Of a stretch of DNA of 64,000 bases, positions 1 through 64,000 are shown piece after piece. Both the position numbers and the translations under genes were made by a program. The notes beneath the pieces were generated by a model. It was not told the origin of the DNA. It saw only the letters and a list, made by a program, of their open reading frames with translations, and did not search any database. This DNA comes from Myxococcus landrumus (GTDB lineage Bacteria > Myxococcota > Myxococcia > Myxococcales > Myxococcaceae): positions 2,740,001 to 2,804,000 of the forward strand of contig NZ_CP071091.1 in the NCBI RefSeq assembly GCF_017301635.1. Direction: 5' to 3'. Position 1 is the stretch's first letter, and each line of letters starts with the position of its first letter.

Positions 1-454
1 GGAGCGTCGCCGCCTGAGCGGGCTTGGCGATGTACGAGGCCAGGCTGCCGTCCAGCGCCTCTTCCCTGCCGTCCGCGTGAGCCAGCGTGCGCTTGAGCTG
101 GAGGCCGTCCCCCGTGCGAGTGAAGTGATACACCACGCGGGACCAGCGCGTGGCCGCCGTCTCCATGGGAGCGTCCTCCCGCTCCGCTTGCTGGAGCGAG
201 ATGGCGGCGGCGACCACGTGCTCGCACGGGTCCACCCGGCTGGGGCAGTCACACTCCCAGGCATCGTCGGCCGGATACAAGGCCACCGTGAAGGGAACGG
301 GCCGCCCCGCCGACCGGACCCGCAACTCCAGCTCACTGTCCGTCTTCGATTGAAGCACCACCGCCCCGGCACGGGCGAGATTCACTCCGTTGGACCAGAT
401 TCCGGGGCGGGCTTCCTTCCGGACGGCTTCAAGCAGCTGGGCGAATGCGGACAT
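1..454 (-). CDS. SWIM zinc-finger protein, N-terminal part (SNF2-type helicase family likely)
   Basis: The gene runs off the left edge; 151 N-terminal residues are visible. The start is the ATG at 454, reading MSAFAQLLEAVRKEARPG. A SWIM zinc-finger signature is present: Cys68-x-Cys70 followed by Cys77-x-His79 (ECDCPSRVDPCEHV). SWIM domains bind nucleic acid or protein and in bacteria often sit in front of an SNF2 ATPase. The visible layout (short helical start, SWIM near residue 70, then a beta-rich stretch) fits that class, but the helicase part lies outside the window, so the full function is inferred. It lies 68 bp downstream of the dipeptidase gene on the same strand. Confidence 0.7.
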   Translation of the reverse strand, partial: MSAFAQLLEAVRKEARPGIWSNGVNLARAGAVVLQSKTDSELELRVRSAGRPVPFTVALYPADDAWECDCPSRVDPCEHVVAAAISLQQAEREDAPMETAATRWSRVVYHFTRTGDGLQLKRTLAHADGREEALDGSLASYIAKPAQAATL

Positions 455-522
455 GGGAGTGTGGACTCCCTACGCCCCCGGAGTGCGCGGCGCAATGGCG
501 ATGCGCACCCCGGGCCCTTGGC

Positions 523-2562
523 TCAGCCGCAGGTCAACGTCCAGCGGCAGGTACCGGACAGGCACTCCTTGCCATACAGGCAGGTCGCCCCCTTGGCCTT
601 CTTGGGCTGGCACTTGCCGCTGTTGAGCCCCCAACCGCAGTACTGGCTGCTCGCGCAGTCGGTCTCCTGGTCGCAGATGCACGTGCCCACGCTGTTGCAG
701 CCCGACGCGGTGCAGGCGTCGCTGATGCACTCCTCCTTGAAGCGGCAGGACTCGCCCACCACCTTGGAGTCCGGGGCGTAGCTCTGGCCGCAAATCTGCG
801 GGTACTGCGCCTCACGCGTGCCCTTGTCCACGTACGTGGCCACGCCCGTGGTGTCGATGTCCGCCGCCGCGTCCGCCATGCCCGTGCGCGGGTTCACGGC
901 GCGCTCCCACACCTTCAGGAACGTCTCCGCGGAGCCCGACAGCGCCGTGGTGTTCGCGCCCACGCGGCCCAGGTCCTTCAACAGGTCCGGCAGGTAGCCC
1001 ACGTGCGCCAGGCCGTACTCGTCGAAGCCCGTGCCCAGCCGCGCCGGTCCCGCGACGTCCTGCTGACGCGCATGGGCATCCGCCTCCGCCTGGAACGTCG
1101 CCGAGCACGCGCCGTGGTCGCCGAAGCGCGGACGCGTCTGCTGGATGAAGCCGTTGAGGTCCGCGCCGAACGCCATCGGAACCTTCAGGCCCTGGCGGCC
1201 GAACTCGTACGCCTGCGCCAGCGAGCGCGAGGAGCCGTGGCAGTTGTTGGCCACGCCGGACTTCGTGTACGTGCGCGCCTCGTCATGCGCGGTGCGCAGA
1301 CCGAAGATGCCACCCGTCTGCCGCAGGTAGCGGACGACCCACGCGGGCGTCGTCTTCTCGTCGTCGGCCAGCTTGGGGTTCATCACCTCGCGGAAGTGGC
1401 CGTGCGAGATGACCAGCGGGTAGTAGGTGTTGGCCTGGGCCAGCGTGAAGGCATCCTGGAGGCCGCGCTCGGACAGGTGCGCCACGTCGATGAGCATTCC
1501 CTTGTTCATCATCGCCTGGACCAGCGCCTTGCCATCCGCGGTGAGGCCCTTGGTGTTGCGGCAGTTGCCGGCCGCGTCGCGATACACGTCGAAGCCCAGC
1601 GTCATGGTGCTGGTCGTCACGCCGCAGTCGGTGTCGATGTGGCAGTTCTCCAGGAACTGCGCGGCCTGGAAGATGGCGTTGTGCAGCGCCGCGCCGCCGA
1701 AGCGGTTGTCCAACTGATGCACCGGCTGGAGCGAGCGCACGCCCAGGGCGTGGAGGCGATCCAACTCCGTGCTCCAGTTCTTCGTGCCGAACAGCTTGCT
1801 CACCTCGATGGAGAGCACCATGGCCAGCTTGCCGGACGCGATGATGCTGCGCGCGTGCGCGGGCGACAGCGCAATCTCCACCCAGTCGTTGCGCGCATCG
1901 AAGTCACGCGCCATCTGGAGCTGGACGTCCACGTCCGCCATCTCGTCACACGGCCGGGAGATGTTCTGGTACGGCAGCGCCTTGCAGAGGAACTCGTTGC
2001 TGACCAGCGACACCATGACCAGGGACATGCCGCCCTGGTGCGCCTGCCTCAGCCACCCTTCCCAGGCCTGCTGATGCGCGATGGTGTCCCAGCGCGGCCA
2101 CTGCGTGTTGAGCTTGCTGCGTCCCAGGTGCAAGCCCGTGTCGCCCTCGGTGCCTTCAATCTTGCCGATGAACTCCGAGCCCACCGCTCCGCCCACGCCG
2201 AAGAGCGCCTTCAGGATGGGATTGCCGCTCAGGTCCACGCCGCCCGTGTTGGGACAGAGATTGAGCATGTTGCTCAGGTCCATCCGGACCCGGGCATGGT
2301 CGCTCTCGGGCAGACCGCCGTCACAGTCCGCCAGCGCGCCGGTGTAGCTGCCGTGAAACCAGCCCCCACCAAACGCCTCTTCCGCGAACATGTGGTGATG
2401 CAGCTCCGCGAACCCAGGCGCCGCCAGCGGCTGCGCGGTGTCCGCGACGGGCTCGACGGGAGCGGGGGCCTCGCCCTCTTGAACAGGACCGCACGCCAAC
2501 CCCAACGCGAGAGGGACAAGAGCCAGGGCACCCCGGCTCCACAGACGACCAGACATGAACAT
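523..2562 (-). CDS. Peptidase M19-like dipeptidase, lipoprotein with Cys-rich C-terminal domain
   Basis: About 679 residues. The start at ATG 2562 (MFMSGRLW) gives a lipoprotein signal with lipobox LALGLACG and lipidated Cys24; a GGAAG lies about 10 bp upstream. An upstream in-frame start at 2652 would bury the signal peptide. The body resembles membrane dipeptidases (M19, TIM-barrel metallohydrolases): an HHH cluster near the mature N terminus (AELHHHMFAEE), then MLIDVAHLSE and VISHGHF, where M19 enzymes have D-x-SH and SHS metal ligands. The last ~90 residues are a Cys-rich module (CGQSYAP to CRWTLTCG) like the Dickkopf/EB-type repeats common on myxobacterial surface proteins. Likely an outer-membrane-anchored peptidase or amidohydrolase; substrate unknown. 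Confidence 0.75.
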   Translation of the reverse strand: MFMSGRLWSRGALALVPLALGLACGPVQEGEAPAPVEPVADTAQPLAAPGFAELHHHMFAEEAFGGGWFHGSYTGALADCDGGLPESDHARVRMDLSNMLNLCPNTGGVDLSGNPILKALFGVGGAVGSEFIGKIEGTEGDTGLHLGRSKLNTQWPRWDTIAHQQAWEGWLRQAHQGGMSLVMVSLVSNEFLCKALPYQNISRPCDEMADVDVQLQMARDFDARNDWVEIALSPAHARSIIASGKLAMVLSIEVSKLFGTKNWSTELDRLHALGVRSLQPVHQLDNRFGGAALHNAIFQAAQFLENCHIDTDCGVTTSTMTLGFDVYRDAAGNCRNTKGLTADGKALVQAMMNKGMLIDVAHLSERGLQDAFTLAQANTYYPLVISHGHFREVMNPKLADDEKTTPAWVVRYLRQTGGIFGLRTAHDEARTYTKSGVANNCHGSSRSLAQAYEFGRQGLKVPMAFGADLNGFIQQTRPRFGDHGACSATFQAEADAHARQQDVAGPARLGTGFDEYGLAHVGYLPDLLKDLGRVGANTTALSGSAETFLKVWERAVNPRTGMADAAADIDTTGVATYVDKGTREAQYPQICGQSYAPDSKVVGESCRFKEECISDACTASGCNSVGTCICDQETDCASSQYCGWGLNSGKCQPKKAKGATCLYGKECLSGTCRWTLTCG

Positions 2563-2834
2563 AGGGGGGACTTCCTTCTCGGAACACATGGCGGAGAGCG
2601 CCGCCTTCGCACGTATCAGGATACTCCCCGAACACCCCGCATTTCGAGTCACTGGATTGCATCAGTTGTCGCTCTGCGTCATGCGCCGTTCCGTCGCGGA
2701 GAAGAGTCACAGTGTCCCTGGGTGGGCCCTCCCTGTTGAGTGGTGGATAGAGTGGCGCAAGGGGTCACATGCGGCTCCCGATTTCTCATGCCCTGTGACG
2801 CGACTGCCTATCCTCGCGGGCGAACGGGGGCTGC

Positions 2835-3683
2835 GTGAGGCACACCGAGCTGCACGAACAGGAAGCGCTCAGCAGGATGGAGCGGCTGTACATCCGGATG
2901 GTCCGCCAGAGCTTCGAGCCGGGCCCGCTCGACACCGCCATCCGCTGGTGCCAACGCTCCGTGGGCGCCCGGTGGATCCACTTCGCGAACCGCCATCTGC
3001 TGCACGTCGTGGGCTACGAGCGGGTGCCTCCGCTCGACCCCGCGAAGAGCTACGTCCTGGCCTGCAACCACCGGAGCTTCTTCGACCTCTACGTCACGGG
3101 CGCATTCCTGATGCGCCGTGGGCTGCACCACCGCATGGTGTTCCCGGTGCGCTCGAACTTCTTCTACGACTCCGCGCTCGGCTTCGTGGTGAACGGGAGC
3201 ATGAGCTTCTTCGCCATGTACCCGCCGCTGTTCCGCGAGCGGAGTCGCCAGTCGCTCAACCTCGCCAGCCTTCAGGAGGTGGTCCGGCTGCTCCAGCGGG
3301 GAGGCACCCTCACCGGCGTCCACCCCGAGGGCACGCGCAACCAGGGCCCGGACCCCTACACGCTGCTGCCCGCGCAGAGTGGCGTGGGCCGCATCATCCA
3401 TCAGTCGCGTGCCACGGTGCTGCCTCTCTTCATCAACGGCCTCACCAACAGCATCGTCCGCCAGTTCTCCGGCAACCTCCTGCGCACGGGGACTCCCGTC
3501 GTCCTCGTCTTCGGCGAGCCGCTGGCCATGGACGACCTGCTCGCACAACCCGGTGGGACTCGCGTCTACAAACAAGTCTCCGAGCGGCTGGTCACCACCA
3601 TCACCGCGCTGGGCCAGGAAGAACGTGCCGCGCGGGCCCGACTCGGGAGAGACTCCTCCTCCGAGTGGATTCATGACCACTGA
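2835..3683 (+). CDS. PlsC-family 1-acylglycerol-phosphate acyltransferase
   Basis: 282 residues. The acyltransferase H-x4-D box is NHRSFFD (His79, Asp84) and the phosphate-binding box is PEGTR (164-168), as in lysophosphatidic acid acyltransferases, which move an acyl chain to the sn-2 position of lysophosphatidate at the inner membrane. A GTG start at 2835 follows a GGGGG run; ATG at 2877 (MERLYIRM) after AGGAAG is an alternative start that leaves the domain intact. It is followed 29 bp later by the amidase gene on the same strand. The acyl acceptor cannot be read from sequence; a glycolipid or aminolipid is possible. Confidence 0.85.
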   Translation: MRHTELHEQEALSRMERLYIRMVRQSFEPGPLDTAIRWCQRSVGARWIHFANRHLLHVVGYERVPPLDPAKSYVLACNHRSFFDLYVTGAFLMRRGLHHRMVFPVRSNFFYDSALGFVVNGSMSFFAMYPPLFRERSRQSLNLASLQEVVRLLQRGGTLTGVHPEGTRNQGPDPYTLLPAQSGVGRIIHQSRATVLPLFINGLTNSIVRQFSGNLLRTGTPVVLVFGEPLAMDDLLAQPGGTRVYKQVSERLVTTITALGQEERAARARLGRDSSSEWIHDH

Positions 3684-3712
3684 ACGGTGACCCGGAACAC
3701 CCTGAGGGCCGA

Positions 3713-5185
3713 ATGCACCTGGACGACTACACGCGATACGACGCCATCGGGCTGGCTCAGTTGGTTCGTCAGAAGGAAGTCTCTCCCGAGGAGTTGCTTC
3801 GCGCCGCGCTCGAGGCCATCTCCCGCGTCAATCCCAAGCTCAACGCCGTCATCGACGTGCGGGAAGAAGACGCGCGGACGGCGCTGAGGAATGGGCTTCC
3901 TCAAGGTCCCTTCACGGGCGTGCCGTTCCTCATCAAGGACCTGGCGCTGCATGCCGCGGGCGTCCCGATGGAGGTGGGAAGCCGGCTGGCGCGGGGGCTG
4001 GTGATTCCCCATGACACGGTGCTGATGGAGCGCTTCCGCCGCGCGGGCCTGGTGATGATGGGCCGGACGAACACGCCGGAGCTGGGCAACAACGCGTCCA
4101 CGGAGCCCGTGCTGCGAGGCCCCACGCGCAATCCCTGGGACTTGGGGCGCAGCTCCGGTGGGTCCAGTGGAGGCTCCGCGGCGGCGGTGGCCGCGGGCAT
4201 CGTCCCCGTGGCGCATGGCAACGACGGCGGGGGCTCCCTGCGCGTCCCGGCGGCGCTCTGCGGCGTGTTCGGGATGAAGCCCACCCGAGGCCGCAACACG
4301 CTCGCGCCCGACGCGGGAGAGGCCATCAACGGCCTGGCCATCGAGCACGTGCTGACGCGCTCGGTCCGGGACAGCGCGGCGATGCTGGATGCCATTCATG
4401 GCCCCGCCGTGGGCGAGCCGCATTTCGCGCCCCCTCCCGAGCGTCCCTTCCTCGAGGAGGTGCGACGAGAGCCGGGACGCCTGCGCATCGCGCTCTCCCG
4501 CAAGGCCGCCTCGGGTGTTCCCGTCAGCCCCGACAACGTCGCGGCCGTGGAGGACGTGGCGCGGCTGTGTGTGTCACTGGGGCACGACGTCGTCGAGGCG
4601 GCGCCCGTCTATGACGACGCGGCGCTCGTGGAGGCCATGGTCACCGCCTGGAGCACGTATCAGGCGGCGACGGTGGACATGCTGGCGCAGCTCATGGGGC
4701 GCCCGGTGAATCTCGACACGCTGGAGGCCACCACGCTGGCGGTGGTGGAACATGGACGCGCCTTGAAGGCCACGGACCTCCAGAACGCGCTCACCGTGTT
4801 CAACCAGGTCTGCCGCACCGTGGGCGGGTTCTTCGTGGACCATGACGTGCTGCTCACTCCCACGACCGCCGTGCCCCCGTTCGAGCTGGGCGAGCTCAAC
4901 GCCAACGTCCCCATGAGCGCGCGGGAGTGGTACCGCCACTGCTTCACCCGGATTCCCTTCACGGCGCTCTACAACGTGACGGGGCAGCCCGCGATGTCCG
5001 TCCCGCTGCACTGGAACGCGAAGGACCTGCCCATCGGCGTCCAGTTCGTGGGGCGCTTCGCGGACGAAGCCACCCTGTTCCGGCTCGCGGGGCAGCTCGA
5101 GGAGGCCCGCCCCTGGACGGTGCGCCGCCCGCCCGTGCACGCGGCACGCGCCGAGGCTAGCTCAGGGGTGGCAGGTATCGGATGA
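3713..5185 (+). CDS. Amidase signature (AS) family amidohydrolase
   Basis: 490 residues, normal for the family. The AS Ser-cisSer-Lys triad is visible: Lys75 in LIKDLAL, cis-Ser151 in the Gly/Ser-rich [14 protein letters not shown] and nucleophile Ser175 in [12 protein letters not shown]. These enzymes hydrolyse carboxamides. GatA is excluded because no gatB/gatC neighbours are present and the C-terminal half is of stand-alone type. No signal peptide is seen, so it should be cytoplasmic. Its 3' end overlaps the convergent small membrane-protein gene by 29 bp. The substrate is not predictable. Confidence 0.87.
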
Positions 5186-5648
5186 AGCCATCCATGACCA
5201 CCGACTCGACGCGGACCACGACTCGCTCCGGGCCCACTTCCATCCGGTCGAAGCTCTTGCCCAGGTAGGACCAGTCCGACTGCCGCGTCCGGGCTCTCAA
5301 CGCGGCCCAGGGAATGAGCAGGGGCGGATGGAACGGCCGGAGGAGAAACGTCGGTGAGAGATAGAGGCCGTCCTCATCCGCCCCCACGGTGACCGAGCTT
5401 CGATAGTGGCTCAGGCCGACACGCACCGTGGTGCCACGGATGTTCTGGTCCGGCATGGCCTGCTTCGTCGCGTAGCGCCGCCCGAGCTTGCGCCACCCGC
5501 CAATCAGTGAGCTCAGGCCGGTCATGCCCACGAAGAACACCACGAAGAACGCGATGGCCTGCCACGCCGGCGTCGAGCTGGGTGCGGCGAGGAGGAGCAG
5601 GCTCGTGGAGGCCGCTTCCTGGTTCGCGAAGAGCGCACTGTCGATCAT
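5157..5648 (-). CDS. Small single-pass membrane protein of unknown function
   Basis: 163 residues from ATG 5648. This start is chosen because it forms an ATGA overlap with the stop of the upstream reductase gene, indicating translational coupling. One clear membrane segment (AWQAIAFFVVFFVGMTGL, about residues 28-48) is followed by a basic stretch (WRKLGRRYATK) and a beta-rich soluble domain that ends in DGFIRYLPP. The C-terminal part resembles PH-like domains of other small bacterial membrane proteins, but no family can be named. It overlaps the amidase gene tail to tail by 29 bp. Confidence 0.65.
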   Translation of the reverse strand: MIDSALFANQEAASTSLLLLAAPSSTPAWQAIAFFVVFFVGMTGLSSLIGGWRKLGRRYATKQAMPDQNIRGTTVRVGLSHYRSSVTVGADEDGLYLSPTFLLRPFHPPLLIPWAALRARTRQSDWSYLGKSFDRMEVGPERVVVRVESVVMDGFIRYLPPLS

Positions 5649-6202
5649 GATGGCGACCCTCTCGGCTCGTACCGCATGGCCACCGCCCCCGAGGCGAACT
5701 CCCGTCGGCTCACGGGCTTCAAGTCGACACACTTCGAGAGTCCCGCGAACAACGCCGGCCCGTGGCCCATGACCCTGGGGTGCACCACGAACTCGTACTC
5801 GTCAATCAACCCGAGCTCCGCCAACGCCAGCGGGAGCTTCACGCCGCCCACGAACAGGCCCTTCCCCGGCTCCTGCTTGAGCCGCTGAACCGTCGCCCCC
5901 AAATCTCCGCGCACGAGCTCCGCGTTCCAATCGACCCGCTCCAGGGTGCTCGACACGACGTACTTCTTCGCCGCGTCAATCATCAGCGCGAAGGGGTCCG
6001 TCGAAACAGGCTCCGGCCCCGTCCTGGGCGGCAGCCGGAACGCCGCCTCCATCATCTCGTAGGTCACCCGGCCGAACAGGAGCGCATCGGCCCGCGCGAG
6101 GCTCTCGGCCGCGTGGCGATGCAGCTCCTCGTCCGCGGGAATCGCACGGTGGTCGCAGCATCCGTCCAAGGTCACGTTGATGGAATATCGAAGAGGTCGC
6201 AT
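5645..6202 (-). CDS. Dihydrofolate reductase/RibD C-terminal-like reductase
   Basis: 185 residues from ATG 6202 (MRPLRYSINVTLDGCC). The opening strand SINVTLDG, ALLFGRVTYEMME in the middle, GLFVGGVKLPLALAELGLIDEYEF and the HPRVMGHGPALF end are typical of the RibD_C/YyaP group of DHFR-fold NADPH-dependent reductases. Genuine FolA enzymes differ in the first 30 residues, so housekeeping folate reduction is unlikely. Its stop is overlapped by the start of the small membrane-protein gene, so the two are probably co-expressed. Confidence 0.8.
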   Translation of the reverse strand: MRPLRYSINVTLDGCCDHRAIPADEELHRHAAESLARADALLFGRVTYEMMEAAFRLPPRTGPEPVSTDPFALMIDAAKKYVVSSTLERVDWNAELVRGDLGATVQRLKQEPGKGLFVGGVKLPLALAELGLIDEYEFVVHPRVMGHGPALFAGLSKCVDLKPVSRREFASGAVAMRYEPRGSPS

Positions 6203-6275
6203 GGCGTGAGCGTGCGGCGAGAGGATGTCTACGTCAGAGGTGGTGGGGCGCGGCTGAAGCCTATCATCCACTCCA

Positions 6276-7205
6276 TCAACAATCGTAATCAGGTGGCGTT
6301 CCGCCGTCCTCGACCTGCACGGGCGCGGGGCCACCCTGCTTCGCCAGCGCCTCCCCGCAGTCCAGGGCCTTGTCTCCCGCCAGCGAGCGATAGAGCACAC
6401 ACGAGGCCCGCTCGACGAAGAACGCCTGCCTGGGCCAGTCCGGCCCTCTCGCGGCGAGGATGGCCACCGCGTAGTGGCCACCGTCCGGCAGCCGCACCAA
6501 CCCCACCTCGTTGAGCACGTTGTAGCGGGAGTCATCAGAGCAGCAGCCCGGCGGCAGCCACCCGCCCTTGTGCCGCAGCGACGCGCGGACCTTGGGCGGC
6601 AGCATCGTCCCCAGCCATCCGCCGCACCCCTCACGTGGGGTCAGCTCCATCCACGCGAGCAGCCGTGCCGTGGACTTGGGCTTGAGCAGCTCCCCCTTGC
6701 CCAGACGATGCAGGAAGGACACCGCGTCCGCCGCGCAGAAGTAGTTGTCATTCCCCATCACCTGCGGAGAGTTGGTGGCCCGCCTCGGCTTGCCGTAGTT
6801 CCACTTGGTCAGCGCGGTGTTCTTCACCTCGAGCGAGCGAAGATAGTCATTGATGGCGTCGGGCCCGCCCACCAGGTCGATGACCGCTCCGGAGGCTTCA
6901 TTGTCCGAGGTGCGGAAGACCTTCTCCGCCAGCGGCGTCACCTTGGACAGCTCCGCCTTCTTCAGCGCCGCGGCCACCCAGAACACCTTGGCCGAGCTCG
7001 CGGAGATGTGAGGCACCGTGTCGGCGCTCCCCGCGTACTCCCCTGTCCGCAGGTCCTTCACCGCGATGGCGATGTCCGCCCCCGGAGCCAACCGCGCGGC
7101 CTCCACCGCCAACCCATCCACCACCGCCTGGAGGGACTCACGCTCCGTGGCCCGTGCCTCCCCCACCCAAAGCCAGGACAGCACCAGCGCCGTCATCCAT
7201 CGCAT
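6276..7205 (-). CDS. Secreted class A beta-lactamase-fold serine hydrolase
   Basis: 309 residues from ATG 7205, which overlaps the kinase stop codon (TGATG). An N-terminal signal (MRWMTALVLSWLWVGEARA) is followed by a serine beta-lactamase/DD-peptidase core: Ser70-x-x-Lys73 (SASSAK), Ser100-Asp101-Asn102 (TSDNEASG) and Lys213-Gly-Gly (RHKGGW) in place of KTG. There is no obvious Glu166-type deacylation residue in a standard omega loop, so it may be a transpeptidase-like or unrelated hydrolase rather than a resistance enzyme. It is the last gene of the vWA-phosphatase-kinase operon and would act in the periplasm. Confidence 0.78.
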   Translation of the reverse strand: MRWMTALVLSWLWVGEARATERESLQAVVDGLAVEAARLAPGADIAIAVKDLRTGEYAGSADTVPHISASSAKVFWVAAALKKAELSKVTPLAEKVFRTSDNEASGAVIDLVGGPDAINDYLRSLEVKNTALTKWNYGKPRRATNSPQVMGNDNYFCAADAVSFLHRLGKGELLKPKSTARLLAWMELTPREGCGGWLGTMLPPKVRASLRHKGGWLPPGCCSDDSRYNVLNEVGLVRLPDGGHYAVAILAARGPDWPRQAFFVERASCVLYRSLAGDKALDCGEALAKQGGPAPVQVEDGGTPPDYDC

Positions 7206-9085
7206 CAGCGGCCTCCCTTGGTGTCTTGAAAGATGCCCTGCATGAGTCCCTCGAGGAACTTCCAGAAGCTGGGAGCGCCCTGGGCCTCCATCGCGCGCCG
7301 AGCCTCCATCCCGCGCCAACACAACCGGATGCACTCACGCCGCAGCCCGGCCTGCTCACGCTCCAAGGTGGCGAGCCCCGAGGAGAGTCTCTTCAACTGT
7401 CCGACCAGGACCTGTCCCTGCTCCAACGCCGCCCGGTAGTCGGGTGACAAGGTCCCATGGGCCTTCGCCCGGGCGATGGACTCTTCCTCCTCGGCCTCCA
7501 GCGCCTCGCGCCGCGCATCGAAGTGCTGGATGAGGTCCTCGGTCCTCTGCTTGAACCTCGACAGCTCCTCGCGCCGCTCCGTCTCGGAGAGCCGGCCCTG
7601 AAGCTCCGAGTCCTCGTCCCAGGCTCGCCGCTCCGCCTCCAGGTCCTTGCGGGCATTCAGCTCCTCGCGGTCCAGATGCGCATGCCGGCCCTCGATGCGG
7701 TCGAGCTCTGACCGGTCCAGCTCGAGGTTCCGGCGGCGCACGTCCTCCATCCATTCATGGAGCGCGGCCTGTTCCTGCTCGAGCCGCGCACGCCCATCCT
7801 GCCCGCGCGCCACGCCGCCCTGGACGTCGGCCCGGAGCCGGGCAAGTCGCGCCTCGAACTGGGCTCGGGCCTCGCGCGCCTTGCCCCACTGCGTCCTCCA
7901 CCGGGTGAACTCCTGGACCGCCGTCTCCCTGTGAAACAGCGAGCGCACCTGTGCGAGCCCCAGCCCGCCCACGAGCCCCACCCCCGTGAGCCAGAGGGGC
8001 GAAAACACCACGCTGGGGATGAGGCCCAAGCCCGCCGCGATGAGCAGACCGCTGGCCAGGCTGCGCTCGGTCTGGTCGTCCTGGGAGAACACCCGCGGCG
8101 GCGGCCTCGGCGGCGCGATGTAGCGCTCCAGCGCGCGCGTGTGCGCCTGCACCTTGCTGTCTTCCGCGTCGGCGGTTGGCGCGGGAGCGTCGGCGCGCAC
8201 CTCCACCGCGCGCACCTGCTCGGGCGCCCCCGACAGGAGCGACAACAACGTCCCCGCCACGTACTCCCGCAGCGTCTCGTTCGACGAGGCACGCAGCGCC
8301 TGGAACAACGGCGAGCGGTCCGGGTCGGCGAAGTCGCGGCGGCGAAACAGCAGACAATCATCTCCACCCTGGAAGCGCTCCCAGAGCGACGGCTCGTGCG
8401 CCAGCGCGACGAGGGAGAGCCACACCACCCAGCCCGAGAAGGCGTCCAGCCGCGTGTCGAAGAAGCGCGTGTCCCGCCCAGGGTGCTGGTAGTTCGCGTG
8501 TCCCCGCTCGTTGCTCTCGCGGCCCTGCAAGGCGGACACGCACATCCCATCGTAGTCGACGAGCCGCAGCCCCTCGTCCGTGACGAGGACATTGCCGTGC
8601 TGGAGGTCACCGTGCGCGATGCCCGCGCGGCGCAGCGACATCAGGAGGTCCAGCCACTCCGCGGCGAGGCAGAACAAACGCTCCGGCTCGTGCAGGTGGC
8701 GCCCGACGTAGCGCTCCAGGCTCTCGCCTTGAATCCACTCCATCTTCACGATGGGCAGCCACCGCCCTCGCACGTGGATGCCGCGTGGGAGGAACGAGAA
8801 GTCCGCCATGTACGGCAACCGGCTCTTCTCCAGGGCCCTCTCGATTTCGAGGTAACGCGATTGCAAATCGTACGGATAGGGGCGCGTGAAGCATCGCACC
8901 GCATAGGACTTCTCGCCGCACGTCACCTTGTAGAGGGTCGCGAAGTTGCCCGCGCGGGGCCGAGGCAATCCCGCCATGGCGCCCGTCCCCATCTCCACGA
9001 CACCGCCGCGCAGCTCCTCGTCCGCGAAGGCCCGCCGAGGACTCTGGAGCACCGTCTGGTAGTCGCTGTCCGAGGGCAAGGACAT
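7205..9085 (-). CDS. Protein kinase-like protein with membrane segments and coiled coil (TerY-P triad type)
   Basis: 626 residues. The N-terminal third is a divergent Ser/Thr kinase domain: catalytic loop HGDLQHGN (Asp160, Asn165) and a metal-binding VDYDG (177-180) in place of DFG. The beta-3 lysine is replaced by Arg64 (YAVRCF). Residues ~345-380 contain two hydrophobic segments (SGLLIAAGLGLIPSVVF, LTGVGLVGGLGLAQV), followed by a long charged coiled coil (~400-600). The PP2C gene ends 4 bp upstream and the vWA gene precedes that. This gene set matches the vWA/PP2C/kinase triad described around TerY proteins. The partner substrates are unknown. Confidence 0.8.
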   Translation of the reverse strand: MSLPSDSDYQTVLQSPRRAFADEELRGGVVEMGTGAMAGLPRPRAGNFATLYKVTCGEKSYAVRCFTRPYPYDLQSRYLEIERALEKSRLPYMADFSFLPRGIHVRGRWLPIVKMEWIQGESLERYVGRHLHEPERLFCLAAEWLDLLMSLRRAGIAHGDLQHGNVLVTDEGLRLVDYDGMCVSALQGRESNERGHANYQHPGRDTRFFDTRLDAFSGWVVWLSLVALAHEPSLWERFQGGDDCLLFRRRDFADPDRSPLFQALRASSNETLREYVAGTLLSLLSGAPEQVRAVEVRADAPAPTADAEDSKVQAHTRALERYIAPPRPPPRVFSQDDQTERSLASGLLIAAGLGLIPSVVFSPLWLTGVGLVGGLGLAQVRSLFHRETAVQEFTRWRTQWGKAREARAQFEARLARLRADVQGGVARGQDGRARLEQEQAALHEWMEDVRRRNLELDRSELDRIEGRHAHLDREELNARKDLEAERRAWDEDSELQGRLSETERREELSRFKQRTEDLIQHFDARREALEAEEEESIARAKAHGTLSPDYRAALEQGQVLVGQLKRLSSGLATLEREQAGLRRECIRLCWRGMEARRAMEAQGAPSFWKFLEGLMQGIFQDTKGGR

Positions 9086-9089
9086 GCCG

Positions 9090-9851
9090 TCACGCCCCCA
9101 CGGTCAACCGGGCCAGCGTGACGTCGTCATTGCGGATGACCTTGTTCGCGCGCAGGCCATCCACGAAGGGCTGGAAGCGCTCGTGCGGAGCCTCCGAGCC
9201 CCAGGCGGGCAAGGTCAGCCACGGCGTTCCGCCCCGCTCGTGCTCCGCCAGGAACCACTGCGCCAGGGCATCGGTCATGAGCATCAGGAGGTCTCCCGGA
9301 CGCAAGTCACCCGAGGCACAGCGCACGTACTCCCCCACGCGGCTGGTGTGTCCCTCATGCGTGGACACGAGGAAGGGCCGCGAGCCGAACGCCGCCGCCT
9401 TCTCCAACGGAAACGCGCACACGAGCCGCCCGTCCCTCACCTGGAACAGGCACGAGTCGCCCACCACCAACGCCGCCCACGTCCCCACGCCCGGCCGAGG
9501 CGACTGCTCACAGCGCACGCCCAGGAGCGTGGCGAAGGCACCCTCGCGCAGCTTCTCCTGCGCATACCAGGGGAGGTCGCGCGCCTCGACCTCGGAGCGC
9601 CACCGCCGCTGAAGACCCGGCAGCGCTTCGAGCAGCGCGGGAGGCTCACACATCATCCCCGCCACGTACTCGCGGGCCAGCAGCCGGGCCCACTGCCCGG
9701 AGAAGAGGCTCTCCGTGGCGCCATCGGCCACCGCCACGCGCAGCGTGTCGCCCTCCAGCGTGGAGGAGCGCTCGGATGCCCACGCGTCCTCGTTCTCCGA
9801 GGGCGTGTGCCCCGCCTTCTGAACGCTCACGACCTCGAGCTCGATTCGCAC
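9090..9851 (-). CDS. PP2C-family Ser/Thr phosphatase
   Basis: 253 residues. PP2C metal-binding motifs are in order: ENEDAW (20-24), VADGATES (41-48), a Gly-rich GVGTWAALVVGDSC strand pair, MTDALAQW and the C-terminal RNDDVTLARL. The enzyme removes phosphate from Ser/Thr, most simply from targets of the adjacent kinase. It lies between the vWA gene (22 bp upstream) and the kinase gene (4 bp downstream), all on the minus strand, so the three are expected to form one transcriptional unit. No signal peptide or membrane segment is seen, so it should be cytoplasmic. Confidence 0.85.
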   Translation of the reverse strand: MRIELEVVSVQKAGHTPSENEDAWASERSSTLEGDTLRVAVADGATESLFSGQWARLLAREYVAGMMCEPPALLEALPGLQRRWRSEVEARDLPWYAQEKLREGAFATLLGVRCEQSPRPGVGTWAALVVGDSCLFQVRDGRLVCAFPLEKAAAFGSRPFLVSTHEGHTSRVGEYVRCASGDLRPGDLLMLMTDALAQWFLAEHERGGTPWLTLPAWGSEAPHERFQPFVDGLRANKVIRNDDVTLARLTVGA

Positions 9852-9873
9852 GTTGGCGCCCTTTCGACGAGGG

Positions 9874-10734
9874 TCAGCGCAGGTTGCCGGGCCGGGTCCC
9901 GATGTTCAGGAACTTGATGAGCGACACGATGTCCGCGTTGAAGGTGAAGGCACGAGCGCCCTCGCGCACGGCATGCCCTTCCTCCCGCGCCGCCTCGCGC
10001 ATGCCCGGCGTGAGCGGGCTGGAGAGGTCGAAGAGCAGTCGCGCGTGCGCGTCCGGCAGGGCGACCTCCGCATCGGGGAACTGGATGGGCTGCGCGGGAA
10101 TCGAGGACAGGTGCACGTTGAGCAGCAGCACCGCGCCGTCATCGCCACGCACCGAGCGCAACGCGGACGCGGCCTCCGTCGGGTCTCCATCCGTGGGCTG
10201 CCCGTCGGAAATGTTCACCACGATGGGCGGGAAGCTCTCGGGATGCCGGCGCATCCACTCCCCCACCAGCTCCGTGGCCCGCCCGAGCACCTGACACATG
10301 GGCGTCGGCCCGTGGGCCTTCGGCTCGAACCAGACGGGAAAGCGGACCTTCTCGCGCACCAGTCCCCCCATCCCGTCCTCACGCTCGCGCGTGCGCTCCT
10401 CCAGTCGCGCGGGGCCGTGGCCCACCTCGCTGATGGGAACGAGCCCTCGACCCGCGAGCGGACCGGAGAAGGCGGAGCCCACGTGCTCCCCGTAGCCGAG
10501 CACGCCCAGGTGGAAGTAGTCCCGGATGCCGTCCTCCCGGGCGCAGCGCACCACCAGGTTCTGGAGCAGGCGGTTGGTGACGTCCGCCACCCCTTCCGCC
10601 TTCTTGCGCGTGCCGCCGGGGCCACCGAAGGGCTCCTCCATGGAGCCGGACTGGTCCACCAGGAGGAGGATGCACGCGGGCTGGGTGCGGCTGATTTCCG
10701 CCGAATAGGCCATGGTCCGGGGGACCATACCCAT
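9874..10734 (-). CDS. von Willebrand factor A domain protein (TerY-like)
   Basis: Up to 286 residues. A MIDAS metal site is complete: Asp27-x-Ser29-x-Ser31 (DQSGSM), Thr143 (GPTPM) and Asp176 (SDGQPTDGD). There is no signal peptide, so it is a cytoplasmic vWA scaffold like TerY. An alternative start is the ATG at 10713 (MAYSAEISRTQP), which begins just before the first core strand and may be the true one. It is the first gene of the minus-strand run vWA -> PP2C -> kinase -> beta-lactamase fold. In TerY-P systems the vWA protein is thought to organise the kinase and phosphatase; that role here is inferred from gene order. Confidence 0.82.
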   Translation of the reverse strand: MGMVPRTMAYSAEISRTQPACILLLVDQSGSMEEPFGGPGGTRKKAEGVADVTNRLLQNLVVRCAREDGIRDYFHLGVLGYGEHVGSAFSGPLAGRGLVPISEVGHGPARLEERTREREDGMGGLVREKVRFPVWFEPKAHGPTPMCQVLGRATELVGEWMRRHPESFPPIVVNISDGQPTDGDPTEAASALRSVRGDDGAVLLLNVHLSSIPAQPIQFPDAEVALPDAHARLLFDLSSPLTPGMREAAREEGHAVREGARAFTFNADIVSLIKFLNIGTRPGNLR

Positions 10735-10822
10735 TCACTCGCGGGGAATCGATGCGGGCCTACCGAGCCCCGCCGCATGGGACCCTCCACGCGGCGGAGC
10801 ACGGGCCCTTCACTTCACGCGA

Positions 10823-12022
10823 CTACTTGCCCATCTCGGCCACGTAGGCGCCGGCGAGCTGGGAGAACTTGAGCGCGTGGGTGGCCATGCCCGCGGTGGG
10901 GCGGGCACGGGAAATCGTGTCGTTCACCGTGTGGATGTACGGGTTGCCCTGGCTGACGACGGCCTCATGCGGGATGGACGCCGCGAAGCCCGCGTTCGTC
11001 CACGACGCATGGTCCGAGCACGCGTAGCCGCACGTCGTGTTGATGTGCGTGACGCCCGGCAGGTACGTGGTGATGAGGTTGCGGAGGAACGTGTTCTGCG
11101 CCGCGTTGGTGTAGTCGGTGACGATGCCGATGTCCGCCGAGGTGCCCCGGTAGTTCGTCATGTCGAGCTGGAGCACGCCCACCACGTTGATGCCGTTGTT
11201 GCGGTGGTAGGTGGCGATCTCCTTCGAGCCGCGCAGACCCACCTCCTCCGCCGCGTAGCCGATGAACTTGATGGTGCGCTGCGGCCGGTAGTTGCAGGCC
11301 ACCATCGCCCGGATGACGTCCGTGAAGGACGCGATGCCGGAGGCGTTGTCATCCGCGCCAGGCGCCACGCTGCCCGAGGACGTGGAGTCCAGGTGACCGC
11401 CCACCACGACGACCTCGCTGGGGAACGTGGTGCCCGTGACGGTGAGGACCACGGACGGCTGCGCCCACGCCGCGTGGGTGAACAGCGACGCGGCCATGTC
11501 GGAGCGGCTGGACGCCAGGCTCGCCCAGTGCGAGCGCAGCCAGTTGGCCGCGCTCACGCCCGTCGAGGACGTGTAGTAGCGCGTCGTGTACGCGGCCATC
11601 GAGTTGATGGTGCCGCGCACGTTGGCCTCCGACACCGTGCTGGCAAGGCAGTTGGCGACGGCGGCGTTGGTCAGCGTGTACAGCGGCGGCCCCAGGGTAT
11701 CGATGCGCGACGCCGGCGCGGGTACCAGCGCCTTCTCCGCCGCGTCCAGACTCTCGTAGGTGACGAAGCCCGCGCAGCGGTTGAACTTCTCGTGCATGAC
11801 ATGCGCGATGCTCTCCAGCTGGGACTCACGGACGGGAATCACCGTCACGTCGCCCTTCGCCAGCGAGGCGGGGGGCATGGCCCAACCTTCCTTCGCGAAG
11901 GCTTCCGCGACAGGTTCCAGGGCATCGGAGCCCAGCGAAATCCACAGCTCTTGGTCATCGGCCCCAGCGAAGGCCGCGGTAGGGCTCAGCAAAAACAGGG
12001 CAAACGGAATCAACCGCTTCAT
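10823..12022 (-). CDS. Secreted M28 zinc aminopeptidase (leucyl aminopeptidase type)
   Basis: 399 residues from ATG 12022, with GAGGAG about 9 bp upstream and a clear signal peptide (MKRLIPFALFLLSPTAAFA). All five zinc ligands and the catalytic base of the Vibrio aminopeptidase type are visible: His210 (GGHLDST), Asp224 (GADDNASG), Glu259/260 (AAEEVGLRG), Asp287 (QLDMT) and His364 (YIHTVND). It also has the CSDHASW loop. The ~100 residues between the signal and the catalytic domain look like the inhibitory propeptide of that group. Likely an exported two-zinc peptidase used in predatory or protein-feeding growth. Confidence 0.9.
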   Translation of the reverse strand: MKRLIPFALFLLSPTAAFAGADDQELWISLGSDALEPVAEAFAKEGWAMPPASLAKGDVTVIPVRESQLESIAHVMHEKFNRCAGFVTYESLDAAEKALVPAPASRIDTLGPPLYTLTNAAVANCLASTVSEANVRGTINSMAAYTTRYYTSSTGVSAANWLRSHWASLASSRSDMAASLFTHAAWAQPSVVLTVTGTTFPSEVVVVGGHLDSTSSGSVAPGADDNASGIASFTDVIRAMVACNYRPQRTIKFIGYAAEEVGLRGSKEIATYHRNNGINVVGVLQLDMTNYRGTSADIGIVTDYTNAAQNTFLRNLITTYLPGVTHINTTCGYACSDHASWTNAGFAASIPHEAVVSQGNPYIHTVNDTISRARPTAGMATHALKFSQLAGAYVAEMGK

Positions 12023-12155
12023 GAGCAGCGCTCCTCGGTGTGTGGGTGGTGCGTCGCGGATCACCGCGGCCAGCCGAATCAAGCGGCCTCCGCGCGTGGT
12101 CCCGACGCCGTGAACACCAGGTGGCGAACGCGTCGTCGGGGACGGACCGGCACTT

Positions 12156-12178
12156 TCGGCTTATCCAGCAAAAGCCGA
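12156..12178 (-). repeat. 7-bp inverted repeat between MscS and aminopeptidase genes
   Basis: TCGGCTT, 9-nt spacer, AAGCCGA: a perfect stem about 110 bp past the MscS stop codon and about 135 bp upstream of the aminopeptidase start, both on the minus strand. There is no T-run after it, so it is a poor classical terminator. It could be an operator or a weak transcript-end hairpin. Confidence 0.35.
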
Positions 12179-12289
12179 CAACTCATCCCACCCCGAAACA
12201 CCTACTGGGAGTGTTCGCCAGTCAACAAACCCGGGGAGACACGCGGTGTCACGTCCATGAAACGACACCGGATCCCCGTGGGTCAGGAC

Positions 12290-13510
12290 TCACTCGCCCG
12301 GCATCGTGGCGAGGACGTTGGCTCCGGAGCGCACCGTGACGGGAGCGTCGCCGGACTCCGTGAGGCTCGCCTCGGTGCGCACCATCGGGAGCCCGTGGGG
12401 CTGCTCGCGCAAGAAGGCCATGAGCTTCTCGCGGACGATGCAGCGCAGCTCGAAGGCCTTGCCCGCGTCCGACGCGCTCACCAGCGCGCGCAGCTTCATG
12501 GTGCGCTCGGACAGGTCCGTCACCTGGAGCGCGTGCACCTTGCCGTCCCACAAGCCCCGGGACTCGTGCTCCAGCACGCGCTTGAGCTCCGCGCGCACCG
12601 CGGGCACATCGGTGCGGAAGTCCACGTAGAGCTCCGCGGTGCCCATGATGTCGGGCGACACCTTGCTCCAGTTCTGGAAGGGCTTCTCCAGGAAGTGGCC
12701 CATGGGAATCACCAGCCGGCGCAGGTCCCACACCTTCACCACGACATAGGTGAGCGTGATTTCCTCCACCCAGCCCCACTCGTTCTCCACAATGACGGTG
12801 TCGCCAATGCGGATGGGCTGGGTGATGGAGAGCTGGATGCCGGCGAGCAGCGTCGAGATGGACTTCTGCGCCGCCAGGCCGATGAAGAGGCCGGCGATAC
12901 CCGCGGAGGCCAGCAGCGACACGCCCACGTTGCGCACCGCCTCGAACTGGAGCAGCAGCAGCGAGGCGCTGATGAGCACCACCGCCACTTCAATCACCCG
13001 GCGCAGCACCGCCAACTGCGTGCGCAGGCCGCGCGCACGGCCCACGTTGCCGCCCTGCTCCTCGCGAGCCACCGTCTGCTCGACGAAGCGCGCCGCGAGA
13101 TTCACGAAGCGCAGGAGGAACCACGCCATCGCGGCCAACCCCACCGAGCGCGCCGCCAGCTCCACGCCCTGCTTCGCCGAGGGAGGCAGCTTCAGCGCCC
13201 ACAGCCCCGTGGCCACCAGCACGACGAAGAGCAGGTAGCGCAGCGGCCCTCGCGCCGACGCCGCCAGTTGGTCATCCCACCCCGACTTCGTCAGCGCCGT
13301 GGCCCGGTCCACCACCCGCATCACCAGCCACTCCAGGCCCCGGCCCAACAACCACGCCCCCACCACCAGCACCCCCAAGCCCGCCCATTGCCACAGCTCC
13401 AACCCCCACCACGCCGAGTCCAGCGCCGGCACGGGCAGCGGAGCCCCCTCCTGGGGAGCCTCGACAGGCGCGGTGGACAGCAACGACAACAAGGGGATGG
13501 AACGGACCAT
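12290..13510 (-). CDS. MscS-family mechanosensitive ion channel
   Basis: 406 residues from ATG 13510 (MVRSIPLLSLL), with GAGAGG about 10 bp upstream. Several membrane helices (WQWAGLGVLVVGAWLLG, RYLLFVVLVATGLWAL, VGLAAMAWFLLRFV, VAVVLISASLLLL) are followed by the pore-lining Gly/Ala-rich TM3 (NVGVSLLASAGIAGLFIGLA) and the beta domain entry IRIGDTVIVENEWGWVEEI, diagnostic of MscS. It should be an inner-membrane channel that releases solutes on hypo-osmotic shock. It carries an extra pair of N-terminal helices relative to E. coli MscS. No operon partner is obvious. Confidence 0.9.
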   Translation of the reverse strand: MVRSIPLLSLLSTAPVEAPQEGAPLPVPALDSAWWGLELWQWAGLGVLVVGAWLLGRGLEWLVMRVVDRATALTKSGWDDQLAASARGPLRYLLFVVLVATGLWALKLPPSAKQGVELAARSVGLAAMAWFLLRFVNLAARFVEQTVAREEQGGNVGRARGLRTQLAVLRRVIEVAVVLISASLLLLQFEAVRNVGVSLLASAGIAGLFIGLAAQKSISTLLAGIQLSITQPIRIGDTVIVENEWGWVEEITLTYVVVKVWDLRRLVIPMGHFLEKPFQNWSKVSPDIMGTAELYVDFRTDVPAVRAELKRVLEHESRGLWDGKVHALQVTDLSERTMKLRALVSASDAGKAFELRCIVREKLMAFLREQPHGLPMVRTEASLTESGDAPVTVRSGANVLATMPGE

Positions 13511-13762
13511 GTCTGGAGACCTCTCGCGGTGGAGCGCCCAGAAGCCGTCCACCACGCGCCTCCCTCTCGCGGATGTCCCCCTCGGGCATATAGTTTGAGG
13601 TCAAAGGTACTATCGGGACTGCCCGGTCGGGTCCAGCAACTTCGCCACGCGGAGACACGCTCCAGGGCCCGGCGCGTCGTCCCGCCGACACACGAGGGAG
13701 GCGCCGCTCAGTCGGCGCGACGCCCCCACTCGACGTGTCTCTTCGCTCCGGGCGGGTGAGGC

Positions 13763-15211
13763 TCAGTCTTCCCGCGCGGGGCCCTGCTTCAACACGAGCA
13801 GGCGAATCTCGGTCATGTCCTCGATGGCGTACTTCACGCCCTCGCGGCCCAGGCCGGAGCTCTTCACGCCGCCGTAGGGCATGGTGTCGACGCGGAAGCT
13901 CGGCACGTCGCCCACCACCACGCCACCCACCTCCAGGTCGTCCCAGGCCCGCATCGCGCGGGACAGGTCATTGGTGAAGAGGCCCGCCTGCAAGCCGAAG
14001 CGGCCCGCGTTCACCCGGCGCAGGGCGTCGGTGAAGGACTCGAAGGACTCGAGCAGCACCACCGGTCCGAAGGCCTCTTCGGTGTGGAGGGGTTCGTCCG
14101 TGGGGACCCCCTCGAGCACGGTGGCTTCGAGCAGCGCGCCCTGACGCCCACCGCCCGTCAACACCCGGGCGCCTCGCGCCACCGCGCTCTGAATCCAACC
14201 CTCGAGCCGACGCGCCGCGGGCTCGTCAATCATGGGCCCCAGCGTGGTGGCCTCGTCGCGGGGATTGCCCGCGCGAAGGGCTCGGGCGCGAGCGACGAGC
14301 TTCTCCTTGAGCGCCTCGTAGTGCGTGGTGTGCACCAGCACGCGCTGCACGGAGATGCAGCTCTGCCCCGACTGGAAGAAGGCCCCGAGCGCGACGCGGT
14401 CCGCAATCGCGTCCAGCGGCGCGCCCGGCTCCTTGTCCACGACACACGCCGCGTTGCCGCCCAGCTCCAGCACCACCTTCTTGCGCCCCGCGCGCGCCTT
14501 GAGCTCCCAGCCCACCTTCTCCGAGCCGGTGAAGGACAGGAGCTTGAGCCGCTCGTCCTCGATGAGCGGGCCGATGTCCGCGAGCCGGGGCGTGACGACG
14601 GAGAATGCGCCCTCCGGGAGGTTCGTCTCCGCGAGCACCTCCGCGAGCACCATCGCGCTCACGGGCGTGCGGTCCGACGGCTTGAGGATGAAGGGGCAGC
14701 CCGCGGCGATGGCGGGCGCCACCTTGTGGGCCACCAGGTTGAGCGGGAAGTTGAACGGGGTGATGAGCGACACGGGCCCCACCGGCACGCGTCGGGTGAA
14801 GCCCCGGTAGCCCTCGGCGCGGGCGGAGACCTCCAGGTTGAGGACCTCGCCTCCGCCGCGCACGGCCTCCTCGGCGGCGGCCTTGAAGGTCTCGATGAGG
14901 CGGGTGACTTCGCCCCGCGCGTCGCGCAGCGGCTTGCCCGCCTCGATGCAGAGAATCCCGGCGAGCTCCTCCGCCCGCTCCTGGAAGCGGCGCACGCAAT
15001 GCTCCAGCACCGCCTGCCTCGCGTGCGGTGGCAGCTTGCGCATGGGCTCGGTGGCGCGCACGGCCGCGGCGATGGCCTCCTCCACGTCGGCCGCGCTCGA
15101 GAGCGCGACGCGTGTCACCACCTCACCGGAGAACTTGTCGACGACGGGCAGGTCCTCGTTGGGCCGCCGAGGGCGGTTGGCCAGGTAGAACGGATAGCGG
15201 TCAGCCAACAT
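13763..15211 (-). CDS. NAD(P)-dependent aldehyde dehydrogenase
   Basis: 482 residues from ATG 15211 (MLADRYPFYLANRP), which lies 11 bp inside the 3' end of the upstream thiamine-diphosphate enzyme gene. The ALDH catalytic residues are present: Asn154 (TPFNFPLN), Glu249 (LELGGNAAC) and nucleophile Cys285 (QSGQSCISVQR), plus the FTGSEKVG cofactor turn. It oxidises an aldehyde to the acid, or to the CoA ester if CoA enters. The coupling to the acetolactate-synthase-like gene suggests it acts on an aldehyde made or released by that enzyme, but the substrate is not shown by sequence. Confidence 0.9.
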   Translation of the reverse strand: MLADRYPFYLANRPRRPNEDLPVVDKFSGEVVTRVALSSAADVEEAIAAAVRATEPMRKLPPHARQAVLEHCVRRFQERAEELAGILCIEAGKPLRDARGEVTRLIETFKAAAEEAVRGGGEVLNLEVSARAEGYRGFTRRVPVGPVSLITPFNFPLNLVAHKVAPAIAAGCPFILKPSDRTPVSAMVLAEVLAETNLPEGAFSVVTPRLADIGPLIEDERLKLLSFTGSEKVGWELKARAGRKKVVLELGGNAACVVDKEPGAPLDAIADRVALGAFFQSGQSCISVQRVLVHTTHYEALKEKLVARARALRAGNPRDEATTLGPMIDEPAARRLEGWIQSAVARGARVLTGGGRQGALLEATVLEGVPTDEPLHTEEAFGPVVLLESFESFTDALRRVNAGRFGLQAGLFTNDLSRAMRAWDDLEVGGVVVGDVPSFRVDTMPYGGVKSSGLGREGVKYAIEDMTEIRLLVLKQGPARED

Positions 15212-16847
15212 GGTGTGCCTCCTCTTCCTTCTCTCCCACGCCCAGCGCGCGGGTGTTGTCCGAGTAGTCAATGGGCAGGTCGATGACGTGCACGCCGCCC
15301 GAGTCGAGGCAGCGCGCGAGCGTGGCGCCGAACTCCGACGCGCTGGTGGGGCGGTGTCCCTTGGCGCCGTACGCCTCCGCGTAGCGGACGAAGTCGGGGT
15401 TGCCCAGCGTCATGCCGTAGTCAGGCAGGCCCATCTCGCCCTGCTTCCAGCGAATCATCCCGTAGCCGTCGTCGCGCACGACGATGACCGTCAGGTCCAG
15501 CCCCAGGCGCACCGCCGTCTCCAGCTCCTGGGAGTTCATCATGAACCCGCCGTCGCCAGCGACCGCGACCACCTTGCGGCGCGGGTGCACGAGCTTCGCG
15601 GCAATCGCGGACGGCAGGCCCGCGCCCATCGTCGCGAGCGCGTTGTCGAGCAGCAGCGTGTTGGGCTTGCGCGTCCGGTAGTAGCGGGCGAACCACAGCT
15701 TGTACATGCCGTTGTCCAGGCAGACGATGCCGTCATCGGGCAGCGCGCGCCGCACCTCGGCCACCAGCCGCGCGGGGTAGATGGGGAAGCGGTCATCCGC
15801 GAAGCCGCGCTGGAGCTGCGTCTCCAGTCCGGCCCGTGCCTTCTCGAACGGCGCGAAGTCCCAGTTGCCGCGCCCCTCCAGCCCCTGGGTGATGCGCCAC
15901 ACCGCGTTCGCGATGTCGCCCGTCACCTCCAGCTTCGGGAAGTAGACCGGGTCCACCTCCGCCGAGGAGAAGTTGAGGTGCACCACCGCGCGCTTGTTGT
16001 CGCGCATGACGAAGGGCGGCTTCTCGATGACGTCGTGGCCCACGTTGATGATGCAGTCGGACGCCTCGATGGCGCGGTGGACGAAGTCACCGTCCGTCAG
16101 CGCGGCGGTGCCCATCCACAGCGGGTGGGACTCATCCACCACGCCCTTGCCCATCTGCGTGCTCGAGAAGGGAATGCCCACCCGGTCCACGAGGACCCGG
16201 AGCATCTCCGACGTGAGCTTCCGGTTGGCGCCCGCGCCAATCATCAGCAGGGGCCGGCGCGCGGAGGCGATGGTCTCCACGGCCTGAGCGATGGAGCCCT
16301 CGTCCGCCACGGGCCTGCGCCACGCGCTGGGCGCCAGGAGCGGGGCCTCGGTGGTCTCACGCGCCACGTCCTCGGGCAGCTCCAGGTGCGTGGCCCCGGG
16401 GCGCTCCTCCTCCGCGCGGCGGAAGGCCTCGCGCACGGCCGAGGGGACGTGCTCCGAGGAGACCAGCGTGCGCGTCAGCTTGGTGAGCGGACGCATCATC
16501 CCGACCACGTCCACAATCTGGAAGTGGGCCTGCTTGCTCACCTTGATGGGCTTCTGCCCGGTGAGCATCACCATGGGCATGGCGCCCAGCTGCGCGTACG
16601 CGGCGGGCGTGACGAGGTTGGTGGCGCCCGGCCCCAGCGTCGCCAGGCTCACGCCCGCGCGCCCCGTCAGCCGCCCCCACGTCGCCGCCATGAAGCCCGC
16701 CGCCTGCTCATGGCGGGTGACGACCAGGCGCAGGCTGGAGGAGCGCATCGACTCCAGCAGGTCCAGGTTCTCTTCTCCGGGGAGCCCGAAGACGTAGCGA
16801 ACACCCTCGGCTTCCAGCGCTTTGACGAACAGGTCCGATGCCTTCAT
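15201..16847 (-). CDS. Acetolactate synthase large subunit-type thiamine-diphosphate enzyme
   Basis: 548 residues from ATG 16847 (MKASDLFVKALEAEG), preceded by GGAAGGA. Motifs are FGLPGEENLDLL, catalytic Glu47 in TRHEQAAGFMA, and a C-terminal ThDP/Mg site GDGGFMMNSQELETAV followed by VVRDDGYGMIRW. Overall it aligns with the AHAS/AlsS group, which condenses pyruvate with an acceptor. No regulatory small subunit is adjacent, so it is more likely a catabolic or specialised member than the ilvB biosynthetic enzyme. It is translationally coupled to the aldehyde dehydrogenase and divergent from a LysR gene. Confidence 0.85.
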   Translation of the reverse strand: MKASDLFVKALEAEGVRYVFGLPGEENLDLLESMRSSSLRLVVTRHEQAAGFMAATWGRLTGRAGVSLATLGPGATNLVTPAAYAQLGAMPMVMLTGQKPIKVSKQAHFQIVDVVGMMRPLTKLTRTLVSSEHVPSAVREAFRRAEEERPGATHLELPEDVARETTEAPLLAPSAWRRPVADEGSIAQAVETIASARRPLLMIGAGANRKLTSEMLRVLVDRVGIPFSSTQMGKGVVDESHPLWMGTAALTDGDFVHRAIEASDCIINVGHDVIEKPPFVMRDNKRAVVHLNFSSAEVDPVYFPKLEVTGDIANAVWRITQGLEGRGNWDFAPFEKARAGLETQLQRGFADDRFPIYPARLVAEVRRALPDDGIVCLDNGMYKLWFARYYRTRKPNTLLLDNALATMGAGLPSAIAAKLVHPRRKVVAVAGDGGFMMNSQELETAVRLGLDLTVIVVRDDGYGMIRWKQGEMGLPDYGMTLGNPDFVRYAEAYGAKGHRPTSASEFGATLARCLDSGGVHVIDLPIDYSDNTRALGVGEKEEEAHHVG

Positions 16848-16926
16848 CGCGTCCTTCCTTTGTGTGACACCGCATGTTCTACGCGCGGGGGGTCGATTCG
16901 TGCATTCGTTTGTTCGCATGGAGTCG

Positions 16927-16941
16927 ATAGATGCCATCTAT
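16927..16941. promoter_or_regulatory. LysR-type operator (T-N11-A) in the divergent promoter region
   Basis: ATAGATG-C-CATCTAT is a perfect 7-1-7 inverted repeat and contains the T-N11-A core of LysR regulators. It starts 24 bp upstream of the LysR start codon and 80 bp upstream of the thiamine-diphosphate enzyme start, in the 103-bp divergent gap. This position fits autoregulation plus activation of the divergent pair. Binding by the adjacent regulator is inferred. Confidence 0.7.
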
Positions 16942-16950
16942 GATGGCGCC

Positions 16951-17835
16951 ATGGAGCTCCGGCACCTGCGCTACTTCACCGCCGTGGCGGACACGCTTCA
17001 CTTCGGCCGGGCCGCACGGCGCGTCCATGTGTCCCAGCCCACGCTGTCCCAGCAAGTCCGCCAGCTCGAGGAGGAGCTCGGCACGCCCCTGTTCGAGCGC
17101 GCCCGCACGGGGGTCCGCCTGACGCAAGCAGGCGAGCTGTTCCGCACCTACGCCTCGCGGGCGCTGGAGGACGTGGACGCGGGCCGGGTGGCCGTGGGGG
17201 CGCTGCGCGGACTGGCGACGGGAGCGCTGCGCGTGGGCTATCCCCCCAGCATGCGCGGCCTCGTGGTGCCCGCGCTGGCGTCGGTGCTGCGACGGCATCC
17301 AGGGCTCGCGCTGAGCGCGGAAGAGGCCGTGGTGCGCAAGCTGGAGCGGCGGCTGGCGGATGGAAAGCTGGACGTGGGGTTGGGCTATGCGCCGGCCCGC
17401 TCCCCGGACCTGGACACCGAGGCCGTCTTCGACAGCCGGCTGGCGCTCGTCGTGGCGCGAGGCCATGCGCTCGCGGGAGCGGAGAGCGTGGGGGCCCGGC
17501 AGCTCACCAACGAGCGCTTCGCCCTGCTCGCCCCGGGCCTGCGCGCACGCTCACGCGTGGATGCGTACTTCGCGACGCTCAAGCTGTCGCCTCACGTGGC
17601 GCTGGAGTCCAACGCGGTCGCGACGGTGCTGGCCATCGTCCGCGCGGGGCTCGCCGTCACGGTGCTCCCCGAGCCGCGCCTCGCCGACGTGGAGCGGCTG
17701 GTCGTGAAGCGGCTGTCCCCCGCGCCGCGCACGGAGCTCGCCGCCCTGCTGTGGCGCAAGGGCGCTCCTCGCGCGCCCGCGGCGGAGCTGTTCGCCGCGG
17801 AGGTGCGTGCGCGCGCGCAGGAGTCCGGCGACTGA
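16951..17835 (+). CDS. LysR-family transcriptional regulator
   Basis: 294 residues from ATG 16951 (MELRHLRYFTAVADTLHFG). This start is chosen because LysR proteins begin with this strand and because upstream in-frame starts would cover the operator. The winged helix-turn-helix is FGRAARRVHVSQPTLSQQVR (residues ~18-37), followed by LEEELGTPLFER. The effector domain (ALRVGYPPSMRG onward) has the usual periplasmic-binding-protein fold pattern. It most likely controls the divergent acetolactate synthase-like/aldehyde dehydrogenase pair. Confidence 0.92.
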   Translation: MELRHLRYFTAVADTLHFGRAARRVHVSQPTLSQQVRQLEEELGTPLFERARTGVRLTQAGELFRTYASRALEDVDAGRVAVGALRGLATGALRVGYPPSMRGLVVPALASVLRRHPGLALSAEEAVVRKLERRLADGKLDVGLGYAPARSPDLDTEAVFDSRLALVVARGHALAGAESVGARQLTNERFALLAPGLRARSRVDAYFATLKLSPHVALESNAVATVLAIVRAGLAVTVLPEPRLADVERLVVKRLSPAPRTELAALLWRKGAPRAPAAELFAAEVRARAQESGD

Positions 17836-17859
17836 GGGGTTCCACGCACAACCGGATGG

Positions 17860-17887
17860 TTGACTGTCCAACCGTCGTGACTATCCT
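17860..17887 (+). promoter_or_regulatory. Sigma-70-like promoter for the VOC protein gene
   Basis: TTGACT (17860-17865) and TATCCT (17882-17887) are separated by 16 bp and lie 62 bp upstream of the ATG at 17950. The -35 box sits inside overlapping GGTT/AACC inverted repeats (ACCGGATGGTT, GGTTGAC...TCCAACC), which could form an operator for a repressor. Confidence 0.5.
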
Positions 17888-17949
17888 CAACGAGTTGGTT
17901 GAACGTCGCGCGGAATGGTCCGTGCCGGTCCACCCACTCCCGAGGGACG

Positions 17950-18339
17950 ATGAGAATCACGCTGAGCAGTGTGTTCGTCGATGACCAGGCCAAGGCGCAG
18001 AAGTTCTACACGGAGGTCCTGGGCTTCGTGACGAAGGTGGACATGCCGATGGGCGGTGACGCGCGGTGGCTGACCGTCGTGTCGAAGGATGACCCCGAAG
18101 GTGTGCAGCTCCTGCTCGAGCCCAACCAGCACCCCGCGGCGACGACCTTCCAGAAGGCCATCTTCGCGGACGGCATTCCGGCCACGTCGTTCGCGACCAC
18201 GGACATCCAGAAGGACTACGAGCGGATGACCGCGCTGGGCGTGGTGTTCCGACAGAAGCCCACGCCGGCAGGCCCCGTCCTCACCGCGCTATTCGAGGAC
18301 ACCTGCGGCAACCTCATCTCGATGCACCAGATGATCTGA
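17950..18339 (+). CDS. VOC (glyoxalase/bleomycin-resistance) superfamily protein
   Basis: 129 residues from ATG 17950, with GAGGGA just upstream. The start MRITLSSVFVDDQAKAQKFYTEVLGF is the classic VOC beta-alpha-beta opening, and the end LFEDTCGNLISMHQ supplies the usual DPDGN-like turn and terminal strand. Most such short proteins are dimers that bind a metal or a small molecule; proteins of this subtype are often annotated as glyoxalase or extradiol-dioxygenase-like. There is no evidence for a particular substrate. It precedes the AgmX/PglI lipoprotein gene by 49 bp. Confidence 0.85.
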   Translation: MRITLSSVFVDDQAKAQKFYTEVLGFVTKVDMPMGGDARWLTVVSKDDPEGVQLLLEPNQHPAATTFQKAIFADGIPATSFATTDIQKDYERMTALGVVFRQKPTPAGPVLTALFEDTCGNLISMHQMI

Positions 18340-18352
18340 CGCAGCACCACGC

Positions 18353-18382
18353 CCCTCCGGTGATTCTCCACGTACCGGAGGG
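18353..18382 (+). promoter_or_regulatory. 9-bp hairpin covering the Shine-Dalgarno of the next gene
   Basis: CCCTCCGGT (18353-18361), a 12-nt loop and ACCGGAGGG (18374-18382) form a perfect nine-pair stem. The 3' arm contains GGAGGG, the only good ribosome-binding site for the ATG at 18389 (6-nt spacing). In any transcript that includes both arms, the site would be hidden. There is no U-run, so a terminator is less likely. It could limit translation in read-through mRNA from the VOC gene or act as a thermosensor. Confidence 0.45.
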
Positions 18383-18388
18383 ACGCCC

Positions 18389-18895
18389 ATGGCAGCATCC
18401 GCGGCAATGCTGAAGCCTCTCGCATCGCTCCTGCTGCTCGCTGCCGCGACTCCCGCCTGTCGCCACGCGCCAGAGGAGCGCCCCGCCGCCCCCGCCCCGT
18501 CTCCCGGGACACCGTTCGACGCGCCCTCCATCCAGGCCGCCATCCGGGCGAACAGGCACCACGTCACCACCTGCTACGAGCAGACATACCAGACCCGCCC
18601 CTTCCGCTCCGGGAAGGTCACGATCAAGTTCACCCTCGACCCGGAGGGGAAGGTCACGAAGTCCGAAGTCGTCAAAACGACCATTCACGAGCCCGCCCTC
18701 GAGAGCTGCATCGTCGAGCGCACGAAGACGTGGCTCTTCCCCAAGCCCCCCGCCCATGGCGGCGCCGTCACCTACCCGTTCATCCTCAAGCCCGCGGAGT
18801 CGAGGGAAGAAGGGGGGCCTGCGCCAGAGGTTCCCGATGGGTCCGAGACCTGGCCCTTCAGGGTCGACACCACCCAACGTCAGGCAACGCCATGA
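18389..18895 (+). CDS. Lipoprotein with AgmX/PglI (TonB-like) C-terminal domain
   Basis: 168 residues. A lipoprotein signal (LASLLLLAAATPACRH, lipidated Cys near residue 24) precedes a short Pro-rich linker and a ~90-residue domain: AIRANRHHVTTCYEQ, GKVTIKFTLDPEGKV, PALESCIVERTKTWLFP and GGAVTYPFILKP. This is the pattern of the AgmX/PglI C-terminal domain abundant in myxobacteria, related to TonB C-terminal folds, with its paired cysteines. ATG 18410 (MLKPLASL) is an alternative start. The stop overlaps the next start (ATGA at 18892). The role is unknown; relatives include gliding-associated proteins. Confidence 0.8.
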   Translation: MAASAAMLKPLASLLLLAAATPACRHAPEERPAAPAPSPGTPFDAPSIQAAIRANRHHVTTCYEQTYQTRPFRSGKVTIKFTLDPEGKVTKSEVVKTTIHEPALESCIVERTKTWLFPKPPAHGGAVTYPFILKPAESREEGGPAPEVPDGSETWPFRVDTTQRQATP

Positions 18896-19671
18896 CTCCT
18901 CCCGTCCTGAGCGCCCCCCAAGTCCAGCAGTTCATCGAGGAAGGCTTCGTGAAGCTCGAAGGCGCCTTCCCACGCGAGCTCGCGGCCACCGCGAGAGCGC
19001 TCCTCTGGCGTGACACCGGATGCACCCCAGATGACCCTTCGAGCTGGACCCGCCCCGTGGTCCGGCTGGGCGAGTACACGCAAGAGCCCTTCCGGCAGGC
19101 GGCCAACACCCCGAGGTTGAGAGGCGCCTTCGACCAGCTCGTCGGACCGGGCCGCTGGCAGCCCCGCATGAGCCTGGGCTCCTTCCCCGTGCGCTTCCCC
19201 AGCCCCGAGAGCCCCGGCGACGACGGCTGGCACGTCGACGCCAGCTTCCCACCTCCCGATGGAGGCACGGGCTCGTTCTTCGAGTGGCGCGTCAACGTCG
19301 CCTCGCGAGGCCGCGTGCTCTTGATGCTGTTCCTCTTCTCCGACGTCGGTGAGGACGACGCCCCCACGCGCATCCGCGTCGGCTCGCATCTCGACATCGC
19401 CCGGCTCCTGGCCCCCGAGGGCGAGAAGGGCCTGTCCTTCATGGAGCTGGCCTCGCGGCTCGAGTCCACCGAGTCCCGACCTCAAGCCCTGGCCACGGGT
19501 GAAGCGGGCACCGTCTATCTGTGTCACCCGCTCCTGGTCCACGCCGCGCAGCCGCACCGAGGCACCCGGCCCCGCTTCATGGCCCAGCCCCCGCTGTTCC
19601 CCGCCTCCGCACAGGACGACAGCTTCCCCGTCATGGCGGCGATTCAGCGGGCGCTCGGCTCCGCGCCCTGA
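18892..19671 (+). CDS. Phytanoyl-CoA dioxygenase (PhyH)-family Fe(II)/2-oxoglutarate oxygenase
   Basis: 259 residues from ATG 18892, coupled to the preceding lipoprotein gene by an ATGA overlap. The iron facial triad is visible: His-x-Asp in DDGWHVDASF and a distal His in CHPLLVHAAQPHRGTRPRF, whose Arg would hold 2-oxoglutarate. The N-terminal VQQFIEEGFVKLEGAFP is the usual PhyH opening. These enzymes hydroxylate small molecules or acyl groups. It ends 2 bp from the convergent sigma-factor gene. The substrate is unknown. Confidence 0.85.
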   Translation: MTPPVLSAPQVQQFIEEGFVKLEGAFPRELAATARALLWRDTGCTPDDPSSWTRPVVRLGEYTQEPFRQAANTPRLRGAFDQLVGPGRWQPRMSLGSFPVRFPSPESPGDDGWHVDASFPPPDGGTGSFFEWRVNVASRGRVLLMLFLFSDVGEDDAPTRIRVGSHLDIARLLAPEGEKGLSFMELASRLESTESRPQALATGEAGTVYLCHPLLVHAAQPHRGTRPRFMAQPPLFPASAQDDSFPVMAAIQRALGSAP

Positions 19672-19673
19672 CG

Positions 19674-20369
19674 TCAGCCGGGCGTCACGTCCAACATCGC
19701 GCTCCGGATGCTCAGGTCCAACTGGCTCTGGAGCACGCGCAGCAGGCTCGTCAGCTCGAGGCTGTCCTCGCCCAGCCGGGCCGCGAGCCGCGCCCGTACG
19801 TCCAGTCGCAGCTCCTCTCGGAACTGGGCCAGCCACCGCTTCACCGTGGAGCGGTCCACCTGATACGCGCGGGCAATCTGCGCGGTCCCCATGCCCTCCA
19901 CCAGGTGCAGGCGCAGCAGCGTGCGCGCCCTCGGCTCCAGCGCTCGGAGCGCCTCCTGGAAGGACGCCGTGAAGTCCTCACGGTAGTTCTCCTGGATGAA
20001 CCGCTGGTCCGCATCCACCTGCGCCACGCTGCTCTCCGCGAGCCGGGCGTCATCCAGATCAAGCGAAATCTTCCGCTCCCGCATCAGGTTGAGCGCCGTG
20101 CGCAGCGCCGCGACACGCAGCCACGACACCAGCGAGCCCTGCCCCTCATAGTCCAGGATTCTTGGAGGCCGCTCCCCGCTGGGCAAGAAGAGCTTCACCC
20201 GCAGGAGCTGGAGGGCCTCATCCACCACCCCGAGTTCCAGACCTCGGTGGATGAGCGCCTTTCGGAGCAAAGGTGTGTAGCGAGCCTCGAAGTCCGCGAG
20301 GGCCTGTTCATCACCTTGTGCGCAGGCCTGCGCGAAGGCCACATCCGCCTCATGCTCAGTGCCACTCAT
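19674..20369 (-). CDS. RNA polymerase sigma-70 family factor (Myxococcales-specific type)
   Basis: 231 residues from ATG 20369 (MSGTEHEADVAFAQACAQ). Region 2-like ARYTPLLRKALIHRG and SLVSWLRVAALRTALNLMRERK are followed by region 4-like ALEPRARTLLRLHLVEGMG and TAQIARAYQVDRSTVKRW (helix-turn-helix). The pattern matches the Myxococcales sigma family that is usually encoded next to a kinase with an anti-sigma-like zinc finger, as here. Only 40 bp separate its start from the divergent kinase start, so the two promoters must overlap. The regulon is unknown. Confidence 0.85.
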   Translation of the reverse strand: MSGTEHEADVAFAQACAQGDEQALADFEARYTPLLRKALIHRGLELGVVDEALQLLRVKLFLPSGERPPRILDYEGQGSLVSWLRVAALRTALNLMRERKISLDLDDARLAESSVAQVDADQRFIQENYREDFTASFQEALRALEPRARTLLRLHLVEGMGTAQIARAYQVDRSTVKRWLAQFREELRLDVRARLAARLGEDSLELTSLLRVLQSQLDLSIRSAMLDVTPG

Positions 20370-20409
20370 CTTCTTGACCGCCCCCGTTGGGTATATTCGT
20401 TGCCTCGTC

Positions 20410-23304
20410 ATGGACTGCATCGAGACGCGACAACTCTTCGCCTTCGCACAGGGAGAACTGGACGCTGAAGCGACGCATCGGATGGAGCAGCATCTTGATT
20501 CCTGCGCGTCCTGTCGAGCACTCGTGGCGGAGGCTGCTCGGGATGAGAACGCGCCCCCCAGTCCTTCCCTCTCCCCTCCTAACGCTTCGCTCCCACAACC
20601 GCCCTGGATTGAGCGCGGCGCCCTCCTGGGTCGCTATGTGGTCCTCGAGCGCATCGGCTCCGGGGGCATGGGCGTGGTGCATGCCGCGTATGACCCGGAG
20701 CTGGACCGCCGCGTCGCCCTGAAGCTGATTCGCATCGACTCGACGAACCCCGTGCACCTGGAGCGTGCCCAGGCCCGGCTGCTGCGCGAAGCCCAGGCCA
20801 CCGCGCGCGTCATCCACCCCAACGTCATCACCATCCACGACGTGGGGCACTTCGGGGAGAACGTCTTCCTGGCCATGGAGCTGGTGGACGGGGCCACGCT
20901 GCGCGCGCACATCCGGCGCAACAAGGTCCGCGCGCCGTGGCGGGAGACCCTGGCCCTGTTCGTCCAGGCGGGCCGAGGACTCGCCGCCGCGCACGCGCAG
21001 GGCCTGGTGCACCGGGACTTCAAGCCGGACAACGTGCTCGTCGGAAAGGACGGGCGCGCGCGCATCACCGACTTCGGCCTCGCGCGCATCGTCGAGGGGC
21101 TCGACGACACGCCCACGCCTCCGGGCACCGAGTCCCCCACGCGCCGCTCCGAGTGGCTCACGCGCTCCGACATCATGCTCGGGACGCCGGCGTACATGTC
21201 CCCGGAGCAGAAGCGGGGCGAGCCCTCCGACGCGCGCAGCGACCAGTACAGCTTCTGCGTGGCGCTGTACGAGGCGCTCTATGGCAAGCGGCCCGTCATC
21301 GACAGCCCGACGGCGAAGGACACCGCGGGCACGACGCACGCCGCCGTCGGACCGAAGCCTCCACCCGGCACGGATGTTCCGGCGTGGATTCATCAAGTGC
21401 TGCTCCAAGGACTCGCGGCCTCGCCCGATGCCCGGCACGAGTCGATGGAGGTCCTGCTGCGCCGACTCAGCCATGCCCCGGGCGAGCAATGGCGCCGCGT
21501 GGCGCTCGCGGCCGGAGCGGGACTGCTCTTCCTGGCCGGAGGCGCGGTCCTGCATCGCTCCACTTCCGGAGACCCGTGCGCCGGCAGCGAACAGGCCCTC
21601 TCGGGTGTCTGGGATGACGCACGCAAGAGCGCGGCGAAGGCCTCCTTCACGCGCAGCGCCCTGCCCTACGCGCCCGGCGCCTGGACCGAGGTGGAGCGGA
21701 CGTTGGACGGCTACTCGCGGGCGTGGGTGTCCGCCAGCCACGAGGCCTGTGTCGCCACCCGCGTGAAGGGACAGCAGACGGAGCGGCTCCTCGAGCGGCG
21801 TGTCATCTGTCTGGACCAGCGGCTCAAGGACCTGGGCGCCGTGGCGGACATGCTGGCGGGCGCGGACACGCAGGTCATCCAGAACGCTCCGCGACTGGTG
21901 CACTCGCTGGAGAACCTGTCCGTCTGCGAGAACCTGGCCGCGCTGGCCGCACCCGAGCCGCCTCCGTCGGACGAGCCGAGCCAGAAGCGCATGGAGGCCG
22001 TGCGGGCGAAGCGGGCCCAGGTCCGCGCGAAGCTCAACGCGGGACAGGTCGCGCCCGCGCTCCAGCTCGCGAACGACGCCGCGACCGAGGCCCACGCCAT
22101 CGGCTACGGCCCGCTGGAAGCGGAGGTGCTGGACCTGGTCGCTGAATCGCAGGGAAACAACCTGGCCTACCGCGACGCCATCAAGACGCTGCACCAGGCC
22201 ATCCAGGTGGCCCATGCCAGCCGCCATGACCGGCAGGTCGCCAAGTCCTGGGCGGACATGATTCGGCTGGTGGGCCTCGCGGGGCCGGAGGAGGACCCGG
22301 ACGGCGTGGTGCCCGGCCACGCGGAGGCAGCCCTGAAGCGGGTGGGAGGCGATGTCCGCATCGAGGCGCGGTACTACCGCAACCTCGCCAGCCTCTACCG
22401 CAAGCGAGGCAGGAAGGAAGAGGCGCTGGCCGCGAGTCAGCGCGCGGTGGAGCTCGCCCGGAGCATCTACACGAGCAACGAGCCGGAGCTCGGCACGGCG
22501 CTGCTCACCATGGGCCACGTGCTCTACGAGTTCTCCCGCTTCGAGGAGGCGCTGCGGTTCCTGTACGAAGCGGAGGCCATCTACCGGAAGACCTACGGCC
22601 CCAAGCATCCCTACCTGGCGACGGTGCTGTCGAACATCGCGGTCTTCAGTGTCCAGCTCGGCGACTACTCCGCGGCGATGAAGCACGGGCGCGAGGCGCT
22701 CGCCATCAACCTGGATGTCTACGGAGAGGAGAGCGAGCCGGTGGCCAGCGGCTACTTCAACCTGGGCGGCTTCCTGCGGGAACAGCGGCGATACGAGGAG
22801 GCCCTCCACCACTACACCCAGGCGGTCCGCATCCGGGAGAAGGTGCTGCCCCCCGACGCACCCGACCTGGCCCAGACGCACTCCCGCCTGGGACTGACGC
22901 TCGCCGCCCTGGGCCGCGTCCAGGAGGCCCTGCCCCATCACGACCGGGCCCTCGCCATCCTGGCGAAGAAGCTGGGCCCGCAGCACCCCAAGGTGGGAAT
23001 CGAGCTGGCGAGGATGGGCCAGCACCACCTGGACCTCGCGCAGCCCCGGAAGGCCGGCCCGCTGTTGGAGCGGGCCCTCGGCATCCTGGAGCAGCCCGGC
23101 CCGGACGCCAATCCGGGTGAGCTGGCCAATGCACGCTTCTTGTTGGCTCGCGCGCTCGAGAAGGAACCCGGGAGCCTTCCTCGCGCCATCGCACTCGCCA
23201 AGGCCGCGCAGCTCCACAACCAGGATGCGGGCAAGTCCCGGCTCCAGGAGTTCAAGGACGTGGAGCAGTGGCTGGCCGCGCATCACGCCCCGGGCGCGCG
23301 ATAG
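20410..23304 (+). CDS. Ser/Thr protein kinase with N-terminal zinc finger and C-terminal TPR domain
   Basis: 964 residues from ATG 20410. In order: an anti-sigma-type zinc finger (His28-x3-Cys32-x2-Cys35), a complete kinase domain at ~75-355 (GSGGMG loop, VALKLI Lys105, HRDFKPDN Asp203, DFG 221-223, GTPAYMSPEQ), one transmembrane helix (~363-382, VALAAGAGLLFLAGGAVL), a helical region and tetratricopeptide repeats to the C terminus (for example EEALRFLYEAEAIYRKTYGP, HHYTQAVRIREKVLPPDA). The zinc finger is of the kind that binds sigma factors, and a sigma gene is divergent 40 bp away, so direct sequestration or phosphorylation of that sigma factor is plausible. Confidence 0.93.
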   Translation: MDCIETRQLFAFAQGELDAEATHRMEQHLDSCASCRALVAEAARDENAPPSPSLSPPNASLPQPPWIERGALLGRYVVLERIGSGGMGVVHAAYDPELDRRVALKLIRIDSTNPVHLERAQARLLREAQATARVIHPNVITIHDVGHFGENVFLAMELVDGATLRAHIRRNKVRAPWRETLALFVQAGRGLAAAHAQGLVHRDFKPDNVLVGKDGRARITDFGLARIVEGLDDTPTPPGTESPTRRSEWLTRSDIMLGTPAYMSPEQKRGEPSDARSDQYSFCVALYEALYGKRPVIDSPTAKDTAGTTHAAVGPKPPPGTDVPAWIHQVLLQGLAASPDARHESMEVLLRRLSHAPGEQWRRVALAAGAGLLFLAGGAVLHRSTSGDPCAGSEQALSGVWDDARKSAAKASFTRSALPYAPGAWTEVERTLDGYSRAWVSASHEACVATRVKGQQTERLLERRVICLDQRLKDLGAVADMLAGADTQVIQNAPRLVHSLENLSVCENLAALAAPEPPPSDEPSQKRMEAVRAKRAQVRAKLNAGQVAPALQLANDAATEAHAIGYGPLEAEVLDLVAESQGNNLAYRDAIKTLHQAIQVAHASRHDRQVAKSWADMIRLVGLAGPEEDPDGVVPGHAEAALKRVGGDVRIEARYYRNLASLYRKRGRKEEALAASQRAVELARSIYTSNEPELGTALLTMGHVLYEFSRFEEALRFLYEAEAIYRKTYGPKHPYLATVLSNIAVFSVQLGDYSAAMKHGREALAINLDVYGEESEPVASGYFNLGGFLREQRRYEEALHHYTQAVRIREKVLPPDAPDLAQTHSRLGLTLAALGRVQEALPHHDRALAILAKKLGPQHPKVGIELARMGQHHLDLAQPRKAGPLLERALGILEQPGPDANPGELANARFLLARALEKEPGSLPRAIALAKAAQLHNQDAGKSRLQEFKDVEQWLAAHHAPGAR

Positions 23305-23336
23305 TCGACGCGTCCGTGCTGCTCTATCCTGCGGCC

Positions 23337-23909
23337 ATGGCCAGCCCGTACGACGTGACGACGGTGAGCAGCACGGCGCAGCTCGCGCGAATCATCGAAC
23401 TGCAACGCAAGAACCTGAAGCAGACGCTCGACTCGGCGGAGATGCGCGACCAGGGCTTCGTCACCGTGGAGCATGAGCTGCCGGTGCTGGAGCGCATGCA
23501 CGCGCTGGCGCCCAGCATCATCGCCCGGCACGGCGAGGACGTGGTGGCCTATGCGCTGTCGATGCCTCGGGAGTGCCGCGCGATGTTGCCCGTGCTCGTC
23601 CCCATGTTCGACCTCCTGGACCGCCTGGAGTACCGGGGGCGCGCGATGAAGGACCTGCGCTTCTACGTCATGGGACAGATTTGCGTCGACAAGGCCCACC
23701 GGGGACAGGGCCTCGTCGATCAGCTCTATGACAAGCACCGCGAGGTGTACCGCGAGCGCTTCGACCTGCTCGTCACCGAGGTCTCCGTGCGCAACACCCG
23801 CTCCCTGCGCGTCCACGAGCGCGTGGGCTTCAAGACGGTGCACACCTACCGCGACGCGACGGACGAGTGGGCCGTCGTCGCCTGGGATTGGAGCCCTCCG
23901 GCCGAGTAG
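23337..23909 (+). CDS. GNAT-family N-acetyltransferase
   Basis: 190 residues from ATG 23337. GNAT motif A is ICVDKAHRGQGLVDQLYD (the R-G-x-G-x acetyl-CoA loop), followed by LLVTEVSVRNTRSLRVHERVGF (motif B with the typical N-x-R-(S/A)-L-x-V-H-x-x-x-GF end). Substrate is unknown. A TATCCT box ends 6 bp before the ATG, so the mRNA may be leaderless. It converges with the small secreted-protein gene, 3 bp apart. Confidence 0.87.
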   Translation: MASPYDVTTVSSTAQLARIIELQRKNLKQTLDSAEMRDQGFVTVEHELPVLERMHALAPSIIARHGEDVVAYALSMPRECRAMLPVLVPMFDLLDRLEYRGRAMKDLRFYVMGQICVDKAHRGQGLVDQLYDKHREVYRERFDLLVTEVSVRNTRSLRVHERVGFKTVHTYRDATDEWAVVAWDWSPPAE

Positions 23910-23912
23910 CGG

Positions 23913-24263
23913 CTACCACCAGGCCGTGCACTTCCCGGTGGTCGAGTTGCACAGCCGGATGACGAAGCGCTTGGCGCCGGAATAGCCGCCGCTCCATGGC
24001 AGGCGGTAGGTGTGCCCATCCGCGTTGCCCAGGAGGAATGAGCCCGCGGAGTACCGGCCGGTGTCCCACGTGCCTCGGTAATAACCACCCCCGGTGGCGT
24101 GCCAGGTCCTGCAAACATGGGCGGTCTTCCCGCCCGGGGCCCGCAGCGTCGTGCACTTCCGGGCCAGCTCCGCGTCCGCGGCCTCCCCTTCGACATAATC
24201 CGTAACAGGTTGGGAGCCGGCGACACCCGCCGCGGCCAGGATTCCTGCGAGGAGATGAAACAT
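23913..24263 (-). CDS. Small secreted protein of unknown function
   Basis: 116 residues from ATG 24263, with GGAG upstream. A short signal (MFHLLAGILAAAGVAGS) is followed by a small Cys-containing domain rich in aromatic residues (CRTWHATGGGYYRGTWDTGRY, LPWSGGYSGAKRFVIRLCN) ending GKCTAWW. Four cysteines in the mature part suggest two disulfides. I do not recognise the family; the beta-rich, aromatic pattern would suit a small carbohydrate- or surface-binding domain, but that is a guess. Confidence 0.6.
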   Translation of the reverse strand: MFHLLAGILAAAGVAGSQPVTDYVEGEAADAELARKCTTLRAPGGKTAHVCRTWHATGGGYYRGTWDTGRYSAGSFLLGNADGHTYRLPWSGGYSGAKRFVIRLCNSTTGKCTAWW

Positions 24264-24696
24264 GGCTTGAGCTCCTGCCCGGGGCGGGCGTTCAGCCGGA
24301 CCGGCTGTGGGGAGCAGCCAAGCTGGGCGTGCGGGCGGGCCCTGGCAACGCGTACGCGAGGGTCAAGGGGGTTACCCAATCGGACCCAACCCCCTCCCCT
24401 CCAGAGGAGGAATCGCGTCCGTCTGTCATTGCCCCGCCCTCTCGGGCCGGCGCCATCCCACCCCCGACCACCACCCGGCGTTTCAGCCTGCTTGTGTCTT
24501 CCGGGACTCCACGTATGGACCCGCGCGCGGCCGGGACGGCGAACCGCTTGCGCCAACTGCGGGGTTCAAGGGTTCTTGTGAATGCAAGGGGGGGAGCATC
24601 CGTCCACCGTGGCAATGCCCCCATTGAGGCAATTGTCGCGTATAAGATGCTTTGGTAGAGGACCGTTGTACGAAGCACCTCCATTTCCCCACCAAC
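24264..24696. promoter_or_regulatory. 433-bp divergent control region ahead of the aryl polyene operon
   Basis: No convincing gene. A perfect inverted repeat CAGCCGG-A-CCGGCTG (24293-24307) lies 30 bp upstream of the small secreted-protein start. Near the operon side are CAATG-CCCC-CATTG (24613-24626) and a TATAAG -10-like box (24641-24646) about 50 bp before the ATG at 24697. No good -35 is spaced for it, so an activator or alternative sigma factor may be involved. The 24411-24478 stretch is very C-rich (G-rich on the minus strand). Confidence 0.45.
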
Positions 24697-25425
24697 ATGG
24701 TTTTTTCCGTCCACCACTGGGCCGCGTGGGCTCCTGGGCTCGTCGGGCAGGATGCCTGGAGGGCCTGGCTCTCCCAGCCATTTCCTCTCCCGGCCGAGGG
24801 CACCCCGCCCCTGACCGAAATGCCGGCGATGATGCGCCGCCGAGTGGACCGGTTGGGGCGCATCGCGCTGCAGGCCACGTACACGTGCCATGGCGACGCG
24901 CCCGCATGCCCCATGGTGTTCGCTTCACGGTACGGTGACATGCGCCGCTCGGTGGAGTTGCTGGAGCAACTGGCCCGGGGCACGCCGCTGTCCCCCACGT
25001 CCTTCAGCCTGTCGGTGCACAACGCCATTGGCGCGCTGTACTCCATCGCCCGCGGCGACTTGACGGCGCAGAGCGCGGTGGCCGCTGGCGCGGAGACGGT
25101 GGAGGCCGCCTTCGTCGAGGCGTGCGGCCTCTTGAGTGAGGGTGCTCCCGAGGTCCTGGTCGTCGTCTACGACGAGCCTCGGCCCGCCCCCTTCGCGCAC
25201 TTCCCCGAACAGGTGGCGATTGCGCACGCGTGGGCGTGCAGCGTGAGGCCCGCGGGACAGGGCCCGACCTACCGGCTCTCGTGTGGCGCGTCCTCGGGCG
25301 AGCCCGGGCCCGGGAAGGACCCGCTTCCGGAGGAGCTCGCCGTGCTGCGCTTCCTCGCCTCCGACGCGGAGAGGTTCGAGCATCCGGTCGGCGCACGGGT
25401 CTGGCGGTGGCAGCGCGATGCTTGA
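24697..25425 (+). CDS. Beta-ketoacyl synthase-like chain-length factor, aryl polyene pathway (ApeC-like)
   Basis: 242 residues from ATG 24697 (MVFSVHHWAAWAPG). It resembles the short N-terminal ketosynthase-like proteins (Ketoacyl-synt_2 type) found first in aryl polyene operons: MMRRRVDRLGRIALQATYTC, FASRYGDMRRSVELLEQLA, LSPTSFSLSVHNAIGALYSIA. It lacks the Cys-His-His triad of active ketosynthases, so it should be the chain-length-factor partner of the ketosynthase at 37263-38444, as ApeC is for ApeO in E. coli. It is the first gene of the operon and overlaps the next by 8 bp. Confidence 0.82.
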   Translation: MVFSVHHWAAWAPGLVGQDAWRAWLSQPFPLPAEGTPPLTEMPAMMRRRVDRLGRIALQATYTCHGDAPACPMVFASRYGDMRRSVELLEQLARGTPLSPTSFSLSVHNAIGALYSIARGDLTAQSAVAAGAETVEAAFVEACGLLSEGAPEVLVVVYDEPRPAPFAHFPEQVAIAHAWACSVRPAGQGPTYRLSCGASSGEPGPGKDPLPEELAVLRFLASDAERFEHPVGARVWRWQRDA

Positions 25426-26197
25426 GCGGCTCGACTACGTCTGGCGGGTGCTGGCGACGGGCTTCTGCTTCGCCACCTTCGGCCTGGGGGGGCTGGCGCT
25501 GCGCCTGCTGTACTTCCCGCTGCTGTCGCTGTTCGTGCGCCACAAGCCGCGCCGCACGCGGCTGGCCCGGCTGGCCGTCCACTACTCGTTCCGCTTCTTC
25601 ATCGAGCTGATGCGCGTGAGCGGCGTGCTGCGCTACCGCGTGGAGGGCGTGGAGAAGCTGTCGCGCTCCGGGCTGCTCATCCTGGCCAACCACCCGACGC
25701 TCATCGACGTGGTGTTCCTCATCTCGCTCGTTCCCAACGCGGACTGCGTCGTCAAGGCGAGCCTGGCCAACAACCCCTTCACCCGAGGCCCCGTCGAGGC
25801 CACCGGCTACCTGTGCAATGACTCGGGGCCGGAGCTGGTCAAGGCCTGCATCGCCTCCGTGAAGGCGGGCAACAACCTCATCATCTTCCCGGAGGGCACG
25901 CGCACGCCCGTGTCGGGACCCATGAAGCTGCAGCGAGGCGCGGCCAACATCGCGGTGCGCGGCCCCTGCGACATCACCCCCGTCACCATCGAGTGCAAGC
26001 CCTTGAGCCTCACCAAGGGCCTTCCCTGGTGGCGGGTGCCCCCCTCCAAGATGAACTTCACCATCGTGGTCCGCGACGACATCGCCGTCACGCCGATGGT
26101 CGAAGAGGCGCAGGGAGAAGCCCTGGCCGCCCGCCACCTCACCGAACGATTGCACACCTACTTCTCCACGGAGACGCAACGCCATGCAGGCGCTTGA
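25418..26197 (+). CDS. PlsC-type lysophospholipid acyltransferase, aryl polyene operon
   Basis: 259 residues from ATG 25418. An N-terminal membrane helix (VLATGFCFATFGLGGLALRLLYFP) is followed by the acyltransferase box NHPTLIDVVF and FPEGTRTPVSGP. Aryl polyene clusters carry such an enzyme to attach the polyene to a lipid anchor. It overlaps the preceding gene by 8 bp and the first ACP gene by 14 bp. Acts at the inner membrane; the acceptor is unknown. Confidence 0.85.
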   Translation: MLERLDYVWRVLATGFCFATFGLGGLALRLLYFPLLSLFVRHKPRRTRLARLAVHYSFRFFIELMRVSGVLRYRVEGVEKLSRSGLLILANHPTLIDVVFLISLVPNADCVVKASLANNPFTRGPVEATGYLCNDSGPELVKACIASVKAGNNLIIFPEGTRTPVSGPMKLQRGAANIAVRGPCDITPVTIECKPLSLTKGLPWWRVPPSKMNFTIVVRDDIAVTPMVEEAQGEALAARHLTERLHTYFSTETQRHAGA

Positions 26198-26444
26198 GCA
26201 GGAAATCACGAAGCTGGTCATCGAGACGCTGAATCTCGAGGACCTCAAGCCGTCGGACATCGACCCGATAGCCCCGCTGTTCGTCGAGGGGCTGGGGCTG
26301 GATTCCATTGATGCCTTGGAGCTTGGCCTCGCGCTCCAGAAGACCTATGGGGTTGCCCTGGCGAGCGATTCCACGGAGAACCGCCGACACTTCGCCAGCG
26401 TGCGTGCCCTCGCGACCTTCGTGAGCACCCACCGCAAGGCCTGA
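26184..26444 (+). CDS. Acyl carrier protein 1, aryl polyene pathway
   Basis: 86 residues. The phosphopantetheine site is Ser41 in GLGLDSIDALELG. The helix order of an ACP is evident, with a long start (MQALEQEITKLVIETLNLE). It carries starter or growing polyene chains as thioesters. It overlaps the acyltransferase gene by 14 bp; 34 bp separate it from the second ACP, the longest gap in the operon. Confidence 0.92.
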   Translation: MQALEQEITKLVIETLNLEDLKPSDIDPIAPLFVEGLGLDSIDALELGLALQKTYGVALASDSTENRRHFASVRALATFVSTHRKA

Positions 26445-26478
26445 GCACCCGCACCACCCATTCGAGGGGGAGATTCAC

Positions 26479-26736
26479 ATGACCAAGACCGAGCTCTACG
26501 AAAACCTGCGCACGCTCCTGCAGGACACGTTCGACATCGACCCGGCCCGCATCACGCCCGAGGCGCGGCTCCGCGATGACCTGGACATCGACAGCATCGA
26601 CGCGGTGGACCTGCTCGTGAAGCTCAAGCCCGTCACGGGCAAGCGCGTCCCGCCGGAGGTCTTCAAGTCCGTGCGCACCATCCAGGACGTCGTCGACGCC
26701 CTGCACGGCCTGCTCGAAGAATCCGTGGCGGCGTGA
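26479..26736 (+). CDS. Acyl carrier protein 2, aryl polyene pathway
   Basis: 85 residues from ATG 26479 with a GAGGGGGAGA ribosome site. The modified Ser39 lies in DLDIDSIDAVDLL. Aryl polyene systems use two ACPs (ApeE/ApeF in E. coli) with separate partners. Its stop overlaps the next start (GTGA). Confidence 0.92.
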   Translation: MTKTELYENLRTLLQDTFDIDPARITPEARLRDDLDIDSIDAVDLLVKLKPVTGKRVPPEVFKSVRTIQDVVDALHGLLEESVAA

Positions 26737-27284
26737 AGCACCTGCGTCCAGCGCTGCTCGCCGTGCTGAGCCTGGCGTACCCGCTGCTCGTGTACAGCGG
26801 GCTGGGCCGGTTCGAGCCTCGCTGGATGGCGCTTCCCCTGGTGGGCATGGCCGTCATCCGCGCCGTGGCCACCCGCGAGCGCGTCTGGCTGGTCACCGCC
26901 GCGGGCGCGCTGGTGCTCGCGGGCACCAGCCTGCTCGGCAACCATGCCCTTCCGCTGAAGCTCTATCCCGTCCTCGTGAACGTGATGTTGCTCTCCGTCT
27001 TCGCCACCAGCCTCGTGTCCCCGCCCAGCGTCATCGAGCGCCTGGCCCGGCTGCGCGAGCCGGAGCTTCCTCCGTCCGGCGTGGCCTACACGCGCAAGGT
27101 GACGCAGGTGTGGTGCGCGTTCTTCGTGCTCAACGGCGGCATCGCGCTGGCCACGGCGGTGTGGGGCAGCGACGCGACGTGGGCGCTGTACAACGGGCTC
27201 ATCTCCTACGGGTTGATGGGCGTGCTCTTCGCCGGAGAATGGCTGGTGCGCCGGCGCGTGAGAGCAGGCCACGCCCATGGCTGA
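26733..27284 (+). CDS. Aryl polyene operon integral membrane protein (COG4648-like)
   Basis: 183 residues from GTG 26733. About five hydrophobic segments (LLAVLSLAYPLLVYSGLG, RWMALPLVGMAVIRAVA, VWLVTAAGALVLAGTSLLG, LYPVLVNVMLLSVFATSL, LISYGLMGVLFAGEWLV). Matches in size and place the conserved membrane protein between the ACPs and the ligase in aryl polyene clusters. Function unknown; perhaps anchors the synthesis complex to the membrane. GTGA overlap with the ACP gene and 8-bp overlap with the ligase gene. Confidence 0.75.
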   Translation: MKHLRPALLAVLSLAYPLLVYSGLGRFEPRWMALPLVGMAVIRAVATRERVWLVTAAGALVLAGTSLLGNHALPLKLYPVLVNVMLLSVFATSLVSPPSVIERLARLREPELPPSGVAYTRKVTQVWCAFFVLNGGIALATAVWGSDATWALYNGLISYGLMGVLFAGEWLVRRRVRAGHAHG

Positions 27285-28971
27285 GCGCATCGCCCTCGAG
27301 CAGCTCCTGGCGAAAGGCCGTCCCCCCCTCTTCCCGGTGGCGCGGCGGGACGGCGCCACGCTCTGCTTCGAGGACCTCGAGGTCCGGGTCGCGGGCTGGC
27401 GCGCGGCCTTCGCGGCGAGAGAGGGCCGCCGGTGGGCGCTCTACTTCGAGGACACCTTCGAGTTCGCCGCCGCGCTGCTGGGCGCCTGGCACGCGTGCAA
27501 GTGTGTCTACCTGCCGTCGGACATCCAGCCCGCGACGCTGGAGCGGCTGCGCGGCGAGGTGGATGGCTTCGCGGGGGATGTGCCCGCGACACTCGCGCCC
27601 GTCGCGTTTCGAGAGGGCCCTCTCGGCTGGGCCGTGCTGGTCTCCCAGGTGAAGAACCTGGTGGTCTACACGTCGGGCTCCAGCGGAGAGCCTGTCGCCA
27701 TCCTCAAGCACCTGGGCCAGCTCACCCGCGAGGTCGACACGCTCGCGAACCTGTTCGACACCCGGCTCGGGGACGGGGCCCACGTCCTGGCCACCGTGTC
27801 GCACCAGCACATCTACGGGCTCCTGTTCCGGGTGCTCTGGCCGCTGACGTCCGGCCGCCCGTTCCTCGCACGCGCCCTGCCCTACCCGGAGGAGCTCCTC
27901 GCGGTGCTGGAGACAGGCCCGGCCGCGCTCGTCGCCAGCCCCGCGCACCTCAAGCGGCTGCCCGAGTCGCTGGACTGGGCCCGCGGCCGTCCACACCTGC
28001 GCGCGGTGTTCTCCTCGGGAGGCCCCTTGCCCACCGAGGCCCTGCACGCCTGCCGCACCTTGTTGGGACAGGCGCCCGTCGAGGTGTACGGGAGCTCCGA
28101 GACGGGTGGCATCGCGTGGCGCCAGCGCGCGCAAGACGATGCGCTGGGGTGGAGGGTCATGCCCGGCCTCGAGGTCCAGTTGAACGAGGAGGCGCTCGCG
28201 GTCCGCTCCCCGCACCTGCCCGATGACGGCTGGTTCCAGACGGAGGACCGGGCCCGGCTCCTTCCCCAGGGGTTCGAGCTCCTGGGACGCAAGGACCGGC
28301 TCCTCAAGCTGGAGGAGAAGCGCGTCTCCCTGAGCGCCATGGAGCGCTCGCTGGTGGAGTGCGGGCTCTTGCGCGAGGCGCGCGTGGTGCCGCTGCGCGA
28401 GGGCCTGAGGACGACGCTGGCGGTGGTGGCCATTCCCACCGGGTCCGGGGCGAAGCTCCACGCCGAGGGCGGGAAGCGAGCCCTGAACCAGGCCCTGCGG
28501 GAACAGCTCGCGCGGGAGTTCGAGCCCAGTGTCCTTCCGCGCCGATTCCGGTATCTGGAGGCAATGCCAGTCAACAGCCAGGGCAAATCCACCGAGGCGG
28601 CCCTCACCGCGCTCTTCGACTCCCGCCGGCCGCCCCTGCGCGTGCTGGAGCACACCGCGGAGCGGGCGGTGTTGAGCGTGGAGACGCCCGCGAGCCTGCC
28701 GCAGTTCAAGGGCCACTTCCCCGAGAAGCCCATCCTGCCCGGCGTGGCCCAAATCGAATGGGCCATCCAGTGGGGCCAGGAGCTCTTCGCGCTGCCGCCC
28801 CAGTTCCTCCGGATGGAGGTGGTGAAGTTCCAGCAGCTCATCGTCCCCGAGACGCACCTCACGGTGGAGCTCACCTGGACGCCCGCCAAGGGCAGCCTCC
28901 ACTTCAAGTTCACCTCCGCGACCGGCACCCACGGCAGCGGCCGTATTCTGTTCGGTGAGGTCCAGGGATGA
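27277..28971 (+). CDS. Adenylation (aryl/acyl-ACP ligase) domain fused to a hot-dog dehydratase
   Basis: 564 residues. The N-terminal ~450 form an AMP-forming ligase: P-loop YTSGSSGEP (131-139), YGSSETGG (271-278), LLGRKDRLLKLEEKRV and C-terminal Lys437 (NSQGKST). It would activate an aryl acid such as a coumarate and load it on an ACP (ApeH-like). Residues ~455-564 are a FabZ/ApeI-like hot-dog domain with His480 in FKGHFPEKPILPG. In E. coli the two activities are separate proteins, so this is a fusion. The catalytic acid of the dehydratase is not obvious, consistent with ApeI needing an ApeP-type partner (38444-38908). ATGA overlap with the glycosyltransferase gene. Confidence 0.88.
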   Translation: MAERIALEQLLAKGRPPLFPVARRDGATLCFEDLEVRVAGWRAAFAAREGRRWALYFEDTFEFAAALLGAWHACKCVYLPSDIQPATLERLRGEVDGFAGDVPATLAPVAFREGPLGWAVLVSQVKNLVVYTSGSSGEPVAILKHLGQLTREVDTLANLFDTRLGDGAHVLATVSHQHIYGLLFRVLWPLTSGRPFLARALPYPEELLAVLETGPAALVASPAHLKRLPESLDWARGRPHLRAVFSSGGPLPTEALHACRTLLGQAPVEVYGSSETGGIAWRQRAQDDALGWRVMPGLEVQLNEEALAVRSPHLPDDGWFQTEDRARLLPQGFELLGRKDRLLKLEEKRVSLSAMERSLVECGLLREARVVPLREGLRTTLAVVAIPTGSGAKLHAEGGKRALNQALREQLAREFEPSVLPRRFRYLEAMPVNSQGKSTEAALTALFDSRRPPLRVLEHTAERAVLSVETPASLPQFKGHFPEKPILPGVAQIEWAIQWGQELFALPPQFLRMEVVKFQQLIVPETHLTVELTWTPAKGSLHFKFTSATGTHGSGRILFGEVQG

Positions 28972-29705
28972 AGGTCTGCGCGGTGATTCCCGTCTACAAC
29001 CACGGCGAGGCCGTGGGCGCGGTGGTGCGTGCGGTGCGTGCGCACGGGCTGCCGTGCGTGCTCGTGGACGACGGCAGCGAGCCGGGCTGTGCCCAGGTGC
29101 TGGACACGCTGGCCCAGGAGGACCGCTCCGGCATCGAGCTGGTGCGCCTGCCCCAGAACGAGGGCAAGGGCGGCGCGATGATGGCGGGCCTTCGCGCGGC
29201 CCACGCGTCCGGCTTCAGCCACGCCTTGCAGATTGACGCCGACGGGCAGCACGACACCGGGGACATCCCCCGCTTCGTCGAGCTGGCCTCGGCGTCCCCC
29301 AGCACGCTCATCTGCGGCACGCCCGTCTACGACGAGTCCGTGCCCAAGGGCCGGCTGTATGGCCGCTACGCCACGCACATCTGGGTGTGGATCAACACGC
29401 TGTCGCTGGCCATCCGCGATTCCATGTGTGGCTTCCGCGTGTATCCGCTGGAGCCCACGCTCGCGCTCATCAACTCGGTGAGCATCGGCAAGCGGATGGA
29501 CTTCGACGTGGAGGTCCTGGTGCGGCTGTACTGGCGGGGGATGCGCGTGCGGAACCAGCCCACGCGCGTGCGCTACCCCACCGACGGCATCTCCCACTTC
29601 GACGTGCTCTGGGACAACGTGCGCATCTCCGGCATGCATGCCCGGCTCTTCTTCGGGATGCTCGCGCGGCTGCCCGTGCTCCTGTGGCGGAAGGTCGCCG
29701 CATGA
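28968..29705 (+). CDS. Family 2 glycosyltransferase, aryl polyene operon
   Basis: 245 residues. GT-A fold motifs: CAVIPVYNHGEAV, LVDDGSEPG, NEGKGGAMMAGLRAA and the metal-binding DADGQHDTGD, typical of dolichol-phosphate-mannose-synthase-like GT2 enzymes. It probably adds a sugar to the lipid anchor of the polyene. ATGA overlaps at both ends. In several proteobacterial clusters this domain and the next are one polypeptide; here they are split. Confidence 0.88.
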   Translation: MKVCAVIPVYNHGEAVGAVVRAVRAHGLPCVLVDDGSEPGCAQVLDTLAQEDRSGIELVRLPQNEGKGGAMMAGLRAAHASGFSHALQIDADGQHDTGDIPRFVELASASPSTLICGTPVYDESVPKGRLYGRYATHIWVWINTLSLAIRDSMCGFRVYPLEPTLALINSVSIGKRMDFDVEVLVRLYWRGMRVRNQPTRVRYPTDGISHFDVLWDNVRISGMHARLFFGMLARLPVLLWRKVAA

Positions 29706-30646
29706 GGTCACCGCACTGGGCACAGATGGGCGAGAGCACCTTCGTGCTCGGCATCTGGCTCTTGTACTGGGTCCACCGGTTCCTGGGGCGCTGGCCGTTC
29801 CGCCTCTGCGTCTACCCGGTGGTCCTGGTGCACTGGCTGGCCCGTCCGCTCGTGCGCCAGGCGTCGCTGCAATACCTCTCCCGGGTGCAGGAGGCCACCG
29901 GCGCGCTGGGACGCACGCCCAGGCGGAGCGACAGCCTGCGCCACATGTTCACCTTCGCGGAGACGATGCTCGACAAGCTGCTGGCCGTCAGCGGCAAGTA
30001 CCGCTTCGAGGAGGTCCACACCGAGGGGCGCGAGCAGTTCTACGACGTGGCGAAGCTGGGCAAGGGTGGCGTCATCGTCACCGCGCACCTGGGCTGCCTG
30101 GAGCTGTGCCGCGCCATGGCCGAGAAGCGCGGCGAGGTGAAGCTCCACATCCTGGTGCACACCCGCCACGCGGAGCAGTTCAACCGCCTGCTCAAGCGGC
30201 TCAATCCCCACAGCGAGTTCCAGCTCGTGGAGGTCACCGACCTGGGGCCGGGGACGGCGGTGGCCTTGGAGAAGTACGTGGCCGCCGGTGAGTTCGTGGT
30301 GATTGCCGGCGACCGCATCCCGGTCAGTGCCAGCCAGACGGTGACGACGGACTTCCTGGGGTACCCCGCCGCGTTCCCCGTGGGCCCCTACGTGCTCGCG
30401 TCGTTGTTCAAGTGTCCACTGTATCTCCTGGGCTGCATCCACGAGGGCAGCGGCTACACCATCCACTTCGAGTGCCTGTCCGAGCGCGTCGTGCTGCCCC
30501 GAGGGCAGCGCGTGGCCGCGCTCACGGGCCATGTCCAACACTATGCCGAGCGGGTGACGGCGCTGGTGAAGCGCTCGCCGTTCGATTGGTTCAACTTCTT
30601 CCCCTTCTGGGATCAGGCGAATGTCTCCGCCAGGAATCAAGAGTGA
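29702..30646 (+). CDS. LpxL/HtrB-like acyltransferase, aryl polyene operon
   Basis: 314 residues from ATG 29702. It resembles late acyltransferases: a hydrophobic N terminus (FVLGIWLLYWVHRFLG), GKGGVIVTAHLGCLELCRA (the H-x4-E/D catalytic box, His in TAHLGCLE) and FVVIAGDRIPV (substrate pocket). The C terminus FDWFNFFPFWDQ is the usual end of these enzymes. It would acylate the glycolipid or transfer the polyene acyl chain. It overlaps the ammonia-lyase gene by 26 bp. Confidence 0.82.
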   Translation: MRSPHWAQMGESTFVLGIWLLYWVHRFLGRWPFRLCVYPVVLVHWLARPLVRQASLQYLSRVQEATGALGRTPRRSDSLRHMFTFAETMLDKLLAVSGKYRFEEVHTEGREQFYDVAKLGKGGVIVTAHLGCLELCRAMAEKRGEVKLHILVHTRHAEQFNRLLKRLNPHSEFQLVEVTDLGPGTAVALEKYVAAGEFVVIAGDRIPVSASQTVTTDFLGYPAAFPVGPYVLASLFKCPLYLLGCIHEGSGYTIHFECLSERVVLPRGQRVAALTGHVQHYAERVTALVKRSPFDWFNFFPFWDQANVSARNQE

Positions 30647-32177
30647 GCGTGCGGTCCGGTTCGATGGGAGCCGGCTCGCCATTGAAGATGTGTCCTCGCT
30701 GTCGCGCCGCGAGCGCGAAGCCGAGCTGGGCACCACCCCCGACTTCCGCCAGCGAATCACTCGCGGCGCGGAGTTCCTGGACCGGCTGCTCGCCGAGGAC
30801 GGGAACATCTACGGCGTGACGACGGGGTATGGCGACTCCTGCACCGTCTCCATTCCGCCGGAGCTGGTGGCCGAGCTGCCGCACCACCTCTACGCGTACC
30901 ACGGCATCGGCGCGGGCCGGTTCCTCACGCCCGAGGAGACGCGCGCGGTGCTGGCCACGCGACTGGCCTCGCTGACGCAGGGCGTGTCGGGCGTGGGGCT
31001 GGGATTGCTCACGCAGCTCGAGCAGCTCCTGCGCCTGGATATCCTCCCGCTCATCCCGGCCGAGGGCTCGGTGGGCGCCAGTGGTGACCTGACGCCCCTG
31101 TCCTATGTGGCGGCGGTGCTCTGCGGAGAGCGCGAGGTGTGGCACCGCGGCGAGCGTCGGCCCGCGGCGGAGGTGCTGGCGCAGCACGGCCTGAAGCCCC
31201 TGAAGCTGCGGCCGAAGGAAGGCCTGGCCATCATGAACGGCACGTCGGTGATGACGGCGCTGGCGTGCCTGGCCTGGGAGCGCGCGGAGTACGTGAGCCG
31301 GCTGGCCGCGCGCCTCACCGCCTTCAACGTCGTGGCGAGCGCCGGCAACGCGCACCACTTCGACGAGGCGCTGTTCGCCCTCAAGCCTCACGTGGGCCAG
31401 CAGAGGGTCGCCGCGCGCCTGCGCCAGGACCTGGCCACCGAGCGCCCCAGCCGCAACGAGCAGCGCCTCCAGGACCGCTACTCGCTGCGCTGCGCGCCGC
31501 ACGTCGTGGGAGTGCTCGAGGACGCCCTGCCCTTCTTCCGCGCGCAAATCGAGAACGAGCTCAACAGCGCCAATGACAACCCGCTCATCGACCCGGACAG
31601 CGAGCGGGTGCTGCACGGGGGCCACTTCTACGGGGGCCACATCGCCTTCGCGATGGACGGCCTGAAGAACGCGGTGGCCAACGTGGCGGACCTGCTGGAC
31701 CGGCAGTTGGCGCTGCTGGTGGACACCCGCTACAACCACGGCCTGCCCTCCAACCTCTCCGGGTCCACGGGCCCGCGCGCGGCCATCAACCACGGCCTCA
31801 AGGCGGTTCAAATCAGCGTCTCCGCGTGGACGGCGGAGGCCCTCAAGCAGACGATGCCCGCGTCCGTCTTCTCCCGCTCCACCGAGTGCCACAACCAGGA
31901 CAAGGTGAGCATGGGCACCATCGCCGCGCGGGACTGCCTGCGCGTGCTGGAGCTCACCGAGCAGGTGGTGGCCGCGATGCTCATCGCCGCGCGGCAGGGA
32001 ATCTCCCTGCGCCGCCGCGTCACTCAAGAAACGGGACTGTCGCCGTCTCTCGCATCGATGCAGGCCGACCTGGAACAGCGCATCCCGTTGGTGGTGGAGG
32101 ACCGGGCGTTGGACAAGGAGCTGCAAGGGTTGCTGGGGGCCATCCGCGCCCGGGAATGGAGGCTCTATGAAGCCTGA
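30621..32177 (+). CDS. MIO-type aromatic amino acid ammonia-lyase (HAL/PAL/TAL family)
   Basis: 518 residues. The self-forming MIO cofactor triad is Ala153-Ser154-Gly155 (GSVGASGDLTPL); the catalytic Tyr64 lies in IYGVTTGYG; ENELNSANDNPLI and the GNAHHFDEALF segments match the lyase fold. It deaminates an aromatic amino acid to an arylacrylate such as p-coumarate or cinnamate, the natural aryl starter for the ligase at 27277. The specificity segment (LPHHLYAYHGIGAG) differs from the standard His, Phe and Tyr signatures, so substrate is not assigned; tyrosine is likely from the pathway. Overlaps both neighbours. Confidence 0.9.
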   Translation: MSPPGIKSERAVRFDGSRLAIEDVSSLSRREREAELGTTPDFRQRITRGAEFLDRLLAEDGNIYGVTTGYGDSCTVSIPPELVAELPHHLYAYHGIGAGRFLTPEETRAVLATRLASLTQGVSGVGLGLLTQLEQLLRLDILPLIPAEGSVGASGDLTPLSYVAAVLCGEREVWHRGERRPAAEVLAQHGLKPLKLRPKEGLAIMNGTSVMTALACLAWERAEYVSRLAARLTAFNVVASAGNAHHFDEALFALKPHVGQQRVAARLRQDLATERPSRNEQRLQDRYSLRCAPHVVGVLEDALPFFRAQIENELNSANDNPLIDPDSERVLHGGHFYGGHIAFAMDGLKNAVANVADLLDRQLALLVDTRYNHGLPSNLSGSTGPRAAINHGLKAVQISVSAWTAEALKQTMPASVFSRSTECHNQDKVSMGTIAARDCLRVLELTEQVVAAMLIAARQGISLRRRVTQETGLSPSLASMQADLEQRIPLVVEDRALDKELQGLLGAIRAREWRLYEA

Positions 32178-32586
32178 GCTCCACCACGAAATCGAGCTGA
32201 CGCCGCCCTTCCATGACATCGACCTGATGGAGGTCGTCTGGCATGGGCACTACGTGAAGTACCTGGAGCTGGCGCGGTGCGCGCTGCTGGCGAAGTTCAA
32301 CTACGACTACCCGCAGATGCTGGCGTCCGGCTTCGCGTGGCCCGTGGTGGACATGCGGCTGAAGTACGTGCAGCCCGCGCTCTACGGGAAGACGCTGAAG
32401 ATTCGCGCCGAAATCACGGAATGGGAGAACCGGCTGCGAATCGACTACCTGATTCGAGACGCCGCCACGGGCCGCAAGGTGAACCAGGCCCACACCATCC
32501 AGGTCGCCGTGTCGTTGGCCACCAAGGAGTTGCAGTACGTCTGTCCGCCGGTGCTCTGGCAGCGGCTGGGGGTGAAGCCCGAATGA
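32167..32586 (+). CDS. 4HBT-type hot-dog thioesterase
   Basis: 139 residues. The 4-hydroxybenzoyl-CoA thioesterase pattern is clear: FHDIDLMEVVWHGHYVKYLE, with an Asp in the position of the catalytic acid, then PVVDMRLKYVQPALYG. Aryl polyene operons carry one such enzyme (ApeK-like), probably for chain release or editing of misloaded ACP. It overlaps the lyase gene by 11 bp and the next by 4 bp. Confidence 0.85.
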   Translation: MKPELHHEIELTPPFHDIDLMEVVWHGHYVKYLELARCALLAKFNYDYPQMLASGFAWPVVDMRLKYVQPALYGKTLKIRAEITEWENRLRIDYLIRDAATGRKVNQAHTIQVAVSLATKELQYVCPPVLWQRLGVKPE

Positions 32587-33191
32587 GACGCGTGCTCTTG
32601 CTCGTGACGATGCTGGTGGGAATGACCGCCAGCGCCCAGGACGTGGTGACGCAGGTCCGCGCCCGGCTGGCGGACGTGCCCCTCTTGCGCGGCGGCTTCG
32701 AGCAGAAGAAGACGGTGTCGGGCTTCAAGAAGCCCCTCGTCTCTCGCGGCGTGTTCCTCCTCGCCCGCGAGCAGGGCGTCCTCTGGGACACGCAGACGCC
32801 CTTCGCCTCCACGCTCACCCTCACGCGCAAGTCGCTGAGCGCACAGCAGGGCTCGGGGGCCGCGGCCTACCATCTGGACGCGAGCAAGGAGCCGGGGCTC
32901 GCCGCGGTGAACGAGGTGATGTTCGCCCTGCTGTCGGGAGACGTCGCGGCGCTGTCCAAGCGCTTCCGCGTCGAGGGCTCGCTGGAGGGCGCGGAGGGAT
33001 GGAAGCTGACCCTCACGCCGACGGACGCGGGCCTGGTGCGCGTGTTCCGCGTCATCCACCTGGAAGGCGACAAGTACGTGCGGCAGGTCCGGCTGGAGGA
33101 GGCGCGCGGCGACGTGAGCGTCATCCAGTTCGACAAGCTGGCCCAGACACCGTCCCCCACTGAAACGGAAGCCCAGCGCCTTGCGAAGTAA
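32583..33191 (+). CDS. LolA-like periplasmic carrier protein, aryl polyene export
   Basis: 202 residues from ATG 32583, with signal peptide MRRVLLLVTMLVGMTASAQ. The mature part has LolA features: RGGFEQKKTVSGFKKPLVSRG, GVLWDTQTPFASTLTL, FRVIHLEGDKYVRQVRLEE. LolA-like proteins in these clusters are thought to ferry the lipid-linked polyene across the periplasm to the outer membrane. It overlaps the MMPL exporter gene by 11 bp. Confidence 0.85.
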   Translation: MRRVLLLVTMLVGMTASAQDVVTQVRARLADVPLLRGGFEQKKTVSGFKKPLVSRGVFLLAREQGVLWDTQTPFASTLTLTRKSLSAQQGSGAAAYHLDASKEPGLAAVNEVMFALLSGDVAALSKRFRVEGSLEGAEGWKLTLTPTDAGLVRVFRVIHLEGDKYVRQVRLEEARGDVSVIQFDKLAQTPSPTETEAQRLAK

Positions 33192-35478
33192 GTGGGCCAT
33201 TCTCTGGTTGCTCGTGGTGCTCGCCGTGGGCGCGCACCAGGTGTGGTTCTGGCTCTCCGCGCGCCTGGACACCGACGTCCTCGCGCTCCTGCCCGAGGAT
33301 GAGCAGGCGCCCGAGGTCGGCGCCGCCACGCGCAAGCTCGCGGACGGGGCCAGCCGGGAGCTGGTGTTGCTCGTGGGCGCACCGGACTGGGAATCCGCCC
33401 AGCGCGCCGCGGAGGTCGCCCGCGAGGAGCTGTCGCGGGACCCGTCGCTCCTGAAGCCCTCCGCCCTGGATGCGTCGTCGCTGGACGTGGCGCTGGAGCT
33501 GTATCGCCCCTATCGCGACAGGCTGCTCACGCCCGCGCAGCGCGAGTGGTTGACGCGCGCGACGGCCGACGAGCTGGGCGGCACCGCGCTCATGAAGCTC
33601 TACCAGCCCGCGGGCCCCCGGCTCACGGACTGGGAAGCGGACCCGCTGGGCCTGTGGCCCGACTGGTGGGCGGCCCGCGCGGCGGAGAGCACCGCGCGTC
33701 CTCGCGATGGACGGCTGTGGCTGTCCGGCGAGGGACGGGAGTGGGTGCTCCTCGCCTTCCACAGCCAGGTCTCCGCCTTCGCGCTGGGCGCGGACGGACG
33801 CATCACCGGCGTGGTGGAGAGAGCGCGCGCGGCCGTGACGGCGGCGGTGCCGGGAAGCCGGATGGTGGTCGCGGGCGTTCCGCTCTACGCGGAGGCCGCC
33901 GCGTCCCAGGCCAGCGACGAGATGTCCACCATCGGCATCGGCTCGATGGCGGCCGTGCTGCTGCTCGTGTGGCTGACCTTCCGCTCGGTGCGCCCCATCC
34001 TCCTGGTGGGTGTGTCGCTGGTGATTGGCTGCGCGGTGGCCATCAGCGTCACCGCCCTGGTCTTCGACCGCGTCCACCTGCTCACGCTCGTCTTCGGCTC
34101 CAGCCTGGTCGGCGTGGCGGAGGACTACGGCTTCCACTACTTCGCCGCGCGCCAGGGCAAGCCCCCATCGGAGCGCGGGGCGCTCATGCGGGGCCTGCTG
34201 CCGGGCATGGTGATGGCGCTGCTCACCAGCGTGGTGGCGTACCTGGCGCTGGGCGTCGCGCCCTTCCCCGGCCTGCGGCAGATGGCGCTGTTCTCCGCCA
34301 CGGGTCTGGTCGGCGCGTTCCTCACGGTGGCCTGCTGGTTCCCTCACCTCGACACCGGCGCGCTGCCGGTGACGCCCTTCGCGCAGCGCTTCGCGACGTC
34401 GCTGGCGCGCTGGCCCCGCTTCACCTCCACGCGTGCCTGGTGGACGGGGACGGCGGTGCTCGCGCTGTTCATCCTGGGCGGCCTGTGGCGCCTGAAGACG
34501 CGCGACGACGTGCGCCAGCTCCAGGGTGCTCCGGCCCACCTCATCGCCGACCAGCGGGAGCTGGGGCGACTGCTGGGCCTGCCCAGCCCCGCGCAGTTCT
34601 TCCTCGTGGGAGGACAGGACGACGAGCAGGTGCTGGAGCGCGAGGCGAAGCTCAAGGAGCGGCTGGACATGCTCGTGGCGGACCGGATGCTCACGGGCTA
34701 CCGCGCCGTCTCGGACTGGTTGCCCAGCGCCGAGCAGCAGCGCGCCGACGCCCGCCTGAGCGCGAGAGCGGAAGCCCAGGCGGTGGCGGCGGTGGCCCAG
34801 GCCACGGGCGAGGCCCCTACCCGCGCGAGCTTCGCGGACGGCGTGCTCACGCCCGAGCAGCTCCTCGCCAGCCCCGCGTCGGCGGCCATCCGGCAGCAGT
34901 GGCTGGGCACGATGGGAGACCAGCACTTCAGCATCGTCATGCTGCGCGGGCTCAATGCCCCGTCGCTGCTCCCGCACCTGGCCGAGGCCGCGCAAGGACT
35001 CGAGGGCGTGCGGTGGGTGGACAAGACGCAGGAGATTTCAGGGCTCCTGCAGCGCTACCGCCAGCTCATGGGCGGGCTCATCGTGCTGGGCTATGTCGCC
35101 GTGCTGCTCCTCTTGGTGACGCGCTTCCGGCGGCAGGCGTGGCGGGCGTGGCTGCCCACGGTGGTGGGCACGCTCTTCACGCTGGCCGTCTTCGGCTGGG
35201 TGGGCGAACCGCTGCAGCTCTTCAGCGTCCTGGGCCTGATGCTCCTCTTGGGCATGGGCGTGGACTACGGAATCTTCATGCTGGAGCATCCTGGAGAGGG
35301 CTCCGCATGGCTCGCGGTGGCGCTCGCCGGCGTGAGCACCCTCCTCTCTTTTGGACTCCTGGGACTCTCGGCCACTCCGGCCCTGCGCTCCTTTGGACTG
35401 ACCATGCTGCTGGGCGAGGTGGCCATCTGGCTGCTGACACCCTGTTGCAGACTGCCTCCGGGCAAGGACGTGTCGTGA
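33181..35478 (+). CDS. MMPL/RND-type exporter, aryl polyene operon
   Basis: 765 residues from a TTG start at 33181, inside the LolA-like gene. Two repeats of one membrane helix, a large periplasmic loop and about five helices: the first ends near AVACWFP, the second near VAIWLLTP. MMPL motifs GSSLVGVAEDYGFHYF and LLLGMGVDYGIFMLEH carry the conserved Asp-Tyr-Gly in the membrane. It would extract the lipid-linked polyene from the inner membrane using the proton motive force and pass it to the LolA-like carrier. GTGA overlap with the halogenase gene. Confidence 0.9.
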   Translation: MRSKWAILWLLVVLAVGAHQVWFWLSARLDTDVLALLPEDEQAPEVGAATRKLADGASRELVLLVGAPDWESAQRAAEVAREELSRDPSLLKPSALDASSLDVALELYRPYRDRLLTPAQREWLTRATADELGGTALMKLYQPAGPRLTDWEADPLGLWPDWWAARAAESTARPRDGRLWLSGEGREWVLLAFHSQVSAFALGADGRITGVVERARAAVTAAVPGSRMVVAGVPLYAEAAASQASDEMSTIGIGSMAAVLLLVWLTFRSVRPILLVGVSLVIGCAVAISVTALVFDRVHLLTLVFGSSLVGVAEDYGFHYFAARQGKPPSERGALMRGLLPGMVMALLTSVVAYLALGVAPFPGLRQMALFSATGLVGAFLTVACWFPHLDTGALPVTPFAQRFATSLARWPRFTSTRAWWTGTAVLALFILGGLWRLKTRDDVRQLQGAPAHLIADQRELGRLLGLPSPAQFFLVGGQDDEQVLEREAKLKERLDMLVADRMLTGYRAVSDWLPSAEQQRADARLSARAEAQAVAAVAQATGEAPTRASFADGVLTPEQLLASPASAAIRQQWLGTMGDQHFSIVMLRGLNAPSLLPHLAEAAQGLEGVRWVDKTQEISGLLQRYRQLMGGLIVLGYVAVLLLLVTRFRRQAWRAWLPTVVGTLFTLAVFGWVGEPLQLFSVLGLMLLLGMGVDYGIFMLEHPGEGSAWLAVALAGVSTLLSFGLLGLSATPALRSFGLTMLLGEVAIWLLTPCCRLPPGKDVS

Positions 35479-36704
35479 AGGTAGAGAAGACCGAAGTCGT
35501 CATCATTGGTGCGGGCCCGTCAGGCTCGGTGGCCGCGGGACTCTTGCGCAAACAGGGCCGTCAGGTGCTGATTCTGGAGCGCGAGCAGTTCCCGCGCTTC
35601 TCCATCGGCGAGAGCCTGCTCCCGCAGAGCATGGAGTACATCGAGGAAGCGGGGATGTTGCAGGACGTCGTCGAGGCGGGCTTCCAGTACAAGAACGGCG
35701 CGGCCTTCGTTCGCGGCACCCGGTACACGGAGTTCGACTTCCGGGAGAAGTTCACGCAGGGCTGGGGCACGACGTACCAGGTGCAGCGCGCGCACTTCGA
35801 CCACGTGCTGGCGCTCGCCGCCGAGCGCAAGGGCGCCACGCTGCGCTTCCGCCACACCGTCGAGTCCGTCGACGTCTCGGGCGCCACCCCGGAGCTGACC
35901 GTGCGCTCGCCCGAGGGCGAGACGTACCGCGTCCAGGCCCGCTTCCTGCTCGACGCCAGCGGCTTCGGCCGCGTGCTGCCCCGGCTCCTCTCGCTGGAGA
36001 CGCCGTCGAACTTCCCAGTGCGCGGCGCGCTCTTCACCCACGTGGAGGACCGCGTGGCCCCGGGCACCTTCGACCGGACGAAGATTCGCATCACCACGCA
36101 TCCCAAGCACGTGCACGTCTGGTACTGGACCATCCCCTTCTCCAACGGCCGTTGCTCGTTGGGCGTGGTGGCCAAGCGCGAGTACCTGGAGCAGTTCCAG
36201 GGCACGGAGACCGAGCGGCTCAAGGCCATCGTCGCGGAGGACCCGGAGCTGACCAAGCTGCTCAAGGACGCCGTCTGGGACACGCCCGCGCGCGCCATCA
36301 CCGGCTACGCGGCGAACGTGAAGTCCCTGTGGGGCAACGGCTTCGCGCTGCTGGGCAACGCGGGGGAGTTCCTGGACCCTGTGTTCTCCTCGGGCGTCAC
36401 CATCGCCGTGAAGTCCGCGAGCCTCGCGGCCCGGTGCATCGCCCGCTCGTTCGCGGGAGAGACGGTGGACTGGGAGCGCGACTACGCGGTGCCGCTCAAG
36501 TCCGGCGTGGACACGTTCCGCACCTTCGTCGAGTCCTGGTACGAGGGCGGCTTCCAGGACGTCATCTTCCACCCCAACTCCTCGCCCGAGATTCGCAAGA
36601 TGATCTCCTCCATCCTCGCGGGCTACGCCTGGGACAAGGAGAACCCCTTCGTGGCCGACAGCAAGCGCCGGCTCGGAGTGCTCGAGAAGCTGTGCGCGCC
36701 CTGA
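35475..36704 (+). CDS. Flavin-dependent halogenase-type FAD monooxygenase, aryl polyene operon
   Basis: 409 residues from GTG 35475. The FAD Rossmann loop is VVIIGAGPSGSVAAGLL; LDASGFGRVL is the second flavin motif. Halogenase hallmarks are present: the W-x-W-x-I-P motif at 216-221 (WYWTIP) and Lys73 in FQYKNGAAF, matching the catalytic lysine of carrier-protein and phenol halogenases such as PltA and CmlS. Related genes occur in xanthomonadin clusters, where the pigment is brominated. It should halogenate the aryl head while ACP-bound. A geranylgeranyl-reductase-like dehydrogenase is the alternative, but it would lack the WxWxIP motif. Confidence 0.82.
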   Translation: MKVEKTEVVIIGAGPSGSVAAGLLRKQGRQVLILEREQFPRFSIGESLLPQSMEYIEEAGMLQDVVEAGFQYKNGAAFVRGTRYTEFDFREKFTQGWGTTYQVQRAHFDHVLALAAERKGATLRFRHTVESVDVSGATPELTVRSPEGETYRVQARFLLDASGFGRVLPRLLSLETPSNFPVRGALFTHVEDRVAPGTFDRTKIRITTHPKHVHVWYWTIPFSNGRCSLGVVAKREYLEQFQGTETERLKAIVAEDPELTKLLKDAVWDTPARAITGYAANVKSLWGNGFALLGNAGEFLDPVFSSGVTIAVKSASLAARCIARSFAGETVDWERDYAVPLKSGVDTFRTFVESWYEGGFQDVIFHPNSSPEIRKMISSILAGYAWDKENPFVADSKRRLGVLEKLCAP

Positions 36705-37258
36705 TTGCCAGCCTGGCCCTGCTCGGCCTTGCTTCCTGCGCCACCCCAGCGCCACGACCCGTGGCGCCGGAGGTGGCGTTGCCGTCGCTCGCGCTGTCGC
36801 CCTCGGACTTCGGCGGCAGTGTGAGCCTGTCGCAACAACTGAGCTTCGCGCACGAGATGGACCCGGGTGGGCCGCGTTCGCTGGAGGCCCTGGTGGAGAT
36901 CGACGCCTCGGCGGTGCGGCTGGCCGGGTTCGCGTTGAGCCAGCGGGTCATCACCCTCCAGTGGGATGGCGCGCGGCTGGAAGAGGAGCGCGACGCGCGG
37001 GTGCCCGCGCAGTTCCAATCCCGGACCGTGATTCGGGACCTCCAGCTCGTCTACTGGCCCGCCGCCACGGTGCGCGCGGCGCTGCCCGAGGGCTGGACGC
37101 TGGAGGACTCCCCGGGACAGCGCGTGCTGCGCCAGGGGGACAAGGAATGGCTATTGGTGCGTTATGCTGGCCAACCCCCTTGGGTCGGCCGCGCGGAGCT
37201 GGTCAACCTGGCGGAGCACTACCGGCTGACCATCGAGTCACGCCTCTCGGAGGAATGA
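36692..37258 (+). CDS. DUF3261-type lipoprotein, aryl polyene operon
   Basis: 188 residues from GTG 36692, 13 bp inside the halogenase gene. Lipobox LLGLASCAT. The mature part (SLSQQLSFAHE, LVEIDASAVRLAGFALSQRVITLQWDG, LVYWPAATVRAALPEGW, EHYRLTIESRL) fits the DUF3261 proteins that accompany LolA- and MMPL-type genes in aryl polyene clusters. Its similarity in role to LolB, the outer-membrane acceptor, is an inference. The ketosynthase gene begins 4 bp after it. Confidence 0.78.
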   Translation: MRALIASLALLGLASCATPAPRPVAPEVALPSLALSPSDFGGSVSLSQQLSFAHEMDPGGPRSLEALVEIDASAVRLAGFALSQRVITLQWDGARLEEERDARVPAQFQSRTVIRDLQLVYWPAATVRAALPEGWTLEDSPGQRVLRQGDKEWLLVRYAGQPPWVGRAELVNLAEHYRLTIESRLSEE

Positions 37259-37262
37259 GCCC

Positions 37263-38444
37263 ATGTCTCCGCCCGTCTTCTTGAACGACCTGGGCCTGGT
37301 GTGCGCCCTGGGTGTGGGCCGCCACGAGGTCGCCCAGGCCCTCTTCGGTGACCAGCCCACCGGCGTGGCCCCGAGCCCCGACTTCGCGGACCGCACGCTC
37401 CACGTCGGGCACGTCACCGCGCCGCTCGTCTCCACGGACGCGCTGCCGGTGCCGCTGCGCAGTCGCAACAACGCACTGCTGCTCACCGCGCTGGAGCAGA
37501 TCCGCCCCGCGGTGGACGACGCCCTGCGGCGATATGGCCCGGAGCGCGTGGCCGTGGTGTTGGGCACCAGCACCTCCGGCATCGGCGAGAGTGAAGCCGC
37601 CATCTTCACGCATGAGGCCTCGGGCCAGCTCCCCGGTCACTTCGACGTGCGGCAGCAGGAGCTGGGCTCTCCCGCGCTGGCCCTCACCCACGTGCTGGGC
37701 ACACTGGGTCCCTCGTTCGTCATCTCCACCGCGTGCTCCTCCAGCGCCAAGTCCCTGGCCACCGCGGCGCGGCTGCTCCGCACGGGGATGGCCGATGCCG
37801 TCATCACCGGTGGCGCGGATGCGCTGTGCCGCTTCACCGTGGCGGGCTTCTCGTCGCTCGACTCGGTGAGCGACGCGCGCTGCAACCCGATGAGCGTCCA
37901 CCGCAAGGGCATCAACATCGGCGAGGCCGCGGCCCTGTTCCTGATGACCCGCGAGCCGGGGCCGGTGCACCTCGCGGGCTGGGGCGAGTCCTCGGACGCC
38001 CACCACCTCTCCGCGCCCGAGCCGGGCGGCCGAGGCGCCATCATCGCCATGCGGACCGCCCTGGAGCGCGCGGGCATCGCTCCGGGCGACGTGGGCTACG
38101 TCAACCTGCACGGCACCGCGACGCCCCAGAACGACGCGATGGAGAGCCGCGCCGTGCAGGCGCTCTTGGGCAATGGCGTGCCGTGCAGCTCCACGAAGCC
38201 GCTCACTGGCCACACGCTGGGCGCGGCGGGGGCGCTCGAAGCCGCGCTGTGCTGGCTCACCCTCACGGACGAGGCCCACGGGCGGCTGCCGCCCCACTGG
38301 TGGGATGGCGAGGCGGACCCATCCCTCCCCGCCCTCTCCCTGGTGAAGCCTGGGACGGCGTTGGGCCAGCCTCCGCGCTATGTCCTGAGCAACTCGTTCG
38401 CCTTTGGCGGCAGCAACGCCGCGCTCCTTCTGGGAAGGGCCTGA
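37263..38444 (+). CDS. Beta-ketoacyl synthase, aryl polyene elongation (ApeO-like)
   Basis: 393 residues. The active-site triad is Cys158 (STACSSSAK), His283 (NLHGTAT) and His317 (KPLTGHTLGAAG). It condenses malonyl-ACP with the growing chain. In E. coli the homologous ApeO works as a heterodimer with the chain-length factor ApeC, here 24697-25425. The stop shares one base with the next start (TGATG). Confidence 0.9.
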   Translation: MSPPVFLNDLGLVCALGVGRHEVAQALFGDQPTGVAPSPDFADRTLHVGHVTAPLVSTDALPVPLRSRNNALLLTALEQIRPAVDDALRRYGPERVAVVLGTSTSGIGESEAAIFTHEASGQLPGHFDVRQQELGSPALALTHVLGTLGPSFVISTACSSSAKSLATAARLLRTGMADAVITGGADALCRFTVAGFSSLDSVSDARCNPMSVHRKGINIGEAAALFLMTREPGPVHLAGWGESSDAHHLSAPEPGGRGAIIAMRTALERAGIAPGDVGYVNLHGTATPQNDAMESRAVQALLGNGVPCSSTKPLTGHTLGAAGALEAALCWLTLTDEAHGRLPPHWWDGEADPSLPALSLVKPGTALGQPPRYVLSNSFAFGGSNAALLLGRA

Positions 38445-38908
38445 TGCGCACGCCCATCACCTTCGACATCTCCGAGATTGTCCCCCACGCCGACCGCATG
38501 CGGCTCATCGACCGCGCGGTGGAGGGTGACGAGGAGAGCCTCGTCGCCGAAGTGACGATTCGCGAGGACTGCCTGTTCCAGGAGTCCGGCACCGTGGGCG
38601 GCTGGGTGGGTATCGAGTTCATGGCACAGGCCATCGCGGCCTACGCGGGCTGGCGGCAGCGCCTTCGCGGGGAGCCCCAGCCCCTGGGATTCCTGCTGGG
38701 CACGCGCAAGTACGAGTGCCACCGCCCCACGTTCAAGGTGGGCGAGCACCTGCGCATCGAGGTCCGCCGGCAGTTCTGGACGGACAATGGGATGAGCCAG
38801 TTCGACTGCACCCTGGGGATTGAGGGAGAGACGGTGGCCACGGCGGCGCTGACGGTGTTCCAGCCTCCGGCCTCGTTTGACGTGACGAAGGTGGGCAAGG
38901 ATGAGTGA
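38444..38908 (+). CDS. 3-Hydroxyacyl-ACP dehydratase, aryl polyene pathway (ApeP-like)
   Basis: 154 residues, hot-dog fold: EIVPHADRMRLIDRAVEGD and VGGWVGIEFMAQAIAAYAGWRQ, where FabA/ApeP enzymes place the catalytic His and Glu. It removes water from the beta-hydroxyacyl chain in each cycle, probably as a heterodimer with the hot-dog domain fused to the ligase (27277-28971). Overlaps the ketoreductase gene by 8 bp. Confidence 0.85.
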   Translation: MRTPITFDISEIVPHADRMRLIDRAVEGDEESLVAEVTIREDCLFQESGTVGGWVGIEFMAQAIAAYAGWRQRLRGEPQPLGFLLGTRKYECHRPTFKVGEHLRIEVRRQFWTDNGMSQFDCTLGIEGETVATAALTVFQPPASFDVTKVGKDE

Positions 38909-39632
38909 GAAGACGGTGCTGGTGACGGGCTCGAGCCGAGGCATCGGCCGCGCCATTGCCCTGCGGCTGGCGAAGGATGGCTTCGACGTGGTGGTGCACT
39001 GCCGCTCGAAGGTGGAGGAGGCGGAGGCGGTGGCCGCTCAAATCCGTGAGCAGGGCCGAGCCTCCCGCGTCCTGCGCTTCGACGTGGCCGACCGCGCGGA
39101 GACGGAGCGGGTCCTCGCCTCGGACCTCGAGGCGCACGGCTGCTACTACGGCGTGGTGTGCAACGCGGGCATCGCCCGAGACAACGCCTTCCCCGCCATG
39201 CCCGCAGAGGACTGGGACGCGGTGATTCACACCAACCTGGACGCGTTCTACAACGTGCTCAACCCCCTCTGCATGCCGCTGGTCCGCAGGCGCAAGCCCG
39301 GGCGCATCGTCACGCTGGCTTCCGTCTCCGGCCTCATCGGGAACCGGGGCCAGGTGAACTACAGCGCGGCGAAGGCGGGCATCATCGGCGCGACGAAGGC
39401 GCTGGCGGTGGAGCTGGCCAGCCGGAGCATCACGGTGAACTGCGTGGCGCCGGGGCTCATCGACACGGAGATGGTGGAGCCCCACGTCGTCGAGGAGGCG
39501 CTGAAGATGATTCCGGCCCGGCGCATGGGCAAGCCCGAGGAGGTCGCCGCCGCGGTGAGCTTCCTGATGAGCGAGGATGCGGGCTACGTCACGCGGCAGG
39601 TCATTTCGGTGAACGGGGGACTGTTCGGATGA
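38901..39632 (+). CDS. 3-Oxoacyl-ACP reductase, SDR type (ApeQ/FabG-like)
   Basis: 243 residues. Short-chain dehydrogenase motifs in order: NADPH loop VTGSSRGIGRAIAL, NAGIARD, ASVSGLIGNRGQVNYSAAKAG (Ser, Tyr-x3-Lys catalytic set) and CVAPGLIDTEMV. It reduces the beta-keto group in each round of polyene extension. Overlaps the dehydratase by 8 bp and the next ketosynthase by 4 bp. Confidence 0.92.
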   Translation: MSEKTVLVTGSSRGIGRAIALRLAKDGFDVVVHCRSKVEEAEAVAAQIREQGRASRVLRFDVADRAETERVLASDLEAHGCYYGVVCNAGIARDNAFPAMPAEDWDAVIHTNLDAFYNVLNPLCMPLVRRRKPGRIVTLASVSGLIGNRGQVNYSAAKAGIIGATKALAVELASRSITVNCVAPGLIDTEMVEPHVVEEALKMIPARRMGKPEEVAAAVSFLMSEDAGYVTRQVISVNGGLFG

Positions 39633-40867
39633 AGCGGGTCGTCGTCACGGGTGTGGGTGCCCTGAGTCCCCTGGGCCATGACTGGCCTCAGGTGGAGGCT
39701 CGGCTGAAGTCGCTGCGCAATGCCGTGCAGGTCATCGAGGACTGGAAGCAGTACGACGGGCTCAATACCCAGGTGGGTGCTCCCGCCGCGCCCTTCGAGC
39801 TGCCGCCGCAGACGTACTCACGCAAGACGATGCGCGGCATGGGCCGGGTGGCGCTGCTGGCGACGCGCGCCAGTGAGCTCGCGCTCGTCGACGCGGGGCT
39901 GCTGGGAGACCCGCTCCTGTCGAGCGGGAAGATGGGCGTGTCCTACGGCTCGTCCACGGGCTCTCCGCCCGCCATCGCCGACTTTGGCCGGATGCTGATG
40001 GCGAAGTCGACCGAGGGCATCACCGCCACGTCCTACGTGCGGTCCATGTCCCATACGGCCGCGGTGAACATCGGCGTCTTCTTCGGCCTCACCGGGCGCA
40101 TCATCACCTCCTCGAGCGCTTGTACTTCCGGCAGCCAGGGCATCGGCTACGCCTACGAGGCCATCAAGATGGGCCGGCAGGTGGCGATGCTCGCGGGAGG
40201 CGCCGAGGAGCTGGACGCCACGGGCGCCGCGGTGTTCGACACCCTGTTCGCCACCAGCACGAAGAACAACGCCACCCCGGAGCTGACGCCTCGGCCCTTC
40301 CACGCGCAGCGCGACGGCCTGGTGCTGGGTGAAGGCGCCTGCACGCTGGTGCTGGAGGAGCTGGAGCACGCCCGGGCCCGAGGCGCTCGCATCTACGCGG
40401 AGCTGGTGGGCTACGGCACCAACAGCGACGGTCGGCACATCACCCAGCCCCACTCGGAGACCATGGCCCAGGCCATGCGGCTGGCCCTGGAGGACGCGGC
40501 GCTGGAGCCGGGCGTCGTCGCGTATGTGAATGCGCACGGCACGGCCACCGACACGGGCGACGTCGCGGAGAGCGCGGCCACGCACCAGGTGTTCGGTGAG
40601 CGGATGCCGATTTCATCCCTCAAGAGCTACATGGGCCACACCCTGGGCGCGTGCGGTGCGCTGGAGGCGTGGATGACCATCGAGATGATGCGGAGCGGCT
40701 GGTTCGCGCCCACGCTGCACCTGGACGCGGCCTCCGTGGACCCACGCTGCGCCCCGCTGGACTACGTGACAGGCGATGGACGAAGAATCGAGACCGAAGT
40801 CGTCATGTCGAACAACTTCGCCTTCGGCGGCATCAACACGTCGTTGATCTTCCGCCGGTGGCACTGA
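39629..40867 (+). CDS. Beta-ketoacyl synthase II type (ApeR/FabF-like)
   Basis: 412 residues. Active site Cys165 (TSSSACTSGSQGIG), His in NAHGTATDTGD and His in YMGHTLGACGAL. In E. coli the corresponding ApeR starts or extends the chain independently of the ApeO/ApeC pair. Eleven base pairs separate it from the last gene of the operon. Confidence 0.92.
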   Translation: MKRVVVTGVGALSPLGHDWPQVEARLKSLRNAVQVIEDWKQYDGLNTQVGAPAAPFELPPQTYSRKTMRGMGRVALLATRASELALVDAGLLGDPLLSSGKMGVSYGSSTGSPPAIADFGRMLMAKSTEGITATSYVRSMSHTAAVNIGVFFGLTGRIITSSSACTSGSQGIGYAYEAIKMGRQVAMLAGGAEELDATGAAVFDTLFATSTKNNATPELTPRPFHAQRDGLVLGEGACTLVLEELEHARARGARIYAELVGYGTNSDGRHITQPHSETMAQAMRLALEDAALEPGVVAYVNAHGTATDTGDVAESAATHQVFGERMPISSLKSYMGHTLGACGALEAWMTIEMMRSGWFAPTLHLDAASVDPRCAPLDYVTGDGRRIETEVVMSNNFAFGGINTSLIFRRWH

Positions 40868-40878
40868 CGGAGCACTCA

Positions 40879-41331
40879 ATGAAGAAGCCCCTGTTGCTGT
40901 CGCTGCTCGCGCTCACCGTGTCCAGCCCGGCCCTGGCGCGGGACACCGTCTACATGATTCCGCTCAAGTCGGTCCTGGAGATGCCCCAGGCCAAGGACAA
41001 GCTGGACGGCTCGGTGAAGTTCTACCTGGCGGGCTCGAAGACGCCCTCCGTCCAGGAGGAGCTGGGCTCGGAGACCTCCAACAAGAAGACCAACGGCGTG
41101 GGCAAGTCGGACGAGGAGGGCTGCAAGTGGGCCACCCTGTCGGCGCTGATTTCGCTCCAGGAAGGCGCCAAGAAGCGCGGCGCCAACGCCGTGGTCAACA
41201 TCGTCAGCTACTACAAGAAGAACGAGCTGCAGAACGCGACCGAAATCGAGTGCCACGCCGGCTCGTTCGTCGTGGGCGTCACGCTCAAGGGGACCTACGC
41301 GAAGGTCGCCGGCAAGGGTGGCGCGAAGTAG
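40879..41331 (+). CDS. Small periplasmic protein at the end of the aryl polyene operon
   Basis: 150 residues from ATG 40879 with signal peptide MKKPLLLSLLALTVSSPALA. The mature part is basic, with GSVKFYLAGSKTPSVQEELG, CKWATLSALISLQEGAKKRGANAVVNIVSYYKKN and a Cys pair. Proteins like this are commonly annotated excinuclease-like by error and recur at the end of xanthomonadin and aryl polyene operons. It may assist export or folding of the polyene machinery; the function is unknown. Confidence 0.72.
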   Translation: MKKPLLLSLLALTVSSPALARDTVYMIPLKSVLEMPQAKDKLDGSVKFYLAGSKTPSVQEELGSETSNKKTNGVGKSDEEGCKWATLSALISLQEGAKKRGANAVVNIVSYYKKNELQNATEIECHAGSFVVGVTLKGTYAKVAGKGGAK

Positions 41332-41344
41332 CACTCCGCCACCG

Positions 41345-41380
41345 GGCGGATGAGGCGAGCAGTCCCTCGCTTCATCCGCC
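41345..41380. terminator. Bidirectional hairpin terminator after the aryl polyene operon
   Basis: A 15-bp stem with one mismatch, GGCGGATGAGGCGAG (41345-41359) with CTCGCTTCATCCGCC (41366-41380), loop of 6 nt. It sits in the 63-bp gap between the convergent operon end and the membrane-protein gene 41395-41889. There is no T-run, but GC-rich hairpins of this kind are common terminators in high-GC genomes. Confidence 0.6.
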
Positions 41381-41394
41381 AGGGCGTCAGGTGA

Positions 41395-41889
41395 CTACGC
41401 TTCCTCGCCGTAGAAGCGCTGGGAGTAGCGGTCACACAGCTCCAGGTACTCGTCGCTCGTCATGTCGAGCGCGAAGACTCGCAGCGCCTTGCGCTTGGGC
41501 TTCTTGAGCCGCGTCTTGATGGAGACGTACCGGCCCGTGGGGATGCCCATGTAGGACTGGCTGAGGTACGTGTTCTCCTCGATGTCACCCCAGCCGATGA
41601 GCAGCCCGTCGGGGAAGAGGATGCCGTCCGAGCCAATCACCAGCACCGGGGTGTTCAGGTTGGTGAGCCCCCGGATGCAGCCGATGAGCATCCAGACCAT
41701 CGTCGCGGCGATGGCCGCCATCAGCCAGCCCGCGTTCGACTTGGAGATGGCGACGACGGAGAGCGCGATGGCACCCATGCTCACCACGGACCAGAGGAGG
41801 GTCCCCGCGATGAGCTTGTTGCGCGAGTAATAGAACTCGTGAGGCTTCTCAGCCTTCGCCTTTGACTTCGGAGAGCGATAGATTTCCAT
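41395..41889 (-). CDS. Membrane protein with a PH-like domain, function unknown
   Basis: 164 residues from ATG 41889. Two adjacent membrane helices (LIAGTLLWSVVSMGAIALSVV, AGWLMAAIAATMVWMLIGCI) are followed by a beta-rich soluble domain (TPVLVIGSDGILFPDGLLIGWGDIEENTYL, SIKTRLKKPKRKALRVF). The VIGSDGI-x-x-x-GLLIGWGDI pattern is typical of bacterial PH-like domains. It lies 30 bp after the next upstream gene on the same strand, also a membrane protein of PH-like pattern, so the two may be related and co-transcribed. Confidence 0.65.
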   Translation of the reverse strand: MEIYRSPKSKAKAEKPHEFYYSRNKLIAGTLLWSVVSMGAIALSVVAISKSNAGWLMAAIAATMVWMLIGCIRGLTNLNTPVLVIGSDGILFPDGLLIGWGDIEENTYLSQSYMGIPTGRYVSIKTRLKKPKRKALRVFALDMTSDEYLELCDRYSQRFYGEEA

Positions 41890-41919
41890 GATGAGATGTC
41901 TTTGATGGGTGAAGAGGAA

Positions 41920-42588
41920 TCAGCTCTCGAGACGGGCAGAGAGATAGGCCAGGAGGACGGGGGCGTTGACGATCTTCTCCTCGTCAATCTTGTGAACCCT
42001 GCCGTTGGCCGTGAGGAACAACGTGCGTGAGGCGACGCCGCTGTCATCCGAGTCCTGGAAACGGATGCTGTCGATGTCTTCCCACTGGAACAGCTTGCGC
42101 TTGAGCGCCAGCCCGTCCTCGCTGAGCGTCAGCGGGCCGAACGGGACCTCCTCACCGGCGACCACCTGCCGGTGGACGCGCGGGAGCAGGGTCGAGATGA
42201 CGCGCTCGGTGACATGCTCCTCGAGGTGGTCCGCGTCGCTCCACAGGTGCATCCGCAGCCGGTACTTCCCGTGGCTGTGCCGGAAGTCCATCCGGTCCTG
42301 GTCATGGTTGCGGACCACGGACTGCAGGTCCTTCCACAGCAGGGACGCCTTGCCCGAGCGAAGCCCCTGCGCGTCCACCACCAGCAAGCGGGGCGACAAG
42401 GCCCAGAAGAAGAAGTCGATGCCCCGCCACCCCAGCATGTAGAGCCCGGAGGGGATTCCGAGCAGCAGGAGGAAGAACCCGAACTGGCTGCGCAGCAGGG
42501 TTCGAATCACCACGCCTGGCAGCAGGTAGATGGAGACGGACTCCAGCAACGCCGCCGAGGACAGGTAGATGAGGACAAACCCCATCAA
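41920..42588 (-). CDS. Membrane protein of unknown function (DUF6585-like pattern)
   Basis: 222 residues as drawn from TTG 42588/ATG 42585. N-terminal helices (MGFVLIYLSSAALLESVSIYLLPG, FGFFLLLLGIPSGLYMLG) are followed by two beta-rich domains with repeated DAQGLR/SEDGLALKRKLFQWEDIDSI patterns. No ribosome site precedes this start. A CTG at 42639, in frame and 7 nt after GGGAG, would add 17 residues (LKHSYVLVFPRYTLHWV) and may be the real start. Paired with 41395-41889. Confidence 0.6.
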   Translation of the reverse strand: MMGFVLIYLSSAALLESVSIYLLPGVVIRTLLRSQFGFFLLLLGIPSGLYMLGWRGIDFFFWALSPRLLVVDAQGLRSGKASLLWKDLQSVVRNHDQDRMDFRHSHGKYRLRMHLWSDADHLEEHVTERVISTLLPRVHRQVVAGEEVPFGPLTLSEDGLALKRKLFQWEDIDSIRFQDSDDSGVASRTLFLTANGRVHKIDEEKIVNAPVLLAYLSARLES

Positions 42589-42678
42589 GACCCAGTGGAG
42601 GGTGTAGCGGGGGAAGACCAGGACGTACGAGTGCTTCAGGGGACTACTCCCAGCGGGCCGAGATGGGCGGACGAACTT

Positions 42679-42692
42679 AACGAATGTTCGTT
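42679..42692. promoter_or_regulatory. Perfect 14-bp palindrome, TetR-like operator
   Basis: AACGAATGTTCGTT is a perfect palindrome, similar to TetR-family operators. On the minus strand a TATAGA -10-like element lies just upstream of it, so the site would cover the transcription start of the 41920-42588 gene. No TetR gene is in the window, so the repressor would act in trans. Confidence 0.45.
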
Positions 42693-42829
42693 TCCCATCT
42701 ATAGCCAGATGCGGGCGCTAATTCGACCCTGAAGCAGCCCTCCGTGACGAATCCGAGCGCCGAATCGCTGGACATGCGGCGGAAGCGGCGCTGTCTCGGA
42801 TTCCGAGGGACCGAGGTGGAGCAGGCCCG

Positions 42830-44431
42830 TCACCGGGTGCCGGTCGGCGCCAGGTCCAGTCCGTTCTTGCGGTGCAGCCGCTGGAGGAACTCGTGGTTGG
42901 TGGGCAAGTCCCTGAGCAGCGCCTGCTGCTGGAGCTTCACGCGCTGGAACGCCTCCTCCGCGTGCGCCACCGACGACGGCCGGTACTTCAGCGTCGTCAA
43001 CGGCTGCTCCGGCATCCACCCCATTCCCGACAACACGCAGTAGTAGCTGCTGTTCGTCCAGAAGTTCCGGAACTCCGTCTCGAAGTTCCCGTAGTACGCC
43101 TCTTCTCCCGACACAGGCATGTTCACCGTCAGCCCGGCCTTCCACGTCTCCAGCTTGTCCTTCAGCGCGTCCGAAATCTTCAAGTCATTCTTGTTCGCCA
43201 GCCAGAATGCCGTGTCGTCCCTCGACGACGTGAGGAAGTGCGCCTGCAGGAAGTCCCTCGTGTCGTCGAACATCATCTCAATCTCTCGATTGAACCGGTC
43301 CACCAGCACCGGGTTGAACCCCTTGTCTGGGAAGTGCTTCGCCAGTTGATAAATCGACGCCGTGATGAAGTAGATGCCCGTCGACTCCAGTGGCTCCACG
43401 AAGCACGACGCCAGCCCGATGCTCACGCAGTTCTTCACCCACGCCCGCCGGTTTCGTCCCACCCGGAAGCGGATGCGATTGAACGCTGTCTTCTCCGGGT
43501 CCAGCCCCCACTTCGCGGAGAACTCGCGGATGGCTTCATCTTGCGAGCAGAAGTCGCTCGAGTACACGTACCCCGTCCCGAAGCGCCCCAGCATCGGAAT
43601 CTTCCACATCCATCCGTGTTTCGACGCTATCGCCGACGTGTACGGCTCGATTCCGAACCGCGCATCATCATGCTCGATGGCCGTCGCCACCGCGCTGTTG
43701 CACAGCAGGTGGTCGCTCATGTCGAGGAATGGCTCTTCCATCGCCTGGTTGATGAGCAGGCCCCGGAAGCCGCTGCAGTCCACGAAGAGGTCTCCCGCCA
43801 GCACCCGGCCGCCTCGGGTGTGCAGCGCCTTGATGTGGCCCTCGGGCGTCTTCTCCACTGACGCCAGCTCGTCCACCACGTGCTTCACGCCCCACCCTGT
43901 CGACAGCCTCCTCAGGTAGTCCGCCACCAACTGCGCGTCGAAGTGCCACGCGTAGTTCACCGCGGGCTGTCCATCCCGGAACCTCGGCGCCAGCTTCGCG
44001 TCCATCATCGGCGGCTCGCGGTAGCACGCGTAATCCACCTGCTCGTCAGTCGTTGCCCGCCCCTCGTTGCGCAGCACCCAGTAGTGAGACAACGGGATGT
44101 TGTCCACGTTCGGGATGAGTCCGAACGCGTGGTAGAAGTGATTGTCCGGCACCCCCGGCTCCTTCTTGCGCCAGTTGACGAACTTCACCGCCGTCTTGAA
44201 GGCCGCGTTGCACTCGCGCATCCACTCGTCTTCCGGGATGCCCAGCCGGTCGAAGAAGACTCGCTGCAGGTTGGGGACCGTCGCCTCCCCCACCCCAATC
44301 CTCGGAATGGTGGCGGCCTCCAGCAGCGTCACCTGGACGGTCCCCTCGAAGACCTTCTGCAGGTAGGCCGCCGCCATCCACCCCGCCGTCCCGCCTCCCA
44401 GAATCACCACTTCACGAATCGCGGTGTCCAC
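42830..44431 (-). CDS. Tryptophan halogenase-family FAD-dependent halogenase, copy 1
   Basis: 533 residues from GTG 44431, preceded by GAGGAGGGGAC. Motifs at positions that match PrnA/RebH numbering: GGGTAGW (12-18), catalytic Lys79 ([10 protein letters not shown]), His101/Phe103, WMWKIP (274-279) and Glu346 (FVEPLESTG). The C-terminal Trp-clamp [15 protein letters not shown] is conserved, but Ser462 occupies the place of an Asn seen in PrnA and RebH. These enzymes use FADH2 and O2 to make hypohalous acid and chlorinate or brominate an indole. A flavin reductase is needed and is not encoded nearby. It is almost identical to the copy at 48310-49911. Confidence 0.93.
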
Positions 44432-44487
44432 GTCCCCTCCTCGCGCATGTGCGGACGTGCGACGACGCCCGCGATGATTGGACCCTG
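42830..44487 (-). repeat. Direct repeat, left copy (halogenase gene plus ~55 bp leader)
   Basis: Matches 48310-49967 with a constant offset of 5,480 bp and no indel. Coding divergence is only a few percent and mostly synonymous. Similarity stops at the stop codon on one side and about 55 bp upstream of the start on the other. No transposase or insertion-sequence ends are present. Confidence 0.85.
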
Positions 44488-44798
44488 TGCTCTCTACTTA
44501 ACCTTTGGTTCCTATTCCTGAGATACGGGCCTGTCCTCAAGTGACTGGCAGTCACATTGTTCGCTCTTGGCCCGCGTCAGCCATCGATGGAGACACATTT
44601 TAGTGGTTCGAGCGGAACGACTGGAAGGTCTCTGCGTGCTCACACAGCGGGCACCCGTTCTCATTCCTTTTCGCGCGACGACTCGCGCCATGGGGTGGGC
44701 CGCGACCCCCAATCCGGCGCCGATACATGTCTTGATTTCAGTGCATCACGAGGCGGTCCCACTTCGTATTCCGCGATGGGGAAACTCGAGTTCAAGCC
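44432..44798. promoter_or_regulatory. 367-bp divergent region between halogenase copy 1 and the ABC operon
   Basis: No gene. Contains the halogenase ribosome site (GAGGAGGGGAC on the minus strand) and, at 44541-44555, a perfect inverted repeat GTGACT-GGC-AGTCAC, a likely regulator site since it lies mid-way between the divergent genes. The part from about 44490 on is unrelated to the region upstream of copy 2. GC content is visibly lower than in the aryl polyene operon. Confidence 0.4.
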
Positions 44799-45608
44799 AT
44801 GAGCCCACGCATGACTCGCTGCGTATTGCCTGGAGGGGTGGTCGTGGTGTTGCTGGCCCTGTGGGGGCTCGCGGTCCAGGCTGGCAAGGCGCCGTTGATG
44901 CCCTCGCCCTGGCAGGTCGTCGTGTCGCTGGGACAGTTGGCGGTGGATGGCCGCCTGGTGCGGTTCACGGTGGCATCCCTCTTCCGGGTGACGTGGGGGC
45001 TGTTGTCGGCGGGGGTCGTCGCCATCCCGTTGGGCATCTGGCTGGGCTGGTCACCCCGGGCCGAGCGGGCCCTGGGGCCGATGCTCCAGTTGCTGCGGCC
45101 CATCAGCTCGTTGGCCTGGACGCCGTTGGCCATTCTCTGGTGTGGCGTGGGTGACCTCTCCGCCATCTTCATCATCTTCATGGCCTGTTTCGGGCCGCTG
45201 ATGGTCAACACCCTCCTGGGGGTGCGTAAGGTGCTGTCCGTCCATCTCAACGCGGGCCGCAACTTCGGGTTGTCCACGCTGGGATTGATGAGACACGTCG
45301 TGTGGCCGTCCATCCTGCCGCAACTGCTGACAAGCCTGAGACAGACCCTGGGCGTGGCGTGGATGGTGGTGGTGATGGCGGAGATGATGGCTGTCAATTC
45401 GGGCCTGGGTTTCCTCATCCTGGATGCAAGGAACGCAGGCAATCGCTACGACCTGGTCGTGGCGGGCATGGTGCTGATTGGCGCCGTGGGGCTGGGGCTG
45501 GATGCGCTCCTGCGATGGATGGAGCGGATTCCCGCGTTGAGCTGGGGATTCCCGACGCCAGCCCCATCCATCAAGGCGTCTCGCATCCGCCTGGTGAGGA
45601 GCCCCTGA
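44799..45608 (+). CDS. ABC transporter permease 1 (nitrate/sulfonate/taurine type)
   Basis: 269 residues, about six membrane helices. The cytoplasmic coupling segment HLNAGRNFGLSTLGLMRHVVWPSILPQ is the EAA-loop pattern of SsuC/TauC/NrtB permeases. It is clearly paralogous to permease 2 (46412-47185): both contain LRPIS-LAW-P-AIL, NAGRNFGLS and RYDLVVAGM. The final ~20 residues (TPAPSIKASRIRLVRSP) are an extra tail. One base separates it from the ATPase gene. Confidence 0.9.
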   Translation: MSPRMTRCVLPGGVVVVLLALWGLAVQAGKAPLMPSPWQVVVSLGQLAVDGRLVRFTVASLFRVTWGLLSAGVVAIPLGIWLGWSPRAERALGPMLQLLRPISSLAWTPLAILWCGVGDLSAIFIIFMACFGPLMVNTLLGVRKVLSVHLNAGRNFGLSTLGLMRHVVWPSILPQLLTSLRQTLGVAWMVVVMAEMMAVNSGLGFLILDARNAGNRYDLVVAGMVLIGAVGLGLDALLRWMERIPALSWGFPTPAPSIKASRIRLVRSP

Positions 45609-45609
45609 C

Positions 45610-46407
45610 GTGAGGCCCGCCAACACCGACACACGGATGTCCCAGCAAGCCCCGCGCCAGGTGGCTCTGAGCATCCACGACGTCCACGTCCGCTTCAACA
45701 CGCCCTCGCGTGAGCTGACCGTGCTGGAGGGTGTGAACCTGGCGGTGCACGAGGGTGAGTTCGTCTGTCTGTTGGGCCCCTCCGGCTGCGGCAAGTCCAC
45801 GCTGCTCAATGTCGTGGGAGGATTTCTCAAGCCCACCTCCGGCGAGGTGTTCTTCCGGGGAGAGCGAGTCGTGGGCCCGGACCCGCGCCGCATCTTCGTC
45901 TTCCAGGAGCGAGGTGTCTTTCCCTGGTTGACCGTCGAGGGGAACATCGCCTTCGGGCTGTTCAAGCTGTCCGAAGCGCAGCGGCGCGAGCGTGTGGCGC
46001 ACTACGTGAAAATGGTGGGACTGACGGGCTTCGAGCAAGCCTGGCCGCATGAGCTATCGGGAGGAATGAAGCAGCGCGTGGAGGTCGCCCGGGCGCTGGC
46101 GGCGAATCCCGAGGTGCTCTACCTGGATGAGCCCTTTGGAGCGCTCGACTCCATCACCCGGCACTCGATGCGCTCGGAGCTGCTGCGTTTGTGGGAGGCG
46201 GAGCGCAAGACGGTGCTCTTCGTCACCCACGACATCGAGGAGGCTTTGCAGCTCGCGGACCGGGTGGTGGTGATGTCGGCGAAGCCCGGGAAGGTTCGGC
46301 GCATCGTGGAGGTGGACGTTCCGCGGCCCCGGGACATCAGCTCGGCGCGCTACCTGGAGCTGCGGGACAGCCTGCTGGGGGAGATTGGTCTTGCCCACCA
46401 CATCTGA
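45610..46407 (+). CDS. ABC transporter ATP-binding protein (SsuB/TauB/NrtD type)
   Basis: 265 residues from GTG 45610, with ATG 45637 (MSQQAPRQVAL) as an alternative. Walker A LLGPSGCGKSTLLN, Q-loop VFQERGVFPWLTV, signature LSGGMKQRVEVARAL, Walker B EVLYLDEPFGALD and H-loop VTHDIEEAL. Drives uptake through the two flanking permeases. Related systems import nitrate, bicarbonate, sulfonates or other small anions; the substrate here is unknown. Confidence 0.93.
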   Translation: MRPANTDTRMSQQAPRQVALSIHDVHVRFNTPSRELTVLEGVNLAVHEGEFVCLLGPSGCGKSTLLNVVGGFLKPTSGEVFFRGERVVGPDPRRIFVFQERGVFPWLTVEGNIAFGLFKLSEAQRRERVAHYVKMVGLTGFEQAWPHELSGGMKQRVEVARALAANPEVLYLDEPFGALDSITRHSMRSELLRLWEAERKTVLFVTHDIEEALQLADRVVVMSAKPGKVRRIVEVDVPRPRDISSARYLELRDSLLGEIGLAHHI

Positions 46408-46411
46408 CCGG

Positions 46412-47185
46412 ATGCCCGTCGCGCGGCGCTCCGCGGAGTCCATCCTGTTGCCCGTGGCCACGCTGTTGTTGCTGGTGACGGCCTGGGTGGTGGCGGTGCG
46501 AGGGACGGGCACGAAGGTATTCCCTCATCCGATGCAGGTGCTGAACGGGGTGATGGAGCTGATGCGCAGTGGGGTGTTGCTCCGGTATGCCGCCGACTCG
46601 CTGCTGCGGGTGGGGATTGGCTTCGGGCTGGCCGTGTTGGTGGGGATGGTGTTGGGGATGATGATGGGGCTCTACCCCATGGTCGCCATCGCTCTGGGGC
46701 CGGTGGTGCAGTTCCTTCGACCCATCAGTCCCTTGGCCTGGGTGCCCATCGCCATCCTCTTCTTTGGTGTGGGAGACAAGGCCGCCGTCGCGCTCATCTT
46801 CCTGGCGGCGAGCCTGCCGCTGGCGCTGCACACCACGGGGGCAATGGCCACGGTGCCCGCCATCTACCTGAACGCGGGCCGCAACTTCGGTCTCTCCCCT
46901 CCCCGCCTCTTCTTCCACGTCCTGCTGCCCGCGGCGATGCCACAGTTGCTGGTGGGGCTGCGCATCGCGCTGTGGGTGTCCTGGCAGGTGGTGGTGGCGG
47001 CGGAGATGATCGCCGTCGACTCGGGGCTCGGGTACATGATCGTGGATGCTCGTAATGCGGGCAAACGCTACGACCTGGTGGTGGCGGGGATGTTGCTCAT
47101 TGGGGGAATCGGCCTGTTGCTGGACACGGGAATCCGGAAGATGGAGTCACTGCGCTGGGTGCGCTGGGGCTTTCGTGAGGAATGA
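46412..47185 (+). CDS. ABC transporter permease 2 (nitrate/sulfonate/taurine type)
   Basis: 257 residues from ATG 46412; an earlier TTG at 46385 overlaps the ATPase end and would add 9 residues. Six-helix SsuC-type permease with the EAA loop NAGRNFGLSPPRLFFHVLLPAAMPQ and the C-terminal VDARNAGKRYDLVVAGMLLIGG. Paralogous to permease 1, so the channel is probably a heterodimer. The binding-protein gene begins 27 bp downstream. Confidence 0.9.
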   Translation: MPVARRSAESILLPVATLLLLVTAWVVAVRGTGTKVFPHPMQVLNGVMELMRSGVLLRYAADSLLRVGIGFGLAVLVGMVLGMMMGLYPMVAIALGPVVQFLRPISPLAWVPIAILFFGVGDKAAVALIFLAASLPLALHTTGAMATVPAIYLNAGRNFGLSPPRLFFHVLLPAAMPQLLVGLRIALWVSWQVVVAAEMIAVDSGLGYMIVDARNAGKRYDLVVAGMLLIGGIGLLLDTGIRKMESLRWVRWGFREE

Positions 47186-47212
47186 CCACCTGGAGTCTTG
47201 AGAGGTGATGCA

Positions 47213-48271
47213 ATGACAGGACAGACGGGGCGTATCGCCTGGGCCGTGACGGCGTGGTTGGTGGTGGTCTCCGGCCTGCACATGTGGCTCAACCTGGACT
47301 GGTCGTCGCTGCGCAACGAGTGGAAGACGGAGGAGACACGAAAGCTCAACGTCGCCTACATCCCAGTCACATGACACCTGGCCTGTCCGGTCACTGACTA
47401 CATCGCCCGCAACTCCCTGGATGACACGCTGTTCATTCCGAAAATGTTCCAGGGGTTTCCGGAGATCAAAGAAGCACTGATCTCCAATCGGATGCAGGCG
47501 GGGTTCTTGGTGGCCCCCATGGCCTTGGCCCTGCGGTCGCAGGGCGTGCCCATCAAGATTGTCTACTTGGGTCACCGCTACGGGAGCGCCGTGGTGGTGA
47601 GCAAGAACGGACCCGTGCGTCATGTGCCCGACCTGGTCGGGAAGACGGTGGCCGTCCCGAGCCGGTTCTCGGATGAGCGGCTCATCATCCTCAAGGCGCT
47701 CAAGGAGCACGGACTTCCCGCGTCGTCGGTCAAGCTGGTGGAGATGTCTCCTCCAGACGTGGCGGGAGCCTTGGCGGCGGGGGCCGTCGACGGCTTCTCG
47801 ATGGGGGAGCCGTACCCTTCACAAGCGGAGCTCGGCGGCTTCGGTCGAGTGCTCTTCCACGCGAAGGAGTACTGGCCCGACTACATGTCGTGTGTCCTGG
47901 TGGTGCGCGACGACATCATCAGCCGGAGGCCGCAGGCCGTGCAGGTGCTGGTGGACGGCATCGCGCGCTCGGGCCTCTGGTTGGACCAGGGACGCGCGGA
48001 GCGCGAGTACGCCGCGGAGTTCGTCGGGCGCTACTACTACAGCCAGCCGCCGGCGCTGCTGCGTCACGCGCTGTTGGAGCCCATCGACCGCGTGCAGTAC
48101 ACGCCCCTGGCGCCGCGTGAGGCGGACTTCAACCTGGTGCAGGACCTGATGCTCGAGCACGGACTGCTGAACCGGCGCATGGCGTTCGAGGAGTTCGTGG
48201 ACATTCAGTTCGCGGACAAGGCGCGGCACCAGACCGCGTGGAAGTACGCGCCCTGGTTGCTGGACGACTGA
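47213..48271 (+). pseudogene. SsuA/NrtA-like ABC substrate-binding protein, one in-frame TGA
   Basis: Reading from ATG 47213 (AGAGG upstream) gives an N-terminal membrane anchor (IAWAVTAWLVVVSGLHMWL), then RKLNVAYIPVT, TGA at codon 54 (47372-47374), then HLACPVTDYIARNSL and an intact binding-protein fold to the stop at 48271 (353 codons). The frame is otherwise open, so a single base separates it from a full gene. In homologs as I recall them, a Cys precedes the H-L-x-C-P-V-T-D motif, so TGA replaces a Cys codon. Explanations are a fresh nonsense mutation, a sequencing error, read-through, or selenocysteine. I found no convincing SECIS hairpin. An internal start at 47444 would lack the signal and first lobe. 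Confidence 0.75.
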
Positions 48272-48298
48272 GACAGGGGCTCTCGAGAGCCCCTGTCT
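48271..48298. terminator. Strong bidirectional terminator between the ABC operon and halogenase copy 2
   Basis: A perfect 28-bp palindrome: AGACAGGGGCTCTC with its complement GAGAGCCCCTGTCT, beginning at the last base of the binding-protein stop and followed by TT (48299-48300). It ends both the plus-strand transporter transcript and, from the other strand, the halogenase transcript that stops at 48310. Confidence 0.9.
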
Positions 48299-48309
48299 TT
48301 CATCAACTG

Positions 48310-49911
48310 TCACCCGGTGCCAGTGCGCACCAGGTCCAGTCCGTTCTTGCGGTGCAGTCGCTGGAGGAACTCGTGGTTGGTGGGCAAGCCCCGGAGCAGC
48401 GCCTGCTGCTGGAGCTTCACGCGCTGGAATGCCTCCTCCGCGTGCGCCACCGACGACGGCCGGTACTTCAGCGTCGTCAACGGTTGCTCCGGCATCCACC
48501 CCATTCCCGACAACACGCAGTAGTAGCTGCTGTTCGTCCAGAAGTTCCGGAACTCCGTCTCGAAGTTCCCGTAGTACGCCTCTTCTCCCGACACAGGCAT
48601 GTTCACCGTCAGCCCGGCCTTCCACGTCTCCAGCTTGTCCTTCAGCGCGTCTGAAATCTTCAAGTCATTCTTGTTCGCCAGCCAGAACGCCGTGTCGTCC
48701 CTCGACGACGTGAGGAAGTGCGCCTGCAGGAAGTCCCTCGTGTCGTCGAACATCATCTCAATCTCTCGATTGAACCGGTCCACCAACACGGGGTTGAACC
48801 CCTTGTCTGGGAAGTGCTTCGCCAGTTGATAAATCGACGCCGTGATGAAGTAGATGCCCGTCGACTCCAGCGGCTCCACGAAGCACGACGCCAGCCCGAT
48901 GCTCACGCAGTTCTTCACCCACGCCCGCCGGTTTCGTCCCACCCGGAAGCGGATGCGATTGAACGCTGTCTTCTCCGGGTCCAGCCCCCACTTCGCGGAG
49001 AACTCGCGGATGGCTTCATCCTGGGAGCAGAAGTCGCTCGAGTACACGTACCCCGTCCCGAAGCGCCCCAGCATCGGAATCTTCCACATCCATCCGTGCT
49101 TCGACGCTATCGCCGACGTGTACGGCTCGATTCCGAACCGCGCGTCGTCATGCTCGATGGCCGTCGCCACCGCGCTGTTGCACAGCAGGTGGTCGCTCAT
49201 GTCGAGGAACGGCTCTTCCATCGCCTGGTTGATGAGCAGGCCCCGGAAGCCGCTGCAGTCCACGAAGAGGTCTCCCGCCAGCACCCGGCCGCCTCGGGTG
49301 TGCAGCGCCTTGATGTGGCCCTCGGGCGTCTTCTCCACTGACGCGAGCTCGTCCACCACGTGCTTCACGCCCCACCCTGTCGCCAACCTCCTCAGGTAGT
49401 CCGCCACCAACTGCGCGTCGAAGTGCCACGCGTAGTTCACCGCCGGCCGTCCATCCCGGAACCGCGGCGCCAGCTTCGCGTCCATCATCGGCGGCTCGCG
49501 GTAGCAGGCGTAGTCCACCCCTTCATCGGGTGTCGCACTTTCTTCGTTGCGCAGCACCCAGTAGTGAGACAGCGGGATGTTGTCCACGTTCGGGATGAGT
49601 CCGAACGCATGGTAGAAGTGATTGTCCGGCGCTCCTGGCTCCTTCTTGCGCCAGTTGACGAACTTCACCGCCGTCTTGAAGGCCGCGTTGCACTCGCGCA
49701 TCCACTCGTCTTCCGGGATGCCCAGCCGGTCGAAGAAGACTCGCTGCAGGTTGGGAACCGTCGCCTCCCCCACTCCAATCCTCGGAATGGTGGCGGCTTC
49801 CAGCAGCGTCACCTGGACGGTTCCTTCGAAGACCTTCTGAAGATAGGCCGCGGTCATCCAGCCAGCCGTCCCACCTCCCAGAACCACCACTTCACGAATC
49901 GCGGTGTCCAT
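48310..49911 (-). CDS. Tryptophan halogenase-family FAD-dependent halogenase, copy 2
   Basis: 533 residues from ATG 49911, with the same GAGGAGGGGAC ribosome site as copy 1. All catalytic and flavin motifs are identical to copy 1 (Lys79, WMWKIP 274-279, Glu346, Ser462). Only about a dozen residues differ, clustered at 9-20, 94, 124-131, 155, 177 and the extreme C terminus (LDLVRTGTG against LDLAPTGTR). Active sites are the same, so the two probably share a substrate and differ, if at all, in dosage or regulation. Its upstream sequence is unique beyond ~55 bp. Confidence 0.93.
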
Positions 49912-49967
49912 GTCCCCTCCTCGCAGTTTCGTGGACGAGCGACTGCATCCACGGTGATTGCACCATG
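48310..49967 (-). repeat. Direct repeat, right copy (halogenase gene plus ~55 bp leader)
   Basis: Partner of 42830-44487. The same-strand orientation means homologous recombination between the copies would delete or amplify the 3.8-kb transporter segment and one halogenase. Confidence 0.85.
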
Positions 49968-50826
49968 AGCCCCCTGCTCGACTCTCGACGCCTGACGTCC
50001 AAGCACAGACCTGTACTCGGCTGACGGTTCCTCACAAGTCCCCCCTCCCTGGTGGATTGCAACAGCACAAGCCACGAAGACGTATAATAGTGGCTCACGA
50101 ACAATGCATGGAAGAGCCCCAATGACATTTCAAGCGCAACAAACTTTGCCATTCCATTCCATCGTGTGAGCCCCACCTACCGGGTGAGTTCCGACCCAAC
50201 ATTCCCAATCAGAACGCAAAGAGCCAGGTTGAGAGGGACAGTTGGACTGGAGGATTCCCATCAGACTCCGGCCAACACCAAGCCATCATGAAAGTCTTTG
50301 AACACCCCGGAAAACACGCCCACGGGTCATGAACTGTCTGCCTCGACGCTGGCGCGACGCGGCATCCCACCCGCGCCGGCCATGACCAGCATTTGCATGT
50401 CTGGCTCGGAATCCAGGCACCAGGGACCCGGCGGAAGAGGGCGGCCCCGTGCCGGAGTCACCTTCGGGGAGAAGGCCACCACCCGAGGGTTCCGCTCCCA
50501 GCCCCCGAGCCACAATGACTGTGCCTCCCAGGTGTGCGCACGGCCTCGAGTGCCACGTCCATGAGAGCCCAGGGTGACGGGCGCTGCACGGAGGCAGGCG
50601 CCGCACCGGAGACCAGACGGTTGTCATGGTTCAAAGGACACCCCCCTCGCAGTGCCCACATCCAGCGAGATGGGCGCTACCGCGTCACGACCGAGAGCCC
50701 ATCGCGGTCTTCAGCCGACGCAAACAGGAGTGCCCCGGGAATTGACATATTTCGAGAGACCTATCGAAGATCCCCCTGGGCGAGACGCCATGTCGCCCAT
50801 GAACGAAGCCAAACGGAGGGTGTCAC
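49912..50826. other. 915-bp region without a convincing gene
   Basis: Contains the copy-2 leader, then lower-GC sequence. A TATAAT box at 50083-50088 has TTGCAA 20 bp upstream (weak spacing). A 21-codon frame at 50104-50169 follows it but has no ribosome site. Other open frames up to ~110 codons on both strands have poor codon bias. A good TTGACA lies at 50742-50747, in front of the Cys-rich peptide. The region may hold regulatory RNA or decayed genes; nothing can be named. Confidence 0.4.
50742..50771 (+). promoter_or_regulatory. Promoter candidate for the Cys-rich peptide gene
   Basis: TTGACA (50742-50747) is a perfect -35; GAAGAT (50766-50771) lies 18 bp further on, and TATCGA (50762-50767) 14 bp further on. 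The start codon at 50827 is about 50 bp downstream. Confidence 0.4.
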
Positions 50827-50988
50827 ATGAAGAAGTTCGTGATGATGACCTTGGTAGGGTTTGCATTGGGGGCCACCGCGGCCGTCGCATCCATCCCCCA
50901 GGAACCCCAGACGCAGGAGACAGGCATCTGCTGCTCGGATTGTGAACCCAATGCCCCGTGTCAGCGGTTCTGCTGGCGAGACTGCTGA
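50827..50988 (+). CDS. 53-residue secreted six-cysteine peptide
   Basis: ATG 50827 has a strong GGAGGG ribosome site 6 nt upstream. The product has a Sec signal (MKKFVMMTLVGFALGATAAV, cleaved near AVA-SIPQ), a Gln/Pro/Glu/Thr-rich stretch (PQEPQTQETG) and a Cys-rich end: ICCSDCEPNAPCQRFCWRDC, six cysteines in 19 residues with one Trp. This suggests three disulfides or a modified peptide. It is the only small gene in the halogenase neighbourhood with good expression signals. I do not recognise a family. A RiPP precursor is possible but no modifying enzyme other than the halogenases is near. Confidence 0.75.
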   Translation: MKKFVMMTLVGFALGATAAVASIPQEPQTQETGICCSDCEPNAPCQRFCWRDC

Positions 50989-51004
50989 CCTGCTGAATCT
51001 CCGG

Positions 51005-51030
51005 CCCCTGCCCCGTCTCGGGCGCAGGGG
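51005..51030 (+). terminator. Hairpin terminator after the Cys-rich peptide gene
   Basis: CCCCTGC (51005-51011) and GCAGGGG (51024-51030) form a perfect 7-bp stem with further pairing inside, 16 bp after the stop codon, followed by TT. It makes the peptide gene a separate short transcript. Confidence 0.6.
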
Positions 51031-51163
51031 TTGGTCCATGGATGGGCAGGCCCCGGCACGTGCCGCATTTGACCACTTCAGGACACCTGCCTATTCGCAA
51101 CTCTGATTCTCCTGCAATTCAGCTCAGAATTGGCCGCCTTTCCCCTGCCCAACGGAGAACTTC

Positions 51164-51625
51164 ATGGCGGACCCCATCCTCATCAAGCGCACTCAACTTG
51201 GTACGACGCTTGTCGCGGCGATATCGTTGCTTGGCGCCTGTGGCGGACCGATGCCCGAAGAGAGCGAAATGCCTCAAACCGGCACTGAGCATGCTGCGCT
51301 TGAGATTCCCCCTCCGACAGTGACGATGTACTGCGAGGACGAATACCCCCTGAACAACAAGGTCTACTGCTACGGGAGCGCCAGCAACGGCGTGCCTCCG
51401 TATCGGTACCAGTGGCAACGGGCCCATGATCTCGGTTCGAGTCCCGCTCCAGAGAACAACACCTGGCGGGATGGCACCGCGACCATCCAAGACGGATGCA
51501 CGCAGGGACTGCACACGGGCGGAAGGTACTATCGCAAGTACTTCCGTTTCCGCGTCCTTGATGCCAACAACTACGTGTCGAACTATGTGGAAGAGGTCTT
51601 CGTCTGCTGGACCCCCAATCCGTAG
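51164..51625 (+). CDS. Small lipoprotein, Ig/PKD-like domain
   Basis: 153 residues from ATG 51164 with GGAGA upstream. Lipobox LLGACGG (Cys26). The mature part contains VTMYCEDEYPLNNKVYCYGSASNGVPPYRYQWQRAHD, a pattern of immunoglobulin-like surface domains (PPYRYQW is a typical PKD/Ig strand), with paired cysteines and a C-terminal VEEVFVCWTPNP. Likely outer-membrane or surface exposed. Function unknown. It follows the Cys-rich peptide gene by about 175 bp but has its own ribosome site. Confidence 0.65.
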   Translation: MADPILIKRTQLGTTLVAAISLLGACGGPMPEESEMPQTGTEHAALEIPPPTVTMYCEDEYPLNNKVYCYGSASNGVPPYRYQWQRAHDLGSSPAPENNTWRDGTATIQDGCTQGLHTGGRYYRKYFRFRVLDANNYVSNYVEEVFVCWTPNP

Positions 51626-52169
51626 GTCGGCCATCACAACAGGGCGAATGCACAGCGCATCGCCCGTGAAGGCAGCCCCCGGCCCTTGATGGGCAGGGAG
51701 TGGTTGAGACGCTCGCGGAAGGCTCACGCACCTGGCTTGGGTGATGCCTTCCGTTGCGGCCCTCTCGCTCCTCTCCGCCCACCTCGCGCGAGGGATGTCG
51801 CTCACGACGTCCTCTTGTCGAGCCTCCCTGGAGAGCAAGCAGGGAACGCGTCGATGCGTGGAAGCAGGGTCCAGCAGCCCCTCCGCGCAGGTGGCCCCGC
51901 ATCACACACAGTGTGGGCGGGCATGGCTGGGCGAGGCGCTCTCCTGCCGCTTCTCCCAGCCTCGGCGGCTCCTCCGGGAAAATCCGTCCCACCCGACAAG
52001 CACTCCGACGCGAGCGGAGAAGGTCCGGGCATACTGCCGCCGACGAAAGGGGAGCATTGATGTGCAGCATGCAAGTCACTTCTGAAGTGCCCGTCCGAAG
52101 CAGCACGGGCACCGAGGGCCATTCGAGGACACCGCCGTCCAGAACCTCCTGCCTGATTCGAGGCTGCGT
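51626..52169. other. 544-bp region without a convincing gene
   Basis: Open frames on both strands here are short, disagree with normal codon use and lack ribosome sites. A small GCCC/GGGC stem lies near 51690. GAGG 6 nt before 52170 is the ribosome site of the glycosyltransferase gene. Nothing else recognised. Confidence 0.4.
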
Positions 52170-53846
52170 ATGAGCCCGGGTGCCTCGTCCGAGCCCCATG
52201 CCGCTCCCCCCTCCTCCCAGGGGGACATCGCCCCCATCGAGTCACCGCCATCGGTGCTCCCTGGCACGAGCCATTCACTCGCTCGCGGCGCACTGCGCAT
52301 GGCGCTCGCCCGCGGCGCGGCGTTGTGTGTGCTGCCTTTGATGCTGCTCGCGTTCTCCCCGAAGGAAATCGTGGATGACGCCTACATCAGCTACCGCCAC
52401 GCGTGGAACCTCCTCCACGGACACGGGCTCGTCTACAACGCCGTGGAACGCGTCGAGGGGTTTACCAACCTCCTCTGGACGCTCATCTCGGCCATTCCCT
52501 TGGCGGTCGGCATCCGGGTGGATCTCTTCTGCAGCATCCTCGGAGGAATCCTCGCGGCGACCGCGGTGCTGCGCTCCTGGAGATTCCTCGTCAAACTGCG
52601 CGTGCCTGAGTATGCGGCGTGGGGGGCGGCCCTGCTGGTGGCCCTCTTCCCTGGCTACTATGTCAATGCCGTAAATGGACTCGAGGCCGGGCTCTTCAGC
52701 CTGCTGCTGGTCGAGACTGCGGGCGCGGTGCTGACGCGCCGCCAGCCCCTCGTCCCCGCCCTCCTGGGAGGACTCCTCTTCACGACCCGCCCCGAATCCG
52801 CCGCGCTGCTCCCTCTCTGCGTCATCTTCCGGTTCCTGGTGGATCGCTCCCAGTCGGACGACATGCGCTGGATCAAGAGGGATGTGTTGCGCATGGCCCT
52901 GGGGTGGGGTGCCATCATTGGCGCTGTGACTGCTGGCCGCCTGCTGTTCTACGGGCACCCGCTCCCCAACAGCGTGGCGGCCAAGGCCGTCAACCTCACG
53001 AATGTCCCCGAGCTGCTCTGGAACGCGCGCTACGGAGCCATCTACCTCCGAGGGTTCTTCCTCACGAACCCGCTCCTCGTCGTCCTGTCGGTCTTGGGCC
53101 TCATCGCCACGCCCCGCGCGCTCTGGGCCTGGCTGGGCGGACTGACCGCGATAGGTGCCGCGCTCCTCATCCTGCTCCAGGGGGGAGATTGGATGCTGCA
53201 CTTCCGACTGCTGACCATGTACGCCCCCTTCATGATGTTTCCGGCCGCAGCGGGCCTGAGCTTCCTGGGCGGCAGGCTCCAGCGGATGAAGGCCAACCTT
53301 CGGCCGGTGGCGGGGCTTGCGATGGCCGCGGCAGCAGGCTTCGGACTCTTCGTGGGGGCCTCGCAGGTCTACTTCTTCCCGAACATGCAGTGGGAGCTGG
53401 GCCAACCGGCCAAGGCCTACGAGATCATCGCCCGGGCTCTCCGCGGGGGCCTGCAGCAGGGCGATGTGGTGGCGGGAGAAGGAATCGGGATGCTGGGCAT
53501 CGAGCTTCCGGAGACCTACGTCCACGACTTCCTGGGCCTCACGGATGAGCACCTCGCCCACCACGGAACCCTTCGCGACATCTATGGCCGAAGGGACTAC
53601 GTCTACACCGCGCGTGAGGTCCGGCCGGCGGTGTACGTCGTCCACTCTGGCTTCTTCCACCTGTCGCGCTTCAGGGAGGGCTTCGAGGGGGACTTCAACG
53701 CCACCTACGAGACCTATGACGTCCTGCGGCCTCAGGGAGCAACCACCCACCAGATGATGGTGAGCCTTCGCTCAGACGTGGCCGAGCGGCTCCGGCCGCT
53801 CCTTGGGTCGCTGCAGCCGGAGCGCGCCACCATTCCGCCGCCGTAG
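52170..53846 (+). CDS. GT-C-type membrane glycosyltransferase (AftB/ArnT-like)
   Basis: 558 residues. After a Pro/Ser-rich lead of ~43 residues comes a multi-pass membrane protein with the early extracytoplasmic DDAYISYRHAWNLLHGHGLVYN and VEGFTNLLWTLI, a pattern of GT-C glycosyltransferases that use polyprenyl-phosphate sugars. About nine helices follow (for example VLSVLGLIATPRALWAWLGG), then a soluble C-terminal domain (LPETYVHDFLGLTDEHLAHHG). ATG 52299 (MALARGAALCVLPL) is an alternative start that removes the low-complexity lead. Role may be in cell-surface polysaccharide. Confidence 0.8.
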   Translation: MSPGASSEPHAAPPSSQGDIAPIESPPSVLPGTSHSLARGALRMALARGAALCVLPLMLLAFSPKEIVDDAYISYRHAWNLLHGHGLVYNAVERVEGFTNLLWTLISAIPLAVGIRVDLFCSILGGILAATAVLRSWRFLVKLRVPEYAAWGAALLVALFPGYYVNAVNGLEAGLFSLLLVETAGAVLTRRQPLVPALLGGLLFTTRPESAALLPLCVIFRFLVDRSQSDDMRWIKRDVLRMALGWGAIIGAVTAGRLLFYGHPLPNSVAAKAVNLTNVPELLWNARYGAIYLRGFFLTNPLLVVLSVLGLIATPRALWAWLGGLTAIGAALLILLQGGDWMLHFRLLTMYAPFMMFPAAAGLSFLGGRLQRMKANLRPVAGLAMAAAAGFGLFVGASQVYFFPNMQWELGQPAKAYEIIARALRGGLQQGDVVAGEGIGMLGIELPETYVHDFLGLTDEHLAHHGTLRDIYGRRDYVYTAREVRPAVYVVHSGFFHLSRFREGFEGDFNATYETYDVLRPQGATTHQMMVSLRSDVAERLRPLLGSLQPERATIPPP

Positions 53847-54246
53847 CAGGCGCGGAGGACAAGCGCCTTCACTCAACGCCCCAGGAGGGGCAAGGAACTC
53901 GAGCAGAGCCCGCCCGGTCTGCTCGAGTGTCGTGAAGCGAGGGACGTAGACGACCCTGCCAGGCACGGACATCACCGAGCCGCGGTCGACTCGCTCCGCC
54001 GAGACCCCACCCACCACTTTGCGGCTGAAGCGGATGCCCCTGGGCCTAGGCTCGGGTCCGCGCGAAGCGGCGACACCGCCGAGCACGTCATCGTGGGCAT
54101 CTGGCGAGCCCCCGCACGCGGAACCGAACAGGGAGAAGGACGCTGGACGTCATGAGTCCAAGTCCACGCCAGGGACAGGCCCCGGAAGCCATCCACTGAA
54201 AATGAAAAAGCCCCCAAGTCACTAGGACTTGAAGGCTCTTTCGGGT
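53847..54246. other. 400-bp region between the glycosyltransferase and tRNA-Leu genes
   Basis: No convincing gene. A weak hairpin AGGCGC/GCGCCT (53848-53868) directly follows the glycosyltransferase stop and may terminate it. The tRNA terminator lies at 54204-54237. The rest has no recognised signal. Confidence 0.4.
54204..54237 (-). terminator. Rho-independent terminator of tRNA-Leu
   Basis: On the minus strand: AGCC, AA, CAAGTC on one side and GACTTG, GGGG, GGCT on the other form a stem (54209-54237) with a two-base internal loop, followed by TTTTT and a second T-rich stretch. It lies 10 bp after the tRNA 3' end. Confidence 0.85.
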
Positions 54247-54328
54247 TGCCCAGGGCGGGATTCGAACCCGCACACCTTTCGGCGCCACCCCCTCAAGATG
54301 GTGTGTCTACCAGTTCCACCACCTGGGC
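54247..54328 (-). tRNA. tRNA-Leu (anticodon GAG)
   Basis: 82 nt on the minus strand. Acceptor stem GCCCAGG/CCTGGGC; anticodon stem CCATC/GGTGG with loop TTGAGGG, giving anticodon GAG for CUC/CUU leucine codons; class II variable arm; T arm GCGGG-TTCGAAT-CCCGC. The CCA end is not encoded. A terminator follows. Confidence 0.95.
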
Positions 54329-54416
54329 GTTGCTGCGCGGGACATCTACATCACCGCACCGGACCACGCAACGAGTTTCTCACTGCTGCGTGCTCCGGAT
54401 TTGAACAACGGGGCTC

Positions 54417-54839
54417 TTACGGAGCCGGAGTCGGCGCGGGAGCCTGCTGGCCCTCCGCCGGTGCGGCAGGTGCCGCACCCTGAGGCTGCTCGGAGCTCGG
54501 AGCCGGCTGCTGGCCCTCCGCCGGAGGCGTCGACTGCTCACCCGCCGCCGGAGCAGCAGGAGCCGCGGCCGCCGGAGGCTTCGCCACCGAACCGCCCTCC
54601 GCCACCGAGGACTTCAGGCCCACCATCGACAGGCCCAGCGACGTGAAGAAGAACATCGCCGCGCAGACGCCCGTGAGCTTGCTCAGGAACGTCACCGCGC
54701 CACGGCCGCCGAAGGCGCTCGTGGCCGCGCCGCCGCCCAGCGCCGAGCCCATGCCGGCGTCCTTACCCGGCTGCAGCAAGATGACGAAGATCATGAACAC
54801 GCACACGAGGACGTGGATGATCGTGACGAAGGTCAGCAT
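54417..54839 (-). CDS. secG: Preprotein translocase subunit SecG
   Basis: 140 residues. Two membrane helices (LTFVTIIHVLVCVFMIFVILLQ and LTGVCAAMFFFTSLGLSMVG) surround the conserved GKDAGMGSALGGGAATSAFGGRG loop of SecG, which aids SecYEG protein export. A long Ala/Pro/Gln-rich tail (~55 residues, PAEGQQPAPSSEQPQG) is an extension seen in many deltaproteobacterial SecG proteins. Start ATG 54839. Follows tpiA in the same direction, 88 bp apart. Confidence 0.93.
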   Translation of the reverse strand: MLTFVTIIHVLVCVFMIFVILLQPGKDAGMGSALGGGAATSAFGGRGAVTFLSKLTGVCAAMFFFTSLGLSMVGLKSSVAEGGSVAKPPAAAAPAAPAAGEQSTPPAEGQQPAPSSEQPQGAAPAAPAEGQQAPAPTPAP

Positions 54840-54873
54840 GAGTGGTCTTTCAAACGTTCCGTGAAAAGAGGGC

Positions 54874-54897
54874 GCACCTTATTCCAGAATAAAGTGC
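54874..54897. repeat. 24-bp inverted repeat upstream of secG
   Basis: GCACCTTATTC-CA-GAATAAAGTGC: 11-bp arms with one mismatch, centred 46 bp upstream of the secG start codon. It may be an operator or an intercistronic hairpin in the tpiA-secG message. Confidence 0.45.
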
Positions 54898-54927
54898 GGC
54901 GGTAGCACCAAAAAGTGTGGATCAACC

Positions 54928-55701
54928 CTACGTGGCCGCTTTGACGATGGCCGCGAAATCGCCCGCCTTCAGGCTCGCTCCACCCACGAGCGCCCCGTCG
55001 ACGTCCGGCTGTCCCAGCAATTCCGCGGCGTTGTCCGGCTTCACACTGCCGCCGTACTGGATGCGCACCCGCCCGGCCGTCTCCCCGTCGTACAGCCGGC
55101 CCACCAGCCCGCGGATCGCCGCGTGGACCTCCTGGGCCTGCGCCGACGTCGCGTTGCGCCCTGTCCCAATGGCCCACACCGGCTCGTACGCCAGGACGAA
55201 GCCGGCCACTTCCTTCGCCTCGAAGCCCGCCAACGCCCCCCGGACCTGGCGCTCCACCACCTCCAGCGTCCGGTTCGACTCGCGCTCCGCGAGCGTCTCG
55301 CCCACACAGATGATGGGCGTCATCTTCGCGTCGCGCACCGCCCGGGCCTTCTTGTTCACCGTCTCGTCCGTCTCACCGAAGAGCTGCCGGCGCTCCGAGT
55401 GCCCCACGATGACGTAGGCACACCCCAGCTCCGCCAGCATCGGCGCGGACACCTCTCCGGTGAACGCCCCCGACGCCTCCCAGTGACAGTTCTGCCCCGC
55501 GAGCTGGAAGGGAGCCCCCTCCAGCGCCACGTGCAGCGGCTGCAACGCCACGAACGGCGGCGCCAGCACCACCTCCACCACATCTCCCACGGAGGACACC
55601 GGCCCCCGCAGCTCGCGAACCAGTGCCAGCGCCTCCGGCACCGTCTTGTTCATCTTCCAGTTGCCGGCGACGATCTTCCGACGACGAGCCGAGGTGGCCA
55701 T
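54928..55701 (-). CDS. tpiA: Triosephosphate isomerase
   Basis: 257 residues. Catalytic residues are visible: Asn14 and Lys16 (AGNWKMNKT), His101 ([10 protein letters not shown]) and Glu173 ([12 protein letters not shown]); phosphate loop [11 protein letters not shown]. Interconverts dihydroxyacetone phosphate and glyceraldehyde 3-phosphate. Third gene of the gap-pgk-tpiA glycolytic run, 47 bp after pgk. Confidence 0.97.
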
Positions 55702-55748
55702 GTGTCACTCCCCCGAAGGTGTGGTGGTGTTGCCGAACCGCGCGAAGC

Positions 55749-56936
<1,188 letters not shown>

Positions 56937-56966
56937 CTTGCGTATCCCCTGGGCCCCGGACGGGGA

Positions 56967-57977
56967 CTAGATGCCCTTGGACACGAGGAACTTGGCCGTG
57001 TCCACCATGCGGTTGGAGAAGCCCCACTCGTTGTCGTACCAGGCCATCACCTTGACCATGGTGTCGCCCATCACGAAGCAGTTGGTGGCGTCGAAGATGG
57101 CCGAGTGCGGGTTGCCGTTGTAGTCCACCGACACCGTCTGCGCGTCGCTGAACTCCAGGATGCCCTTGAGCGAGCCCTCGGCGGCCTTGCGGTACGCGTC
57201 GATGACCCCCTCGGCCGTCACCTTCTTGCTCAGGTTCACGGTCAGGTCCACCAGCGAAACGTTCGGGGTGGGCACGCGCACGGAGATGCCGTGCATCTTG
57301 CCCTTCAGCGACGGAATCACCTCGCCAATGGCCTTCGCGGCGCCCGTGCTGGTGGGAATCATCGACAGCGCGGCGGCGCGCGCGCGGCGCATGTCGTCGT
57401 GGGTGAGGTCCAGGATGCGCTGGTCGTTGGTGTAGCTGTGGACCGTCGTCATCAGGCCGTTCTCGATGCCGAAGTTGTCCACCAGCACCTTGGCGATGGG
57501 CGCCAGGCAGTTGGTGGTGCACGAGGCGTTCGAGATGATGTGGTGCTTGGCCGGATCATACTCGGCATGGTTGATGCCGTAGGCGATGGTCAGGTCCGGA
57601 CCCTTGGCCGGCGCGGAGATGATGACCTTCTTGGCGCCCGCCGCCAGGTGCTTCGCGGCCGCGTCGCGCGCGGTGAAGCGGCCGGTGCACTCCAGCACCA
57701 CGTCCACGTTCATGCTCTTCCACGGCAGCGCCGTGGGGTCCTTCTCCGCGGTGACGGCGATCTCCTTGCCGTCCACCACGATGCCCTTGTCCGTCGCCTT
57801 CACCTCACCCGGCCAGGTGCGGTGCACGGAGTCGTACTTGAACAGGTGCGCCAGCGCCGCCGGCTTGTCCAGGTCGTTGATGGCGACAATCTCCAGGTCT
57901 TCCTTGCGGCTGAGCGCGGCGCGCAGGATGCAGCGACCGATGCGACCAAAGCCGTTGATGGCGATGCGAGTAGCCAT
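56967..57977 (-). CDS. gap: Glyceraldehyde-3-phosphate dehydrogenase (type I)
   Basis: 336 residues. NAD-binding INGFGRIGRCILRA, catalytic Cys153 in SNASCTTNCLAP and the C-terminal WYDNEWGFSNRMVD. Oxidises glyceraldehyde 3-phosphate to 1,3-bisphosphoglycerate with NAD. First gene of the gap-pgk-tpiA operon, with AAGGAGA before ATG 57977. Confidence 0.97.
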   Translation of the reverse strand: MATRIAINGFGRIGRCILRAALSRKEDLEIVAINDLDKPAALAHLFKYDSVHRTWPGEVKATDKGIVVDGKEIAVTAEKDPTALPWKSMNVDVVLECTGRFTARDAAAKHLAAGAKKVIISAPAKGPDLTIAYGINHAEYDPAKHHIISNASCTTNCLAPIAKVLVDNFGIENGLMTTVHSYTNDQRILDLTHDDMRRARAAALSMIPTSTGAAKAIGEVIPSLKGKMHGISVRVPTPNVSLVDLTVNLSKKVTAEGVIDAYRKAAEGSLKGILEFSDAQTVSVDYNGNPHSAIFDATNCFVMGDTMVKVMAWYDNEWGFSNRMVDTAKFLVSKGI

Positions 57978-58046
57978 GTGCGTGTCTCCTTGGAGCAGAG
58001 GGCGCGTGAAGAGCGCCCACGGGTCATCACGTACGTCAGAAAATGA

Positions 58047-58073
58047 GGGCCGCCGACCGTAGGCACGCAGCCC
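58047..58073 (-). terminator. Hairpin terminator after the MYXO-CTERM amidase gene
   Basis: On the minus strand GGGCTGC and GCGGCCC (one G-T pair) form a 7-bp stem, followed by TCATTTTC, 8 bp after the amidase stop. It lies between that gene and gap, separating the transcripts. Confidence 0.5.
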
Positions 58074-58080
58074 CGCCGAG

Positions 58081-60951
58081 TCAACGCCTCAAGTCTCCCG
58101 CGCGCCGCCTCGCGCGTCGAAGCTGAACAATCACTCCGAGCAACAGCCACAGCCCGCCCCCCGTTCCCGCGCCCGCCCCACAACCACAGCCCGAATCCCC
58201 GAGCGGATAGAACTGCGGCAACACGTCCAGGACGATGGGCGCCGGCGGCTCCGGGTTCTCAGGTTCTGGTGGATGGGGATCCACCCCACGCGGCGCCACG
58301 CATCGGCCCAGCAGGCCCGAGCCCCCATCACCGGAATCCCCGACGGGCGCGGCCCCCGGCGCGGGGAAGCCCGCGCGAACCAGGAACGCCGACAGGAGCC
58401 GAGCCCTCGCCGCCCGGTCCACCACCGACTCGAAGGGCACCCCCAGCAGGAGCACCTGGCCCCCGGGCATGGAGAACACGCCCGCCGTCAGGTCCGTCCC
58501 CGCGTAGCGCAGCACCGCCGAACCGCCTGATGCCGGAGTCAACACATCCGTCACGCCCAGGGGATAGGCGCCTCGCGTGCCGTCATCCAGCGCCACGCCC
58601 GTCAGCGATGCGAGGAAGTCCCCGGGCAGGCCCTCGACCTTCAGCGGCGGAGTCCCGCTCGTGGTGGAGGCGCGGAGGATGTCCGCCAGGAATGCCTTGT
58701 CGGCCGGGTCCCCGGACGCCAGCGCGGACGCCACCTGCGCGCCCGAGAGCAACAGGTGCCCACCGCCCGTGACGAACGCTCGCAGCGCGTCCTGTTCCGC
58801 GCGCGTCAGCCGAGCCCCTTGTGTCCCCCCTCGCCCGGTGAACCAGTCCACCATGCGGTAACCCGTACCCGCCCCGGGTGACACCAGCCCCGCCGCCACG
58901 GCCGCGCTCGTCGCGCTGTCGAACGCGAGCCCGGACTGGCTCATCGCGTCTCCGTGCCGGCGCACGTAGGTGCCGTCGTTCATCAGCTCGGCCAGCACCC
59001 GGAGCGGCGCCTCCAGGGCGTACGCATCCAGCGCCTCGCCACAGGCCAGCGCGGAGTCCATGCGCTCGAACGCGTTGACCACCAGCGCGGTCGACACGTC
59101 GCCCGCGCGCACGCCGACGATGGAGGACGGGAAGCCTTCGCCGCCCTGGCTCACCGCGGCGACGCGGAAGTAGCGCGCCGTGCCCGTCGCCAGCGGCAAG
59201 GTGAAGGAGGTCTGCGTCACCTCGGTGCCGTCGTCCCAGCCCAGTCCATCCGAGCTCTGGTAGACGCGGTACCCGGTGGGCGCGTCATGTCCCTCCTCGT
59301 CCGGATTCGCCTCGGGCGCGGCCCAGCGGACCTCCACCGTTCCCGCCGCGACATTGCGCGCCACCACCACCGCGGGGGCCTCGGGCGGCAGCTTCACCGC
59401 CACGCCATCGCGCACGGCGTAGTACTTGATGAGCCCTTGGAGAATGGCCCTCGCGGCGACACGGCGGAAGGTCGGCTCCTTCAGCCGGTTCGAGTCGGCG
59501 ACGGTGTCGTGGTACGCGATCTCCAACAACACCGATGGCATCTCGGGGTTGTGCGTGGGGTTCACCTCGCCCAGGTTCGCGGAGCGCAGGTTGCGCACGC
59601 GCCACGTCGAGTCCACCTCGCGCTTCAAGTCCTTCCCGAGCTCATCCAGCAGCGCGCGCGCCAGCACATCGCTTCCGGGCACGCCCGTGAAGTTCAGCGT
59701 GCCGTCCACCGGGTTCGGCCCGTACACGTAGCCCTCCGTGCCCACCACCTTCCCCGTGGTGGACGCGTTGGTGTGCCACGCGACGTACACCGCGTCCTCG
59801 CCCTCCTCGTGCAGCCACGCCGCGAAGCGCGGGCGCGCGGACACATCGGCGTTGCGCTCGTTGCCGATGGCATTCGCACCCGTGGGTGCGTACACGGACG
59901 CCGGCGCGCCGCTGAACTGCACGTGGTAGCGCGCGGCCTCCTCGTAGCGAGGACGCGCCAGCGCGGCCATCTGTGCATCCCCGATGACACCACTGCCGCC
60001 ACCGAAGCGCACCGCGTCCACCGACACCGTGCTCCCCTGCTCCGCGTCGTTCATCAACACCACCGAGGCCGCATCCGCGCCGGCCCCCGCCTTGAAGTAG
60101 AAGCGGCCCAGGAACACCCACGTCCCGCCATGACGGCGCTGATTGACGCGGAAGTGGCTCTCCCCCCCCGCGTGGCGAACCACGTAGTGCGCGTTCTCCG
60201 TCCGCGAGGGGTCCGCCGCGTAGGAGACATAGACGTGGTAGTTGCCATCCGAGGGCACCGTCGGCGCCCACGTGGCCGACGCCGTGGAGGTCGTCGTCGT
60301 GAGGAGCTCCCGCGTGGCGCCCAGCGTGAAGGGCTCCACATCGTTCTTCATGGGCGTGGGCGGAGTGCCCCAGCCCTTGCGGTTCGTCGTCCGGAACAGC
60401 GCCGTGTCCCCGGTCTCGGAGTAGCCCGCCCCTCCCTCGTCGACGATGACCATCCGCGAGTTGAGGTCCGACTCGCGCACGGGAACCACCGTGGCGCCCG
60501 CGCCCATCAACATGGGCATCAGGTACTGGTTCAGCACCTCCGCGGAGATGAAGTCCTCCACCACCGCCCAGGTGTTGGGGCGCTGCGTGGCCCAGCGATT
60601 CAGCGTCGGGGCCCGGTAGAAGCCATGGCCCGGGCTCAAGTAGATGACCTTCCCCGACAGCGCACCGGCCCGCGTCCGCGTCTGCGGGACACCCGACACC
60701 TTGGTCCGCGTCCCTCCGCCCTTCTCCTCTCGCCGCACCACGGGCGCGTCGGTGGCGCTCAGCTTGCGCGCCTCGTGGGCCCGGGGCCCCGGCGCCGGGA
60801 CGTACACCGCATCCGGCGGCTCCAGGCCACACGCCCCCACTTCTCCGTCGTGGACGTGCGGCGCGGGTGCCTGGGCGGCCGCGAGGGAGGAGGTCAACAA
60901 AAGGGCCGCCAGCACGCCCACTGGACGCGCCCGGAAGGAGTCGGTGCTCAT
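58081..60951 (-). CDS. N-acetylmuramoyl-L-alanine amidase with FnIII-like domain and MYXO-CTERM tail
   Basis: 956 residues from ATG 60951 with signal peptide (VGVLAALLLTSSLAAAQA). The amidase_3 catalytic domain is split by a golvesin-like beta domain (SDGNYHVYVSYAAD, VVRHAGGESHFRVNQ): zinc motifs are YLSPGHGFYRAP, DAVYVAWHTNAST and SVLLEIAYHDT. A fibronectin-III-like segment (VEVRWAAPEANPDEEG) follows, then a long domain of unknown type. The end is a MYXO-CTERM signal: GDSGCGCGAGAGTGGGLWLL, hydrophobic segment and RRARRR, which directs myxobacterial surface sorting. Cleaves peptidoglycan, perhaps of prey or during development. Confidence 0.88.
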   Translation of the reverse strand: MSTDSFRARPVGVLAALLLTSSLAAAQAPAPHVHDGEVGACGLEPPDAVYVPAPGPRAHEARKLSATDAPVVRREEKGGGTRTKVSGVPQTRTRAGALSGKVIYLSPGHGFYRAPTLNRWATQRPNTWAVVEDFISAEVLNQYLMPMLMGAGATVVPVRESDLNSRMVIVDEGGAGYSETGDTALFRTTNRKGWGTPPTPMKNDVEPFTLGATRELLTTTTSTASATWAPTVPSDGNYHVYVSYAADPSRTENAHYVVRHAGGESHFRVNQRRHGGTWVFLGRFYFKAGAGADAASVVLMNDAEQGSTVSVDAVRFGGGSGVIGDAQMAALARPRYEEAARYHVQFSGAPASVYAPTGANAIGNERNADVSARPRFAAWLHEEGEDAVYVAWHTNASTTGKVVGTEGYVYGPNPVDGTLNFTGVPGSDVLARALLDELGKDLKREVDSTWRVRNLRSANLGEVNPTHNPEMPSVLLEIAYHDTVADSNRLKEPTFRRVAARAILQGLIKYYAVRDGVAVKLPPEAPAVVVARNVAAGTVEVRWAAPEANPDEEGHDAPTGYRVYQSSDGLGWDDGTEVTQTSFTLPLATGTARYFRVAAVSQGGEGFPSSIVGVRAGDVSTALVVNAFERMDSALACGEALDAYALEAPLRVLAELMNDGTYVRRHGDAMSQSGLAFDSATSAAVAAGLVSPGAGTGYRMVDWFTGRGGTQGARLTRAEQDALRAFVTGGGHLLLSGAQVASALASGDPADKAFLADILRASTTSGTPPLKVEGLPGDFLASLTGVALDDGTRGAYPLGVTDVLTPASGGSAVLRYAGTDLTAGVFSMPGGQVLLLGVPFESVVDRAARARLLSAFLVRAGFPAPGAAPVGDSGDGGSGLLGRCVAPRGVDPHPPEPENPEPPAPIVLDVLPQFYPLGDSGCGCGAGAGTGGGLWLLLGVIVQLRRARRRAGDLRR

Positions 60952-61029
60952 GGCGACCGACCTTACCCATTCACATCCCCACGGCAATCGAACGCGTGGG
61001 TGCTAGCCTGATTGTCCCTTCAGGTTCCG

Positions 61030-61734
61030 ATGACCGTACCTGCCCGGCCACCTCCCCACTTTCCCGCCCGTCGCGGCTCGGGGCTCATCGCCTCGTTCGG
61101 CCACGCCTGGGCGGGCCTCATCCACACCGTCGTCCACCAGCGCAACATGCGCGTGCACCTCATCTCCGCCGTGCTGGTGGGGCTGGTGGGCAGCGGCATC
61201 CCCTTGGGACTCGCCGAGAAGGTGACGCTCATCTTCTGCGTCCTGCTCATCTTCTTCGCGGAGATTCTCAACAGCGCGCTGGAGCACCTGGTCGACCTGG
61301 CCGTCCAACAGTTCGACGAGAAGGCCCGCCTCACCAAGGACGCCGCCGCAGCGGGTGTCCTCGTGCTCGCCCTGGGCACGGTGGTCATCTTCGCCGCCAT
61401 CCTCGTCCACAACTGGGACACGGTGCGCACCAGCACGGAGGCCATCGTCCGGCAGGTCGCGCTGGGACTGCCCCTCGCGGCCTGCGTGCTCGTGCTCGTG
61501 CGGCCCCAGCCACGTCCCTTGTGGGTGGACCTGTGCGCCTTCCTGGGAGGTGGAGTGCTGATGGGGGCGCTGGCCATCCACTCGGCCAGCCTGGTCTTCA
61601 GCGCGCTGACCGCGGGGCTGCTGTTCGTCGCGGCCTCCGCGGCCTACTCGCGACGGCGCGAAGCGCGCTCCTCAGGCCAGTTGCCGGGTGACTCCAGCGT
61701 CAACCCGCGCCCTGGAAATGAAAAAACCGGCTGA
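61030..61734 (+). CDS. dgkA: Diacylglycerol kinase (DgkA-like), extended
   Basis: 234 residues from ATG 61030 (an upstream TTG at 61012 is possible). The N-terminal ~125 residues match DgkA: SFGHAWAGLIHTVVHQRNMRVHL, FFAEILNSALEHLVDLA (the conserved Glu-Asn-Glu site) and a KDAAAAGVLVLALGTVVIFAA helix. It phosphorylates diacylglycerol at the inner membrane. The C-terminal half has two more helices (LGLPLAACVLVLV, ALTAGLLFVAASAAY), unlike the ~120-residue E. coli enzyme. Confidence 0.88.
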   Translation: MTVPARPPPHFPARRGSGLIASFGHAWAGLIHTVVHQRNMRVHLISAVLVGLVGSGIPLGLAEKVTLIFCVLLIFFAEILNSALEHLVDLAVQQFDEKARLTKDAAAAGVLVLALGTVVIFAAILVHNWDTVRTSTEAIVRQVALGLPLAACVLVLVRPQPRPLWVDLCAFLGGGVLMGALAIHSASLVFSALTAGLLFVAASAAYSRRREARSSGQLPGDSSVNPRPGNEKTG

Positions 61735-61741
61735 CGCCGGT
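61721..61741 (-). terminator. Rho-independent terminator of 61832-62041, inside the dgkA 3' end
   Basis: On the minus strand ACCGGC-GTCA-GCCGGT is followed by TTTTT. The stem covers the last dgkA codons and its stop (61732-61734). A terminator for one gene is thus built into the coding end of the convergent gene. Confidence 0.75.
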
Positions 61742-61831
61742 CCACCGCCGCCTCGTGGGCGGGGACCCCGGAGCCTGTCCGGAGCCCTCTCACCCGCCGA
61801 GGGTCTTGCCACGAAGCGAGAGCCTCGCACC

Positions 61832-62041
61832 TCAGGCGCGCTGACGCCACTCGGAGCCTTGCTGCTCCGGGGTGGCCTGCGCCGCGGCGACGTCCTTGTC
61901 GCCTTCCTTCAGGTCCGAGGTCACCAGATCGAGCAGCTCCGTGGCGATGCCGATGACCTGATGCGGGGTGTAGCCGCTCGCGCGCAGTTGGTTGAAGAAG
62001 GTGCGCGCCAGGATTCGGGTGCCCTTTTGATCGGTGCTCAC
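61832..62041 (-). CDS. Small conserved-looking hypothetical protein, 69 residues
   Basis: GTG 62041, with GGAGG 8 nt upstream, gives MSTDQKGTRILARTFF. The product is a short helical protein (NQLRASGYTPHQVIGIATELLDLVTSDLK) with a polar tail. It has its own terminator downstream and good codon bias, which supports a real gene. No family recognised. A longer reading frame to 62368 would extend through a structured non-coding region and is rejected. Confidence 0.65.
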   Translation of the reverse strand: MSTDQKGTRILARTFFNQLRASGYTPHQVIGIATELLDLVTSDLKEGDKDVAAAQATPEQQGSEWRQRA

Positions 62042-62367
62042 AGTGAATGCCTCCAAAGTGGGCGGCGAAATGAGGGGGGCCGCCAGGTCTTCACGAAGGC
62101 CCTGTACTTCAACCCCCGTGCCAGACGTTCTCTTCCAAACGGATTCCCCAACAGTTACGCGGGGTTGACGTGTTTCAGGGCCCGGCATGGGGGGCCCTGG
62201 GGTGCGAAAGAACCTACGCACCCGAGAACCCCTTCGAGGGAAGTGGAAGTCCGGGTGCCTCACGCGATACGCACCCGGATGAGCAAGCGGAGCCCCCGTG
62301 GTTTCAAGTGCTTGCAATCTTTCAGCGGGGTGAAGCAGATACGCGCCCCCACCAGGAGCAAACGGCA
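62042..62367 (+). promoter_or_regulatory. Structured 5' leader of the COG2509-type dehydrogenase gene
   Basis: A TTGACG (62165-62170) is followed by three perfect hairpins: CAGGGCCC/GGGCCCTG (62176-62199), GGGTGCG/CGCACCC (62200-62223, directly adjacent) and TCCGGGTGC/GCACCCGGA (62250-62279). GCACCCG of hairpin 2 (62218-62224) can instead pair with CGGGTGC of hairpin 3 (62252-62258), giving mutually exclusive folds. A 34-codon frame begins ATG 62279 and overlaps the dehydrogenase start (stop 62381-62383). This could be a riboswitch or an attenuator; no known class is recognised. Confidence 0.5.
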
Positions 62368-63963
62368 ATGGCGTATCGGGTGAACAACATCGGGCTGTGG
62401 CTGGACGAGCCGGAGGAGCTGCTCGGTCAGCGGGCCGCGGAGAAGCTGGGTGTCACCCGGTCCGACCTGGCCTCGGTGCGGGTGGTGCGTTCGGTTCTGG
62501 ACGCTCGGAAGAAGGGCAGCCCGCGCTACATCTACACGCTGGAGGTGGAGCTGGCTCCCGGCCGCAAGCCGAAGCAGCTTCCTCCCGACGTGGGCGAGGC
62601 GCCGCCTCCGCTCGAGCCCCTCGCGCCGGTGAAGCCTCCGGAGAAGTGGCCGATCATCATCGGCACCGGGCCCGCGGGATTGTTCTGCGCGCTGGGGCTG
62701 CTGGAGCGCGGCGTGCGCAGCATCCTGCTGGAGCGCGGCCGCGAGGTGGTGACGCGCCGCAAGGACGTCGCGAAGCTGATGCGCGACGGCACGCTGGACC
62801 CGGAGAGCAACATGAACTTCGGGGAAGGCGGCGCCGGCGCCTATACGGACGGCAAGCTGTCCACGCGCATCAACCACCCCATGGTGCGCAAGGTCATCGA
62901 GGCCTTCGCCCGCTACGGCGCGCCGGACCACATCCTCATCGAGGGCAAGCCGCACATCGGCTCGGACCTGCTTCCGGGCGCGGTGGCCCGCCTGCGCGAG
63001 GAGCTCATCGCCGGCGGCTGCGAGGTGCACTTCGAGCAGCGCGTGGATGACCTGCTCTACCGCGACGGGCACATCGCGGGCGTGAAGCTGGCGGATGGAC
63101 GCACGCTGGAGAGCGACCGCGTCATCCTCGCGCCCGGCAATTCCGCGAGAGAGCTGTACGAGCGCTTCGCCGCCGACGGCCGCGTCCTCGTGGAGGCCAA
63201 GCCCTTCGCGCTCGGCTTCCGCGCCGAGCACCCGCAGACGCTCATCAACAGCATCCAGTACGGCAACGCGGCGAAGAATCCCAAGCTGCCCCCGGCCGAC
63301 TACAAGCTGGCGGAGAACCTGGACGTCGACGGCGAGGTGCGCGGCGTCTACTCGTTCTGCATGTGCCCCGGCGGCATCGTGGTGCCCACGCCCACCGAGG
63401 ACGGCCTGCAGTGCACCAACGGCATGTCCAACTCGCGTCGCAACGCGCGCTACGCCAACGCCGGCATCGTCGTCTCCGTCTCCGTCGCGGACTTCGAGCG
63501 CGAGGGCTTCCACGGGCCGCTGGCGGGCTTGCTGTTCCAGCGCCACTGGGAACAGAAGGCGTATGAGCTGGGCGGGGGCCGCTTCTTCGCTCCGGCGCAG
63601 ACCATCCCCGACTATCTGGCGGGCCGTCTGACGAAGGACCCGGGTGGCACCAGCTACCGGCCGGGCCTGGCGCACGTGGACCTCAACCGGCTCTTCCCCG
63701 CGCGGCTCACCACGTCCATCAAGCAGGCGCTCCGCACGTTCGACCGGAAGATGCGCGGCTTCATCAGCGACGAGGGCAAGCTCATCGGCATCGAGAGCCG
63801 GACCTCGTCCCCGGTGCGCATCACCCGAGGCGAGGACCTGCAGTCGGTGTCCATGCGGGGCCTGTACCCGGCGGGTGAGGGGTGCGGCTACGCGGGTGGC
63901 ATCGTCTCGTCGGCCATTGATGGATTGCGCGTCGCGGAGCAGATTGCCACCGAGCTGGCGTGA
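62368..63963 (+). CDS. FAD-dependent dehydrogenase (COG2509 family)
   Basis: 531 residues from ATG 62368, with AGGAG upstream. An N-terminal ~90-residue domain (MAYRVNNIGLWLDEP, RRVSRSVLD-like) precedes an FAD Rossmann loop IIIGTGPAGLFCALGLLERG, NMNFGEGGAGAYTDGKL, YSFCMCPGGIVVPT (with paired cysteines) and the C-terminal YPAGEGCGYAGGIVSSA. This is the uncharacterised NAD(FAD)-utilising dehydrogenase family widespread in bacteria. Substrate unknown. The leader 62165-62367 suggests post-transcriptional control. Confidence 0.9.
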   Translation: MAYRVNNIGLWLDEPEELLGQRAAEKLGVTRSDLASVRVVRSVLDARKKGSPRYIYTLEVELAPGRKPKQLPPDVGEAPPPLEPLAPVKPPEKWPIIIGTGPAGLFCALGLLERGVRSILLERGREVVTRRKDVAKLMRDGTLDPESNMNFGEGGAGAYTDGKLSTRINHPMVRKVIEAFARYGAPDHILIEGKPHIGSDLLPGAVARLREELIAGGCEVHFEQRVDDLLYRDGHIAGVKLADGRTLESDRVILAPGNSARELYERFAADGRVLVEAKPFALGFRAEHPQTLINSIQYGNAAKNPKLPPADYKLAENLDVDGEVRGVYSFCMCPGGIVVPTPTEDGLQCTNGMSNSRRNARYANAGIVVSVSVADFEREGFHGPLAGLLFQRHWEQKAYELGGGRFFAPAQTIPDYLAGRLTKDPGGTSYRPGLAHVDLNRLFPARLTTSIKQALRTFDRKMRGFISDEGKLIGIESRTSSPVRITRGEDLQSVSMRGLYPAGEGCGYAGGIVSSAIDGLRVAEQIATELA

Positions 63964-63994
63964 GGCGGTCCGAAGCCTCACGGAGGAGCCCGCC

Positions 63995-64000
63995 ATGCGT
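63995..64000 (+). CDS. Start of a gene running off the right edge
   Basis: GGAGGAG (63982-63988) lies 6 nt before ATG CGT at 63995-64000, the last six bases of the window. Too little is visible to name it. It would follow the dehydrogenase by 31 bp on the same strand. Confidence 0.4.

Follow-up and report, generated by a model that had tools for sequence, protein, structure and literature searches.

A predicted selenocysteine residue in an ABC substrate-binding protein family of Myxococcota and Acidobacteriota

The window, that is, the whole stretch of 64,000 nucleotides analyzed here, belongs to the genome of the soil bacterium Myxococcus landrumus (contig NZ_CP071091.1, positions 2,740,001 to 2,804,000). 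It carries a four-gene ABC transporter operon in the order permease, ATPase, permease, binding protein. The binding-protein gene, the last of the four, contains one in-frame UGA. The features discussed below are the following, with positions counted in the window.

42830..44431, minus strand: flavin-dependent tryptophan halogenase (PF04820), left of the operon, a near-copy of the right one
44799..45608, plus strand: ABC permease 1 (BPD_transp_1), by profile match; operon kept in relatives
45610..46407, plus strand: ABC ATP-binding protein; best NCBIfam match SaoA, below the cut-off
46385..47185, plus strand: ABC permease 2 (BPD_transp_1), by profile match; operon kept in relatives
47213..48271, plus strand: NMT1-like (PF13379) ABC substrate-binding protein with predicted Sec54; 352 residues, N-terminal transmembrane anchor, own stop TGA
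47372..47374, plus strand: in-frame UGA, predicted Sec codon (residue 54), from UGA/Cys in homologs, dN/dS and the SelB correlation
47375..47419, plus strand: codons 55-69, candidate SECIS region, with reduced synonymous change in UGA genes, in which Pro59 is always CCG
47384..47386, plus strand: Cys58, invariant partner (UxxxC), from homolog comparison
47891..47893, plus strand: Cys227, third conserved Cys, also Cys at column 227 of 3un6 and of the R. albus protein beside cooS
48310..49911, minus strand: flavin-dependent tryptophan halogenase (PF04820), right of the operon, by profile match

The frame that starts at ATG 47213 runs for 352 codons and ends at TGA 48269-48271, and its sole internal TGA is codon 54, in the context NVAYIPVT-TGA-HLACPVTDY. 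A preliminary description of this DNA had given 353 codons; its open frame with a single TGA at codon 54 stands, but the product has 352 residues and the gene also ends in TGA. Since TGA is also the terminator of the binding-protein gene, UGA would be recoded at codon 54 and not globally reassigned. A scan of the 64-kb window returned five sites with a TGA and coding signal on both sides, codon 54 included; two of the other four were compared with the gene list (41922 and 48312) and proved to be ordinary gene ends. The protein matches the PF13379 profile with 90.3 bits against a gathering score of 24.7. Its Cys/Sec positions are 54, 58 and 227 only, and all three are found again across the family, in UGA and Cys forms alike; the CxxxC-type spacing to Cys58 pointed out earlier is found in frame as UxxxC.

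The two halogenases, near-identical proteins of 533 aa in the same orientation, bracket the operon as direct repeats of about 1.6 kb. Upstream, at 25418-41331 on the plus strand, lies an aryl-polyene-type cluster with genes for an acyltransferase, acyl carrier proteins, an AMP-ligase with an ApeI-like domain, an aromatic amino acid lyase, an MMPL exporter, a halogenase-like FAD enzyme and ketosynthases.

The distribution of the UGA was traced across the family. The protein is encoded in 14 of the 96 genomes from the taxonomic family of the window genome, and within these 96 genomes a UGA at the same codon occurs in three near-identical copies, in six at about 69% identity and in one distant copy. 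Further copies came from a genome-contig scan and from searching 195 genomes of Myxococcota and 396 of Acidobacteriota. Once duplicate records had been merged, UGA stood at exactly codon 54 in 17 distinct genomes from two phyla, Myxococcota and Acidobacteriota, within the motif PVT-U-HLxCPV; these UGA forms span three subfamilies with identity down to about 36%. In the remaining family members examined, column 54 is Cys in 26 genomes (counted after the same merging) and Thr in two deep outgroup sequences, so that the alignment bears out the Cys that had been expected at this column. On the tree, the switches between Sec and Cys number at least 4-6, counted as label changes. Codon 54 aside, no UGA copy has its frame interrupted within the family domain.

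Two records from this survey deserve separate mention. The sequence L060, flagged as having a TGA inside, was not counted: its TGA is at residue 310, not near the motif, and its column 54 is Asp. The record BNCN01000001.1 is titled 'Comamonas sp. KCTC 72670', but its selB coordinates match those of a genome from the window's genus (G066), and the name is probably wrong.

One reading of such a codon is a recent nonsense mutation or a miscalled base, leaving only a truncated protein from the internal ATG 47444. Under table 11 the UGA would terminate translation, and this ATG does open an ORF of 275 aa. The truncated form, however, would be without both the anchor and the pocket strand. In the gene itself the N-terminal anchor and the first strand are retained, and the comparison with three close relatives (dS about 0.28) showed no other stop or frameshift; dN/dS downstream of the UGA was 0.016, 0.025 and 0.068. 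Values in this range after the UGA argue that the protein is read through. The same UGA is carried by 16 further genomes of two phyla, with frames that are otherwise open, and, taken together with the strong purifying selection, this excludes a pseudogene or base-call error for practical purposes; the recurrence of the codon and the low dN/dS values far exceed what chance would give. The preliminary description was thus right to see an in-frame UGA in an otherwise intact ABC binding-protein gene, but its view that a nonsense mutation or sequencing error was equally possible cannot be kept.

If the codon is read through, then we can ask: What is inserted there? The genome of the window has a complete set of genes for selenocysteine incorporation, namely selA (561 bits), selB (299 bits, or 322.5 with its C-terminal piece), selD in its Cys form (386 bits) and selC, the tRNA-Sec, with anticodon UCA (65 bits). 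The search for selA, selB and selC proposed earlier therefore found all three, with selD in addition, and the case of a genome without selB did not arise. Across the family, selB exceeded the cut-off in 17 of 17 UGA genomes versus 18 of 26 Cys genomes (Fisher one-sided p = 0.011, only a guide, because the genomes are related and some of the selB-less Cys genomes are metagenome bins in which a few absences may be gaps). A complete Sec system is present in most of the genomes searched from the taxonomic family (84 of 96 with selB over the cut-off), though few of them encode this binding protein. In the window's genome no further selenoprotein was identified as a positive control: the formate dehydrogenase-like genes had no UGA, and no Sec genes were seen adjoining selA, selB, selC or selD.

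Insertion of cysteine, or of another residue, by a suppressor tRNA would also give a full-length protein. The Cys that homologs have at the UGA column agrees with it, and a UGA-reading tRNA-Cys (selC*) exists in some deltaproteobacterial groups (PMC7609411). Against it, the tRNA-Sec of this genome has the anticodon UCA and is accompanied by selA, selB and selD, and the UGA genomes track SelB; we regard such suppression, for instance by a second UCA tRNA, as very unlikely. Decoding of the UGA as selenocysteine, giving a full-length ABC substrate-binding selenoprotein, is on the genomic evidence very probable. SelA, SelB, SelC and SelD of the genome would then read the UGA as Sec to produce a full-length, membrane-anchored binding protein, and Cys would replace Sec where SelB has been lost.

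The signal that should direct this decoding is less clear. A canonical bSECIS hairpin was not found in the window's own gene or clade, where predicted hairpins were weaker than in synonymous shuffles, and a scan of the UGA and Cys genes with the bSECIS model and synonymous shuffles gave no enrichment overall (mean z +0.13 for UGA genes and -0.30 for Cys genes). This agrees with the earlier remark that only weak hairpins could be drawn after the UGA, and among the proposed checks that were run the SECIS prediction was the only one to give no support for Sec. RNAalifold on the UGA genes gave a weak result for the core and a strong one only for three sequences of subfamily 3, whose hairpin lies about 17-35 bases after the UGA with the loop AGUUG. 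At the level of codons, synonymous change over codons 55-66 in UGA pairs was 0.113 versus 0.215 overall, a value equally low in only 2.4% of windows, and the dip in Cys pairs was milder (0.294 versus 0.392). All 14 of the UGA genes use CCG for Pro59, the fifth codon after the UGA, versus 14 of 22 Cys genes, and among the 67 columns invariant in UGA genes this is the sole four-fold column without variation.

Selenocysteine in ABC binding proteins is already known from the Sao system, whose SaoX and SaoB (NF040735, NF040727) are likewise substrate-binding subunits with Sec, a NitT/TauT-type permease and an ATPase. Could the protein be one of these? Several of the better NCBIfam hits of the operon are Sao models (SaoX, SaoP and SaoA), and the SaoX model matches residues 84-247 of the window's protein. 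The equivalog cut-offs are nevertheless missed by far (SaoA 257.6 against 360, SaoP 148-153 against 295), and for SaoX the score of 61.7 bits against 300 refutes the identity. The SaoB model is not among the matches at E<=1. The Sec motifs differ as well, being UxP and CUxxT in SaoX and SaoB, as described in a review, versus UHLxCP here (UHLAC in the window's protein, where SaoB would have CUxxT). Identity with SaoX or SaoB is hence highly improbable.

The NMT1-like, SsuA, NrtA and TauA binding proteins (PF13379, TIGR01728) share the fold and domain, but the SsuA_fam score of 115 bits is below the cut-off of 163.5, and these relatives, where shown by alignment, are without the UHLxCP motif. 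The window's protein scores below the cut-off of every NCBIfam model, and the UHLxCP family is missing from the 119 prokaryotic selenoprotein families listed in 2026, which do include SaoX and SaoB. Because of this absence from the list and the score far under the SaoX cut-off, we have filed the protein as a predicted new selenoprotein family of the ABC binding-protein type, which may work like SaoX and SaoB without being either.

The AlphaFold2 model of the binding protein has a mean pLDDT of 94.3. In fold it is closest to PDB entry 3un6 (Z 38.2, rmsd 1.8 A over 286 residues), an ABC binding component from S. aureus crystallised 'with Zinc bound', and a sequence search of the PDB also placed this entry first (E 8.5e-43). 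In the alignment, both 3un6 and the Ruminococcus albus homolog beside cooS, a carbon-monoxide dehydrogenase gene, have His at column 54 and Cys at column 227. The 3un6 protein and the NitT/TauT binding proteins linked to Ni-CODH are thus alike in the fold and in Cys227, but differ in having His in place of Sec/Cys at column 54 and in lacking an equivalent of Cys58. Independently, a study of the genome context of Ni-CODH connects binding proteins of this kind with 3UN6 and puts forward metal import as their role (PMC6344411). The R. albus locus on plasmid pRUMAL02 (L061, 3974-8712), where the 3un6-like binding protein of a plasmid-borne ABC importer lies directly before cooS, fits this link. 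The Sec of SaoX and SaoB is itself thought to ligate metal (PMC13188914).

From the His54/Cys227 columns in the zinc-bound homolog and the proposal of that study, we infer that the binding protein may serve in an importer of soft metals or metal complexes, with a selenolate as ligand. Sec54, Cys58 and Cys227 would form a putative chalcogen-rich ligand site in the binding cleft and capture either a soft metal ion or a small molecule that contains metal or is thiophilic, and this cargo would be passed to the cognate two-permease ABC importer; Sec may increase affinity or on-rate relative to Cys. For the metal-ligand role of Sec54 in particular, the chances appear about even.

A different role for the same Sec residue, which leaves its decoding untouched, is that of a redox or covalent-capture receptor tied to the neighboring biosynthetic clusters, in which UxxxC forms a selenenylsulfide or binds an electrophilic natural product. 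In its favor, PF04820-type halogenase genes occur near the binding protein in 4 of the 14 genomes searched against 0.06 expected (a biased count, as is its p-value, since the link was noticed before the counting), and enediyne-type genes adjoin two UGA copies. The related folds MqnD, DszB and Thi5, which have a catalytic Cys/His in the corresponding region, are also among the structure matches. On the other side, the third invariant Cys, at 227, and the His/Cys pair of the zinc-bound homolog fit metal ligation, and no dedicated thiol reductase could be discerned among the listed neighbors of the operons. We consider a redox or capture receptor less likely than not.

The enediyne-type genes stand beside one copy in a Myxococcota and one in an Acidobacteriota genome (L098 1-8146 and L104 2-7125), where they comprise a ketosynthase/acyltransferase PKS, an UnbV/ASPIC repeat protein and DUF1702. 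Near other copies there are genes for P450 (judged from the sequence by eye), radical SAM, O-methyltransferase or PKS proteins.

A tie of the binding protein to secondary metabolism is plausible. A broader interpretation, which we offer tentatively and hold at somewhat less than an even chance, is a new Sec-dependent family of ABC importers in Myxococcota and Acidobacteriota, with a selenolate/thiolate site for cargo capture and not for redox catalysis. The cargo would be a soft metal, a metallophore or a thiophilic natural product that the adjacent halogenase, aryl-polyene or enediyne-type clusters make or use.

Most known selenoproteins are redox enzymes. The present protein would add to the known selenium-containing proteins an unlisted family with Sec very probable at a putative metal-binding site. 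Because the standard table-11 reading halts at the UGA, annotation can easily present this gene as one for a truncated protein. The alternation of Sec and Cys at one putative ligand position would also provide pairs of close relatives that differ naturally in Sec or Cys, such as Myxococcus with UGA and Citreicoccus with TGC/TGT, which may be used to learn what selenium adds to cargo binding.
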